From Loxodes magnus (Eukaryota > Ciliophora > Karyorelictea > Loxodida > Loxodidae): DNA of 64,000 nucleotides. Below are positions 1-64,000 of the stretch, piece after piece (position 1 is the stretch's first letter; each line of letters opens with the position of its first letter). The notes under the pieces were generated by a model. That model was given only the letters and a program-made list of their open reading frames with translations, did not search any database and was not told where the DNA came from. A program made the translations under genes and the position numbers. The stretch covers positions 206,673 to 270,672 of the forward strand of contig CAMPDV010000453.1 of assembly GCA_946699065.1 (NCBI GenBank), in the 5' to 3' direction.

Positions 1-600
1 CATTAGTCTCACTTTTTTACTTATAATGCCTCTGGATTTTTCTTTAATAAATCACTTAAAATATTTGCTTTATTTAAGAGCTTAACTACATCTAGATTGT
101 GATCAAAGATCTTTTATACGACTCAATTACTGAATTACCGCCTAATATTTCTATCATCAGCTATGAAAATTTATTGGATAGTATAAGGTTATTTATTCTA
201 GGCCTAAGTTAAGGACATACTTTTTAAATAGATCTTAGATAGTAACTTTCCGATCATTATCAATAAAAATTTCTTACTGGTTTTAATAAAAAGCAATCAC
301 CTTAACTAATTTCATCTTACATAGCAACAATAAGCTCTCTCTTGTCTAATTACTAACCCTCTATTAGTAGTTATCTACTATATTAGACTAATAAAGGATA
401 TTAAAATATCAGTATCAAGCGTGATATCCTAGGGTGTTCATTCTCTCCCATTAATTTTAGTCTATTAAGCCTTACTCTCTTTATGCAACTCATTACCCTT
501 TAACAATTATTCGATTTTATTTAATTTACCACTTTTAAGAATATTCTTCCAACGAGATTTTAAGCTTATCTAGAATAAGAAATATAGTTTTAAGTTGAAA
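1..600. other. stretch without a recognised gene
   Basis: AT-rich and mixed in strand composition. No motif, repeat or paralogue of other parts of the window was recognised here. A frame continuous with the next entry is open through it, but openness means little under this code. Confidence 0.4.
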
Positions 601-855
601 GGTGTAGTTGGAAAAGAAATTAGCACCATTATTTATTCTACTAGAGCTACCAGAAATGAACCTTCATTTATAGGGGACAAAGCATATTAGCAAGTGAATG
701 GATAGAAATAGTCAATGATAACTACTTAAGAGATATCTTTAAGTTACTAAGAGAATAACTTATTTTACCCTAGTATTAAAGCTTGAAAGCGTATGATAGT
801 ATCTGATTGCTTTAAAACTAAAAATAATATTAGGGAGGAAAGAAAGAAAGAATGA
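601..855 (+). CDS. possible C-terminal coding segment, unknown function
   Basis: The frame starting at 601 reads about 84 residues rich in Gly, Glu, Asp, Lys and Thr (for example GKEISTIIYSTRATRNEP) and meets TGA TAA at 853-858. This composition and the purine-rich plus strand differ from the surrounding hydrophobic AT-rich filler, which is why it is listed. No family was recognised and no start is visible. The same frame stays open to 1636 as a Lys/Gln-rich stretch, so the gene could be longer or the segment may be chance. Its neighbour downstream is the RING/coiled-coil gene at 1637. Confidence 0.25.
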
Positions 856-1636
856 TAATATTATGGAAGGAGTAGGATTATGATAATTAAAGATAAGTAG
901 CATACTGAGCAGTTAATCAATTGCTACTAATATTAAGAGCTCTAGGAAGAAGATTTTAGTATATTAATAGAAGAACTTAAAATAAGAGAAGACAGTAGCT
1001 AGTTTCAATAGATGCATCTAAGACTTCATTATTACCTTTTATAAACTTTAATTATCTGCAGAATCAATTTATAAGGGTTTGAGAGAATTGATGGTGAAAT
1101 GCTTTAACGTAAAAGGTTAATTGGAAGCAATTTCATAATAGATAAACATATAAAAAATGAAAGTTAATTCCAGATATCTCTAGTTAAGCCAGCTTTAAAT
1201 TTAAATAAAGTAAAAAAGCATAAAAAAGTCATCACAAAGACGAAAGATGTTTAAAAGCCTATAAAATGTAAAATAAGTATCTTTCAAACTATATCATAAA
1301 TTAATTTCTATCAAAAGCATTAGAAACTTTTTGAGTTTTCTTCTCAACTTTAAGTTTATCACAAGAAAAAAAAAAAACGGCTCTATGATAAACATTTTTT
1401 TTATAATATAATAAAGCCAATTAAACAATCAACTGATGCATAAAAAACGCAAAAACAAGCATAGAAACCTTTATAAAAATAAATAAGGAGTTAGTTTTCA
1501 AGAGTAATTAGGTAAGAAAATATAGTAAGTGAGTTATTAACAAAGAAAGATAAAATCAAATGCAAAATAAAAAATTTATTTTATAATTAAGCTTAATATA
1601 TAAGCATTAATAAATCAGTCTCATAATTATTTTCTC

Positions 1637-3874
1637 ATGGACTTCAAGTAAAGATGTGGCTATTGGGGAGTGTGTATGCAAAAAGTAGTTTCTAGGATCT
1701 AATTAAACTGTGGACATGTTTTCTGTAAAGAGCATTGGCCTACTATAAGATAAAAATTCAAAATTTAGGAGAATTATGCAGCTGAATTTTTATGCATGTA
1801 GTAGCATTCAAGTAAGTTAACTGGATAGGAAGTAAAATTACTTGACCAAATATTAATGGACTAAGAATCAGGTGATGAAATCCCTAGTTAGATAAATTAA
1901 AATACAATAGCTGCCTCTAGTTCTTCTATATCATAACTATAAGAAGAAAATCAGAATTTAAAGTAATAGATTCAAAATTTACAGTTAGAAAAGAATAAAG
2001 TGAAAGGCTCCAACCAAATGTAAGAATATGACAGTTTAGTTAATCAAATCTCTTAATAACTTCGTCATTCTTATTCAACTTTATCTAACTATTTGGAGTA
2101 AACAAATTCCTAAGAAAATATGATCAGTACATTATCTTCATAAGTCTAAGACTTACAATTTAAATTAGACAAAATAAATGAAGAGAAAGAATAGTTAGCA
2201 TAACTTTATAAGGAAGAATGTGAAAAGAGAGGAAATGAGAAAAAGTAATATGAAGAATAGTCTTTGAAACTACAATATATGCAAGAAAATTAAACTCAAT
2301 TAAGAGATGAAAGAAAAATATATAAAAAGAATGAGAAATAATATTAATTAATATTAAAAGAGTATGAGTTAAAAATTAAACAGTATGAAGATAATCTAAA
2401 ATAAAAAGCTCAATAAACATCATTTGAGTCCTAGAAAGTTTAAATATTGGAATCAGAACTATATAAATAAAAGAAAGAAAAAGAGAACCTTTAAGATATA
2501 TACTAAAAGGAATAGTAGTAAAATGCTTTGCTAAATTAAGATTTACAATAGAAATATTAAACTCTAATTCTTAAGAAAGATTAATAGCAACAGGAACATT
2601 TAAATAGCTAATGTGTTTTATAAGCTTAATTAAAGGAATTAGATTAAAAGTATATTGATATGAAAAAAATCAATGAAACTCTTTAGAAATAATTAAGCGA
2701 GGAATAGCAAAAGATAATTGAACTATAAGAAAATAATTTACATTTACAAAAATAGAACTAGGTTTTATAAAATTCCAAAATCGAGAATTTTTAAAGCAAA
2801 AATTTTGAATTTTAGGAAAAAAGTGAGTATATTGTATTAGATAACCAAAATTAATGCTCTTATCCATATTGCAAAAACAGAGAAATTAAATAAATTAGAC
2901 CTTGCAATAATTGGATTTGCAAAGTTCATTTATTTAGCTATTTAGAAAATTAAACAAAAGGATATGTTATTCAAAACAGTATAAAAGTTTGCTCCTACAT
3001 TTAATGCGCATTTTAAAGCTGTTAATCACCACATTTAATAGATTCATAGCTAATTTAATGAGCTTGCTCTTAGAAATTCTATTATTACTTAAAATTTGCC
3101 TAACTAAGAGAGTTATATATCTATAATTATGAATAAGGAAAAGCATGTCTAGGAGGGCATTGTAATAAGACAAAAAATGAGTTCTTTAAAAGAAATTGTA
3201 AATGTTCTGAAGAAATATGCACAAATTGTGCTGTTGAGTTACTTCAATAGTTTTAAAAATGTAGTGAGCCTGATTGTAACTAAGTTATGAACTCATAATA
3301 ACTTGAATGCTTAAAAATTCTAGAATCCTTTTAATAAAAGATGATACTAAGAAATTCTTATTTTTCATTAAATGGAAATTGCTTTTTTTGCAAAAAACCT
3401 TATAACAAAGAAATGGAATCACTTTCTTGCAATCACTACGTTTGTTAAATTGAACTCGCTAATTTTATAAGATCATAAATTTAAAAAAACTGCATAAGTG
3501 AATAGGATCTAAGTTGCTAAACCTGTAGAAAACCTTTTGGAAATGAATTAATTTAAAAATATGGAGGCATTTAGATTCTTTGAAACAATCTATAACCAAG
3601 ATAAAATACACAAGTATAGTATAAAACGGAATTAGCTCAAACTTAGAATTATTAGTATTTTTAAAACTAGTTCAAGCAATAAAATAAAGACAACTAAGAT
3701 TAATAAAACCCCTTTACTGCCAAAGTAGATTGACCAATTTGTAAGTATTGCTAGAAGCGAAATGCCAATCATTAAGTATAAGGAGTATAACTTTGTAAAG
3801 ATTGTTTCTAACACGTCTGCTATAAATGTGGTTAGAGCGAACATTTTGGAGATTGTGAAAAGTCTTAATAATGA
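1637..3874 (+). CDS. RING/coiled-coil/cysteine-rich protein, copy 1
   Basis: A single frame of 745 codons with UAA/UAG = Gln. The start ATG at 1637 places zinc ligands C7, C13, C25, H27, C30 and H33 (LNCGHVFCKEHW), the same numbering as in the paralogues. Residues about 75-400 form a Gln/Glu/Lys-rich coiled coil. The rest is cysteine-rich: a C-x4-C/C-x2-C block, a second RING-like module (CFFCKKPYNKEM ... SCNHYVC ... SCQTCRKPF) and a C-terminal block of CxxC pairs ending near HFGDCEKSQQ. One in-frame TGA (3059) lies where copies 2 and 4 have Trp (QWAC). It ends at TAA TAA TGA. By family logic it could be a ubiquitin ligase, but no substrate can be inferred. The 3' part is duplicated at 12071-13129. 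Confidence 0.8.
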
Positions 3875-4088
3875 CTTTGATAAGAAATTTTAATTTTATT
3901 ATAAATTCTAGAAAGTATTAATATATTAATCATCTAAAGCTTCTTCATTCTATTAAAATAATCTCATAGTAAAAATACTTAAATGCGGTTAAGCTATTAT
4001 ATAAGAGTTTAGCAATCAAAATGAAAACTTATTAAAATAGTTATATAATTAGAGTCTCTAGGTGATCTAGTAAAGTAACTTTACGAAA
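3043..4088 (+). repeat. duplicated segment, first copy
   Basis: It covers the last part of copy 1 and about 210 bases downstream. It matches 12071-13129 in direct orientation, base for base over most of its length with a few indels. The match stops abruptly at both ends, just after the shared motif GTAACTTTACGAA on the right. Confidence 0.85.
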
Positions 4089-6120
4089 TTTGAAAAAGTA
4101 CATGAATTATTTTTAATTAAGCTACATTATTAGAAAAACTTGAGAAATGGAAATTACAAGGCGATTGTACTTAAAGAGTGATTTCATAAAATAAATAACT
4201 AATTTAAATATTTGTTGATTTAAGATAATTAAGCTTGATAAATGGTTTATTTCATGATTATTTATATTTTAAAAGTGCTAGATTTAAAATAAATAACTAT
4301 CCCTATAATTGTTAACTTTTTTTAAAAAGCAAATGAATGTGATTTAGAATAAAAAGTTCATATTCTTTTCTATTTAATTAACGAACAAAGTTTATCAATC
4401 TAAGCGTTTATATAAAAGAGAAGCTTTACTATAAAACTAAGCGCATTTATAAAATTTCAGATAGCTATAAGAACAAAATTATGCTTGCTGGTAAGATAAA
4501 TGCTTAGATATAGCTTCTAACTTTAAAATAAAGCTATTTGTTTTATTTACTTTAGTAACTTAAAATTTTAGAACTGACTGATAACAAAAGCATCAAAGTG
4601 AGTACTTTTAAGAAAATCATTTATTAAGCAGTAAGAATATGCAAACTAGCTAAAGATAAAGGATCAAAAGCTTCCTTAGAGGTATCTTAGAATATTTTTC
4701 TTACCTTGACTCTCTTTTTAAGTAATTATAATAATCTAAGAAGCACAAATTAAGAATATCAGTCCTAGATGCTTTAAATTAATTAAGCCTAAAGCTTAGA
4801 AGGTTTATCTAAGATAACTATATTAATTTAAAATGAGAAGTGAAGAAACTCCTTCACTTCTTATATCTTTAACTATCTTATTCTACCAAAATTAATTTTA
4901 CTATTATTAGATGGATAAATTTGATTCTATCTTTAAGCTTTAAGAGATTGTTTAGTTGATACCTTTATTTTAATTCTTATAACTAAACTGATGACTTCTA
5001 TAGTTGAAAAGCTATAATTAAAGATATTAAAGTTTTAATTAAATCCTCATCAAATAGATTGTCAAAGCTTCTTCCTTAATCGAAGTAATCTAATTCAAAG
5101 CCTTACTTAATATCTCGTTAATAGAGCTTATGATCTAAATATCTAACTAATAATTAAAGCTTTTGGCAATACTTTGAATAGATTCCAAACTAATTCTTGG
5201 ATCATTAGATACACTCTAAATTTAAGTGCCAAATGACTAAATAAAAAATAATGAGTCAAATTAATAAGCTTTATTTACTAAAATGTAACTCATATCCACC
5301 ACAATTAAATATCTTTCTAGTTAAATAAGCCTAGCTAGCTCTGTATTTATTATGTAATATATATTTCATTTTTAATATCCTAATTATTTATGAAAACAAA
5401 TAATTAAAATTATTAATCCCTATTTTCTGGAACTAAGGGATTTAATATCCCTAAGTTTTTATATTTAGCCTTGCAATTTTAGTTAATTTTTTTAATGATT
5501 TTTCATTCTCGTTTCGAATATAAGATAGAGACTGCTAAGAAAAGGTTTATTACTATTGTTAAGCACTTTTCTGGGTTCTAAGATTTCTATGTTCCTCTTT
5601 TTTTTGCTTTAATTGTTTTCCTTTTAGAAGGTTTATATTAATTTAATATTCTTATTAATTTATGTTCCTTCACTTCTGATATTAGGATAAAATTCTTACA
5701 TTGAATCCTGAGAAATTCATTCTGCATAAATAATTGTAATATTTCTTTATCATCTAAAGCAAATATTTTTACCATGTTCCTAGATTATTATCTCGTAAAG
5801 CTTAGCTGAGAAAAGAAAATTAGATATCTATATAATTTCCTTTACTATCTTACTAATTTCTTTTAAGTTAGTTGCTTGTCTTAAGTTATATCAATTAAAA
5901 GGAATTGTAATAGCTTGGCATTTTGCATTAGACCTTTATTTAACATTTTTACTTAATTTAATAAAAATTATTTTTCTCTTATTTTCTATTTTTCGCTTAT
6001 TATCTAAATGAAAAATTAGACTTTTATTTCTAGAGCGAAAAACCAATAGATGCTTCGTCCTTTAAATTTATATTAATAGTTACTCTCTTACTTAAGATAA
6101 AAGCCTAAGTTGTTTTTCTA
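3875..6120. other. spacer between convergent RING-family genes
   Basis: No gene recognised. Parts of it (about 4480-4830 and 5100-5400, then about 5500-5900) match 15240-15540, about 15960-16070, 17300-17570 and about 17650-17830 weakly but in the same order, so it is the older-diverged spacer of a duplicated unit. Indels between the copies are not multiples of three, which argues against a conserved protein here. Confidence 0.5.
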
Positions 6121-9065
6121 AAAAGATGAAAATAATAAATAGATGATATTATATATTTAATTACTAGAAATGCTTCACTAAGCTTAGGTTAAATTACTTA
6201 TATAATTAAGATTAAAGCTACTATTTAAGATATTTTAGCTTTATTTTATAGATTTAACTATTAATTAGCTTTATTATTACTTAGTTATGTTTGTAAGTTT
6301 TATCACATTAATGGTTTATTACAGTTTCCTGCATGGATTTGCTAACCACATCTTTCACATATGAAATTTTTACAGTTATTGCAAAGAGGAATTCCTTACC
6401 CCTAATTTACGACTGGTCTTATCTAGCATGCTTTACACATTAATTACCCTTGAGATTGCATCATCTACGTAGAAGGTTATGTTTAAAACGTTGAATATTG
6501 TCCTTGTTGAATTGGAGTTTAAACGTATTGCTGATTTTGCTGAGGTACCTAACCTTGCTAAATATAGTTTTGTGGAACTTCATTAGATATTTTTATTTAC
6601 TAGTTGTTTTATCTAAAATATAATACCTTCTAATATGACTAGCTATCTGTACATTTTTTAATTAATTCGTTGCTAAAAGCTTGTTTGCAGGTTTAGCAGC
6701 TTAAGTCCTATTCACTTACGCAGTTTTTTTAAATTTATTAGATTATAAAATTAGCAAGTTCATTAACACAAGCATAGTGACTACAAGAAAGTGAAACCAT
6801 TTCTTAGTTATAAGGCTTTTTACAAAAAGAACAACTTTTTCTTTGATTTTCTCAGTCTTGAGTTTTAATTAACATAAGTTATTTAGCCTTTTATAAGCAA
6901 GCCAAGCAATCTATTTAATCTTAATTCAAAGGTTAAGCACAAATAGGATTACAACATTTTTTAAATTAATACATTATTTATACTGCACATTCTGTACATA
7001 TTTCGTCTTAACATTGGCATCCTCTTCTAAAGTATTCTGTACTATTCTTATTGCAATTACCTCCTGAACACATTTTATACTATTCGTAACTATAAACATA
7101 TTATTATCTTAAATTAGCGAATCTATAATAACGGTTAAACTCATTGCCACATGCCCATTTAATTTATTATTAGTTTAAAGTATGAATAGAATTACAGTTA
7201 GGAAATCCACACTTAACTTATAGGCTTTTTTCATCTTAGTGAGTGATAACATATCCTTTAGTTCTATTTTATATAAAATGCAATAAATGAGTATTACAAA
7301 TTAAGTTACCACAAGGCTCTATTTTTGTTAAATTTGGATTGTTACAAACTCCATAAGCACATTTTGGAGTTTCGTCTTTTTGTATTCAAACTGAATTTTT
7401 ATCAGGTTAATTTTCCTAAGCATTATCTCTTCTACTAGAAGCTAAATCATAAAGTTGTTTTACTTTAATTTCAGATTCTTACAAACTTTGCTTTAATTTT
7501 ATAATTTCAGCTTCTTTGAGGGACATTTAATCATTAATATTTTATAACTTTTACTTATATTCTTATAACGTATAATCTTAGTTTTAAAAGGAGTTTTAGG
7601 CTTACTTCTATCATTCTTAATTTTATTAACTTAACCTTTTATTTTCTTATTCTAGCTATAGAATAGTCTTTTCATACTATTATTTTTACTATACTACATT
7701 TTATTACATAGTTATAATTTCTTGTTGTAATCTTGCAATAAATTGGTCTTTACTTTGTTTTTCTGAATTTATTCTTTATATTTCCTGAGTTTATTATTAG
7801 TATACTAAATTCATACTATCTTTTTATTACCTTTCTTTGCTAAGTTCTTATTCCACTATTGAAAGTTTTTGTTGATTTTCTTGGCTTTATGTATAAGATA
7901 ACTATAATTATTTTTCAAGCTCCTAAATTCTATTCTATAAATTACTTATTTAGGTTTAAAAATCTTGAAACTTCTTTTCATTTTTTAAGAATTTTTTTCT
8001 TTCCTCTCTTAATTCATTTAAGTTTTCTTGCAAGTCTTTTACGATATTATTTTGCTAAGTATTCTGCTACTCTAAATTACTGGCTTTAGAAGTTAATTCT
8101 AATATTTATTACTTTTAATATTCTTCTTTTTATATGAATGTACTCTTTTCCGTTTAATAGTTCTAATTTTCAAAGTTCTTTTAAGATATTTACTATTCTA
8201 GATTTTTTATTTATATCTCTAAACTAAATTTTTATTAGTTTAATTCCTAGATTTGATATAGAGGTTAATTCTATTATAAGCTATTCTATTTCATTTTATT
8301 TATTTCTTCTTCGTATTATTTTTTTTCATTTGCTCTATTTTAGCATACTTCCTTATAAACTGTTGTAAGTTTCTCTTTCTCTAACTTTATTTTGTCTAAA
8401 TTAGATTCTAAGTCTTTATTTTACTGAGTAAATTGCCTTATTTAACTTTCTAGTAAGTTTATTTATTCATTTTAAGGAGTTAGGGAGGTTCTTTGAAGTA
8501 GCTCAGAAATTTGATTAACTGGATTACTAAAACCACTTTATTGGTTTGAGCTTTGCAATCTTTCTACTTCCTATTTTAAATTTTGATTCTATGATTTAAG
8601 GTTTTAGTTTTCTTCTTGTAATTAAGTTGCAAGAATATTAGATGAATCGCTATTATTTTAAGTTTATAAAGCAGGCATTATCTCCTCTATTTCTTAATTG
8701 AGTAGTATTTAATCAAGTATATTAGCTTGTTAAGCTGTTAATTTATTTTAATGCTACTACATGCATAGAAACTCCACTGATTAATTTTAACTTTATTATC
8801 CTAAATTTGTTTAACTTCCACTTTTAATCATTTACCACTAAGATTTCCAATGTTCTTTACAGAACATATGTCCACAGCTTAGTGTAATACTTGATACTAC
8901 TTTTTAGTCGCACAGTCCTCAGAAAGTACAGACTTACTGTTGTTGCATTTATAATAAAAATTAAAGAAAAAGGCTTTAAATATAATAATTATAAAGGAAA
9001 TATTTTATTTTATAAATCATCTAATAAGCTTTTATGTTGACTATCTTTAAGCCTTCTATTTAATT
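6121..9065 (-). repeat. duplicated segment carrying RING gene copy 2
   Basis: It matches 18048-20991 in direct orientation over about 2.94 kb, nearly base for base. The copies diverge abruptly at both ends. An older, gapped third copy lies at about 34650-37240. Confidence 0.9.
6303..8948 (-). CDS. RING/coiled-coil/cysteine-rich protein, copy 2
   Basis: One frame of 881 codons from ATG at 8948 to TGA at 6303-6305. N-terminal RING-like ligands are C7, C13, C25, H27, C30, H33, C62 and H66 (LSCGHMFCKEHW, then FLCMQQH). Residues about 70-525 are a Gln/Glu/Lys/Asn coiled coil. From about 530 there are CAYGVC and PCGNLIC pairs, WACGNEF, a second RING-like module (SCSFCKKPY ... SCSHYAC ... SCQTCKQAF), a Gln-rich linker and a C-terminal CxxC cluster ending HAGNCNKPLM. 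In-frame TGA falls at residue 10 (Trp in copy 1), in QNQE-x-QKQ, in SV-x-I and in TQD-x-EN. It is convergent with copy 1. It is probably intact. A ubiquitin-ligase role is inference from the RING only. Confidence 0.8.
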
Positions 9066-10380
9066 TCTTTACTTATTTATTGCTAGCTATTGTTGATTAT
9101 CTCCTATCTTCTGTTTATTTCTGAATAAATGGAATATTGAAATTAAACTAAAAGTTAAATAACTAAGCTAATAAATTTTAGAGATGAAGCATTTGAGAAA
9201 GTTCTTATCATTTTCCTTAATAGTGTCTATTTACAAGAATCAATTCACCAAACTTAATTCTTTTGAAATATGAATAGAATTTATTTTCCGTTAGATTCTT
9301 AAACGCTTCATAAGAATTTATTTCATATTTAATAATCAAATAGTCAAGCAATCAAATAAAGCAGCTAGTTCTGCTTTTGATGCTTATTAATTCTATTTAA
9401 ATAGGGCTTTAAAAGAAATGCCTATATCATGAGTTTATCTTATAAAAATAGAGAAAATTAGTTAAAGCAAACACAATTGAAATTATCGTTGCTTAAGGAA
9501 TCTACTTATTATGGAAAAATTAAGCAAGTAACTATAATTAAATCCTTACTTAACTGACTATATGAATACTTTGTCTTAATTTAAAAAAGGAATAAATCAT
9601 GCTTTCTTTGTTTAATATCTCAGATCAAGTCATTATTTTGATCATGACTTTAAGCAGAAAGATAGTTAAATTTAAAAATTCTTATTAATTAGCAGAGTAA
9701 TGGGAGAGTTATCTATCGTAGATGTATTATCATCATAAATTTTCTCTGGCTTTTTTCAATTTATCACTATAGTACTATAAGCTTTTGCTTAAGCTTTAAT
9801 AATTTCCCATTACTAAGAATTAATTAACTTCAATGTCTTCTCTCTCATATTCCTATAATATCAAACATGATTCCTAAATATTTAGCCTCAGATATCTTTT
9901 CTTCTATTTCATCTACTGTTTTGCACTAAATATATCTATCAGTAATGAAAAAGGGACAAGCATAGTTTTCTTTAATGTTAGCAAATAGTAGCAGTAAGCG
10001 ATTTGTATAGCTTAATGCAAGTATTAAGAGCCTTAGTATTTTCTTAATTTCTAAAACTGATTTAAGAAGCTTTAAAAGATAACTATTTATATTAGCTGCT
10101 ATTTATTAAAGGAATATCATTTTATACTTATAATCAACAAGCCTTTCGTTCTTAGTTATTAGTTCATGCTTTATTTATAAATGCAGCCAAATTAGTAAAA
10201 ATGTATATTAGAACTGAAAGCTAAGCTTCTCTTTAAAAAGAGTCCTTAGTAGATAACTATCTTATATTTATCTTTCTGCCTTACTAAATATCTTTAATCC
10301 ATATACCTTCTATAATTGCTAGGTATACCCAAGTTTCTATAAATAAGTTAATTCCACAAGTAATCTAAATATAGCTAATT
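8949..10380. other. spacer without recognised gene
   Basis: No gene recognised. Its first 600 bases (9000-9600) match 37240-37760, the flank of the decayed RING copy 5, showing that the older duplication extended past the gene. Confidence 0.45.
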
Positions 10381-11000
10381 TAGATATTAATGATATAATA
10401 AGGAAATTAATCTAAGTATAACTAAATACAGTTGTATTGAAAGTAAGAGCTAAAGTATATTAGTATAGGCTCTTGCATTATTAGTTGTTTTATTATAGAG
10501 AGAAGGAGGGCTTTTATTCTTAAGTATCTAGGGAACTTTAAGATTGAGTTATAAAAATAAGAGTTCTATTAACTAGATAATGGAAATAGTAAAATAGCCA
10601 GCTTCTATGTAATTAAAGGGAAGATATAATTTCATAAATTTCATGTGTAAACTAACTGACATTATAATACATCTATAACTAAGATTTTAGAGTTAAAGGA
10701 AAATAAAAATAAACTTTAGTTAGAAAAATAGTAAAGAGATAAGTGCTTCAGATCTAGTCAAAAATAATCTATTGGATATAAAGCTTAAGCAATCATTATA
10801 GAACCTAAGAAAAAGCTAAAAGAGATTCTAGCAATGACTGAATAAAACGTCAAGAACTAAAGTAATCTATTAGAAAGAATCAGGTTGAAGATAAAGTAGT
10901 TTTAAAAGAAATTAGAAGAATATAAGGCTTTGCTATAGCAAAAGAAGAATAAATGAAGTAAATAAAAATGAAAAGGAAGGATGATATCTTCTAAATAAAT
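10381..11000 (+). CDS. possible coiled-coil protein fragment
   Basis: The frame of base 10381 reads a Lys/Glu/Gln/Leu-rich coil with regular heptads (for example LLERIRLKIKQFQKKLEEY and LELKENKNKLQLEKQQRDK) preceded by a less charged part containing two Cys and several His. The purine-rich plus strand agrees. A degraded relative lies at 23330-23512, next to the LINE 3' end. Neither start nor stop can be fixed. Function is not recognised; a TRIM-like coil is one possibility. Confidence 0.4.
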
Positions 11001-11569
11001 TAAAATATTAAGCATAAAGCCAACTATAATCAAATTCATTCCTTAAATTTTACCTTATAATAATCTGAGTATGCATTTAAAAATCAAAGCTCATTCTTTA
11101 AATTTATCACTCAATTTTTCCTTAATTATTAAACTTTATTTAAACCAAAAGATACAATAAGTAAAGGATTAAATTTCATAATCATGTTGCTTTACACTAT
11201 AAAGGAAATAAAATTCCTCATAATTCTACTAATAATTAGTTATTTTATCTTCTTAAATAAAGAAATAAATCATTAAGCAATATTTTAATTTTTCTTCTTA
11301 AGTTTTTATTTTAAATATATAAAGCTTCACAGATATGCTAACTCAAAACATTTCTAAACATCTTTATCAAACAGAAGAAATATCTTTGCTATCTAAGTAT
11401 TTATTTCTATTTCTATATTTATTCCTTTTAGGTTACCATTTGGTGAGATGCTAAATTAAAAATTAGAACTAAACATATCTTTACAACTTCTAGAAAGCTT
11501 TTAACTTAAAATTTAGGTTTATTATGTAGAAAAATTAATAGCCAAAGTTTGTGTAGATTACTTGAAGTA

Positions 11570-11890
11570 TTTAAGTAACCTTCTTATTATTGAGGAATAA
11601 AGAATCTAAGTGTAGAAAATGTAAAATATGCATCTGATTGAATGTGAGTAAATTTGTCTTCTAAAAGCAAACACTCAAATACTTATTTAAGAGTGTTAGT
11701 TTATATAACCATAAAGTTATAAAATTACTTTATCAACAGAACTTAGTTTTAATAGTTCTAAGAAGAAAATAAAAGAGATAGTCACAAATAAGAATAAGAG
11801 TTATTAATAGAAGTAAAAGCTTAGTTATACTCTAAAAATAAAGATATTGAAGTAACTAATTATTCTTTCTATACTCTTAGTTATATTAGT
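11570..11890 (+). repeat. inverted copy of 37990-38320
   Basis: Reverse complement of the 37990-38320 region with moderate divergence. Anchors are GTAGAAAATGTAAAAT against CTAGAAAATGTAAAAT and a shared ACTCT...AAGATATT.AAGTAAC block. Single-base indels between the copies argue against constraint on a protein. Confidence 0.6.
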
Positions 11891-11994
11891 TAAGCTTTCA
11901 TTTGCTTTAGTTGAAGATACTCTAGCTTACTTTAAGTTTTACTAGGATATTTCACATATTGTTTAAAATTTAATTTTAGTATACATGAATCAAA

Positions 11995-12916
11995 AATATT
12001 AGGGCTTTGTTATTATTAGCGCTCCTGCATTAAATAGACATTTTCAAGCTGACAACTTTAAATAAAATTATTCATAGCTAATTTAATGAATTCGCTCTTA
12101 GAAATTCTATTATTACTTAAAATTTGCCTAACTAAGAGAGTTATATATCTATAATTATGAATAAGGAAAAGCATGTCTAGGAGGGCATTGTAATAAGACA
12201 AAAAATGAGTTCTTTAAAAGAAATTGTAAATCTTCTGAAGAAATATGCACAAATTGTGCTGTTGAGTTACTTCAATAGTTTTAAAAATGTAGTGAGCCTG
12301 ATTGTAACTAAGTTATGAACTCATAATAACTTGAATGCTTAAAAATTCTAGAATCCTTTTTAATAAAAGATGATACTAAAGACATAAGACTTAATACTAA
12401 GAAGTTCTTATCTTCCATTAAATAGAAATTGCTTTTTTTGCAAAAACCTTATAACAAAGAAATGGAATCACTTTCTTGCAATCACTACGTTTGTTAAATT
12501 GAACTCGCTAATTTTATAAGATCATAAATTTAAAAAACTGCAACAAGGATTTAAGTTGCTAAATCTGTAGAAAACCTTTTGGAAATGAATTAATTTAAAA
12601 ATATGGAGGCATTTAGATTCTTTGAAACAATCTATAAGCAAGATAAAATATACAAGTATAGTATAAAACGGAATTAGCTCAAACTTAGAATTATTAGTAT
12701 TTTTAAAATTAGTTCAAGCAATAAAATAAAGACAATTAAGATTAATAAAACTCCTTTACTGCCAAAGTAAATTGACCAATTTGTAAATATTGCTAGAAGC
12801 GAAATGCCAATCATTAAGGATAAGGAGTATAACTTTGTGAAGATTGTTTCTAACACGTCTGCTATAAATGTGGTTAGAGCAAACATTTTGGAGATTGTGA
12901 AAAGTCTTAATAATGA
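11995..12916 (+). pseudogene. truncated RING-family copy 3
   Basis: It holds only the 3' part of the family: it starts within the CxxC block before QLI.W and runs to the same TAA TAA TGA end as copy 1. The N-terminal RING and the coiled coil are missing. Relative to copy 1 it carries a 2-base deletion near 12050, a one-base loss in the CFFCK(K)PY run, several short gaps and a 21-base in-frame insertion, so the frame is broken. The downstream 210 bases are also shared with copy 1. Confidence 0.75.
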
Positions 12917-13129
12917 CTTTGATAAGAAATTTTAATTTTATTATAAATTCTAGAAAGTATTAATATATTAATCATCTAAAGCTTCTTCATTCTATTAAAA
13001 TAATCTCATAGTAAAAATACTTAAATGCGGTTAAGCTATTATATAAGAGTTTGGCAATCAAAATGAAAACTTATTGTGATAGTTATATAATTAGAGTCTC
13101 TAGGTGATCTAGTAAAGTAACTTTACGAA
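12071..13129 (+). repeat. duplicated segment, second copy
   Basis: Direct partner of 3043-4088; see that entry. Divergence is higher inside the coding part than in the last 250 bases. Confidence 0.85.
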
Positions 13130-13689
13130 GTTAAAAAAATATAATAATTATTGCTAGTTAAACTTAATATAATAGCTTAACTTTTATATTTAATTAGAGT
13201 AATGAAAATTTGTAATGCTATATATAATATCAATATGCTTGAGATAGTAGAAAGATAAATAGGCTTAAAATTAATAATAAGAAGATAATCAAGAAGACAA
13301 TATTATAAGATGAAGAAGTGTAAATATGTAATGATATAATAGCTATTAGGCTAATTTTTTATGGCTGCTTAATTTTACTATTACTAAACTTAAAGTATTC
13401 AGAATTACATAGCTTCAATGCTAGAAAACTCGAGAAAAGGAAATTAAAAGTAATTGCTTCCCTATTAATGATTTATTAAAATTACTTAGCTATTTTAAAT
13501 AAATTTTCCTTCAAGAAAAGTAAAATCTATAAATGCTTTAATTTATAGATGACTCTTTTATCCATCAGAAGTATTAAATTAAAAAAAGAATATCACTATA
13601 TATCTTCCAACTTTTCTTCAAACAAACGCACCTAGATTAGAATAACAATTTCATACTCAATTAATTTGATCAGCTGAACAAAGTTCATC
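12917..13689. other. spacer
   Basis: The first 210 bases belong to the duplicated segment. The remainder is weakly similar to 4090-4400. No gene recognised. Confidence 0.4.
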
Positions 13690-15148
13690 TATCTAAAGTC
13701 TTTAAATCTAAGATTAGTTTTAAAACTTAATTAATTTATATACTTATACTAATAAGTGAAGCATTTTCATAATTGAAAAAAATCTTATTACGCAATATCT
13801 TCCCTTTATTTAAATAATAGAAAAGTTAAGATTATTTAAACTAAAACTAATTAGATAGAGATAAACAGTCATTAAATATTATTTATTTAACTAAAATTTT
13901 TAATAATGCTTGCTTTTTATGACTTTCAACCAGTTCTGGCTGTCTTTTTTTATCAAGGTTGAATTCCTCAAACATTTTGTATAGGTATGGCTGCCATTTC
14001 TTCTCCATCTAATAAGGTCTCTTTTATCTCACATTTTTAACTAAATTTCTAAAAAGATGTTGAAAATGTCAAAAATTAGGACATATCTCCAAAAAATGCA
14101 CAGCAAGATGCTTCTTTTGTTAAAGAAATAGACATATATTTAAAAACTGCTGGCACTTTTAGAGAAAACAGTAATAAAAAGGTCAAAAGTTATGAAATGA
14201 CATGTCTAAGCTATACTGTTCCCCAGAAGGAATACTTTATAAGAAAAGACATATAGCAGAGATTAATTACTATTGGATATGTAAACACTCAAAAAAGAAG
14301 AACGAGATAAATGTCTGGACCTAATTGAGACTGGAACAAGATTCCTACTGTCAATAAGGGATAAATTAACTTGAGTCGATACGTGATAGAAGAATGCAAG
14401 TCTATTACTTCGAGAGAAAAATAGAGCAACCCCATGAGCATTTGAGAAAACTTATAAGCTGATTCCATGACTAACCAACAAAGGAAAAAATCACGTAAAT
14501 AGATTATTATTATTATTTATAAAATGCTTTTCTTGTTCTCTTCAGGTTCTTAATCTTCTTTTTTAGTTCTTTTAAGCCAAAATAAATTTTTAATTAAAAT
14601 TTGGGAAGAATAACAATATCAGCGCCTTCTTATTTTCTACAAGCAAACAAAGCTCTAAAATTTTTCCAATTATTTAGTTACTTTAGTTTTTTAATTTCTG
14701 ATTCATCAGTTATTTGATTAGAAACAATATCAGTCTTAGTTTCTTCAGTATTAATTGAAGTTTCCTCTATTTAATTTGATTAAAATTAACATCATAGATG
14801 TTCTTCTTTTAAAACTTGATTTGAATAATTTGTTTCCTTGAATATGTAGTTTTTAGATTTAATTCTCAATATTAAATTCGTGTTTTCTTTTTCTTAAAGA
14901 TTATAGATTAACTTATCCTGTTTGCCTTGAATTTCTTATTTTATCATAATACTCATTTGAGATTTATCTTTCTATTCGTTTATTAATTACTAATTTTGCT
15001 CTCTCATTTACTTTATGATACGAATTTGATGATTATGCTTTTTTTCTTCTTGTCCCCTTTATTCCCTAGTCTTTTTTGCTTCATTTTGATGCTTTATTAT
15101 TTCAATTTCCCGGATTTTAATAGAATCAAAACTTTAAGGTTCTTACAT
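13690..15148 (-). pseudogene. coiled-coil gene split by a retroelement fragment
   Basis: From ATG at 15148 the minus strand reads about 209 strongly charged residues (for example REIEIIKHQNEAKKTREQ, LNNWKNFRALFACRKQ, GLKELKKKIKNLKRTRKAF) down to 14521. There a plus-strand LINE ORF1 piece ending in ATT repeats intrudes (14045-14520). On its other side the minus strand resumes with VRQKRPYQMEKKWQPYLYKM and continues about 80 residues to a TGA near 13690. Composition on both sides is far above background in Asp, Glu, Lys and Gly, which is why one interrupted gene is inferred. The family is not recognised. The end coordinate is approximate. Confidence 0.5.
14045..14520 (+). mobile_element. LINE ORF1 fragment with two CCHC knuckles
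   Basis: The plus frame reads RCWKCQKLGHISKKC followed by TARCFFCQRNRHIFKNCW, two C-x2-C-x4-H-x4-C zinc knuckles (14058-14150) as in gag/ORF1 RNA-binding proteins. The Trp of the first knuckle is TGA. About 110 residues follow, then an ATT-repeat tail. A second copy lies at 55535-56012, equal in extent and tail. It sits inside the minus-strand gene 13690-15148, so it looks like a 5'-truncated insertion. No target-site duplication could be fixed by eye. Confidence 0.7.
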
Positions 15149-15573
15149 GGAACTTTAATACTTAAGCTGCAAAATAATTGCATTTGATTTTATTCTTTAG
15201 CTTAATAGACTAAAAATAGATCTACCTGATAACTATAAGAGCAATTTTACGATGGTATGCTAAGGTTAGGGTTTAAATCTATCTTCTAACTTTTAAATTA
15301 CGCTATTCGCTTTAATTTACTTTACCAACTTAAATTTTTAATCTGATAGCAAAAATATCAAAGGAAAATTACAGGAAAAAGTCTTAAGAGTGCTATTAAT
15401 ACAATCCAGAGTAGTTAAAGTCAAAAGATTCCCAATTTCCTTAGAAGTATATTAGAATGATATTTTCTTAATTTGTCCCTTTTTAGAATTAAAATCCACA
15501 AATAATGCTTGCAAATTAATTTAAACAGTTAAGGCTTTCATAAGAAATTACTTTTTGTTTCTATGACTTAAAA

Positions 15574-15890
15574 AGGGAGGAGTAGTCCTTCAACTGAGAT
15601 TAACTTAAAATCTTTTGCCAGGAAGTACCCAGAATGACGAACAGAGAAAGAATCTGGGATGGAGCCAAGAAGAAACAACTTAAGGTATCAAGTAACACCA
15701 GATGAAAGAGTCCATATTATTTGGGCCAACACTCAAATCATGACCTATTATAAAACAGGGTTTTCAAGAGAGTTATAGCATGAGGTAGTCTTCAATGAGA
15801 AATTTTAACAATCCCCAAAAACCCAAATTAAAGATTTGCGCACCAATAAAATGCTACGCGCTTTATAATTAAATTTATTATATTTATCTA
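15574..15890 (+). mobile_element. SINE family A, copy 1
   Basis: It starts AAAGGGAGGAGTAGTCCTTC and ends with the shared 3' hairpin box (GCGCACC ... CTACGCGC) and an AAATTTATTAT tail. It matches the reverse complements of 25633-25957 and 60316-60633 and is the most diverged of the three. No open reading frame was recognised, so it is non-autonomous. Confidence 0.7.
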
Positions 15891-16079
15891 AATGCTTGTA
15901 ATTTAATAAATTAAAAAATATTAAAAATAACAAATTAAGAATATCTGCTTTAGATATCTCTAGATAAATAAATTTAAAGCTTGGAATATTTCTATTAGAT
16001 AACTATATTTAACTTTATAACTCCTTATACCTTTTAACTATTTGATAATACCTTAACATATCTTATTATATATTAAATT

Positions 16080-16450
16080 TTAAATAGGGTGGAAAGCCCT
16101 TTCCTTCGGGTGCTGCTTGGAGGCACAGCAAGGTAACAAAAAATGAGCGCGGACGGAGGATAAATCGGAGGAAGAGAAACTAACTACAAGAGAAGGAAGA
16201 TGTGACAAGCTGGAGAACTCTGAATGCCAGGAGGAAACTTTCTTCATCATAGATCCGGGGAATGTACCCGTAATCACATATTGCATCCTAAGTTTTGGAA
16301 GGAAAAATTACAGGGATGTACTGCAGGAAGAGGAAACAAGGAAAGAGAGAAAAGAGAGACCTATAAAAAAAATTTCGATATTAAATAAAATTAATTTAAA
16401 TAGCTGTGCACCAACGAGAGTGCTACGTGCTCTATAATCCAATATATTTA
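16080..16450 (+). mobile_element. SINE family B, copy 1
   Basis: It starts AAATAGGGTGGAAAGCC and ends with the hairpin box GTGCACCAACGAGAGTGC and an ATTTA-type tail. It matches 22030-22402 in inverted orientation. Its GC content is clearly higher than that of the surrounding DNA. The interior differs from family A, but the 5' AAATAGGG.GG start and the 3' box are common. Confidence 0.75.
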
Positions 16451-16489
16451 TATCAGACTGCTAATTTAGATTTTATCTATTAAAAGTAC

Positions 16490-17260
16490 TAAATAAAAAA
16501 GTTCAAATCAGAATTTTTTGGACTCCAAAAAGGTAAGAGTTAACGACATCCTAAAGAGGCTAGTACCAGGAAAAGGGAATCAAAAAATCATTAATCAGGA
16601 GGAGTTTCTCACCTCTGAAGAATAGCCTAAGATAAAGGATAAAAATATAATGAACTCGAAAGTCTCGAATCTCACCACAAAATAGTAAATAAGCAATAAT
16701 AAGCTGATTAAAGTGGTACTGGAACTCCAAGAAGGTCAAAAAGAAAGATGTTAAGAAATGAATGGAAAAAAATTGAACTTGCAGAGGAAATAGAATCAAG
16801 ACACATAACTTAAGAAAGAGACCTTAACGCATTTTGAAACATTTACAACACCAGAAAAATTAATCATTATACTAGTAATAGAAACAGAAAGAAAAAGTCA
16901 ACAAAATAGCAAAAATTGCGCGTTTAGTGGACCTAAAATTATAATAAAATAACCCAATGATAATTGAAGGAGAAAAGAACTCAATATTTAAACCTAATCG
17001 AGAATCAAAAAGATGTTATTATTGTAACTCTCGAACACATCTATAGAAAAGATCCTAGAAATATCAAACTTTAAATAGCAATAATTTAAACTACTAGAAG
17101 AAGTAGATGAATATTAAAAAGATATAACATAAAAAACTAAAAAAAGAAAAATTTTATTGCAAAAAATTTGGAAAAATATACAAGATGAAAGAGATCAATC
17201 ATTATCAAGGAACAAGGATACTTCAGTGACAATATGCATAGAAGGATAAGAGTTGTAGAG
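16490..17260 (+). mobile_element. LINE ORF1 fragment, degenerate
   Basis: Two adjoining plus frames read charged ORF1-like protein (for example KMLRNEWKKIELAEEIESRH, then KRCYYCNSRTHLQKRS). The second contains a zinc-knuckle pattern C-x2-C-x4-H at about 17014-17040 whose last Cys is replaced by Arg. The frames are offset, so it is a relic. The segment around 16500-16550 is related to 22830-22870. Confidence 0.55.
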
Positions 17261-18047
17261 ACATTTAGGCTTTTATACTCCTCCTAAGTCAAAATAATTA
17301 AATTCAAACTCTTATTAATCTCCAATAGATATTAAATAACTTCTAAGTGCTTAAATAATTGGTAATACTTTAATTAAATTTAAAAAATAATATTGTCCAT
17401 AAGATACACTCTATACTTAAAGTCAAGGTGATTAAATAGCTAGCTATATATCAAATTAGTAAGCTTAATCTAATATAAGCCTCTTTTATCAATATAATAA
17501 TAGTAATCCCTTATATTAAAATAAAGCTAGATCTATATTTATTATGAAATATTTGCTTCATTATTGTAATCTTAATTAATTATAAATCAAAAGTTTAAAT
17601 ATAACTCTTTTTTTCTAAGACTAGGTATTTAATATCCTTAAATAAATTCTAAGATTTTTCATTCTCGATAGAATATAAGATAGAGGTCATTAAGAGACAT
17701 ACATCTTTATTTTTTAATAGAAGTTTGCTTGTTTTCTTAGATCCTCATGTTTTCTTTACTATCTCACAAATTTTAGTTAAGCCTGTTGCTTGTCTTAAGT
17801 TATATTAATTAAAAGAATTTTTCCTCTAGCAATTTTAATTTAAATCATTATTTAGTATTTACTCATTTTAGCGAAAATTCTCTGTCTCTTTTTCTTTTTT
17901 ATGCATATTCTCTAAAAGAAAAATTTATCTTTTCCTAAAGCAAGGAACCAATAGATTTTTATCCTTTTTTTTAAATCAATTTCATAGCTTCCCTTTTACT
18001 TTTTAAAGTTAGAGTATAGATGTTTTTCTAAAATAAAGGAAACAAAA
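17261..18047. other. spacer of the second duplicated unit
   Basis: No gene recognised. It matches 5100-5900 weakly and in the same order, up to the sharp start of the 18048-20991 repeat. Confidence 0.45.
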
Positions 18048-20991
18048 GATGAAAATAATAAATAGATGATATTATATATTTAATTACTAGAAATGCTTCA
18101 CTAAGCTTAGGTTAAATTACTTATATAATTAAGATTAAAGCTACTATTTAAGATATTTTAGCTTTATTTTATAGATTTAACTATTAATTAGCTTTATTAT
18201 TACTTAGTTATGTTTGTAAGTTTTATCACATTAATGGTTTATTACAGTTTCCTGCATGGATTTGCTAACCACATCTTTCACATTTGTTATTTTTACAGAT
18301 ACTGCAAAGAGGAATTCCTTACCCCTAAATTACGGCTGGTCTTTACTAGCATGCTTTACACATTAATTATCCTTGAGTTTGCATCATCTACGTAGAAGGT
18401 TATATTTAAAACGTTGAATATCGCCTTTGCTGAAATGGAGCTTAAACGTATTGCTGATTTTGCTGAGGTACCTAACCTTGCTAAATATAGTTTTGTGGAA
18501 CTTCATTAGATATTTTTATTTACTAGTTGTTTTATCTAAAATATAATACCTTCTAATATGACTAGCTATCTGTATATTTTTTAATTAATTCGTTGCTAAA
18601 AGCTTTTTTGCAGGTTTAGCAGCTTAAGTCCTATTCACTTACGCAGTTTTTTTAAATTTATTAGATTATAAAATTAGCAAGTTCATTAACACAAGCATAG
18701 TGACTACAAGAAAGTTTAACCGTTTCTTAGTTATAAGGCTTTTTAGAAAAAGAACAACTTCTTCTTTGATTTTCTAAGTCTTGAGTTTTTTTCAAAATAA
18801 GTTATTTAGCCTTTTATAAGCAAGCCAAGCAATCTATTTAATCTTAATTCAAAGGTTAAGGACAAATAGGATTACTACATTTTTTAATTAATATCATTAT
18901 TTCTACTGCACAATCTGTACATATTTCGTCTTAACATTGGCAACCTCTTCTAAAGTACTCTGTACTATTCTTATTGCAATGACCTCCTGAACACATTTTA
19001 TACTATTCGTAACTATAAACATATTATTATCTTAAATTAGCGAATCTATAATAATAGGCAAACTCATTGCCACATGCCCATTTAATTTATTATTAGTCTA
19101 AAGTATGAATAGAATTGCAGTTAAGAAATCCACACTTAACTTATAGGCTTTTTTCATCTTAGTGAGTGATAACATATCCTTTAGTTCTATTCTATATAAA
19201 ATGTAATAAATGAGTATTACAAATTAAGTTACCACAAGGCTCTATTTTTGCTAAATTTGGATTGTCACAATTTCCATAAGCACATTTTGTACTTTCGATT
19301 TTTTTTATATAAACTGAATTTTTATCAGGTTAATTTTCCTAAGCATTATCTATTTTATTATAAGCTAAATCCTAAAGTCGTTTTACTTTAATTTCAGATT
19401 CTTACAAACTTTGCTTTAATTTTATAATTTCAGCTTCTTTGAGGGGCATTTAATCATTAATATTTTATAACTTTTACTTATATTCTTATAACGTATAATC
19501 TTAGTTTTAAAAGGAGCTTTAGGCTTACTTCTATCATTCTTAAATTTATTAACTTAACCTTTTATTTTCTTATTCTAGTTATAGAATAGTCTTTTCATAG
19601 TATTATTTTTACTATTCTACATTTTATTACATAGTTATATTTTCTTGTTGTAATCTTGCAATTAATTGGTCTTTACTTTGTTTTTCTGAATTTATTCTTT
19701 ATATTTCCTGAGTTTATTAGTACTATACTAAATTCATATTATCTTTTTATTACCTTTCTTTGCTAAGTTCTTATTCCAATATTGAAAGTTTTTGTTGATT
19801 TTCTTGGCTTTATGTATAAGATAACTATAATTATTTTTCAAGCTCCTAAATTCTATTCTATAAATTACTTATTTAGGTTTAAAAGTCTTGAAACTTCTTT
19901 TCATTTTTTAAGAATTTTTTTCTTTCCTCTCTTAATTATTACAAATTATAATTTAAATCTTTTTTAATTTCATTTAGTTTTATATTCTCTTACTCTAAAT
20001 TACTGGCTTTAGAAGTTAATTCTAATATTTATTACTTTTAATATTCTTCTTTTTATATGAATGTACTCTTTTCCGTTTAATAGATCTAATTTTCAAAGTT
20101 CTTTTAAGATATTTACTATTCTAGATTTTTAATTTATATCTCTAAACTAAATTTTTATTAGTTTAATTCCTAGATTTGATATAGAGGTTAATTCTATTAT
20201 AAGCTATTCTATTTCATTTTATTTATTTCTTCTTCGTATTATTTTTTTTCATTTGCTCTATTTTAGCATACTTCCTTATAAACTGTTGTAAGTTTCTCTT
20301 TCTCTAACTTTATTTTGTCTAAATTAGATTCTAAGTCTTTATTTTACTGAGTAAATTGCCTTATTTAACTTTCTAGTAAGTTTATTTATTCATTTTAAGG
20401 AGTTAGGGAGGTTCTTTGAAGTGGCTCAGAAATTTGATTAACTGGATTACTAAAACCACTTTATTGGTTTGAGCTTTGCAATCTTTCTACTTCCTATTTT
20501 AAATTTTGATTCTATGATTTAAGGTTTTAGTTTTCTTCTTGTAATTAAGTTGCAAGAATATTAGATGAATCGCTATTATTTTAAATTTATAAAGCAGGCA
20601 TTATCTCCTCTATTTCTTAATTGAGTAGTATTTAATCAAGTATATTAGCTTGTTAAGCTGTTAATTTACTTAAATGCTACTACATGCATAGAAACTCCGC
20701 TGATTAATTTTAACTTTATTATGCTAAATTTATTTAACTTCCACTTTTCATCGCTTATCATTAGGCTTTTCAATGTTCTTTACAGAACATATGTCCACAG
20801 CTTAGAGTAATACTTGATAATACTTTTTAGTCGCACATTCCTCAGAAAGCACAGACTTACTGTTGTTGCATTTATAATAAAAATTAAAGAAAAAAGGCTT
20901 TAAATATAATAATTATAAAGGAAATATTTTATTTTATAAATCATCTAATAAGCTTTTATGTTGACTATCTTTAAGCCTTCTATTTAATTTC
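18048..20991 (-). repeat. duplicated segment carrying RING gene copy 4
   Basis: Direct partner of 6121-9065, almost identical except for scattered substitutions and one dense patch of differences at about 19937-19996. Confidence 0.9.
18226..20871 (-). CDS. RING/coiled-coil/cysteine-rich protein, copy 4
   Basis: 881 codons, ATG at 20871 to TGA at 18226-18228, exactly the length of copy 2 and with the same domain order: RING ligands C7 to H33, coil about 70-525, second RING-like module, C-terminal CxxC cluster ending HAGNCNKPLM. Trp codons differ from copy 2: CKEHW-KSQW there is TGG/TGG, here both are TGA, as in copy 5. Residue 10 is TGA in both. A patch of the coil (about 19937-19996) is replaced by a different, still in-frame coil sequence. 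The equal length and absence of frameshifts suggest an expressed gene. Recent duplicate of copy 2. Confidence 0.8.
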
Positions 20992-21311
20992 GAGAAAATT
21001 AATATCTTAAAAACTAGTTTTTTAATTTTAAAATTTCTAGTAATAGCTTTTTATTATTTAAGTACCACGTTTACATAAAATAATTAAGCTAAGCTTTGGA
21101 ATTTATGAATCTTAATTTAATTAGAAAAGAAACATATTTGATATTAATTAAGTAGTTAACAAAATAAATCTAGATGTGTAGTAACTTAATAGAAAGTATT
21201 TATCTTTGAAATTGGAGAAAATTATTTAAGCATATATGATTTACATTTTATATTGTTTAATGAATTATTGTAATAGTTATATATAAGCTTTTGCTTTTGT
21301 CTAAGCTTATA
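20992..21311. other. spacer
   Basis: Unique AT-rich sequence after the end of the duplicated segment. Nothing recognised. Confidence 0.4.
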
Positions 21312-21725
21312 AATTAATAAATTTGATTATAGAGTGCGTAGTATCTCGTTGACTAGCGTTTCTACCAATATTAATATTTAATATTAAAAAAAGTGTTCTC
21401 ATACTTCTTTTTGTCATTCTAGACCTCCAATGAGTCACTTATGACTCTCCAAATGAGAATCTACTTATTAAAAATTAATCTTGAGGTTTGAACCAAATGC
21501 TCCATTCTTCTTTAATAAGATCCAAATAAGAATTAGTATTTAAATAATTAGTAGTTTGTCAGTCAAACCTTCACACTGCAGCGAGAACCCTCGAGGATGT
21601 TAGACATGTCTCTTCCGAGCTTATCCTCCCTTCCCCATAATGGTATCTAGGGCGAGATTACTCGCAATGCAGTATGCACTGCACCAGATTACCTACTAGT
21701 TCTTCCGACCACTATCGACATCCAT
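21312..21725 (-). mobile_element. SINE family C, copy 1
   Basis: In minus orientation it begins ATGGATGTCGATAGTGGTCG, includes CATTGCGAGTAATCTCGCCC and ends with a diverged 3' box and an AAATTTATT tail. It matches 56025-56425 and a part of 22938-23240. Read on the minus strand it contains GGTTCAAACC, which resembles a tRNA-type B box, but the other copies do not keep it. Confidence 0.7.
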
Positions 21726-22029
21726 ATTTTAATATATAATAATCACTTAGTGCTTAAAATATAATTATCATTCTACTAATTTAATAATACATTAAGGAAT
21801 AGTCATATAATCTTATTTTTTGTCTATTTGTTATTTTTTTATATAATGTATAATATTTTTAATTACTAAGACTTTAATAGAACAGAACTTAAAATTTATT
21901 TAAGAGTGAAATATCAAAATTATAATCTAATAATTAGACTTTGAAATAGTTAAATAATCAGATATTATATATATATTAAAAACAGCACCTAAGAAATAGT
22001 CTTCTCTTGTTTTATTAGTGAAAAAATAA

Positions 22030-22402
22030 GAATAAATAAATTGGATTATAGAGCGCGTAGCACTCTCGATGGTGCACAGCTATTTAAATTAATTTTATTT
22101 AATGTCGAAATTTTTTTATAGGTCTCTCTTTTCTCTCTTTCCTTGTTTCCTCTTCCTGCAGTACATCCCTGTAATTTTTCCTTCCAAAGCATAGGTTGCA
22201 ATAAGCGATTACGGGGACATTTCCCCGATCTATGATGAAGAAAGTTTCCTCCTGGCATTCAGATTTTTCCAACTTATCACATCTTCCTTCTCTTGTAATT
22301 AGTTTCTCTTCCTCCGATTTATCCCCGGTCCGCGCTCTTTTTTTTGTTACCTTGCTGTGCCTCCAAGCAGCATCCGAAGGAAAAGGCTTTCCACCCTATT
22401 TA
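22030..22402 (-). mobile_element. SINE family B, copy 2
   Basis: Inverted match to 16080-16450 over its full length with the same ends: 5' AAATAGGGTGG at the right, 3' hairpin box and CAATTTATTTATT tail at the left. The two B copies are about 6 kb apart in opposite orientation. Confidence 0.8.
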
Positions 22403-22559
22403 AATAATTTTATAATAATATAATATTCTAATCTAACTGAATAAGAGTATCAATAAACTTAAGAATTATAATCTAAGGAAGTATACGTATAATCGGTGCA
22501 ATAGTGAATAGCTAACATATTTAAAAAGCATTAGATTAATAATTAAGTATTCAAATGGA

Positions 22560-22905
22560 AATCGAATCTTAATATCAGTAATAAGATACAAGTAAGATAA
22601 ATTTATATAGTAGAAAAATCCGTTACTACGTATGTTAGAAGAATCACTGCTGATAAAATGTTGAAATAACTGAAGAAATAAATATTAGAAGAATATTTCT
22701 ATTTTTAACCAGCAAGGATAGGATAAATATATAGAAGGAAAATTCATAACTCAAGAATCAACGAACAGAATAAAAATTGGAGAAACCAGAAGGACAAATG
22801 CATTTTGGGGGAGACGGATTAATGAAGTCCTACGACATCCTGTAATTTAGGAGAGAACAAGAACTAATAGAAGTTAGCTGTGAAGCTCTTCTCTAAGACT
22901 ATAAA
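22560..22905 (+). mobile_element. LINE ORF1 amino-part fragment
   Basis: The plus strand reads a charged stretch (for example IGETRRTNAFWGRRINEVLR). Its CCTACGACATCCT segment is related to TAACGACATCCTAAAG at about 16530, so both are remnants of one ORF1. It directly precedes a SINE C copy. Confidence 0.4.
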
Positions 22906-22937
22906 CTTAATTTTATCTTTTTTATCCCTTTTATATA

Positions 22938-23240
22938 TATAAAATATGGATGTCGGCTACAGTCAGGATAATTTTTTGATAATCTTGTGCGCTGTATACT
23001 ACATTGCATGTAATCTCGCCCTAATCACCATAACAAAAAAAGAAAAAACTTGGAAGAGACACACCTATATTGCCCGAAAATTCTCGCTAGTGGTACGAAG
23101 GTTTCACTGAAGGGCAACTATATATTTTCTTTTTTTTGCTTGAATTTTATATTAAAAGACTGAGGAATTTACATTAAGACTTGAGAATAGTTTTTTAATA
23201 AAAATTACTCAATTGGAAGCCTTACGAGTCTCAATTGGTG
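22938..23240 (+). mobile_element. SINE family C, copy 3 (3' end lost)
   Basis: It begins ATGGATGTCGGCTACAGTCA and follows families C1 and C2 through CATGTAATCTCGCCC, CTCGCTAGTGGTACGAAGG and GAAGGGC to about 23240. The 3' hairpin box is missing. Confidence 0.6.
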
Positions 23241-23329
23241 GTTGAACTAAGCCCGACAAAATTAATGAGAAATTAATGAGAACATTTAAATTAACACATT
23301 AACAATTAATTTAGTTATTTACAAAGCCA

Positions 23330-23512
23330 AAGAGGATTATTTTATAAATTTCACATATAATTAAATGATGATATAATATATCTGTAGCTATTATTTTAGA
23401 GTTTAACAGAAATAGAAATAAAATAAACTTTAATCTATATATAGTAAAGTTAAGTGTTTCAGATTAAAAAAAATTAGCATTTTAATATAGATGTTAAAAA
23501 ATATAATAATAA
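23330..23512 (+). pseudogene. fragment related to the coiled-coil gene at 10.6 kb
   Basis: It is similar at the base level to 10620-10800 (shared AGAAATAG/GGAAAATA..AATAAACTTTA and AAGTGTTTCAGAT against AAGTGCTTCAGAT). The similarity ends where the LINE 3' tail begins (about 23515), as expected if the LINE inserted here. Confidence 0.45.
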
Positions 23513-23514
23513 AT

Positions 23515-23566
23515 AAATAAATTTGATTATAAAGCATGTAGCACCTCGTTGGTGCGAAGCTCTTTC
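23515..23566 (-). promoter_or_regulatory. LINE 3' stem-loop and TTTA tail
   Basis: On the minus strand, AGCTTCGCACCAACGAGGTGCT folds on itself: CGCACC with GGTGC around AACGA, and outer bases extend the stem. The same box ends SINE families A, B and C. In LINE families of the stringent type such a 3' stem-loop plus short tail repeat is what the reverse transcriptase recognises. Confidence 0.65.
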
Positions 23567-24949
23567 CATATCTCAATTTATGTCCGTTTCTTCAAGTATG
23601 CCTTCAGGTAATTTAAATTCTTCTCTTATTAGTTACATATCTTCATCATTTCCTCTACATTATCTCTTATTCTTCTGTCTTCTATCTATCTACGCTTTAT
23701 TAGATCTTTATTGCAAGCTTAATTTATTTTTTCTTACATTTCTTACTAATTTTCGTTTCTAATTTTTTTCCTCTTAATCAAGCTTTTATACGTTCATAAA
23801 AATTATCCTTTTCATTCTCTATAGTCTTTTTCTATTTCTTTTTTATTCAATTTTCTTTTCTATGTATCCTTTTTTCCTTTTTCTAGTATATATTTAACAT
23901 AATTTTTTATTATCAAATCAACTTTAGCTGTTTTTTACTCTTCTTATGCTCTAATGAATTTCTCGAATTGGCCATATTTCATATTATATCAAATAGTTCC
24001 ATTCCTTGTCTCTCTACTCCTATTGCTCTTATATTTCATATACATATTAATCCTCCTTCTTTTTATTCTGAAAATTTTTCTATGATATGTCTTTCATTTT
24101 CTCTCGCATCATTACAAAAAGAACATTGGTTTGTCACAACTAGGTGCCTTTCTTTTAAGCAATACTAGCTCACATTACATCTCGTTCTTATTCTAAATAT
24201 GTAGCATATTTCTTCTTTTCTGTTTTATTATATCTCAGGTATTTATGTGGTCACACCACATATTCATCAAATAATATCTTTCTATACAGTAATGTTGTTA
24301 TCATTTACTCCATTTTTTCTCTATCTTCTACATATTCTCTATATTCTCAAATTGCAAGATTAATGTTTTTCTTCTCTTTTTATCTATAAATATATTTTTA
24401 ATTCTTAAATCTAATTTTATTACCGACAATATTATTCAAATATAAATTTTTCTTCTTTAATTATAACAAACATAAATCTGTGTACTGTTTTTTCTTAGTT
24501 ACCTATTAATATGCCTCTTAATCTCAACGCTTTCTGTCATAAGTAATGTTTAAATTTCATAAGCTACAATTAATGTTCTAACATCTCATTTTGCACTTGA
24601 AAAAGGGCATCTGTGATCGTTCATAAGGATTATTTCTATGTTATTTCTTTGTAATGTCACTTATTCCTACAAATTATTCGCAATATGGATCATTTCTGTC
24701 CTAGCTGAAAATTGAGCTTACGAACATTTTAATCGTCATTCCTGCGTTATATAGTGTTATTCTATTATTCATTTTTATTTTTCCCAGTATTCATGCTTAT
24801 ATCTTTTATATTGCTTCTATTCTATTCTCCATGTGTTTTTCAAAATTAATGTTCTCTTCTATTATATGACCTAGATACTAAAAGGTGTTACTCTTTCCAT
24901 CATTTAATTTCCCACCTCTATAGTATTTACAATATTTTCTCACTTACTA

Positions 24950-25632
24950 TTTATTGCTGCTTTGCATAGCCTTCATTTTGTTTAATTTGTAATTTGTATT
25001 TTGTTTTTTTCTGTCCATGAGGCTAAATTTTCAATTACTTCCTCTAGTTATTCACATTCACTTATTAAAGCTAGGTCATTGAATATGCAAAACATTCTTT
25101 ATTTATTTCTTATTTATATTCCTCTTCGTTTTTATTTATTTATCATAATTCCTAGCTTTTAGTCTTCCAAACTTCAGAAAAGTTTTGCTATTATCAATTT
25201 AGACAGTGTCGGTGGTGTTGTGATTCACTATTTTAGCTCTTTATTAGTTGCGAATGATTTTGCTATTAATCATTTATTTTCAGTTTAATTCTTCTTCACA
25301 GTTGAAGTTTGATTATCAATTCTGGTACTTTTAGATCATTTAGGGTTTATCATATATCTTTCCTTTGTTCCAAGTTATAATCTTTCTTAATATAAACAAA
25401 TATCATAAAGTATCTTTTTTATTTCTCAATAATCATTCCTATACTGTTTTTAGGTTGAAGATTTAAAGTGCGAATGATTTACCTTTTTTTAAACCATATT
25501 AATATTCGCTTTCATTATTATATAGATATCCTTACATTTGCTAGAAAATTCATGTGTCTAAATTTTTAAAGCATAATTCAATAAAGAGATTGATTTATAG
25601 TTCATTGGGCTCATCTATCCTCCTTTTTTGTA
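24950..25632 (-). pseudogene. LINE reverse transcriptase remnant
   Basis: In order: YKSISLLNYALKI (the xRPISLLN-type motif), a GKSFALQIFNLKT stretch like FRKGxSTxxQIFxLR, FVYIKKDYNLEQRKDI followed by TLNDLKVPELI (the catalytic F-x-D-x-x-K-A-F/Y-D motif with the first Asp replaced), and FNDLALIS at about 25062-25092, the FADDLALIS motif with a residue lost. A W-T-E-K-N-K-I-Q-I-N-like thumb region follows. Frameshifts separate the blocks. Inactive. Confidence 0.7.
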
Positions 25633-25957
25633 TAAATAAAATATAAATAAATGAGATTACAGAGAGCGTATCACCTCAATGGTGCGCAGCTCTTTAATAA
25701 AGATTTTTAAAGTAAAAAATTCATTGTTGAAGTCTTCCAAAGAGCTAGCATTCCCTTGTGAATTTGTCTTCTATAGGGCCACGATCAGAATGCTACTCTA
25801 AGAGACCTTAGTATCTGGCATCATTCGTCATTAATGTTACTTGATACCTCTTAAATCTTGTCTTGTCTTCTCTTCTTTTGGCTCGTTCTTCATCTATGGA
25901 GTACTTCCTATTACCAGAGTTTAAGTCAGTTTCAGTTGGAGGATTGCTCTTCCCTAT
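25633..25957 (-). mobile_element. SINE family A, copy 2, nested in the LINE
   Basis: Minus orientation: 5' AAATAGGGAAGAGCAATCCTC at the right, 3' box GAGCTGCGCACCATTGAGG and CTCATTTATTTATATTTT tail at the left. It interrupts the LINE between its reverse-transcriptase core and the upstream part, so it inserted after the LINE did. Confidence 0.75.
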
Positions 25958-26939
25958 TTATTTATATAATAATTTTATGTATTATTATTTCGACTTTTAA
26001 GATATTATTCCCTCTTAAATCATCTTTGCTATCATCCTGCATGTTATTTCCATTAACTTTTGCCACCTACTAAAATTTTTTCTACTCATATTTCATCAGG
26101 TACTGCTTCTTTTCATTTCGCTAATTAGTAAATGCTTTCTCAAATTTCATATTCTTTTACCATTATAAGCTTCTTTCTTAAGAATTTTTTTGGTAGGGTA
26201 ATATCGCCATTTTCATATAACTACTATCATTCACCCTGAAAGTCTTACATCTTCTTTTGATAAGGGTACCCATTAATTATTTTTTTAAAGCATTTTTTTA
26301 GTTCCTTCAACATTTTTTTCAGATTTTCTTTATTTGCATTGTTGATAAATAGGTTAAGTTAATTTATTTTTCTTTTTTTCTTGATTAAATGTATTATTTT
26401 CTTGCTCTTTGCTATTCTCTACATTCCTCATTTTATTTATTTTCAGTTATTTCTTCGTCGCTCTTTACCTTTTATTTTAATTGCTTGCTAAATTTTTCTG
26501 AAAAATTTATAACACTATTTTGCTTTTTCTGAGTATTTATATATCCTAATGTTTTATGTTTTAACCGTTCATATACCATTTAAACTCTTTCTTCTATCTT
26601 TTTCATCATTTATAAGACTAAATACCCTTTAGGCTATTAATTTCTTCTTCTTAGACATTTTCTTGTATAATTTTTCAAATTATTCTTAAATCTCCTTTTT
26701 CTTTAAAAGTAAGTAATTTATTATTTTTACCTTTAATGGTTTTTTAAATTATTTTCCAATCTTTCTATATAATACCGGGTCTATAGTTCCCAATTAAGTA
26801 TGAATAATAAAAATAACTTTTTATCCCCTTTTCTCTCATTATCTCTTCAATTACAAAATAATCTGATTTATATTCATTTTTAGTGAGTAAAAGTGCCTAT
26901 TTCAGTTGCATTAAATTATTCCATGAATTGTAGCATTCT

Positions 26940-27420
26940 CTTTCCAGCTGAGCTTGTTTTCTTTGGCTGCCATTTCTCTATATGCGCATTTCAATCTTCT
27001 ATGATAATTACGTTAAATCCTTTTTCTATTACTTATAGATTAAATTCATTCAACAAATTGTAAAAAGGTTCATATTTTCATTGTAATTTGCAACAAATGC
27101 ATATACATTTATTATTGACAGTTTTTCATTACTTTAATGCAATCACTCTTGCTCAAGCAAAAAGCACTGTTTGATTCACTTCATTCTATATTTTTCAAAT
27201 TCTTTATATATGACGTTTCTAATGTAGAATGCTACTCCTATCCTTTTTTTTGATTCCACATCTTCTAAGCTTTTAAATCCTACTATTTTACACATATTTT
27301 TTTAGTTTTCAATCTAAATGTCTTATATTACTATTGTGTGGGTATTTGTTTAGTCATTAATTTGGTTAGTGCATCTTTTGCACTTCTAACTCTCCTAACA
27401 TTTTCTGTCCCTATTTTTAT
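26940..27420 (-). pseudogene. LINE apurinic-type endonuclease remnant
   Basis: KIGTENVRRVRSAKD (about 27370-27420) corresponds to the N-terminal IGTWNVRxL motif of EEP endonucleases. KRIGVAFYIRN and SIINVYAFV follow. VIIIEDWNAHIEKWQPKK (about 26950-27010) is the GDFNAHxGxW motif; its first Trp is encoded by TGA. One frameshift lies between NVYAF and EDWNAH. Acting in the nucleus, this domain would nick target DNA to prime reverse transcription. Confidence 0.7.
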
Positions 27421-28858
27421 GACTTATTCTTATTATTCTTTTTCTTTTTCATTCATCCTTTCTGCTTCCTCTCCACCACTTTCTTCTTTTTTTCATCTTC
27501 CTTTTTATCTTTCCTTCTTCTTATCTATCATTCTATACTTCCATATTCTTTTCATTATTAGTTCTTTCTCCTTGTTTTTCTTTTTCCACTTGATATCTAT
27601 ATTTTCCTTCTTCATACCTATCCTTTTCTTCTTTTTTCTTTTTTATTAATTGTTCATTTCTGTTTTTAGATCTTTTAGGATAGTAAATTCTAATTAAAGT
27701 TTATTTCATTTTGCTTCTCACTTTTATTTTGCATTTTATTCTCTTTCTTCTTGAGCTTGTTCTATTTATTTTGCTTTTTTTAATTTCCATTTTCCTTACA
27801 TACTCCATTATAGTATTTTTTTTATTTGTTCTGTTAGAGTTTAGCGTTTTTATATCACTTATCCTATCCTTTTCTCTGATTTTTATTTTATTATATCTTA
27901 TTATATAGTTTATTGCTTTTTATTTATTTAATTCCTTGAACGCTTCTATTTCTATCTTCCTTACATATATTCAATTCCATCTTGATAAAAAATAATTCTT
28001 ATTTATTCTTTTAGTATAAAAAATTTTTAAATTTTAAAATATTTATTTGTTTAGTTGTTTTAATTATTTTCTATTCTCCCGTTTATTTTCTTTCATTCTT
28101 CCCTTGCTTCCTCTAATATAATTTATTCTCCTTCTTTCAGATATCTTATTATTTGCTTTGAAGTCTGGCTTGCTTATTGTTAATTTAACTTCTCCTTTAA
28201 GTATCTCTAATTCCCTTATATGTAGTTTTTCCTTTTACCTGCTTACGCCCTTCTGCTTTCTCGGTATGTGTGCCTTTCAATTTGCATAGGCAGTAAATAA
28301 AATTTGCTGGGTGTTATATAAATATTTTGTTATTGTTCAGGCCTATACCTTATGGTATCCTCTTTACCTCTCCTATTTCCTTTAAATCTAGGTTCACTAC
28401 ACTGATACCTGTTAGCATTGTAATCTGTGGATATGTATACCAAACTTCTCCTCTAGATTTTCCATATAACCTTATTATTTCCATTACTTCATTCATGCTT
28501 GAATATTTGCTTACTGAGAAGCAAATTGGGTAGTTATGAACGTCAAAGTATTCTAATTAATTTCTTGCTTAGATAGGAATTCTAATGCCTTAGAATTTTC
28601 ATTCCCTGAATTATGCGAATTGTTGGTATCTTTCTTCATTTTTTAAGACCAAATGTATTATTCCGTTTTATTTGACAGTGAATGTGGCAACTGCTTGTCC
28701 GTACTCAATCCATATTTGGTTTCTTAACACTTATATAACTTCTTAGTCTATGGCCTTTTTTTCTACTAAATCAAAATTTTCCAGATAATGATTAAAATAC
28801 ACTACGGACACCATGTTTGATAAATCACCATAGGCATTTTGTAGACACTTATTATTTA

Positions 28859-29149
28859 GGAGCGCTGGCTGAAATAAGTCGCTCGTTTTTTGCTAAATTA
28901 TTGCTTATGGTGTTGCTTAAAAGGAGATTAGAATTGTTAAAATTGGAAAAAGAAGTATGATAAGAAAGTTCCGAAGCTAAGGATAAAGAAATGAAAGAAC
29001 AAGAAAAGGATAAAGAAAATGATGAAAATGATGAAAATGAGGAAGACAAAAAAGAGCTAGAAGAATAAGATGAGCAAGTAGAAGATTAGAAGTAATAAAC
29101 TGATGACGAAGATGATCTAGCTGAAGAAGATGAAGATGAAAGTGCCTGA
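28859..29149 (+). CDS. possible C-terminal exon of an acidic protein
   Basis: The plus frame ends with about 60 residues that are nearly all Glu, Asp, Lys and Gln (for example KDKENDENDENEEDKKELEE) and finishes DESA then TGA at 29147. One TGA lies upstream (LEKEV-x-QESS). The first 25 codons overlap the 5' end of the LINE ORF on the other strand, so the true left edge is unclear. The same bases on the minus strand would be a Ser/Phe-rich low-complexity run, which is less protein-like. Confidence 0.35.
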
Positions 29150-30169
29150 GGTGTAAAACATTTAAATATAATTACAACATCTTTAATTGAAGGAAACAAT
29201 AAAACAATGAAAATATGTAACAAAATTCTTTTAGTTATATTTAAATTTAAATTTAAGAAGAGCTAAAAAAAACATTTAAATGCAATTAATTAATTTAAGT
29301 CTAAGCTGAAATAGAAAGAATTAAAAAAGACCAAGAAAGAATCTTTTAAAATTCTAAATTCTCTTGAACTTAGTTAAAGCACTATATTAAAATAAAAACG
29401 ATAGAAATTAAATTAAATTAAAATTGGAAAAAAGGAGATTGAAAAATCGAATCATTAATAAATAAGAAAATAGTTTATCTAAAGGAGAAGTTGAAGATAA
29501 AAATAAATAAAATAATTAAAAAATAAGATAAATTAATTTTAATTAAATTGCAAAATTGTTGAAATTCTATAAGTGCGTAAGGTTATCTAAAAGACTAGCA
29601 AAATTAGAATCTCTTTCATAATAAAAATAAAGCGTATTTAATCTATAATTTTCATATTGAATTAAAAAGAAGATATAAATTAGATATAGTAAAAATATAA
29701 TTAAACTATATGATAAAGTTTTCGATTTATGAAAATGTTTAAATTTAGAGGGACAAATATATTTTAGAATTTAGAGATTTTAGATGCAACCATTTACCAT
29801 TTTATTTATTAGTATCATTTTATCTTTGTTTAAAATAATACTTATATCAGTTTTAGTTAATAATCCAAAACAGATCTTTTTAATCTTAGTAAATGATAAA
29901 AAGTCTCATATGTTTTATTCATTCAGTTACTCAATTTAAATATTTCTTAGAACTATTTAAACATAATATTTTATAGATAAATATAGAAATATATATTAAT
30001 GAAAAATTATTAAACCAGTCTAATTAATGGATAATATACTAAGAACATATTAAACCAGTTTAAGTTATTTCTCTCAAATATTCCTCAATGTTTATAACAC
30101 TTTTGGTAGATGCTGTATAATATGTACGATTTATCTTCCCAATATTTTTGATATTAAAGCCTTTATTTT
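29150..30169. other. spacer
   Basis: Very A-rich on the plus strand. A Lys-rich stretch around 29300-29480 could be coil-coding but has no partner elsewhere. Otherwise nothing recognised. Confidence 0.35.
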
Positions 30170-30181
30170 ATGAAGAAAAAA

Positions 30182-30960
30182 ATGGAGCAAAACATTCAAT
30201 TTTCAAGAAATCAAATTAAAAATGCTAAAAAGAAAGCCATTAGAGAATTATTGAAAAAATAACTAAAGCAAGAGTATTCAAGTTCTTCACCTGAAGGAAA
30301 AATTATGATTTGAACAGTTGAAATTAACGAATTTAAATCTGAAAATGACCCACAACATTAAGATCTAGTTCAAAAAATGAGGAAGTAAACATCTAATTAT
30401 GAGGAAGTTATCTATAATCAAGGCGAAAAAATCAGAGAACTTATGAATAATATAGATGACTAAAACAACGAACTGCTTATATTAAGACGGCAATTAATCT
30501 AAAACAATTTGGTTACAGAACAGTAACTATATGAATAGTCTTAATCAAACTTTAAATAAGCTCAAAAATGGACATTGAAAATGCTCCTTTCTAAAAATAA
30601 GAAAAAAATAATTAAAATGATTTAACTCTAGATACAAGTATAATAAAGAGTATTGAAAAAATTAAATAAAATTTGTTTAAAAAAATAAATGTGTAAAATC
30701 AAAAGAAGAAATGTTGATACTGCAATTAAGATAATCACATTTTGCGGCAATGTCAAGAATGAAAAAAATTCAAAATATCATAAGAAATATTAACAAATTA
30801 TGATTAACTAAACTGGTATATAAAGGCAGAAATTGAACATAAGAAACACCGAAAATCATTCATGGTAACCTCCACCATACAAAAAGAGGTTGTGGTATAC
30901 ATCATCGTATAAAAAAATGGCGGAGTGAAATTGGTTGGAAGCCCAGGGAACTCCAAACAC
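30182..30960 (+). pseudogene. gag-like coiled-coil/CCHC protein, copy 1
   Basis: Start MEQNIQFSRNQIKNAKKK parallels the intact copy at 39372-40202. A Ser-rich patch, a coil (YNQGEKIRELMNNIDDQNN, EQQLYEQSQSNF) and a zinc knuckle CWYCNQDNHILRQC at 30712-30753 follow. A one-base loss in the A run at 30564-30568 shifts the frame between coil and knuckle. TGA encodes the apparent Trp of CWYC and of QEWKKF. One further TGA replaces a Gly codon of the paralogue. The 3' part keeps the QKNGG..L..SPG region and a short hairpin. Confidence 0.65.
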
Positions 30961-31244
30961 TTAACTTTTAGTTCATATTATTAAAACCTTTATTTTATCA
31001 TAATAGTTATATACAGCAATATTTATTTCTATTTCATTATATCTATCAAATATAATTTTGATGCTAAAAGATTTAATAAATTTAAATTAATTCAAGTCCC
31101 TTTGTTAAAAACATTTTTCCTTTTCTAAGTTTACTTTTAAGCAGATTTAAAAAGATTAAAAAAGTTTATAGTTTCAAAAGTTGGCCTTTGCATACAGTAT
31201 CTTGAGATTGCTAACTCTAATACTCAGGTTACACGGAACCAAAT

Positions 31245-32450
31245 TCACTGCTCGAACGAACCAGAATTAGTAAAATCCTCAAAAAGAAGAGACTTTAATA
31301 TATCCATGATTGGACAGATTTCATTAAAAGGAGGAGCAAAAAATAAGAAGGGAATGAAGTGGTGAAAAAAACTAACAACTGGCTTCCATTCATAATAATT
31401 TAGAAGGTTAGACTTATTCAAGCGAAGACGTGGAAGTAGAAAATCCTTCGCTTTCTCTTCTACTCTGAGGATAATGTATAAAAACACTTTTTTATGCTAA
31501 CCTTTTTTAATATATGATTCATTTTTAATACCTAAATGATTTATAAAATAAACAAGATTAATATCAGACTCTCAATTTTCTAAGTCTACGTGTTGTCTTT
31601 CCCTTAGTTTATTATTCTACTTAAAGTAAATTTATTATTATATTATATAAAATGAACCTCCATTATTATATAATTTCAAGAAGCACAGTGCTTCTTGTTC
31701 CTCGCTGTTTCCTAAAATTTTTGATTCAAAAGGAAGTCTATGCTTTCCTATCCGCGATTTTTTTTAGTAGATTTTCCGTCCTACATTGCTGTGAGGTCTT
31801 GATTATAGCTATATCTTCTTCTTTTTTGCATGCTTACATTATTGCTACAGAAAATCTTGCTTAGTCTATTTTTGATTACTTTGTTTATCAGAAAAACCGT
31901 TGTTTCTATTGGAACTCTACAGTTTCAATATAGGTGTGATCGGCTTCCACAGCAGAAGTATCTCTTCCTGATTGAAATTAGTTTTATACGAGGGGCATCT
32001 TTTTGTTGAAGATCATTAGAATCGATCTTGTATTCAGCTATTTAGTTCTTGATTATTTTTAGATTTTATTTTATTATTCTTGTTCCACTACTAAATCCTT
32101 CAGTTAGGTCGTGCTCTTGTCCTAAATGTGCTGGATGCTAAAGAAGGTGTTATGGTTGTCTATACGAGCCTCGTCCTGCGATTCTCTTCTTTCAGCTTGA
32201 CTAATAGTTTTTGCTCAAGTATTTCAACTTTTAAACCGCATCCTAGAGATTCACCATCAATGCAGGCTATGCTACATCAACTGCTCGAAATTCAAATCAA
32301 AGGATATTACATAATCATGCAGAACTATCTATTGTTGTTTTAGATGCCACTCTTCCTTGTTGGAGACTTGAGGAATTTGTTTCTGTCGTTTGCTTGATAT
32401 TAGAAAATTTTAGATCTAAGGTTAATATTGAAATTGTGATTAATCAGAAA
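31245..32450 (-). mobile_element. retroelement gag/ORF1 fragment with CCHC knuckle
   Basis: Minus strand, high to low: a coil (LKVEILEQKLLVKLKEENRR), a basic stretch (DAPRIKLISIRKR), and a zinc-knuckle relic YFCCGSRSHLYWNC (31915-31960) in which the first Cys is Tyr and the Trp is TGA. More basic sequence follows, then a separate frame (RVEEKAKDFLLPRLRLNK) to 31245. The pieces are in different frames. Relationship to the knuckle proteins at 17.0 and 39.6 kb is by pattern, not by close identity. Confidence 0.45.
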
Positions 32451-32459
32451 GTTGAGCAA

Positions 32460-34650
32460 ATTTAAAATAAAATATGAGGGTAGAAGAAATTACATTTCGC
32501 TTCCTCTTTTCTTTTTTAACTAAGAAGAGGTGGTAAAGAAGTCTAATTGAATATTTTCCAATCTTTTTATACATTTATTATTGATACTTTTATTGAAGTT
32601 AAGTATCTCTATGATTATCCATTTAAGTTCTAGTATAAAATAGAGGATAATAAGAGATATATTTATCTGTTTTTGAATTACCATTTCACTATCTTCAGTG
32701 ATTTATACATTCAACTCTTATTGCTCAAATATTTTACTTTAGAAGGTATAAGATTTACTTCCAAATAATTCTATTTAAAATTTTCTACTTCTTCTAGTTA
32801 GTTAAATCCATACATTAACTCAAGAAATTTTTTTCATTCATACTTACGATAGGAAAAGATATCGAGGACAAATTCTTCCATAGCAATAAATAATATGAAG
32901 GTGTTATAGAGCTGACTTAAACGAGCATACTTGGGTTTATAATGAATTAAATGAATTAAATGAATGAAAAAATAAAATATTAGTCAAGAACGATCAATAT
33001 GATTCTAAACTAACATAGTACCAAGAAAGAGAAGATTAACAGATAGAAAATAAGAGAACAAAGAAATATAATAAGTAAATTAATGTAGTAAAGAGTAAGA
33101 GAATCTAATAAAGGGATAAGACTCAAATGGTCAAGCTAAGAGATGATGGAATTCATGAAAGAAGAATTAAAGTAATTGGAAGAAAATGAAACAAATATTT
33201 TAAAGTAGGTAGGACTTAGTCATATTTAAAAAAGTTAAAATAGTGACTGGTAGTTAATCAAGCAATGTTAAGAACACGTAATTTATTATTATTACTATTA
33301 TTCCACTCGGTAACAATAAATGCTTTGTAAACTGAGTTTATAAAAGATTTGGTATATGATCTAATAACAAAATCTTCTTTCTAACTAGAATATATACTAT
33401 TTATTAAAATTGTTTATCACAAAAAGCTTAATAATAACAAAAATCAAGGTATTTATAAAATTTCATTTGCTACCTCACAAACTGAACTACAGAATGTTGT
33501 TTGTCTTAGATAATATCAATTAAAAGATATTTTACCTTACTAGATATTTTCTATTAGGTCATTACTAACATACTTACTCACTCTAAGGAAAATTGATTTT
33601 CTTATTGCTTTTAATTTTTTAATTGAACTTTAAAAGAAAATATTGAAATTTAATTTCGAAAGTCAAAAAAAGATAGCCGCGTATCTTTCTTATTAATTTT
33701 ATATCCTTATTTCTTCTTTCATTTTAGTGCTAACATGTTAAATTTTTTTCTAAAAGAAGAATTAAAATCAAATCCAATTAAAAGAGACTCTAATAAAAGA
33801 AAATGCTCTTAATTTTTCTCCTCTTGAATATTGAGTAAATCTCCAGATTTCCTAGCTAATTGCCAGTTCATTTATAGATTATGCCATTTCACCGAATGAA
33901 CTCTTCCTCCATAATTTCCCATCATACATTAACAAAAAGATATTAAAATGTCTGAACCTTTTGGTGGATAATTTTATTTGTTCTGCTAATTTTAAATAAT
34001 GTCTTCTGCTATTATAAATATAGCGTTTATTCTTGAATATTTTTAATCTTTGTATTTTCTCTTTATCTTTCAGAGTTGCATAGTTAAATTTAAGACCATT
34101 TACTGCAAAGCTGATTCTATTTTATTAACTCTTTGATTTGATACTTAACTTTGTGTTATATCATCTTTTTCCTTTTTTACTAGTCATAAATCTTTCTTTA
34201 ACTCTATCATCTTAGTTTCATACTTTTCCTTTGAATTAAACTATAGTGCATGTATATTTACTTCTTATGCATGAAAGCCAATATACTAAGCATTTCAACT
34301 CTTTTTCAGTTTAATTAATTTCTAATAAATGTATAGAAGTTTTGTTCTAATCCATTTCTAGGACTTACTCAAATCGCTACAGTTGTAGTGAATCTTTTAT
34401 ATTAACTATTTCCTCTAATTTTTACTTTTTTGGAGGTATTAAAATTAGTGTGTTGAGAGATATGAGTATTTTCTTGCTTTGCTTAGAGATCTATTTGTCT
34501 AATATACTTTATTTTTCTCTTTTTAATATTAAATAAGAATGTAGTGTTAATAAAAATGAAAACATAATCTAAAAGAGATGCTTCTAAGAAAACGAAAATA
34601 AGTAGCAAGTAATATTAAATACTTAAGATAAAAGTTATAATTTAAGATAT
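32460..34650. other. spacer with a coil-like relic
   Basis: Mostly featureless. Around 33120-33240 the plus strand reads EMMEFMKEELKQLEENE, a convincing but isolated coiled-coil scrap. 33400-34650 resembles the spacers before 6121 and 18048, the third and oldest version of that unit. Confidence 0.4.
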
Positions 34651-34715
34651 TTTAGCTTTATTTTATAGATTTAACTATAGCTTTAAAATTATTTTCTTAT
34701 GCTTTTCATTTCTAT

Positions 34716-37214
34716 CACACTTATGGCTTATTACAGTTTCCTGCATGTATTTTCTAACCACATCTTTCACATATGTTATTTTTACAGATACTGCAAAGAG
34801 GAATTCCCCTAATTTACGGCTGGTCTTTATTAGCATGCTTTACATAATTATCTTTGAGGAAGGTTATATTTAAAACGTTGAATATTTGATTTATTGAATA
34901 GGAGCTTAAATGTATTGCTAATTTTGCTGAGTTACCTAAACTTGATAAATATAATTTTGAGGAACATCACCAGATCTTTTTACTTACTAGTTGCTTTATC
35001 TCAAATAAATTATCTTCTAGAATGACTATTTATCTGTACATTTTTAAATTAGTCCGTTGCTAAAGTTTGCTTGCAGGTTTAGCAGCTTAAGTCCTATTCA
35101 CTACCGCAGTTGCTTTAAACTTATGAGATTATAAAATTAACAAGTTTATTAACACAAGCATAGTGACTACAATAACCTTAGCTATAAGGCTTTTTACAAA
35201 AACAACAACTTCTTCTTTGATTTTCTCATTCTTGACTTTTAACAAACATAAGTTATTTAGCCTTTTTAAGTAACCCAAGCAATCTTTTAATCTTAATTAA
35301 AGTTACAAATAGGATTACTACATTTTTTAATTTATATCATTAATTCTACTGCACAGTCTGTACATATTTCGTCTTAACATTTACAACCTCTTCAAAAAAA
35401 TTATGTCTACATTTTATTAAAATTTCCTCCTGTACATATCTTACTTTATTCCTAGCTATAAACGAATTATTATCTTAAATTAGCGAATCTAAAATAATTG
35501 CCACTACCACATGCCCATTTAATTTATTATTACTTTAAAGTATGAACAGAGTCGCAATTAGGAAATCCATACTTATAGATTTTTTTCGTCTTAGTGAGTG
35601 ATAACATTTCCTTTAGTTCTATTTTGTAGAAAATGTAATAAATGAAATTAAGTTACCACAAGGCTTATTCAGTTATGGTTATTACAATTTTCATAAACAC
35701 ATTTCGGAGTTTCGTCCTTTATTATTCAAACTGATTTCATATCAGGCTAGCTTTCTTAAACATTTTCTCTTCTATTATAAGCTGAATCATAAAGTTGTTT
35801 TACTTTAATTTCAGATTCTTATAAACTTTGCTTCAATTTTATAATTTCGGCTTCTTGAGGGGCATTTATTCATTAATATTTTACAGCTTTTTTTTATATT
35901 CTTATAACTAATAATTTTAGTTTAAATGGAGCTTTAGGCTTACTTCTTTCATTCTCAATTTTATTAAATTAATTATTTATTTTCTTATTCTAGTTATAAA
36001 ATCGCCTTTTCATACTATTACTAAGCTGCACTTTATAATTAGTTACTTATATCCTACTATATTTCATATTAGATTAGTCTTTACTTTGTTTTTCTTATGT
36101 TATCATTTCCTAAATCTATTATTATAAATTCATACTCTCTTTTTAGTACTTTTCTTTGCTACTTTCTTCACTATTATGATTTTTTATTAGTTGTCTTGGT
36201 TTTATTTTTAAGATAACTATAATTATTCTTTAAGCTCCTAAATTCTTTTCTATTAATCACTAAATTTATCTTATGAATCTTAAAATTTCTAATTAAGCTT
36301 TAATAATTTTTTTCTTTCCTCTCTTAATTAATTATCTTGCAATTCTTTTATGATATTATTTTGCTAAGTATTCTGCTACTCTAAATTGTTTGCTTTATAA
36401 GTCAGTTATTTATTATTATTTATAATATTCTTCATTTTATATAAATTAGCTATTTTTGGTAAATCTAAATTTCTAAGTTCTTATAATTTATTTATTATTC
36501 TAGATTTTTAATTTATAGCTCTAAAGTAAGTTTTTATTAGTTTAATTCCATTATTTGATATAGAGATTAATTCTATTATAAGCTATTTCATTTTATTGTT
36601 TCTTCTTCCTATTACCTTTTTTATTTGCTCTATTTTAGCATACTTCCTTATAGTATTTTGATAGCTTTTCTTCCTCTTACCTTATTTCATCTAAGTTAAA
36701 TCCTAAGTCTTTACTTTCTTGAGATATTTGAATTTAACTTTCTAATGTATTTATTTATTTTAAGGAATAAGAGAAGGTAGTTAAGAAATTTGATTAACTG
36801 GATTACTAAAACCACTTTGTTTGAGTTTTGCAATCTTTCTACTTCCTATTTTAAATTTTGATTCTATGATTTAAGGTTTTAGTTTTCTTCTTGTAATTAA
36901 GTTATAAGAATATTAGACGAATCGCTATTATTTTAAATTTATAAAGCAGGCATTATCTCCTCTATTTCTTAATTTAGTAGTATTTAATCAAGCAGATTTA
37001 CTTGTTAAACTGTTAATTTATTTAAATGCTACTACATGCATAGAAACTCCACTGATTAATTTTAACTTTATTATGCTAAATTTATTTAACTTCCACTTTT
37101 CATCGCTTATCATTAGGCTTTTCAATGCTCTTTACAGAACATATGTCCACAGCTTAGTTTAATACTTGATACTACTTTTTACACTCCTCAGAAAGCACAG
37201 ATTTGTTTTTGCAT
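34716..37214 (-). pseudogene. RING-family copy 5, decayed
   Basis: It aligns with copies 2 and 4 from ATG at 37214 (RING ligands C25, H27, C30 and H33 kept, C13 lost by a 6-base deletion) to TGA at 34716. Gaps of 20 and 5 bases in the last 150 bases, and short losses in the CxxC block near 35660, break the frame, so the C-terminal cluster is shifted. CKEHW-KAQW is TGA/TGA as in copy 4, and SV-TGA-I as in copy 2. It is useful as an outgroup for the recent duplicates. Confidence 0.75.
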
Positions 37215-39371
37215 TTATATCTAAACTTTTGAAAAAGGGTTTAAATATATAATTATGAAGGAAATAGTTTTTATATAATTATGAAGCAAATAAACTATTT
37301 TATATTGGACTATCTTTGTGCTTTCTACTTAATTTCTTTTAACTTCATATTTTCATTGATTTGTTGCTTCATCTCTAATACTATTTCTCTTTATTTCTGA
37401 GAAAATCCATATCATAAAATCTAGTTTTTCCATTCTAAGTTTCCTAGTGGAATCTTTCTTTTAAAATATCTAAAGATCAGAATAAATTCTTTCATATTTA
37501 GCAATCTATTATTCAACTAAAAAGCATCTAATTCATGTTTTATGCTTCTAATAAATTCTATTTTTAAACAGAATTTTCAAGCATTTTAAAATAATATAAA
37601 GCTATCTATAGTTGCATCAATAGAAACGATAATTTCAACCTTAAATATCAAAATGAAATGCATTGAAAACATATAAGCAAGGGACTAAAATTATATCCTT
37701 ACTTTATATAATCATTTTGTCTTCATTTAAGTAAATTAAATCATTTCCTAATATTTATCTCAAAGTAGACTGCTAGTTTCATTCTGTATTTTAGTAGTAA
37801 GGTTGTTGAATATCATTAAGCTATGAAACTAGAATGGGAGCATCATATATAGAGAGATAGATTAAATTATGATAACTTAGCATAATAAGGATGTTCGTAG
37901 AAAACTTATTCAAACAATTTTATAAATGAAATTTTTTTGGTCTAACTTGAATTCTAGTTAGATAGAATATCTCCAATTAAAGAGATTTAAAGCTTAGATA
38001 ATATAAACAAATAAGAGTATAGAAAGATAATTGGTTACTTTAATATCTTCATTTAAGAGTATAATTAAACTCTAAAAAGTTAGCTTTATTAGAACCTTTA
38101 TTTTTACTTGGGATGTGCTTTACTATTTTCTGCTTGTAACTGCTAAAACTTAGTTCTGCTCATAAAACAATTTTATGATTGTAATAGTTTTGAATAAACT
38201 GACTCCTTTAAATAGTAGGTTAGATAAATACTTGAAAATATACCTAAGAAGTTAAGTTTATTTACATTCAATCAAGATTAATTTTACATTTTCTAGACAT
38301 CGATTCTTGATTCATCAGTAATAGTCAGGTTTCTCGAATATTTAAAGTATCTATACGAGATGTAATTTCTTCTATGAATAAAACTAATTTTTAGTTTTGA
38401 GGTATTTAAGTAATCTCACCAAGCATTGATTTAGTAGAGGTTCAAATAGTGATTTTCCAACTAAGTGTGTTGTCCCTGATTTTGTTCTTTTTCATAAAAA
38501 ATATTTAGAAAGGCTTTAATTTAGCATTCTTATAAAGCTTTCAAATTTTTTAATTAAAAGATATGAAGTAATACTAGCAAATGATGTTTAAGGATTTATT
38601 TCTTTTTAGAAAGATAGAATAACTAATAAAAGGTAAATTAGATGATCCTTTAAAAGTAAAGCAAAATTATATAGGAAAATAAACACTTTTTCATAGAAAT
38701 TTTAGTTGAAAAGGATTGGATGATTGATATGAAAGTTGAGAGACATTTTCAAAGAAGAATTTTAGATTCTAAAATATATAATCAGAATATATTAAGATAG
38801 ATATTAAAAAAGAATTTAATTGTAGCAAATTTTATGCTTTGTATTTTATTTTATAATATGATAATATCCTTCCTTTTCATCTCGAGCCATTTTCTTTGTT
38901 CTTCTTTTCTAGCAATAAAATTTTATTTTCAGTTAGTTTTTTTAAAAATAATCATTCCTTCGATCTGATTCTTTCTCGTATCTTACTTTAATTCTTGTTG
39001 ATTATTCCAGTCATAGTTTCTATAAATATTTTTTATAATTTTGTATTACTCTGAACTCTTCACCTAAAATACAATGTATTTAGCTATATTATTTCAATCT
39101 AACTATTTTGTTATTTTATCTTAGATTCTATTATATTCTATAACTCCTAAATCCAAATTTTATTTTTTTGACTAAATCTGAAAAATTTATCTTTAACACT
39201 TTTCTGATTTAGCTTTAGTTTGTTTTCCTTTTCTATTAAACCCTTAAATAATAGTTTTTGATGAAATATAATATCATATTGTTTAGACATTAGCTTTATA
39301 AAATAATATCTTACCTTTGATTTATTTTATTTGCTTAATCTATTATTTCCATCGTCTCAATAACTAGTCCT
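37215..39371. other. spacer
   Basis: 37240-37760 matches 9000-9600; 37990-38320 is the inverted partner of 11570-11890. 38880-39370 is pyrimidine-rich and may hold minus-strand sequence downstream of the gag-like gene, but no motif is visible. Confidence 0.45.
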
Positions 39372-40202
39372 TCAAATTTTTTTAATTAATAGTAAACTAA
39401 AAGTAATTAAAGTTTAGCATTCCCTGGATTTTCAACCAGGTTTTTGCTACCATTTTTTTAGCGTGGATGGATACCACGCCATTTTTTTATGTGGATGGAA
39501 CCACAGAGGATCTTCTGTCTTTTATGTGAATAGTTTTCTCTTGTAAATCCCTGCTTAGGTTATTCAGAGTCTGCTGAGTATGCTTAACGTTCTTTATTGT
39601 TCTTTTATCTAAATTTATCTTCACTAATCGCAATTTTGTAATAAGTGTCACTTTGATTTGCAATAATAGCATTGCTTGATTTGTTTTTTCTTGAATCTCT
39701 TCAGAAATACTTTTTTTTCAAGTTAATCGATTCTTTTGATTAAATCTATATTAATCTTTTAGTCATTCTATTTTTCTTAAACGTTTGCTTATGTAGAAAC
39801 ATTTTCGATAATCATATTTTGTTCTTGCTTAAAATTCGATTGAGATTATTCATATAGTTACTATTCCGTGACTAGATTATTCTAAATCAATTGTCGTCTA
39901 ATTATTAGAAGCTCGTTATTTTAATCTTCGATAGTATTCATTAGTTCTCTTATTTTTTCCCCTTGGTTGTAAATTGTTTCCTAATAATTAAGTATTATTG
40001 TTTTCATTTGGTCAAGCTATATTTATATTTCGGATTATTTTTATACCTTTACTGGATTCGATTCTATTGTTCCGATTATGATTTTTCCTTCAGAGGAGGA
40101 ACTTGATTTATCTTCTTCTTGTTGTTGTCTCTGCATTTGTTTCGCAGCTTTCCTTTTTGCGTTCTTAATTTGGTTTTTGGAAAGGCGAATAGATTATTCC
40201 AT
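39372..40202 (-). CDS. gag-like coiled-coil/CCHC protein, intact copy
   Basis: One frame of 276 codons, ATG at 40202 to TGA at 39372-39374. Basic start MEQSIRLSKNQIKNAKRK, a Gln run and Ser patch (DKSSSSSEGK), a coiled coil over about residues 60-170 (YNQGEKIRELMNTIEDQNN), then a zinc knuckle CYYCKSKWHLLQNC (C-x2-C-x4-H-x4-C), a basic segment and a Trp-rich C-terminus (MAWYPSTLKKWQQKPGW). TGA supplies Trp in SKWHL, DQWRQ, RLWIT and PGWKS. This order resembles gag/ORF1 RNA-binding proteins; no polymerase lies next to it. It could be a retroelement ORF1 or a host gene derived from one. Confidence 0.7.
39455..39506. other. two adjacent hairpins in the gag-like gene
   Basis: GCGTGGATGGATACCACGC and, 12 bases later, TGTGGATGGAACCACA each fold as a 5-6 bp stem with a related ATGGA loop. 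They lie in the last quarter of the reading frame. The paralogue at 30.9 kb has ATGGTAACCTCCACCAT at the same place. Confidence 0.5.
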
Positions 40203-40499
40203 TTTTTACTCCAAATTATTCTTTATTCCTTCAAATTTTTTTCTTATTAAATCCTTAACTATTTAAGAAATCATACTCTTCCTTTATAACTTTTAAAGTT
40301 AATAACAGAAAAATATCAAATTATCTGCTATTTTCTTAATTTATTATAAGCAAGTATATATATTATTATACTTAATACAATGAATTAAAGTTAATAGTCT
40401 ATCTACTATATACTTAAAGTGAAAGACATTTATGAAATAAAAGATAATATAACTAAAATATATATTTTTTAATTAATTATAAACTAAATGTAAAAAAAG

Positions 40500-41290
40500 A
40501 ATTTAGCACTCTCTGGGATCTCAATTAGGTACTTCCTGCCATTTTATTAATGAGGATGGATACTACGATCTTCTTGATTAAGTGGAAGGTAATAACTGTT
40601 TATTCTCAGTCTATCCAGCAAATATTTTTCTCTTTAAATTCCATTTGATGTAATTCAAAGTTTGTTAATTTAAATTCATGTTCTGTTTTGTTCTTTTTCG
40701 TTCAGTTTTTTTCAATTTATGCATTTCCTTAATACATGAAATCTTGATTTGCAGTATCAACATTGTTGTTGTTCTTTCTTGCTTAATTTTTATAAATATC
40801 TTGTTTTCTATCTTTTCTAATCTGTTTATTATAATCTGATCTTAAATTTCTAATCATGAGATTTCTTCTTTTTTTATTTAAGTTGGAGTTTTTTCCAATT
40901 CCATTATTTGATTATTATGTAAGTTTAATTAAGATTATCTTCATAATTATTCTTCTGTTATTAATTGATTTTATATTAGTTATTTTCTTAAAATTGTTAA
41001 TTCATTATTCTTAAAATCAATATTACTCATAAGTTCTCTTATTTATATGCTTTGGTTATATATGGTTTCTTCAGTATCGGGAAATTTATTTTTTCATTTG
41101 CTCGACTTAATTTTAGAGTTTTTAATATGGGTCATTTTTTTTATTCTTCAACTTATTACATTTCAACCATAACTTTACCTTTGGAAGAAGAACTTGATTC
41201 TGATGTAGTCATCTACTTTTATTTTTCTTTACCCACCTTTCTTTTGACTCTTCAATTTTATTTTCTAAAAGGGCGAATCGACTATTCCAT
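40500..41290 (-). pseudogene. gag-like coiled-coil/CCHC protein, copy 3
   Basis: In tandem with the intact copy and in the same orientation. It starts MEQSIRPFRKQ at 41290, keeps the Ser patch, the coil (YNQSIQIRELMSNI) and a complete knuckle CWYCKSRFHVLRKC at 40721-40762, but at least one frameshift in the coil breaks it. TGA encodes Trp in CWYC and INWKKL, the latter also TGA in both paralogues. The C-terminal NGRKYLIEIPESAK region is diverged. Confidence 0.65.
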
Positions 41291-44200
41291 TTTTGCCACT
41301 CAATTTTCCATTTTTTTATAACTAAAATATATTTGAGATTTCTTTTATTAGTTTTGGAAAGGAAGAGAAACGCATACCTTCTTATCATTTTGCTTAAGCT
41401 ACTTTACTTGTTCTATCTTTATTACTATTAAAGAAAAAAGCACATATCTTCTTTTTATTACAGTTAGCTATATTTATTTCATGCTAGTTATTGAAATAAG
41501 AGGAGAGATATTCCAAAGCTAGTATTTAAAAATGATTTGATATTGAAGGAAGATGAAAGTGAGTATTTAAGTGATTTCTAGTTTTATTCTACACGAATTT
41601 TTAGCTTAAGCATATTACTCTGTTACTATAGAGAAAAAAGAGCTTATTAGTAATAAAAATTTTATGCAATAGATGATCTTCTTATTACTCTGTTGTTTTA
41701 GTAACGATTTTAAGTCCTTATTTGAATAATCGCTTATCCTTAGATAAATATTTTCTAAGACTTTTCTCCAGAATTTCTTTAAAGTTCTAACTAGTATAAA
41801 TATATTTTATATAGAGACTAGAAAACAGAACAAGTGGAAGGAGATAAAAAGATAAAGAATCCTTATTTTCTTTGATGTTAGGATTAAAGAATGTAGAACA
41901 TTAAAGAAGCATTTATTAAAATGAACATTTAAGCATTTAGTCAAAGATAAATAGAGTTAAGAGCATTATTTACACACTTCTTAAATCTTATCTATTCAAT
42001 TTATTAGCAATCATAGTTATAGGAAACTAGGATAGAATAATTAAACTCTTAACACCTATTATTTTACTCTAAATACCTTTTTCAGTTATATTTTAGCGTT
42101 TACTATTTAGATTATTGCATATGATTATTATTCATTTCAATCTTTCTATAGCATTTGGTCTAACTATTTCTTTTTTTATTATTCAAAGAATGTTTTTCCA
42201 GATTATATATACTTTTAATAATATATTTAGTTTGTATTGGAAATTTTATAATGTTTATCATAAATTATACGACTTAATAGACAAAGAATCTTATATGTTG
42301 ATGCTTGAAACAGGTATCCAGTAGTTTAGATAGCTGTTGATTATTTATAAGCTTATTTCCTATTTAATTGTTAGGACTGTAAAGCTTATCAAATTATTAC
42401 ATCCACAGTTTAAAACCTTCTTTCCCGTTAGTTCCTGTTTTCTTTTGCTAATATAATGAAATCTTTCAGAAATAATAACTACATGATCTCTTATCTCATT
42501 TAGAAGAAACCTTCTATGAATCTTAATAAAAATGCTGATTATATTACTATCACTTTAAAACCAATTTAGACTTAATTAATATAAAATGCATGTATAATGC
42601 TTAAATAATAAGCTGATTTTTATTAATCACTACCATCTTTATTTATTTCGATCTCTCTAGTTCCATGTAATTCTTTACCAGCCAATCTGAATAAATAATT
42701 AACCCTCCAATTATATTTAAATCTGTCAATTTTGACCAATCTTAATTAAACTCTAGCAAGCCTTTCTAATGTATCTTAATCTCTTTTTAAAGCTATAAAG
42801 TATAGTGTAAGAGCCTAAATTTCCTTTTCCTTAATTTTAATTAAAAAAGATAAAAAGCTAGTTAGATAGACCTAAAAGTTTAACTATTAAAATACTAAGA
42901 TCTAAGTATAGAATCTATTTTCTTACCTTTTATACCAAATAAATAAGATAAAGCACATTCAAGTACAAATGAGAGCAAAACTCTATATTCTATAGTCAAA
43001 CTCATCATTATAAGTCTTAGAGTAATTACCAAATATAAACTATTTGTGCATTAAGCTAGTAAATATAATCGCTTTCTAAAGACTTATTTAGTCAAAAAAT
43101 AAATTTAACTTTCTTTATTTTCGTTTAGATATGGAAAGACAGGAACGAATCATATCAGTAACTAATTTTAATAAGCTACCTTTTAATATGACGTCTTTAA
43201 GTCAATTCTTTTTGACTGCCTTGAGTAATAACTATAAATAAAATAGCCTTAGTAAATATTTTAATTGCTAGATATAAGCAAACTAAGCAAATAAACTTTC
43301 TTAATTATAAAGCTTTACACTATTAATATAAAAAGCAAAGAGTATCTAATGCAATAAGCAAAAATGAAATATCATAATATTCAAAAATTAAGTACCATTG
43401 AAGGATGCTAAATGAAGTATATAAGGTATACTAATACTTAAATGCTACTCTGTTAGCATTATAATTAAAAAGACCTGGTAATTACTACATACCTTTAATA
43501 GACAATGAGAATTAGATCTTATTATAGATTTAAAGATAAAGTCTTATTTATTTCTCTAAAATTACAAAGCAGCCTAAATATAAAATAGTTCCTTGGCTAA
43601 GCAATAATTAATTTATCTTGCTAGAAATTATTTAAATAAGCATTGTAAAAACTTCTAAACTAATAAATTAATTAGGTGTGCTTTTCTTCTAAGTTAGAGT
43701 AAGAAGGTTCAATAATAAGACGTATAAACAAATGGATTGATAAATGTTAGTACAAGGAAGGAGAACAATATCATACTTATAAATGATCAAATGAACACTC
43801 TATTTTAATAGCATATTAAGTTTCTTTTTATACAAAAGAGACTCAAAATTATGATCATAGACCTTATCATTTAATATTCATGCTCCATCATTTATTCTTT
43901 GAGATCTTTAAATGAGACGATTCAAGTGCTTTTAATCTTTAATATTAGAATTAAGAAAAGCAGGTTTTAGGTAGCCTCTTATGAGATTAGAACTGTTTGG
44001 AGTTGCTTTTTTGAAGAAGATTTTTCATCCATTCTTTCTAAAAAAAATAAGCGTAAGTCATTCGCTTACGGCTTAACATATAAGAATATCTAAATTACAA
44101 ATAGATATTGATATCAGTTTCCTAAGATAGTTAGAAAAACTTCTAATTGAACTAGATATAAAATTATCTGAAGGAGCTATTTAATTTTTTCAACCATTGA

Positions 44201-45013
44201 TATTTGAAGGAAATCACTCCAATGCAAAGAAAAAAGATTCTCTTTCTATATTCAGCAAAAACAAACCAATTTTCATAAGATTATTGCTATTAACATTTTG
44301 ATAAACCTTTAATTTATTTAGATAATAAAAAGGCAGAAAAGAGATGATATTCTGGTATAAAAGCATAATTAACATCACCCTTAAAAAAAGAAAGAAGATA
44401 CTGAGAATCAATATCATGTTGTTTCATATACTTTTATAAATAATGGTATGCTAAGATCAAATACTTAATAGACATGTAACTAATAAAATAGCATACTTTT
44501 AACTAGCTCTCTTAGAATAAGATATCTTCAAAGATATCTTTTCTTCTTTTAATCTCTATATACAAATATAATTAACTCACTTTATAATGAAAAGAGAAGA
44601 AAGTTAAGTAATAAGCTTCATACTCATACTGTATTTATTCAAATAGAAGGATTCATTTAAATTAGGTAAAAGGCAAAATTAAATTACCTCTATTTAAGTT
44701 TCTACCTTTTAATCCTAAAAAAAGATGTAAGGTTTTGAATGAAGAGCATAGTTTAGTACTTACTTCTGCTTCTTAGTTATATATAAACTTTGTAGAAAGC
44801 CAAAGCTTAAATAAGAGAGAAATAAATAGATAATTAATAAAGCTGAATTATATAATTAAGTCTATTAGCTTCATATCAAGCACTTAACAATAGCTTTATT
44901 AATATTAAGTGCTTATTTGGATAGAAAGTAGAATACTTTGGTATGGTTGCATATTGATTAAATTTAGCTAGGCTTTGAAATATAATAATTTATGTAATGA
45001 AAATGAAATTAAA
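41291..45013. other. long stretch without recognised genes
   Basis: No domain or paralogue was recognised. Around 43440-44040 two overlapping plus frames both look protein-like (for example RPGNYYIPLIDNENQILLQ in one and WSNEHSILIAYQVSF in the other), so neither can be trusted. A perfect short hairpin lies at 44052-44070. Confidence 0.35.
44052..44070. other. short perfect hairpin
   Basis: CGTAAG-TCATTCG-CTTACG: a 6 bp stem with a 7 base loop, following a run of A. Role unknown. Confidence 0.4.
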
Positions 45014-47626
45014 TCAATTTGAAGCTATTTTATTAGTTTTGGGGCTTTCATTGCTTATCTTATATGATACTAGTTGTTTTTGACATTTGTTACAAATGAC
45101 GCTTCTTTATCCTTATGTATGCACATTGTTACCACATTAGTTGCAAATTATTTCAATGTTTTGGTTTAAAGGCTATTCTATAATGTAATTTCCAGGCTGA
45201 TATTACTTCTTTTAGTACTAAGCAATTTATTATTAGCCTTGCAATAAAAAAGCCGGCTACTAGTTCTATCTTAATTAGCTTATTTTCTAAAAGGTTTCAT
45301 TATCTATATATTTCTTTATTAGTTCGGAGGAAAAGGGTTATTTGCAAAGTTGACAGCTTAAATCTTTTGTACTAACACACTAATTTTAGGTTTATGAAAT
45401 AATAAAATTAGCTAGTTCGTTTTCACAAGCATAATGGATACAAGAAAGCTTTGTTATACTCTAAATGTTTATATTCTTGCAAAAAATGCAACTTTTTTAT
45501 TAAGTCCCCTATTCTAAAGTTCTGATCACTATAATTTGCTTTACTTTCTTCAACATTTGTAAGCATTCTACTTAATCTTTATCTATAGGTTTGCTACAGA
45601 CTGGATTACTACATTTTTGATATTTCAAAATAGTTTCGATAGCACAATCTGAACATATCAAATCTTAGCACTCGCATGTTCTTTTAAAAAATTCTTACTG
45701 ATTCCTTTTGCAAATACCTCCTGAACAAAAACAGCCCTATTTCTAATATTACACTCACTTTTCTCTTAATTATGCAAATCTTAAATAATACTAATAGTCA
45801 TTACCACAAGCCCATTGTACTTCCTAAGGACCTAGTATATGTTTTCTTAAACATTTCGGAAAAATGCATTTATAGTCAAAATTCTATTCAATCTTGTTTT
45901 AAATAACATACCCTCCAGTGTTGTTCTCTAAAAAATAAAAAAGGTGTTTCCTACAAATTTTATTTTCGCATTGCAACTGAATAATAGGATCTTAACATTT
46001 GCAATCTGGATAGTTACATTTATCCTGGTTAGTGAAGCTATCTTAAAGATAAATGTATTTAGATGGACCTTCTAGCTAAATATTAGATATTTGATTATTC
46101 AAGTAAAGCATCTATTATTCTTGCAGTTAATACTCTCCCTACTTCATTACATTTTCTTAATTAAAATTTTGCTTAGTGTTACCAGATTTCATGTAATAAT
46201 TTATTGATTATAGCTTTTATTTAAGATCTTTATTCTCATCTTCCAAGCGTTAATTTTAAATTTGAATATCTCACATTTATTTCTTTTTAATCTCTAATTC
46301 ATTAGATATTTTTTAAAAATTCAACTCTTTCTACTTCGACATATTCTCTTGGTCTTCTACATTTTTCTTTAAATTATGGATTTAAGTTCTCAAATTATTA
46401 TTTACTTAATTCATTTCTTCTTTTTCTCTCAAGATATCTTATTATATTTAAAATTCTACCAAAAAGTTTTCTAGCTAACTAATTCTATCCAAAAGCTAAG
46501 CTTTTTGAGTAGAATATTTTTCCATTTGTTCATTCTATATTGTTTTTTAATTTTCTTACTCTTGAAATTTTGTTTATCAATAAGCTGATTACTCAATTAA
46601 CTATTTAAACGAGTTCTCCATTATTACTAATTTATTTTCTAGAATACTAATCTAATTTTATTTCTCACTAAGTTGCCTTTTATATGTAAATTCAAGCCTA
46701 TTTCATACTTCTTAAGCTTCTTCTTTACTTTTAATGCTTTATTCTTGATTTGAATATCTTTACACTGACACTTATGCCTCCTCTTCTTTTTATTTTTAGT
46801 ATTAGTCATATTAATTTGGCATGTTCGTATATCAATCGTTTTTTTAGTGAATCTAAAATAGGTTTAAGCCAGACTACTACTTAAATTATTCCAGTCCTTG
46901 ATTTTAGTTAATAAAATTTTATTCTAATTTATATTTAATTTAGCTTTAACTCTTTGAGTGACTCGTAAAAGTATTTTAATTGTCTATCTACTTTTAAACC
47001 TAATTCTCTTATTTATTTTTTTGCAAGATTATCATGTTTTCCTATCTCTGCCCTTTGCTTAAATTAAAGTTTTAAACTGCTGCTTACTAGTTTTGTGAGA
47101 CTTTTTATATTATTTAAGGATTTTAGATTAGCTAATCATTATAATTGAACATCTTTTAGCTTTAAATCTGCAAATCTGTCTATATGAAAGAATTTTGTAG
47201 TGCTTGCATTCCTTGAATATTTTAAGCTGTTGTTTTGATTTTACTTTCTTATATAAACTAATCCTAGTTAAGATTTTTATAGTCTTAAGATTTATTTATA
47301 GGACTGTTTTACGCCCAAATATTCCCCTCTTTACTTTATATCTGATTAGATTATTATCTCATCTGTTCCAACTAATTATTAAGCTTATGAGCCTCACTCG
47401 GGGATAACTAAGTTCACTACTTACAAGCACAAATGAAGCTATTTTAGCTATTAAAGTCTTCCTTATTAAGTGAGTTTTAGTTCTGGCTTTTAATGTTTTA
47501 TTTCGTATTATCTCACAGCTAAATTAAGTGCTATAAGCAAAAAAAATGCTTGCAAGTAAGTGCTACTAGAATTGATGCTTGCTATTAGCAATAAATTTTA
47601 TTTTCTTTAGCTTGGCATTTGATCAT
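45014..47626 (-). CDS. RING/coiled-coil/cysteine-rich protein, copy 6
   Basis: One frame of 870 codons, ATG at 47626 to TGA at 45014. RING ligands C4, C13, C25, H27, C30 and H33 (LTCKHFFCLQH), then FICACKQ, numbered as in the relatives although overall sequence is much diverged. Long Gln/Asn/Lys coil to about residue 540. Then CNYPDCK, LQCENKIC, WACGNDY, CSGGICKRN, a second RING-like module (SCIFCKN ... SCIHYAC ... SCQLCKQPF) and CNQCGNN. The last CxxC pair with His seen in copies 1, 2, 4 and 7 is absent; it ends NKIASN. TGA replaces Tyr in LREK-x-V and lies at other coil sites. Intact by length and frame. Confidence 0.75.
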
Positions 47627-49264
47627 TTTTACTTATTTATTAAGCTAGTTATAGAAAAGAATAATGATGGCTAATGTTGAGTTTATAATTTATTTACATG
47701 ACTAAGATTAATAATTTATATACTCGATGACTGGTAATGTAACTAGGTTTAAATGGTATTAAAAATGATGCAGCTTTGCTTATTTAAAGATCTATATTCA
47801 GTCATTATTCTATATTCAGAATGAAAAAGTCGTTTATTCCTTATTTTTCATTTGATGCATACAAGTTTTTCTTTGATTCTTGAATTGTATAACCAAAATT
47901 CTTTTATCAGAAATCGTTCTATTTTTATTATATAATCTCAATACTTACAGAGTTAAGAGACTGATAGAAGAAAGTGATTATAAGTTTATAAACACACTCA
48001 AACTTTTTTCTATCAAGTGTATTGAAAACTAATTAAATCTCTATTCCTTTACTAATCCTATTTATATCATTTAGAGTATTAAAATTAAAGCATTTGAGGA
48101 AAACTAGAGTTATATAGTGTGATTCTTCAGGTTGAAAAACCCTTTGATTTATAATAATCTCAGGCATTCTATTGAATATACCCTTATTTATCATTAAGCT
48201 TGATTGGACTAACTTGTATCGTATCTAGAAGATTAATTTGTTCTTTCTCAGCTTTGTTATTTGAAATGTACCCGATCCTTATTAAATTACGAGGAAGGAG
48301 ATGGAAATTAGAGCTATGCAAAGTGAAGCATTTGCTTAAGGAAATTAATTAAGCTTATTTAATTTTTGGAATTCTCTATGAAAAAACCTGTAAAAGTTCC
48401 CTAAAAACTGCAGCTCATTTTCACTATATCATTAATAATATGATCTGCATTAGTAGCAAAGAGATTCCTCTTAATAATACCTAGAATATTTTTATCTCAT
48501 TGAAGATTTTGAAATTCAGAGGGAAAAATATTGGCTTTTGAGTAACTTTTTCAACTTAAATAAAATAATTAAAACACTAAATCAATAATAAGCCTTTGAA
48601 ATTAATAGCTATAGAGCTCTTTTTGAAATGAAAGTATGAAAAATAAAAAAAGCAAACCCCTAACTTAAATCAGAACTTAGGTACGCTTTAAAAACTCTAA
48701 GCGCTATTTCTTTATGTAGCATTTGAGGTTTAGTTTTGAAGACTTAAATCTGGTATAATAATATTGCTTGAATAATTTATTTTTATTTCATAGCTTCTAA
48801 TCAATTATTTAAAAGTGGCTTATAGTAGCTCACTAGTTTATATGACTGAAATAATTTCCTTTTTATCCATCTTAAGTAATCTCCTTTATAAGTTATTTCT
48901 CAGACTAAGTGTATATAATAAACATTTGAATATATCAAATAAATGCTTAATGACCACTATATTAAATATCATACCCTTTAAGTTCTAAAATCTACTAACT
49001 TGCTTTAATAATTTTAATTTAAAAAGCTTATTTAAATGATAATCAAAAAATGGTTCTTAGTTAAGCTGCTGAATTGCTAATAGAAAGGTTTAATTTATAA
49101 ATAAAAATAAACTTGATAATCTTTTTTAGATTGAGTGTGGTGGTGGTTAAAGGGCTTAATATCTTAAAATTATAAGATATATTATATTCGTTCATTTGGG
49201 CCAATTTTATCATTAATGGGATATTAAATTTACTATCAAGATTATTTATTTTGTTTATTAAGTT
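47627..49264. other. spacer between RING copies 6 and 7
   Basis: No gene recognised. More than one plus frame around 48200-48900 looks protein-like, which shows that visual plausibility alone is unreliable here. Confidence 0.4.
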
Positions 49265-51937
49265 TCAGTGACTTTTGTTTACCACCAACAACTAGCAAAT
49301 TCCATCATGGGGAGTTTATCCACATCTACTACATAGCAATTGTTAACAATTTTTACATTGAATGCTACCTTAGCCAGAAGACTTCGTAGACTCTTTGCAT
49401 CTATAGCAAATTATATTTAAGTATTAGCCTACAGACTATCTTTAAAACTATTGTTACTACTGTTGTGACATTGGCTGATATTAAAGGTTATACTAATATT
49501 CCATATTTTAAGGTGCTTAAGGAGGCATGCTAAGTCTGAATTATTAAATTTTCTAAAAAGTTTAATTATCTATATGTTTTTAAATTATATCCTAGCTTAA
49601 AGGTTGCTTGCACAATTTACAACTTAAATCTTATTCACTCACTAAGTTTTTTTAAGCTTAAGATATAATGAAGTTAGCCAGCTAATCTTCACAGGCGAAA
49701 TGATTACACTATAGAGTTACCATTTATTGAACGAAAGGTTTATTACAGAAAACACAACTTTTTTTTGAATTTTCTCATTCTGCTGTTTTAATTAGCATAC
49801 GTTACTTAGCCTGCTTTAAAGATTATAAGCATTAGATTTGATCATAATGAATCACTTTTTCGCATAATTTATTGCAACATTTTTGAGTTTACAATATTAA
49901 TTCAACAGCGCAGTCTGTACATACTTCATCTTAACATTTGCAACCTATTCTAAAGAATTCAGTTTTGTTTTTTTAACAATTTCCTCCTAAGCATATTTTC
50001 CCCTGATTGTTGTTATACACCCATACTTCTCTTAATTTAGCAAAATTAAAATAATATGCGAAATCCTTTCCACAAGCCCATTGTATTTCTTCTTTACTTA
50101 GGGTGTGATATTGTTTGCAATTTTAAAAAGCGCAAAATACTTAAAAGCTGGCTTCTTTCTGATGTTTAATAACATAGCCTTTCGTCTAATTTTCTAAATA
50201 ATGTAGCAAATGCTCGTTGCATATATAATTTTAGCAAGGTTGTAATTATTTAATATTCTAATTATTACAATCAGAATATTAACATCTATTCGGAAAACTA
50301 GGAAGAGGAATATAAACAGTTGGAGCTTCAATTTGAGAATTTTGATCATTATTTAACGGCTAATTTTATAGTTGCATTTTATCTTGAAATTAGTTTTGCT
50401 ACTAAAACACCTAATTGCTTTTTTCTTTTAGTATAATTATTTTCTATTTCTTTTTCTTCAGCTTTTCTTTAAGCTATTACAGCTCATTATTTTATTTTTT
50501 TATAGTTGAAGTGATATTTTGATTCTCCTATGCCAAATTTTGCTTTTGAAAGGTGATTTATTTGTTATAATCAGATTACTACTTTAATTTATTTTCCTAA
50601 TCTTAGATTTTTTACTTAAATTTTGTATTCATATTCTTCTAGTGGGTATATTCTTTTTAATCTCATGACTATTTTCTTTGCTAAGCTTCAGATAAATTTT
50701 TTAATTCATTATATTTGCTCTATAAGTTCTAGAAGTCATTTTATTATTACCTCATCTTATCTGTAAGCTAATCAATTTCATTGGAGTAGTTTTCCTCTTT
50801 TTCCTTCCAAATTTTTTAATCATTTTAGTGTTATCCATTTTCAAATTAAAGATCAGTAAATTAATTGTTTGTTTTTTTCGTATCTTGTTCAAAGAATTCC
50901 AATTTTTATTCCAAGCTTTTAATTTCCATTTGAAGATCCTTTAGCTGTTTTGAAAATTTTTTATTCTACAGCCTCTTGGAATCAATTTCCTTTTGCATTT
51001 ATTATAAGGTATTTAGATTTGTAATGTTTTTCTCCTTTAGTTCTATATTTTCTTTCTTTATCTCATCTAAATGTTACCCTTCACCTTATTTTTATTATTG
51101 ATCTACTAACTAATTCAGCTCTTTAATTTTTTAATCTTTTTCGTAGCAAATAAATCTTTAAATTTCTTCAGTTTTCTATTTACTTTCTTTCAAGCTTTGA
51201 TTTTATACTTAGCACTCTTCTAACTATTAAGTAAGCTGCACTATTTTATTGCTTAATTATCCTATATGATATTTTGCTTTTTCAGATATTTACTACTTAT
51301 CAGATTCTATCTATTTGATTTTATTCTCACTCTATTCCATTTTTTATTGATATTCCATGAGCTTATTTTCCAGTTACTAATATTTAATCTTTTCGTCTTA
51401 TAAAGCTTTTATAAGCTTTTGAGAACTTTAGGGTTAGTTTTAATTACTTAAATTCTGATCTTATCATTCAATCTAGCTTTATGTTTATTTTATACTGCTT
51501 GCTCTTGAAAAATCTCCTTAAAAATTTCTATTTTAGCTTTGCTCGTCAATATTCTAGTTTTTTATCTACTCCATACTACTCTTGTTTTACATTTTAGGTT
51601 TTATTACTACCATAGAATTCTCTTAGATATAAAGAGATTAATATTCTGTCTATTACATTGCCACCATTTACTTAGTTAAAGCCTCAATTGTATTTTATGG
51701 CAATTTAGTTCTCTACTAGCATGGACAAATAAAGCTAGGTTGATTACTTTATCCTTCACTGCTGAAATTGCTTTAACTCTATTTTTGCTCAAGTTAGTTA
51801 AAATATCATTCCCTTGATATATTTCACAACTTTACTCAATGGTTGTCGCAGAAAGTATGTTTACATGAAAGCTATACCATATCTGATGCTTAATTTTAAC
51901 ACTAGATTTAGTTTTCATTAAATTAGCATGAAAGCAT
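49265..51937 (-). CDS. RING/coiled-coil/cysteine-rich protein, copy 7
   Basis: One frame of 890 codons, ATG at 51937 to TGA at 49265. RING ligands C4, C13, C25, H27, C30 and H33 (LSCKHTFCDNHW, the Trp being TGA at 51836-51838), then FICPCQQ. A long coil rich in Gln, Lys and Glu (for example QQLENKLMEYQQKMEQSENK). The cysteine-rich C-terminal half has the family order and ends with CYRCKES ... CKNCQQLLCSRCGQTPHD then GIC. Tandem with copy 6, 1.6 kb apart, same strand. Intact. Gene-specific role unknown; RING plus coil suggests an oligomeric E3-type protein. Confidence 0.75.
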
Positions 51938-54119
51938 ATTTAAATTTAAGAGAATATAAGATCTTAGCTTATATTAGATGAGTATAAGCAATTGTTAGAA
52001 TTTAAATATGATATATCATGATCAAACTTATGTTCGTATTGAAGAATATGAAAGCTTCTTTATTGATTCATCCAGATTTATATATTTAAATCTCTTTATT
52101 ACTCCAACTAAAAGCTTTTTCCTTTCTTCAATTATTTTTATTTATCAAATTCAATTTTAATTATAACGTATATCACCATTTTGTCTAGTTATTTTATGCT
52201 AGCTTATGCTTTAAATCACGAGCTTCTATTTATTTGTAGATGGGTTTTTGAATATTTCTTTGATATTATATTTCTGTTTAAGATCTTCATTGATAAAATT
52301 GTTTTTATTGAGATAATTAAAGAGAATATAAAGAGTAAAAGCTTACTTTCAGATATATCTTTAATAGACCATCAAGTCAGTTTTGATATCTTTCATTTAT
52401 CTAAATACCAAATTTAGAGAGACTGTTTGAAAACTATCAATCAGCTATTTTTATAATTTCGAAGCCTTCATTATTTTAATCCCAGTTTATTTTTATCTCA
52501 TTCAAATTTCTTTTAACAAATTGCTATAAAACTGACTTCTATTTTCCTATCTACTTAGATAGCCTAAAATCATTTTAAGCTCCCACATTAATGTCTTTAA
52601 TGCTAATTGGTATACCTAAAATTGCTTAAACTAGAAAATATCAGGAACTATATATTTTTCATAAAGCTTAAGCTAAATAAATTTCAATTCTAACATATAT
52701 ACAAACTCACTATTGAGTATCTTTCTAATTACTTTATATTAGTTATCAAAGTTATTTTTTATTTTACAAGCCTAATATATCTATTTCACGTTACTTATGT
52801 TCTTTATTTATAAATCAAAACCCTTTATTTGTTTAAATTAGCCAAGCTTAGTGTTAATTTCTTCTTATATACTAGCAAACTATTTCCTTCTTTAGACTAT
52901 CAACTATATCTTTTAAAAATGTTCAGATAATACTCTTAATATATCTACTTATGACTAGATATCTCTTTATATATACAATTTAAATTTGATTTTTCTTTTT
53001 GTTATATAATAATTTAAATTTAGCGTTTGAATAGAGTATACAAGTTGAAGTATTTAATGGAAATATTTATAACTTGTAAGCTAAATTTGATTCTAAATTG
53101 CTTAAATAAAAATTATACCTAATAGTTATTCTTAAGAGTTAGTCCAATTTTTTCATGTTTTTCCTTTTAAATAAATCTCCCTATCCTTCTGTTTGTTTCC
53201 TTTATTATATTAGTAATACAATTAGCTAATTTTACTCCTTAATTATTTATTTTTTTATAATATATATCTAAATTAACTTAATAAGTTGGCTATATGCTTC
53301 TCACTTTTAAGTAAATAAATAAAAAAGAATTTAATTTTTACTTTGAAATTGCTTATTTTAAGTTTCTTCTTTATTTACCTAGACACTTATTTTTTCATCT
53401 TGCATTATCTTTTCTCTTTTTTCTTAGTATAGATAGCTAAGTTTATCTCTATTAATAATAGTTAAAAGAAATGTCCTAGAAACTTTTTTCTATAGGTATC
53501 ATGAGTCTCTCATTACCACACTACCTTTGATTTATTACTTAGATAATATCAAACTTAAATAAGCCTCTAAAATAAGACTAATTAATTATAATCATTATAT
53601 ACTTATTTTGCTAATATAGGCTTAGATATATAGTTCCATTTAGTAGTCTTATTTATTTAAAGTTTGCTTTATATAAAGTTTTTTCATATGCTAATTAAAT
53701 TAAATCTCACTCTTTTATATATATCTTCAATTTTCCTCTATAGTTCTTTAATTTTATTAACTGCCAATTTATTCTCTTTACTTATTATAACCTATCTTGC
53801 TGTTTTTTTCATTTTGTCATCTAATACAAAGGATTTAAAGCTATTATCTCTTTATTTTATTTGGTTTTATGTTGATTGTTAGTTTTTCAATTTCTAAAGA
53901 AGCCAAAATTTTTAATTGCTTTCTTAAAACTTTTTCTTGTTTTAGATTAGTTTTACACAAAAGGAATTTTATAAGAATATTTTCTATTTTTCTAGATTTT
54001 GATGATGGAATATGATTTTCTACTATGTCCTGAATATAATTAAATAAATGAAAAAATTTAAGCAAGGAAATAAATTTCTTTATAAAGCTAGCTTTCTAAT
54101 ATGACTTATGTTAAAAATC
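51938..54119. other. stretch without recognised genes
   Basis: Hydrophobic-looking plus frames occur at 52181-52420 (for example FEYFFDIIFLFKIFIDK, faintly like a membrane segment of an ion channel) but nothing supports a gene. A C run (CCCCCCC) stands at 54123-54129 just beyond. Confidence 0.35.
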
Positions 54120-54860
54120 TTACCCCCCCGAACACCCCTTTATAGTTGTGATCTTCTGGTTAGCAGTAATTTATACACTTTTTAGTAGGTTAGTTATAGA
54201 AGTCAAATTTTAGAATGTTACTATCAGAGATTTTTCTTTAGCTATCTTCTTCTATGTTTTCGGAGTTTTTTAATTAGATTAAAATAAACTTTTGTTTCCT
54301 TAAAAATAGAACTGTAAGAGTTTGTTCATGCCATAATTAACTATACATATGGTAATCACATTCAGTTCTGTTGCAGAATTGATTTTCACTATCCAATCTC
54401 TTGAACTGCTAAGTCAAGTGGCACTCTGTAATTAAATACAGACTGAGCATTAATTAATCTCAGATCGTTCTTATCGAAGTCTCTCCAATCAGAAAAATAA
54501 ATACTTCGTTCCAGGGAAGATTTCCAAAAAATTAGCCAGCGAACCTGGATTTCGAAGAACGTTTGATTCCCATAAGATCCATACTTAATTCTTTTGGAAT
54601 CTTTATATTACTCTTTTAAGTTTTAAATCTGAGCTTAAAGCTTACTTTGATTTATTCCAGTTAGTAAGCTTTTCTTAATCTACTTTTCTATATTTTCTAA
54701 GCTTCAATATTTTTTTCAAAGTTTCTAGTCTTAAATTTTTCTATTCGAATCTATTTCTCGCTATTTTATCTTCATATGCTTAAATACTATCTTCTATGAA
54801 AATTTGTTAACTTTCTTAAAAAGGTTCTTTCTAGCTTTGGTACACCTTAAGAAAAACTGA
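54120..54860 (-). CDS. possible coding segment, unknown family
   Basis: The minus strand from 54860 reads a coil (SLLTGINQSKLQAQIQNLKE) that continues in frame into a richer, less AT-biased segment at 54580-54400 (for example NQTFFEIQVRW, YFSDWRDFDKNDLRLINAQ, VFNYRVPLDL). Lower AT content and charged residues separate it from the flanks. Beyond 54400 other frames look equally good, so the end is unknown. It could be part of a retroelement. Confidence 0.3.
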
Positions 54861-55534
54861 ACTAGAATTAAATAAAAAAGTGTATATAGTATTTATTCGA
54901 AAAGCATAAGAAGTGACACTTTTAATAGTAGTCTAAATAATAAAAGCATTCTTAGTTATCTAAATTAATAGTTTATCTGATTACGATAAACTAAAGACTT
55001 ATACTTTATCCCTTTTTCATTTTATATTAATCTCCTGGTACTATTTTGGAAGTGTCCAAGTTTATCAAATCATATAGTTAGTGGCTAGTTTATTTGATTA
55101 ATTAATATCCATCTTTAACTGACTGTATAGATAAAGATTTTCCTTTGCTTGAAAAAATTTCTTCTTTATTATATTTAAAAAATGGCTTCTAAGAAGTAAT
55201 CGAGTAAAAACTAACAGGATATCAACTAATAAAACTCTCTAATCGAAATATACTCCCTAGGAGCTGAAAACATCACTTCTAGACTTGATATAACGATTAG
55301 ATTCTCTAGCTTTTGCTGTAAAACAAGTATAAAATGAAAACCCATGACTAAAAATGGAAATCAGCACTAAAACATCAAATTCTTAACTTATCTAATAACT
55401 GGAAAAAATGGAATTAAAATTTAAAGTTACTAGCAAGCAAAATAATTCTGAATAGATTAATTCTATTCATAATAATCCTATAGTAGTGGAAGAGCAGTAT
55501 TTCATAACCTTTTCTAATAGGAAAATATATTAAA

Positions 55535-56012
55535 AATGAAAAAATGTTGAAAATATAAAAAATTAGGACGTATTTCCAAAAAATGAACGACAAGATGCTT
55601 CTTTTGTTAAAGAAATGGACATATATTTAAAAAATGTTGGTACTTTTAGAGAAAACAGAAATAAGCAAATCAAAAGATTGAAATGACATGTCTAAGCTAT
55701 ACTGTTACCCAGAAGGAATACTTTATAAGAAAAAGGCATGAGGTGGAGATTAATTACTATTGGATATAGTAAATGCTCAAAAAAGAAGAAGAAAGAGACA
55801 AATGTATGGACCTAATTGAGGCTGAAGCAAGATTCATACTGTCAAAAGGGATAAATTAGCTTGAATCGATTCGTAATAGAAGAATGCGAGTCTAATAATT
55901 CGAGAGAAGAATGAAATGACCCCATGATTATTTGATAAAACTTATTAACTGATTCCATGACTAACCAACAAAGGAAAAAATCACGCAAATAGATTATTGC
56001 TATTATTATATA
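55535..56012 (+). mobile_element. LINE ORF1 fragment, second copy
   Basis: It matches 14045-14520 over the full length, including the second knuckle CFFCQRNGHIFKKCW. The first knuckle is decayed (Cys to Tyr and Trp, His to Arg). It ends in an ATT/AT-rich tail and is followed 15 bases later by a SINE C copy. Confidence 0.7.
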
Positions 56013-56024
56013 TATATAAAATAT

Positions 56025-56425
56025 TAATGCTGGCAGCGGTCAGAAGAACTAGTGGCTAATTTGGTGCGGCGATACTGCATTGCGAGTAATCTCATACTAG
56101 ATGTAACCACGGAGAAGGGTGGATAAGCTCGAAAGAGATAAGTCTAACTTGCCCGAGATCTCTCGATAGTAGTATGAACATTTGACTGACGGGCCTTCTA
56201 AATAATGACTTAATAACTAATTCTTATTTGGATCTTATTCAAGAATAATGGAACATTTGGTTGAAGATTCAAGAATAATTTTATCAAGCAAATTCCCTAT
56301 TTAGAGAAGTTGATGTGACTCATTGGATGGTTAGAATGACAATAAGAAGCATGAGTATACTTTTTTAATATTAGAATTGAAAGAGCTGCGCGCCAACGAG
56401 GTGCAATGTGCTCGATAATTATATT
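56025..56425 (+). mobile_element. SINE family C, copy 2
   Basis: It runs from GCTGGCAGCGGTCAGAAG through CATTGCGAGTAATCTC and GACTGACGGGCC to the 3' box CTGCGCGCCAACGAGGTGC and an ATATTTAAC tail. Full-length inverted partner of 21312-21725. The box has a GCC/GGT variant that keeps the stem paired. Confidence 0.7.
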
Positions 56426-56939
56426 TAACTTTATTTGAAAGTTTCTACTCTCTCAAGATAGCTAAGTAGGAAGAAATCAAGAGTTATTTAATAATGATTA
56501 GATAAAAATAAAATTTAAAGAGTAAATTAATATTTTAATTGGTGAAAGCAATTCTGAAAATTAAAGGAATAAAATATCTAATTAGTTTAAAATTTACATT
56601 TATAAGTAAACTATTAAAAAGGATTATAACTTTAAAGCTCAATTTTTATCTTCTATTTGAGAATTAAGCATCTATAAATTTTAGCTTCCTTAATCTTCAT
56701 TTTTAGTTATAGGTAAATTTTTGCTTGAATAGTATTCTCTATCTCCAACATAAAGCCTTTCTCTACAGATAATACCAACTAATTAAATTTTTAATATGCT
56801 AGTTAACTTCTTATTTTAGACATGCATTTCTCTAGTTTATATTGCTTCTTTTATTCCTTTTTTAGTTTTTATTTCTATACGTAAATTGCAACCGATATTT
56901 TGCCTATTACTTCTTTAAGTTGCTAAAATACCTTTTTTC

Positions 56940-57640
56940 TCTTGTATTTTTACCCTATAAATATCTCATACCGGATTCTAATTTTCTGGATCTCACCGAA
57001 AGAGACAAAACATAATTATGACAATCTTAATAATGATTCTCTAAAAATTTTTGAGTTTGTAAGAAGAAAATTAATAGTAAACATTATTGCTACAATGCTT
57101 AGGCAGCAAATTTCGAGATTTATCTCTAGTATGATTTAAGAAATTAAAGCCTTAAAACTGAATTAAGTAATAAAAGAAAAGTCATTTTGCAGATATTTCT
57201 GAAAATTTAGTTTTAGAAAGCTTAACTCATAATGATTCCATGGATAATGAGCCAAAAGTGCAGCCAGTATAGATATAAAGGAAGAAAAAGGCCAAATGAT
57301 TGTATTATAAAAAGCTTGGACATTTTGTATGACTCTGCAGGAATTTTCAAAATAAGCAAAAAACTGAAATTAGAAACTTCGAAGGAATTTAAGTAAGCTT
57401 TATGTTACTCTTGAAGGTAACATTTATAGATTTCAGAAGAAATCTAAATAAGATGGCATTAATAAATATTTAACAATAATCTGAATTTGTACTTAATACC
57501 TAAAATAAAGACAGAAGAAAGAACACTGCTAAGTACTTATAATGCAACACAAAATAGAAGAAGTCTGCGAAGCTTTCTGCTAGTGAAATTATTATAATAA
57601 CATTAAAAATTTATCCAGTGATGAGCCTAATTGGATGTGA
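56940..57640 (+). mobile_element. gag-like fragment with decayed zinc knuckle
   Basis: The plus frame reads ADISENLVLESLTHNDSMDN, a basic stretch and KWLYYKKLGHFVWLCR (about 57290-57335), which is a C-x2-C-x4-H-x4-C knuckle with the first two Cys changed by point mutation (TGA and TAT). Upstream, EFVRRKLIVNIIATMLRQQ lies in another frame. The order recalls gag of Ty1/copia-type elements, but no pol or LTR is visible nearby. Confidence 0.45.
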
Positions 57641-60315
57641 TCTCATTAAAATTAATAATTATTATTTAAAAATCACTTATTTTATTTATCGGACTAAATA
57701 TTCATTTTTTAAGAAAGGTACTTTTATTTTTAAGTTTTACCAAACTTAGAACAAAATAGTGCTAACTTTTAGATGATATCTTTTTTTATAAGCAACATTA
57801 TAAATAAAAGATTTTATAATTAAATGAAATAAGTGATTAAAGTATAGAGTGATATTTATTAATAATTCGCTGAAAAATAGCAAAAATTTATTTCTAATTA
57901 CACTTTTCTCAAATTACTCTTGCTTTTATAATAGTTTTTTTAATTACTTAATTAGTTAATTATTTGCATTCTTTTTTAAGTATTTATTACTTACTGTCGC
58001 TGCTTTTTTTTCATAAACTTTTTTCCTTTTTACCTCTTATAGTTTACATTATATTTTATATTAGTTATAACCATTCCTAAATAAATATCTTTTTTTTCCT
58101 ATTTCAGTTTTATCTTGATTTAGCTTATATATTTATAAAAGGGTGGATAATTTCAAAAAGGCATTGCTATGAAATATTTTTATTTGATTGCTTTTTTTCT
58201 TTTTTTATACTGGAAAGTCATTTCTTTACGTTTATCATAAAATAACTTTGATCCTAATTTACTTTAAAGCTTTTAAAAATAACTGTGCTATTAAATAGCT
58301 AACTTTGATATTCTTTTAATGATTTTAATATTCTTCAGTTCTAGTAATTATCATAAATAGTATGTTCTATTATACTTCTATAGAGAATGAAAGTTAGTGA
58401 TAAATTCTCTAAGAGATAAACGAAATAATAGCATTTACTCATGAAAAAGGGGAAAGAAACTTTAGTGAAAATATTTTTTTGCTAAACTCAAAACTAATAA
58501 CTATTGACTCAATCTCTAAAATGGCTGAATAGCATTTTAACAATGAATAAATTTAATTTCAGCACAAATCAATTCCCACTAAGAAACATTTACAAAAAAA
58601 GTATACCTAAGCCTCAAAAAGAAAGGACATTAATAATTTATTCTCTACGCGGTAAACGAAAGAAATAAAAATAGATAGCCACTAAGAAATTATTTTGTAA
58701 TATAAGTTTATCTATTACATTATTTTAATTCCCATTTTCTTTTCCGTATTATTAGATAGTAAAGTATTTCTCTTATTATATTAAGTTATTTTCATCTTTC
58801 ATTTTTTAATTTAAGTATATCTATAAAATATCTAAAAAGAGCGCTAAAATGGATTGGTCCGTTTGCTTTTTGCTTTTTTTATTTTTTAGTTCCAAAATAA
58901 AAATTTGGATATAAGACTAGCTTCTAAAAGTTTCTCTTGTTAAAGCTTTTAAATTAATATTGTTGATATTTAGTCATAGTATGTGGATAATTATCTTGCT
59001 ACTTTCTAAGATAGAAAAATGAATAAAACTACTTTTTTAAGTTTAATGCTAGCGGATCAAAGGTAAGAATTTTATAATTCTTAATTAAATAAAATTTTGG
59101 TTTTGCAAGGCGTTTTGGATTTAATTGCGAAAGCAAAAATTATTAAAATAAAGCCTTGAAAGCAAGGTATTAGTAGTAAGTCTTAGGTCATAAAAAGAGG
59201 AAGCTTTATTATAAAAGGACTAAAATAGATAAAATTTTCAAATTTTGGAAAAAGTGGTTTCTAGTACTTTTTTTGGTATTTTGTTAAAAGAAATAGATTT
59301 AGCTTTGAAAAAAAAATGTATAAAGACATTATATTTGATTATATCATAAATTTTTTATGTTGAAACATATTCAAAAGAGAAACTAACATACTTAATCAGA
59401 AGTAAACTCCATCAAAAAAGATTACTTAAAAGAAAAAAATGTGAAAGAAAAAGAAAAATTGAAGTCATTCTCACTCTAAAATCTAGAAAAAAAAGAACTT
59501 ATTAAAAGATACATTTTACATTCTAATTTATATTTAAGTTTTGAAGCAACATAAATTAAGTTACACTAAAAGATTGAAAATTAAAGTTATAAATTTCTAA
59601 GATAAAAAAATAGAAATTTATTATATTAAATTTAATTTAAAACGTTAAAAGTAAATTTTCCCTCTTAGAGTTATGTATAAATGAAAAGGTAACAGAGAAG
59701 ATAAATTCAAAACTATACATTTAATTTATTTTCTAGTAAGAAAATTATTTTAAATATTAGAGAAATAATTTGAGATTTGTTAAAATTATTTATTTCTGGC
59801 TAATTAAAATATTTCATTATAATAATTTATTAAAGCCAAAATCCTTAATTCTACTCATTTTTTAAATAAAACTAAAAAAATTACAAAATAAATATTTTCA
59901 TTAAAATTTGGTTTATTTCTCTTAGTTCACTAGATTCTACTTAAAATACAATTAAAAACTATCTGAAAGATTCAGTAAATTTCCAGAAGATATCGCTTAA
60001 CTAAAAAAAGGAGTGGAATATTTGTTGGAAGTATTTTCATTCTAACAAATTTAGAGGGAAAAATATATATTTTAAGCATTTATTTACTAAATAGATCCTT
60101 TTTTCTTTTTATTTAAGATATTCTAAAGCTGGCAGTTTAACAATTGCTTGTTTTCAAGTTATAATATATTTATTAGCTTCAAAATTTTTCTTTAGTGTTA
60201 GATCAAATTTTTATAAATTATGAAATAAAAATTCAAGATTAGATTATTTCGTTTCTATTATGAAAAAAATATAAAAGAGAAGGTTTATTTTGATGCAAGT
60301 TTTAAAAATGAAATA
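57641..60315. other. stretch without recognised genes
   Basis: Extremely AT-rich, with long A and T runs. No motif, repeat or paralogue found. Confidence 0.45.
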
Positions 60316-60633
60316 TAAATAAATAAATGAGATTATAGAACTCGTAGCACCTCAATGGTGCATCTCTTTAATAAAGATTATTAAAGTTAAAAAAATTCTT
60401 GCTGAAGTCTTCCACGATGCTAGCATTCCCTTGTGAATTTGTCTTCTATAGGGCCGCGATTGGAATGCTACCCTAAGAGATCTTAGTATCTGGAATCTTT
60501 CATCATTAATGCTTATTGATGCCTCTTCAATCTTATCTTGTCTTCTCTTCTCTTTGGTTGCTTTTCATCTATGGGGTACTTCCTGGTACCAGAATTTAAG
60601 TAAGTTTCAGTTAGAGGATTGCTCCTCCCTATT
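60316..60633 (-). mobile_element. SINE family A, copy 3
   Basis: Minus orientation, 5' AAATAGGGAGGAGCAATCCTC at the right and 3' box plus CTCATTTATTTATTTATA tail at the left. Close to the nested copy at 25633-25957. The stem-loop has ATTGA in the loop and keeps GCACC/GGTGC pairing. It lies in otherwise featureless DNA. Confidence 0.75.
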
Positions 60634-61605
60634 TGATTATATTTAATATAATAATTTGCTTAAATTTGTGAGGATAAATAAGAATATATAACTGATTCTT
60701 TTTAAATAAAACTCCGTATTATACTATATAACTTTTTAAATTTCATTTCTGAAATAAATTTTTTTTAATTCTTAATACTTTTTCATTTTAATTCTTTCGC
60801 TTTTTTTATATCAGAACTAATTTAGATTTTTTCTTTTTTATTATATAAAATTACTTATAAAATGACTATTATTAATATATCTTTCACTTAGATTTTATTC
60901 ATATTATTGTATCTCACTTTGTAAAATCAACCTATTATATTACATTTTCATCTATTAATTTTTTTCTATTAATTGTATACTATTTCCAGTCTATAAGCTC
61001 CACTATGATTATTAGGGATAAATATTGATAATAGATCTATTACCGTATCAACTTTCTTCTTATACTTTAACCTTTTTTCCTTTCTTTTGCTATTTTTCTA
61101 TTTTCTTAGTTTATAAATCTATTTCTATTCCTTAAGGTTTTAGGTGGCTATAATAAAGTATTATATATCTAAAGATGGCTAAAGAGAATGCCTTAGATTT
61201 TACTGCTGCTTTTCTTATTAGTTTATGCAAACGTTTTTTTACCTTATGTTAAAATTCCTTTTATCACATAATAACTTACTACTAATAGTTGAAGCTAATA
61301 TTTATAATAGCCTTATATATCTACACAATAGAGATAAGCTCTTTCCTTTAACTAATTTAAACTCTATCAGTCTAAATCTCCATTATACACAATCTAAAGG
61401 TCTACTTATATAAATATTCTCCAATGGATATAAAAGCACTAAGAGATACAATAGAAAAGGAATAAGCATTAAGATTAATAATTGAATTTGAATAACTTTA
61501 GATGCTTTTAGACTTGCTTAATTAATCAAACTATTAATTAGATTTCGGATAGAAACTGATATAAAAGTGCTGATTAAGCAATTTAATTTGGTTAACTATA
61601 ATAGA
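60634..61605. other. spacer upstream of the Kelch gene
   Basis: AT-rich, nothing recognised. Promoter elements cannot be assigned. Confidence 0.4.
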
Positions 61606-63104
61606 ATGTAAGAGATTGAGAAATGCTCAGCCTGCTTAAACGAGTATAACTTAACTAGTGCTTTTCCAATTTATCTACCTTGCGACCATATTTTCTGCAG
61701 ATTATGCTTATAAGCTTAGTATATTTTACAGAGCTAAATTAGGTGCATTACTTGTAATAAAGAATGCACATTTAAATTCGAAGATTTAAAAACAAGATAT
61801 GGCTTTAGTAAACAAGATTAAAGAGTAAGAGTAAAAAATCTAATACATACTGCAGATTGGCCAGAAACTAAAGGACTTAAAAGAATAAATTTAAAAAAGC
61901 TCCTTAGACGTTATAAGGTTATAGTCTGATATGTTCAGATAGCTTATAAATAAAACTAGATAAAGCGATCTAAATATCCATGAATCTCATACTTAAGATA
62001 TCATTTCGATAGATAAGAAGATCAAATGTCTAAAAGAATTAGCAAGGAAAAAAAAACAATATTCTATGTAGCTTTACTAAATTAATTAGAAATTATATGA
62101 CTTTGATAAGAATTTAGAGACATAGTGTCAAGGAGAAGAAACCATTAAAAATTTATAGGTCTAAAGAGAACATTTTTTGGGTTTGCTGAAAACTTTGATA
62201 TAAATGCTATAAAAATAAAGCTCGAATAATGTTTAAAAGTTATAGTAGAAGCTAAAAGAAATTAGACAGTAAGAAGAGAAAAAATTAAGTAAAAAATCAA
62301 AGGTTATTCATTTTTTTTTAATGATGAAGCAAAAGATTATGGCTTTGTGATATTTAATGAGTATAAATTACTCAAGTGAATATTTAAACTTACATTCACT
62401 AGTGAAGTAAAAGTGTTGAGTATAGAAATAATTTTTATTTAATTGGAGGTTTAAATCAAGATTAAGAGGTGCGATAAGCTTGATAGATTAGTTATGAGGG
62501 TAGAAGTAAAAAACTTAGCGATCTAAACTAGGGGAGATATGTATTTGGAATCGCAGCTGCTTAAAATCATATTTTTGTAATTGGAGGGATTACTAATTAG
62601 AATAAGATAGTATAGTCAGTAGAAAAGCTAAAGCTAGGAAATGTAAATAAATGATAGATCTGCTCTTAAATCCCACATTGATTAGCTTACTAAACTTTGA
62701 TAACAGATGAAGATGAAGAATATATCTATTCTTTTGGAGGTTGGAATTATACTGATTTAAACTTAAACACAATATTAAAGTACAATGTATAGGAAGATCT
62801 GTGGAACGAATATATTTTAAATCTCCCTGAAGCTATTGCACTTCCTATAGTGTCTCTATAACCTTTAATCATTGTTGGAGGACTGAAAAATCCCATAACA
62901 ACGGAATACTTCGGAAAACTATACAAAAGAAAAAATTAGCAATGAAAAGAAAAGAAAATAGAGTAAGAAGTTTTCTGTCTAACTGAGATGAAAATATAGG
63001 GGTAAAATGCTTACGCTTTTGCTTTAGAACCATAATAGATCTCAGTATTAAGTATTGACATAGAAGATTTAAGCTGTAATACAATAGCAATGATTGACAA
63101 CTGA
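61606..63104 (+). CDS. RING/coiled-coil/Kelch protein
   Basis: Spliced length 489 codons, if two 16-nt introns (61808-61823, 62361-62376) are removed; each corrects the frame exactly. MQEIEKCSACLNEYN starts a classic RING (LPCDHIFCRLC ... RCITCNKEC, residues about 6-60). A coil follows (LKDLKEQIQKSSLDVI, NVQKLQQKLKEIRQQEEKK). Four Kelch blades carry the double Gly: YLIGGLNQ, FVIGGITNQ, YSFGGWNY, IIVGGLKN. The Kelch Trp in NKWQICSQIP is TGA, while EDLWNEY uses TGG. It ends MIDN then TGA. The architecture is TRIM-like (RING, coil, substrate-binding propeller), so a ubiquitin ligase with a Kelch adaptor is likely. Not closely related to the RING family elsewhere in the window. Confidence 0.8.
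61808..61823 (+). other. candidate 16-nt intron 1
   Basis: GTAAACAAGATTAAAG. Removing it joins the RING frame to the coiled-coil frame (GF-K-QEQKIQYILQ). It begins GTA and ends AG. Confidence 0.55.
62361..62376 (+). other. candidate 16-nt intron 2
   Basis: GTATAAATTACTCAAG. Removing it joins the coil frame to the Kelch frame (MALWYLM-MNIQTYIH). Same length, same GTA...AG borders as intron 1. Confidence 0.55.
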
Positions 63105-64000
63105 AGTTTTAATGCTTTAACTTCTATTTTATTAAATAAAAATAACAAATCTCTAAATAACTATCTATCGATCTCTCTATCTTAAATGGTTTAACGACTC
63201 TACATCTTTAAATCTATTATCAGCTACTATTTGCATTATATCTCAATTGCATTTTTTATTTCTATCTATCTAATTCAATTACATAATATGTATATAACTG
63301 TGTAACTAAACTAGCTATAAAGTTCAATTTTAAGTGTATTTTTTATTTATAAAAAAGCATAAAGTTACTCTTTTAATGGCTAGTGCTAATGATTTTTCAA
63401 GTTAGAAGGATGTCTCAGAAGTAAATTAATATATCCAATCTTCATAAATGGGCTTCCTTTTTTTAAATAAAGGGGTTCTTAGCTCAGTCTCATTCTCATT
63501 TTATCCTAATTTATTAAATTCTGCTTTAGTCAAAATTTATTTAATTATAGAGAAATAACCCAGTATTAAGAGATAAAAAGGGAAAGACAATGATAATATA
63601 AATTAAACTTTTCCTTGATTATATCTAGAATAGCTTAAACAAAAAAAGTAAGCAGAGGGTTGACAAAAGTATCTGTTTCTAATACTTATAAAAGCTTTCT
63701 ATATCTATTATTAAAACAGAGATATAGGACTAACTTGCTACCAATATATGAATCTATTATTATTTTTAATTCAAGCTATGTTCTTTTCTAGTTAGTTTAG
63801 TTTCCTTTACATTATAAGTTATTTCTTTTGTACTTTTTTCTTGACTATTCAGAACTTTAAAAATTTTTAGATTCATACTATATAGATTCAAATGATACCT
63901 GAGAGAAAGTAAGCACTACATTAAAATTTTAGATTATGCTTAGTCTTTTTATATATACTTTGAATACTCTTTTAGAATTAGCTAAATAAAGGTTTTTTCT
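63105..64000. other. stretch without recognised genes
   Basis: Downstream of the Kelch gene; AT-rich, nothing recognised up to the window end. Confidence 0.4.

Follow-up and report, generated by a model that had tools for sequence, protein, structure and literature searches.

The window analysed in this work, i.e., the whole stretch of 64,000 nucleotides of Loxodes magnus DNA (G000:C453:206673-270672), harbors seven copies of a RING-like gene family (Table 1). When the standard genetic code is applied, a single ORF of at least 100 amino acids is found in the 64-kb window; if the three triplets TAA, TAG, and TGA are treated as sense codons, a single frame is kept in each of c1, A, B, D, and E.

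Table 1. Copies of the RING-like family in the window; positions are those of the whole stretch.
Copy	Number in the original prediction	Position	Strand	Structure
c1	1	1637-3874	+	745 codons, terminal TGA at 3872-3874
A	2	6303-8948	-	881 codons, terminal TGA at 6303-6305
c3	3	12070-12920	+	frame-shifted C-terminal piece, recent duplicate of c1
B	4	18226-20871	-	881 codons, terminal TGA at 18226-18228
C	5	34615-37400	-	decayed, frame-shifted
D	6	45080-47590	-	single frame if TGA = Trp, seven internal TGA; C-terminal end not clear
E	7	49265-51901	-	single frame, six internal TGA, terminal TGA at 49265-49267

Internal TGA triplets occupy codons 10, 446, 521, and 699 of copy A and codons 10, 34, 38, and 446 of copy B. 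Copy c1 carries TGG at the N-terminal Trp residues 10 and 34, TGA at the Trp of the QWAC motif (3059-3061), and two further internal TGAs; the three internal TGAs of c3 are the same as those of c1. A recent duplication (3042-4111 and 12070-13152, 94.5% identical) includes the 3' part of c1, and its second copy is frame-shifted. A possible start ATG of copy E lies upstream, near position 51937. The identity to A in BLAST alignments is about 31% for D and E and 33% for c1. In copy C, 17 of the 29 gap events with respect to A are not multiples of three; since this copy is decayed, it counts as evidence only at the TGAs that it has in common with A or B. The span 6303..20871, to which the original prediction had assigned the family, does contain A, c3, and B, but c1, C, D, and E lie outside it. 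Elsewhere in the window, an interspersed repeat is present at 14051-14521 and 55539-56012 (87% identical), its first copy matching a zinc knuckle below threshold (at about 14055-14102), and the region 24001-28000 exhibits GC skews of -0.22 and -0.39 and an AT skew that is strongly negative as well; no gene was recognised there (Pfam scan up to 25.9 kb). The six-frame Pfam search of 13.1-18.0, 21.0-25.9, 28.0-32.9, and 52.0-56.9 kb (about 4.9 kb each) disclosed no match above the cut-off.

The proteins of the family begin with a RING-like Cys/His motif and end in a region of about 350 residues that is rich in Cys; the part between the two is Gln-rich and looks like a coiled coil. At least 49 matches to the family were retrieved from the genome, many of them on contigs C453, C421, and C2067. 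Near-identical counterparts exist for E on C421 and for D on C2067, and the latter contig harbors another E-like copy as well; the near-identical copies on the three contigs may be alleles or duplicated segments. No Pfam family, RING and IBR models included, was shown above the cut-off, the nearest being zf-DPOE (20.7 versus 21 bits); the nine profile matches of the family are all weak (E of at least 0.018), no PDB sequence matched copy E at E of 0.1 or less, and no relatives were found in viral or prokaryote contigs. For the C-terminal part of A, a structure was modelled with low confidence (mean pLDDT of 53). The ten best PDB matches obtained with this model in Foldseek are RING, U-box, or RBR ligases, all of them with E of at least 0.046 and thus none at 0.001 or below; that the family has a ubiquitin-ligase-like role is a guess.

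The starting point of the analysis was the proposal that UGA stands for Trp in this family, on the basis of three conserved positions at which TGG and TGA would replace each other. The codons are indeed those that had been reported. Residue 34 is TGG in c1 and A and TGA in B, C, and E; residue 10 is TGG in c1 and TGA in A, B, and C; the Trp of QWAC is TGG in A and B (as well as in C, D, and E) and TGA in c1. It is also correct that A and B keep frames of the same length, 881 codons, through these TGAs, each of them being followed by a terminal TGA; the two align without gaps over all 881 codons in MAFFT, and BLAST places four single-base gaps there. The statement that the swaps are reciprocal, so that no single decaying copy is responsible for them, is borne out by the swaps themselves and by the enrichment in Trp across the family described below, but one of the copies cited in its favor (copy 5, i.e., C) is a decayed pseudogene.

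In order to assess which residues face the internal TGAs, as the original prediction had proposed, the copies were aligned as codons with TGA and TGG masked, so that Trp could not be favored. The genome searched (G000) consists of 705,730,643 bases in 7843 contigs. The alignment comprised 30 copies in 22 clusters. Five of these are window copies; the other 25 belong to a set of 30 loci that had been cut out of the 49 genome matches and whose remaining five members are window copies themselves. The 19 matches without a locus and the window copies C and c3 were omitted. One TGA cell was counted per cluster and column, for a total of 52 cells, 11 of which were dropped (residue in fewer than three other clusters), leaving 41 usable cells. 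Averaged over these cells, Trp made up a fraction of 0.19 and F/W/Y one of 0.40 in the other clusters, compared with 0.000-0.003 and 0.009-0.087, respectively, for the cells of AGA, CGA, GGA, TTA, TCA, TGT, TGC, and TAA; TGG cells had a Trp fraction of 0.547. When TGAs were placed randomly on codons one step away (TGG included), the observed value was reached in 0/5000 permutations with transition weights of 1, 2, and 4. The residues opposite the internal TGAs are therefore enriched in Trp rather than random.

Most of this Trp signal is held by the QWAC column, which in the 30 copies contains six TGA, 23 TGG, and one TAR. On its removal, the Trp fraction falls from 0.19 to 0.062 and F/W/Y to 0.308 (35 cells), values still reached in 0/2000 permutations at weights 1 and 4. 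Some observations count against TGA being Trp: among the 32 TGA-bearing columns, TGG is also present in nine and absent from 23, and five of the seven TGAs of copy D fall in columns without TGG. As for the other two triplets, the residues opposite TAA and TAG are Gln (0.146 and 0.124, respectively) and Glu (0.106 and 0.111), and those opposite CAR are Gln (0.170) and Glu (0.094); GAR faces Glu at 0.33. The possibility that UAR encodes Glu was rejected, since the profile of TAA/TAG resembles that of CAR and not that of GAR; the alignment supports the assignment of UAA and UAG to Gln.

The same assignments were looked for in genes unrelated to this family, i.e., small GTPases, through a genome pattern for the WDTAGQE motif in which Trp could be TGA or TGG and Gln CAR or TAR. 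A total of 142 matches was obtained, and none with the reversed control. Among the 100 matches listed of these 142, the Trp codon was TGA in 64 and TGG in 36, and the Gln codon was TAR in 82 and CAR in 18 (the pattern admitting only CAR and TAR). When the first codon was allowed to be any T-codon, the matches rose from 142 to 149, and the four extra ones among 100 listed were TAT, TAC, TAT, and TTT. Thirty GTPase loci were fetched (18 with TGA and 12 with TGG); in 26 of them, the GxxxxGK[ST] motif was read by eye upstream in the same frame, and in the other four the mismatch of the upstream frame is perhaps due to an intron.

In A, B, c1, and E, the frame is closed by a TGA, which implies that UGA is not only a sense codon. 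The ends of 18 copies, four from the window (c1, A, B, and E) and 14 from other loci, were compared in a test that searched for TGA only; D and 11 further loci of the alignment were omitted because their match stops short of a clear C-terminus or because they are near-identical to E (L009, L011). In 17 of the 18 copies, a TGA is located 1-21 codons past the last conserved Cys, at a distance of exactly five codons in nine of them; in the remaining one (L029), there is no terminal TGA within the 300 bases read. In the 18 copies, several of which are close relatives, the closest upstream in-frame TGA lies at least 37 codons before the last conserved Cys; in-frame UGA thus appears to be depleted ahead of the stop, as in table 27. 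Two eRF1 genes, each with the eRF1 domain and the NIKS motif, also end at TGA, and a second in-frame TGA follows two codons later. They form a closely similar pair on G000:C196 (L070, L071), about 35 kb apart. A third, better-scoring match to the eRF1 domain model looks Pelota-like. The residues around NIKS are unusual in the two genes; TDAHGRAQNIKS and FLCENTF take the place of TDEFGTASNIKS and YLCDNKF, present in most eukaryotes, a difference compatible with an altered recognition of stop codons. Judging from the ends of the copies and of the eRF1 genes, UGA also serves as the stop codon. The original prediction that all three stop triplets are sense is hence right but incomplete, UGA being found as well at the end of 17 of 18 copies and of the two eRF1 genes.

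The ratio dN/dS differs between older and more recent pairs of copies. Constraint is seen in the older pairs, with values of 0.48 (A-c1), 0.39 (A-E), 0.47 (A-D), and 0.27 (D-E), which are rough where dS exceeds 1. For the recent pairs A-B and A-L014, the values are 0.92 and 1.32, suggesting that these recent copies (A, B, and L014) may be drifting now, which counts against the Trp reading. A and B differ by 117 substitutions and four gap events over 2644 coding columns, and by 59 and 22, respectively, over 572 columns of the flanks; two of the TGAs of A face TAT and TTA in B.

One alternative is that L. magnus uses the usual code of ciliates (table 6), in which UAR is Gln and UGA only a stop, and that each copy with internal TGAs is a pseudogene that acquired them by the decay of TGG. 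Copy C, which is indeed a pseudogene and has TGAs absent from the others compared, and the near-neutral A-B ratio of 0.92 are in keeping with such a scheme. Yet the four TGAs of C that are absent from A and B lie opposite TAG, TAA, TTA, and AGA, i.e., none of them at Trp, whereas the TGAs of the family are enriched in Trp; on the basis of this control and of the permutations, the decay of TGG in pseudogenes was rejected. Moreover, c1, D, and E keep a single frame at 31-33% identity to A, and the Trp of WDTAGQE is more often TGA than TGG among the matches listed, a result that refutes table 6 unless most of such GTPases are pseudogenes. Decay under table 6 thus retains a practically negligible probability.

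In other organisms, UGA encodes Cys, as in euplotids, or selenocysteine, and the abundance of Cys in the RING-like family would fit either. The TGA cells, however, face Cys at a fraction of just 0.007, against 0.92 and 0.91 for the TGT and TGC cells, and TGA alternates with TGG both at QWAC and at WDTAGQE; the euplotid code (table 10) was rejected on the former ground, and a Cys or selenocysteine meaning is extremely improbable. A code of the Condylostoma type (table 28), which admits UAA and UAG as further stops, has the same sense meanings and a context-dependent ending (PMC4967479), and the end test, having sought TGA only, leaves room for UAR stops. Against it stand the 17 copies, out of 18, that have a TGA closely following the final conserved Cys and the published Loxodes code, in which UGA is the sole stop (PMC11441545); such a code is very unlikely here. 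It is almost certain, instead, that the somatic (MAC) genome of L. magnus, to whose assembly the window belongs, uses table 27, with UAR read as Gln and UGA as Trp inside genes and as stop at their ends, tRNA-Trp(CCA) being the putative decoder. This is the code that the original prediction had arrived at (UAR = Gln, UGA = Trp or stop); the family, the unrelated GTPases, and the published Loxodes code all support it, and the karyorelicts that the prediction had named fit as well.

The same prediction expected a Trp tRNA with a UCA anticodon; no such gene was found by the patterns used, to which a UCA tRNA with another sequence would be invisible. A tRNA-Trp pattern admitting either anticodon gave two matches in the genome, both CCA and none UCA; a looser UCA pattern gave two matches versus ten for its reversed control, neither of the two being recognised as a tRNA by ARAGORN. 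The main core pattern, in which U27 and C43 were fixed and CCA or UCA allowed, gave 72 matches, all CCA and all located at G000:C148:155445-209579 (L076, L077, L082). Sixty-six of them form a single run with a spacing of about 241 bp, and the 241-bp repeat is matched at 100% within a 4-kb piece of the array. The nine genes that were read fully (eight from L082 and one from L076) are identical in sequence and encode a tRNA-Trp(CCA) whose anticodon stem is reduced to 4 bp because U27 and C43, at its top, do not pair.

The array on C148 could partly be an assembly artefact. A dosage reading, according to which the size of the array could track the usage of UGA among karyorelicts, is doubtful; tandem runs of tRNA genes (type unread) also exist on C103, C158, and C78, so that the C148 array alone is no evidence for a dosage role. 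Several tRNA-like genes at C110:361709-473962 (L072, L073, L078, L080, L081) share nearly one body with a poorly paired T stem and differ in their anticodon arms, being assigned by ARAGORN to Trp CCA, Arg CCT, and Met CAT. Neither the 64-kb window nor 60 of the loci contain tRNA genes. A narrow pattern for Gln tRNAs reading UAA and UAG had no match, which is not to be taken as evidence that they are lacking.

Taken together, the RING-like genes almost certainly form an expanded family in which TGG and TGA are both decoded as Trp, so that one can drift into the other. UGA would be read by tRNA-Trp(CCA), whose unpaired U27.C43 leaves a 4-bp anticodon stem, and eRF1 would outcompete it only when the end of the mRNA is close, so that UGA would stay usable as a stop; the poly(A) tail might have a role in this termination. 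Counting against this scheme, tRNA-Trp(CCA) with a full 5-bp anticodon stem, and with poorly paired T stems, is also present on C110. The case illustrates, from DNA sequence alone, how a multigene family can reveal both a reassigned stop codon and its role as terminator, and the double meaning of UGA, Trp and stop, is relevant to the way in which genetic codes evolve. That UGA is Trp or stop in Loxodes is already known and published, and so is the candidate tRNA mechanism; the one point possibly worth the attention of specialists is the extensive array formed by the tRNA that probably reads UGA.

The comparison with the published data on this species starts from its MAC assembly, which amounts to 706 Mbp (PMC11441545). 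According to that paper, L. magnus uses table 27, UGA being the sole stop and, at sites distant from the poly(A) tail, a codon for Trp; the median length of the 3' UTR is 41 bp, and in-frame UGA is depleted over about 20 codons before the stop. The same picture was found here, with UGA as Trp or stop depending on its position, UAR as Gln, and, in the 18 copies compared, a stop that is not closely preceded by another in-frame UGA; no difference from the paper emerged in these features. The resemblance extends to Condylostoma magnum (table 28), for which PMC4967479 describes 64 codons that can all be sense, a context-dependent ending, and a nuclear genome in which no UCA tRNA-Trp was found; there, however, the three triplets are all stops as well, whereas in L. 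magnus TGA ends were seen, in an end test for TGA only. With regard to decoding, a tRNA-Trp(CCA) with a 4-bp stem raises the readthrough of UGA and is reported in Loxodes too (PMC13092985, PMC12005148); there, the tRNA-Trp of Blastocrithidia, Condylostoma, Blepharisma, and Loxodes is, as here, CCA with the top stem pair unpaired, and a UCA form was not found. What differs from those 4-bp-stem systems is that a single contig gathers 72 core matches here, with 66 in an uninterrupted series at about 241-bp spacing.
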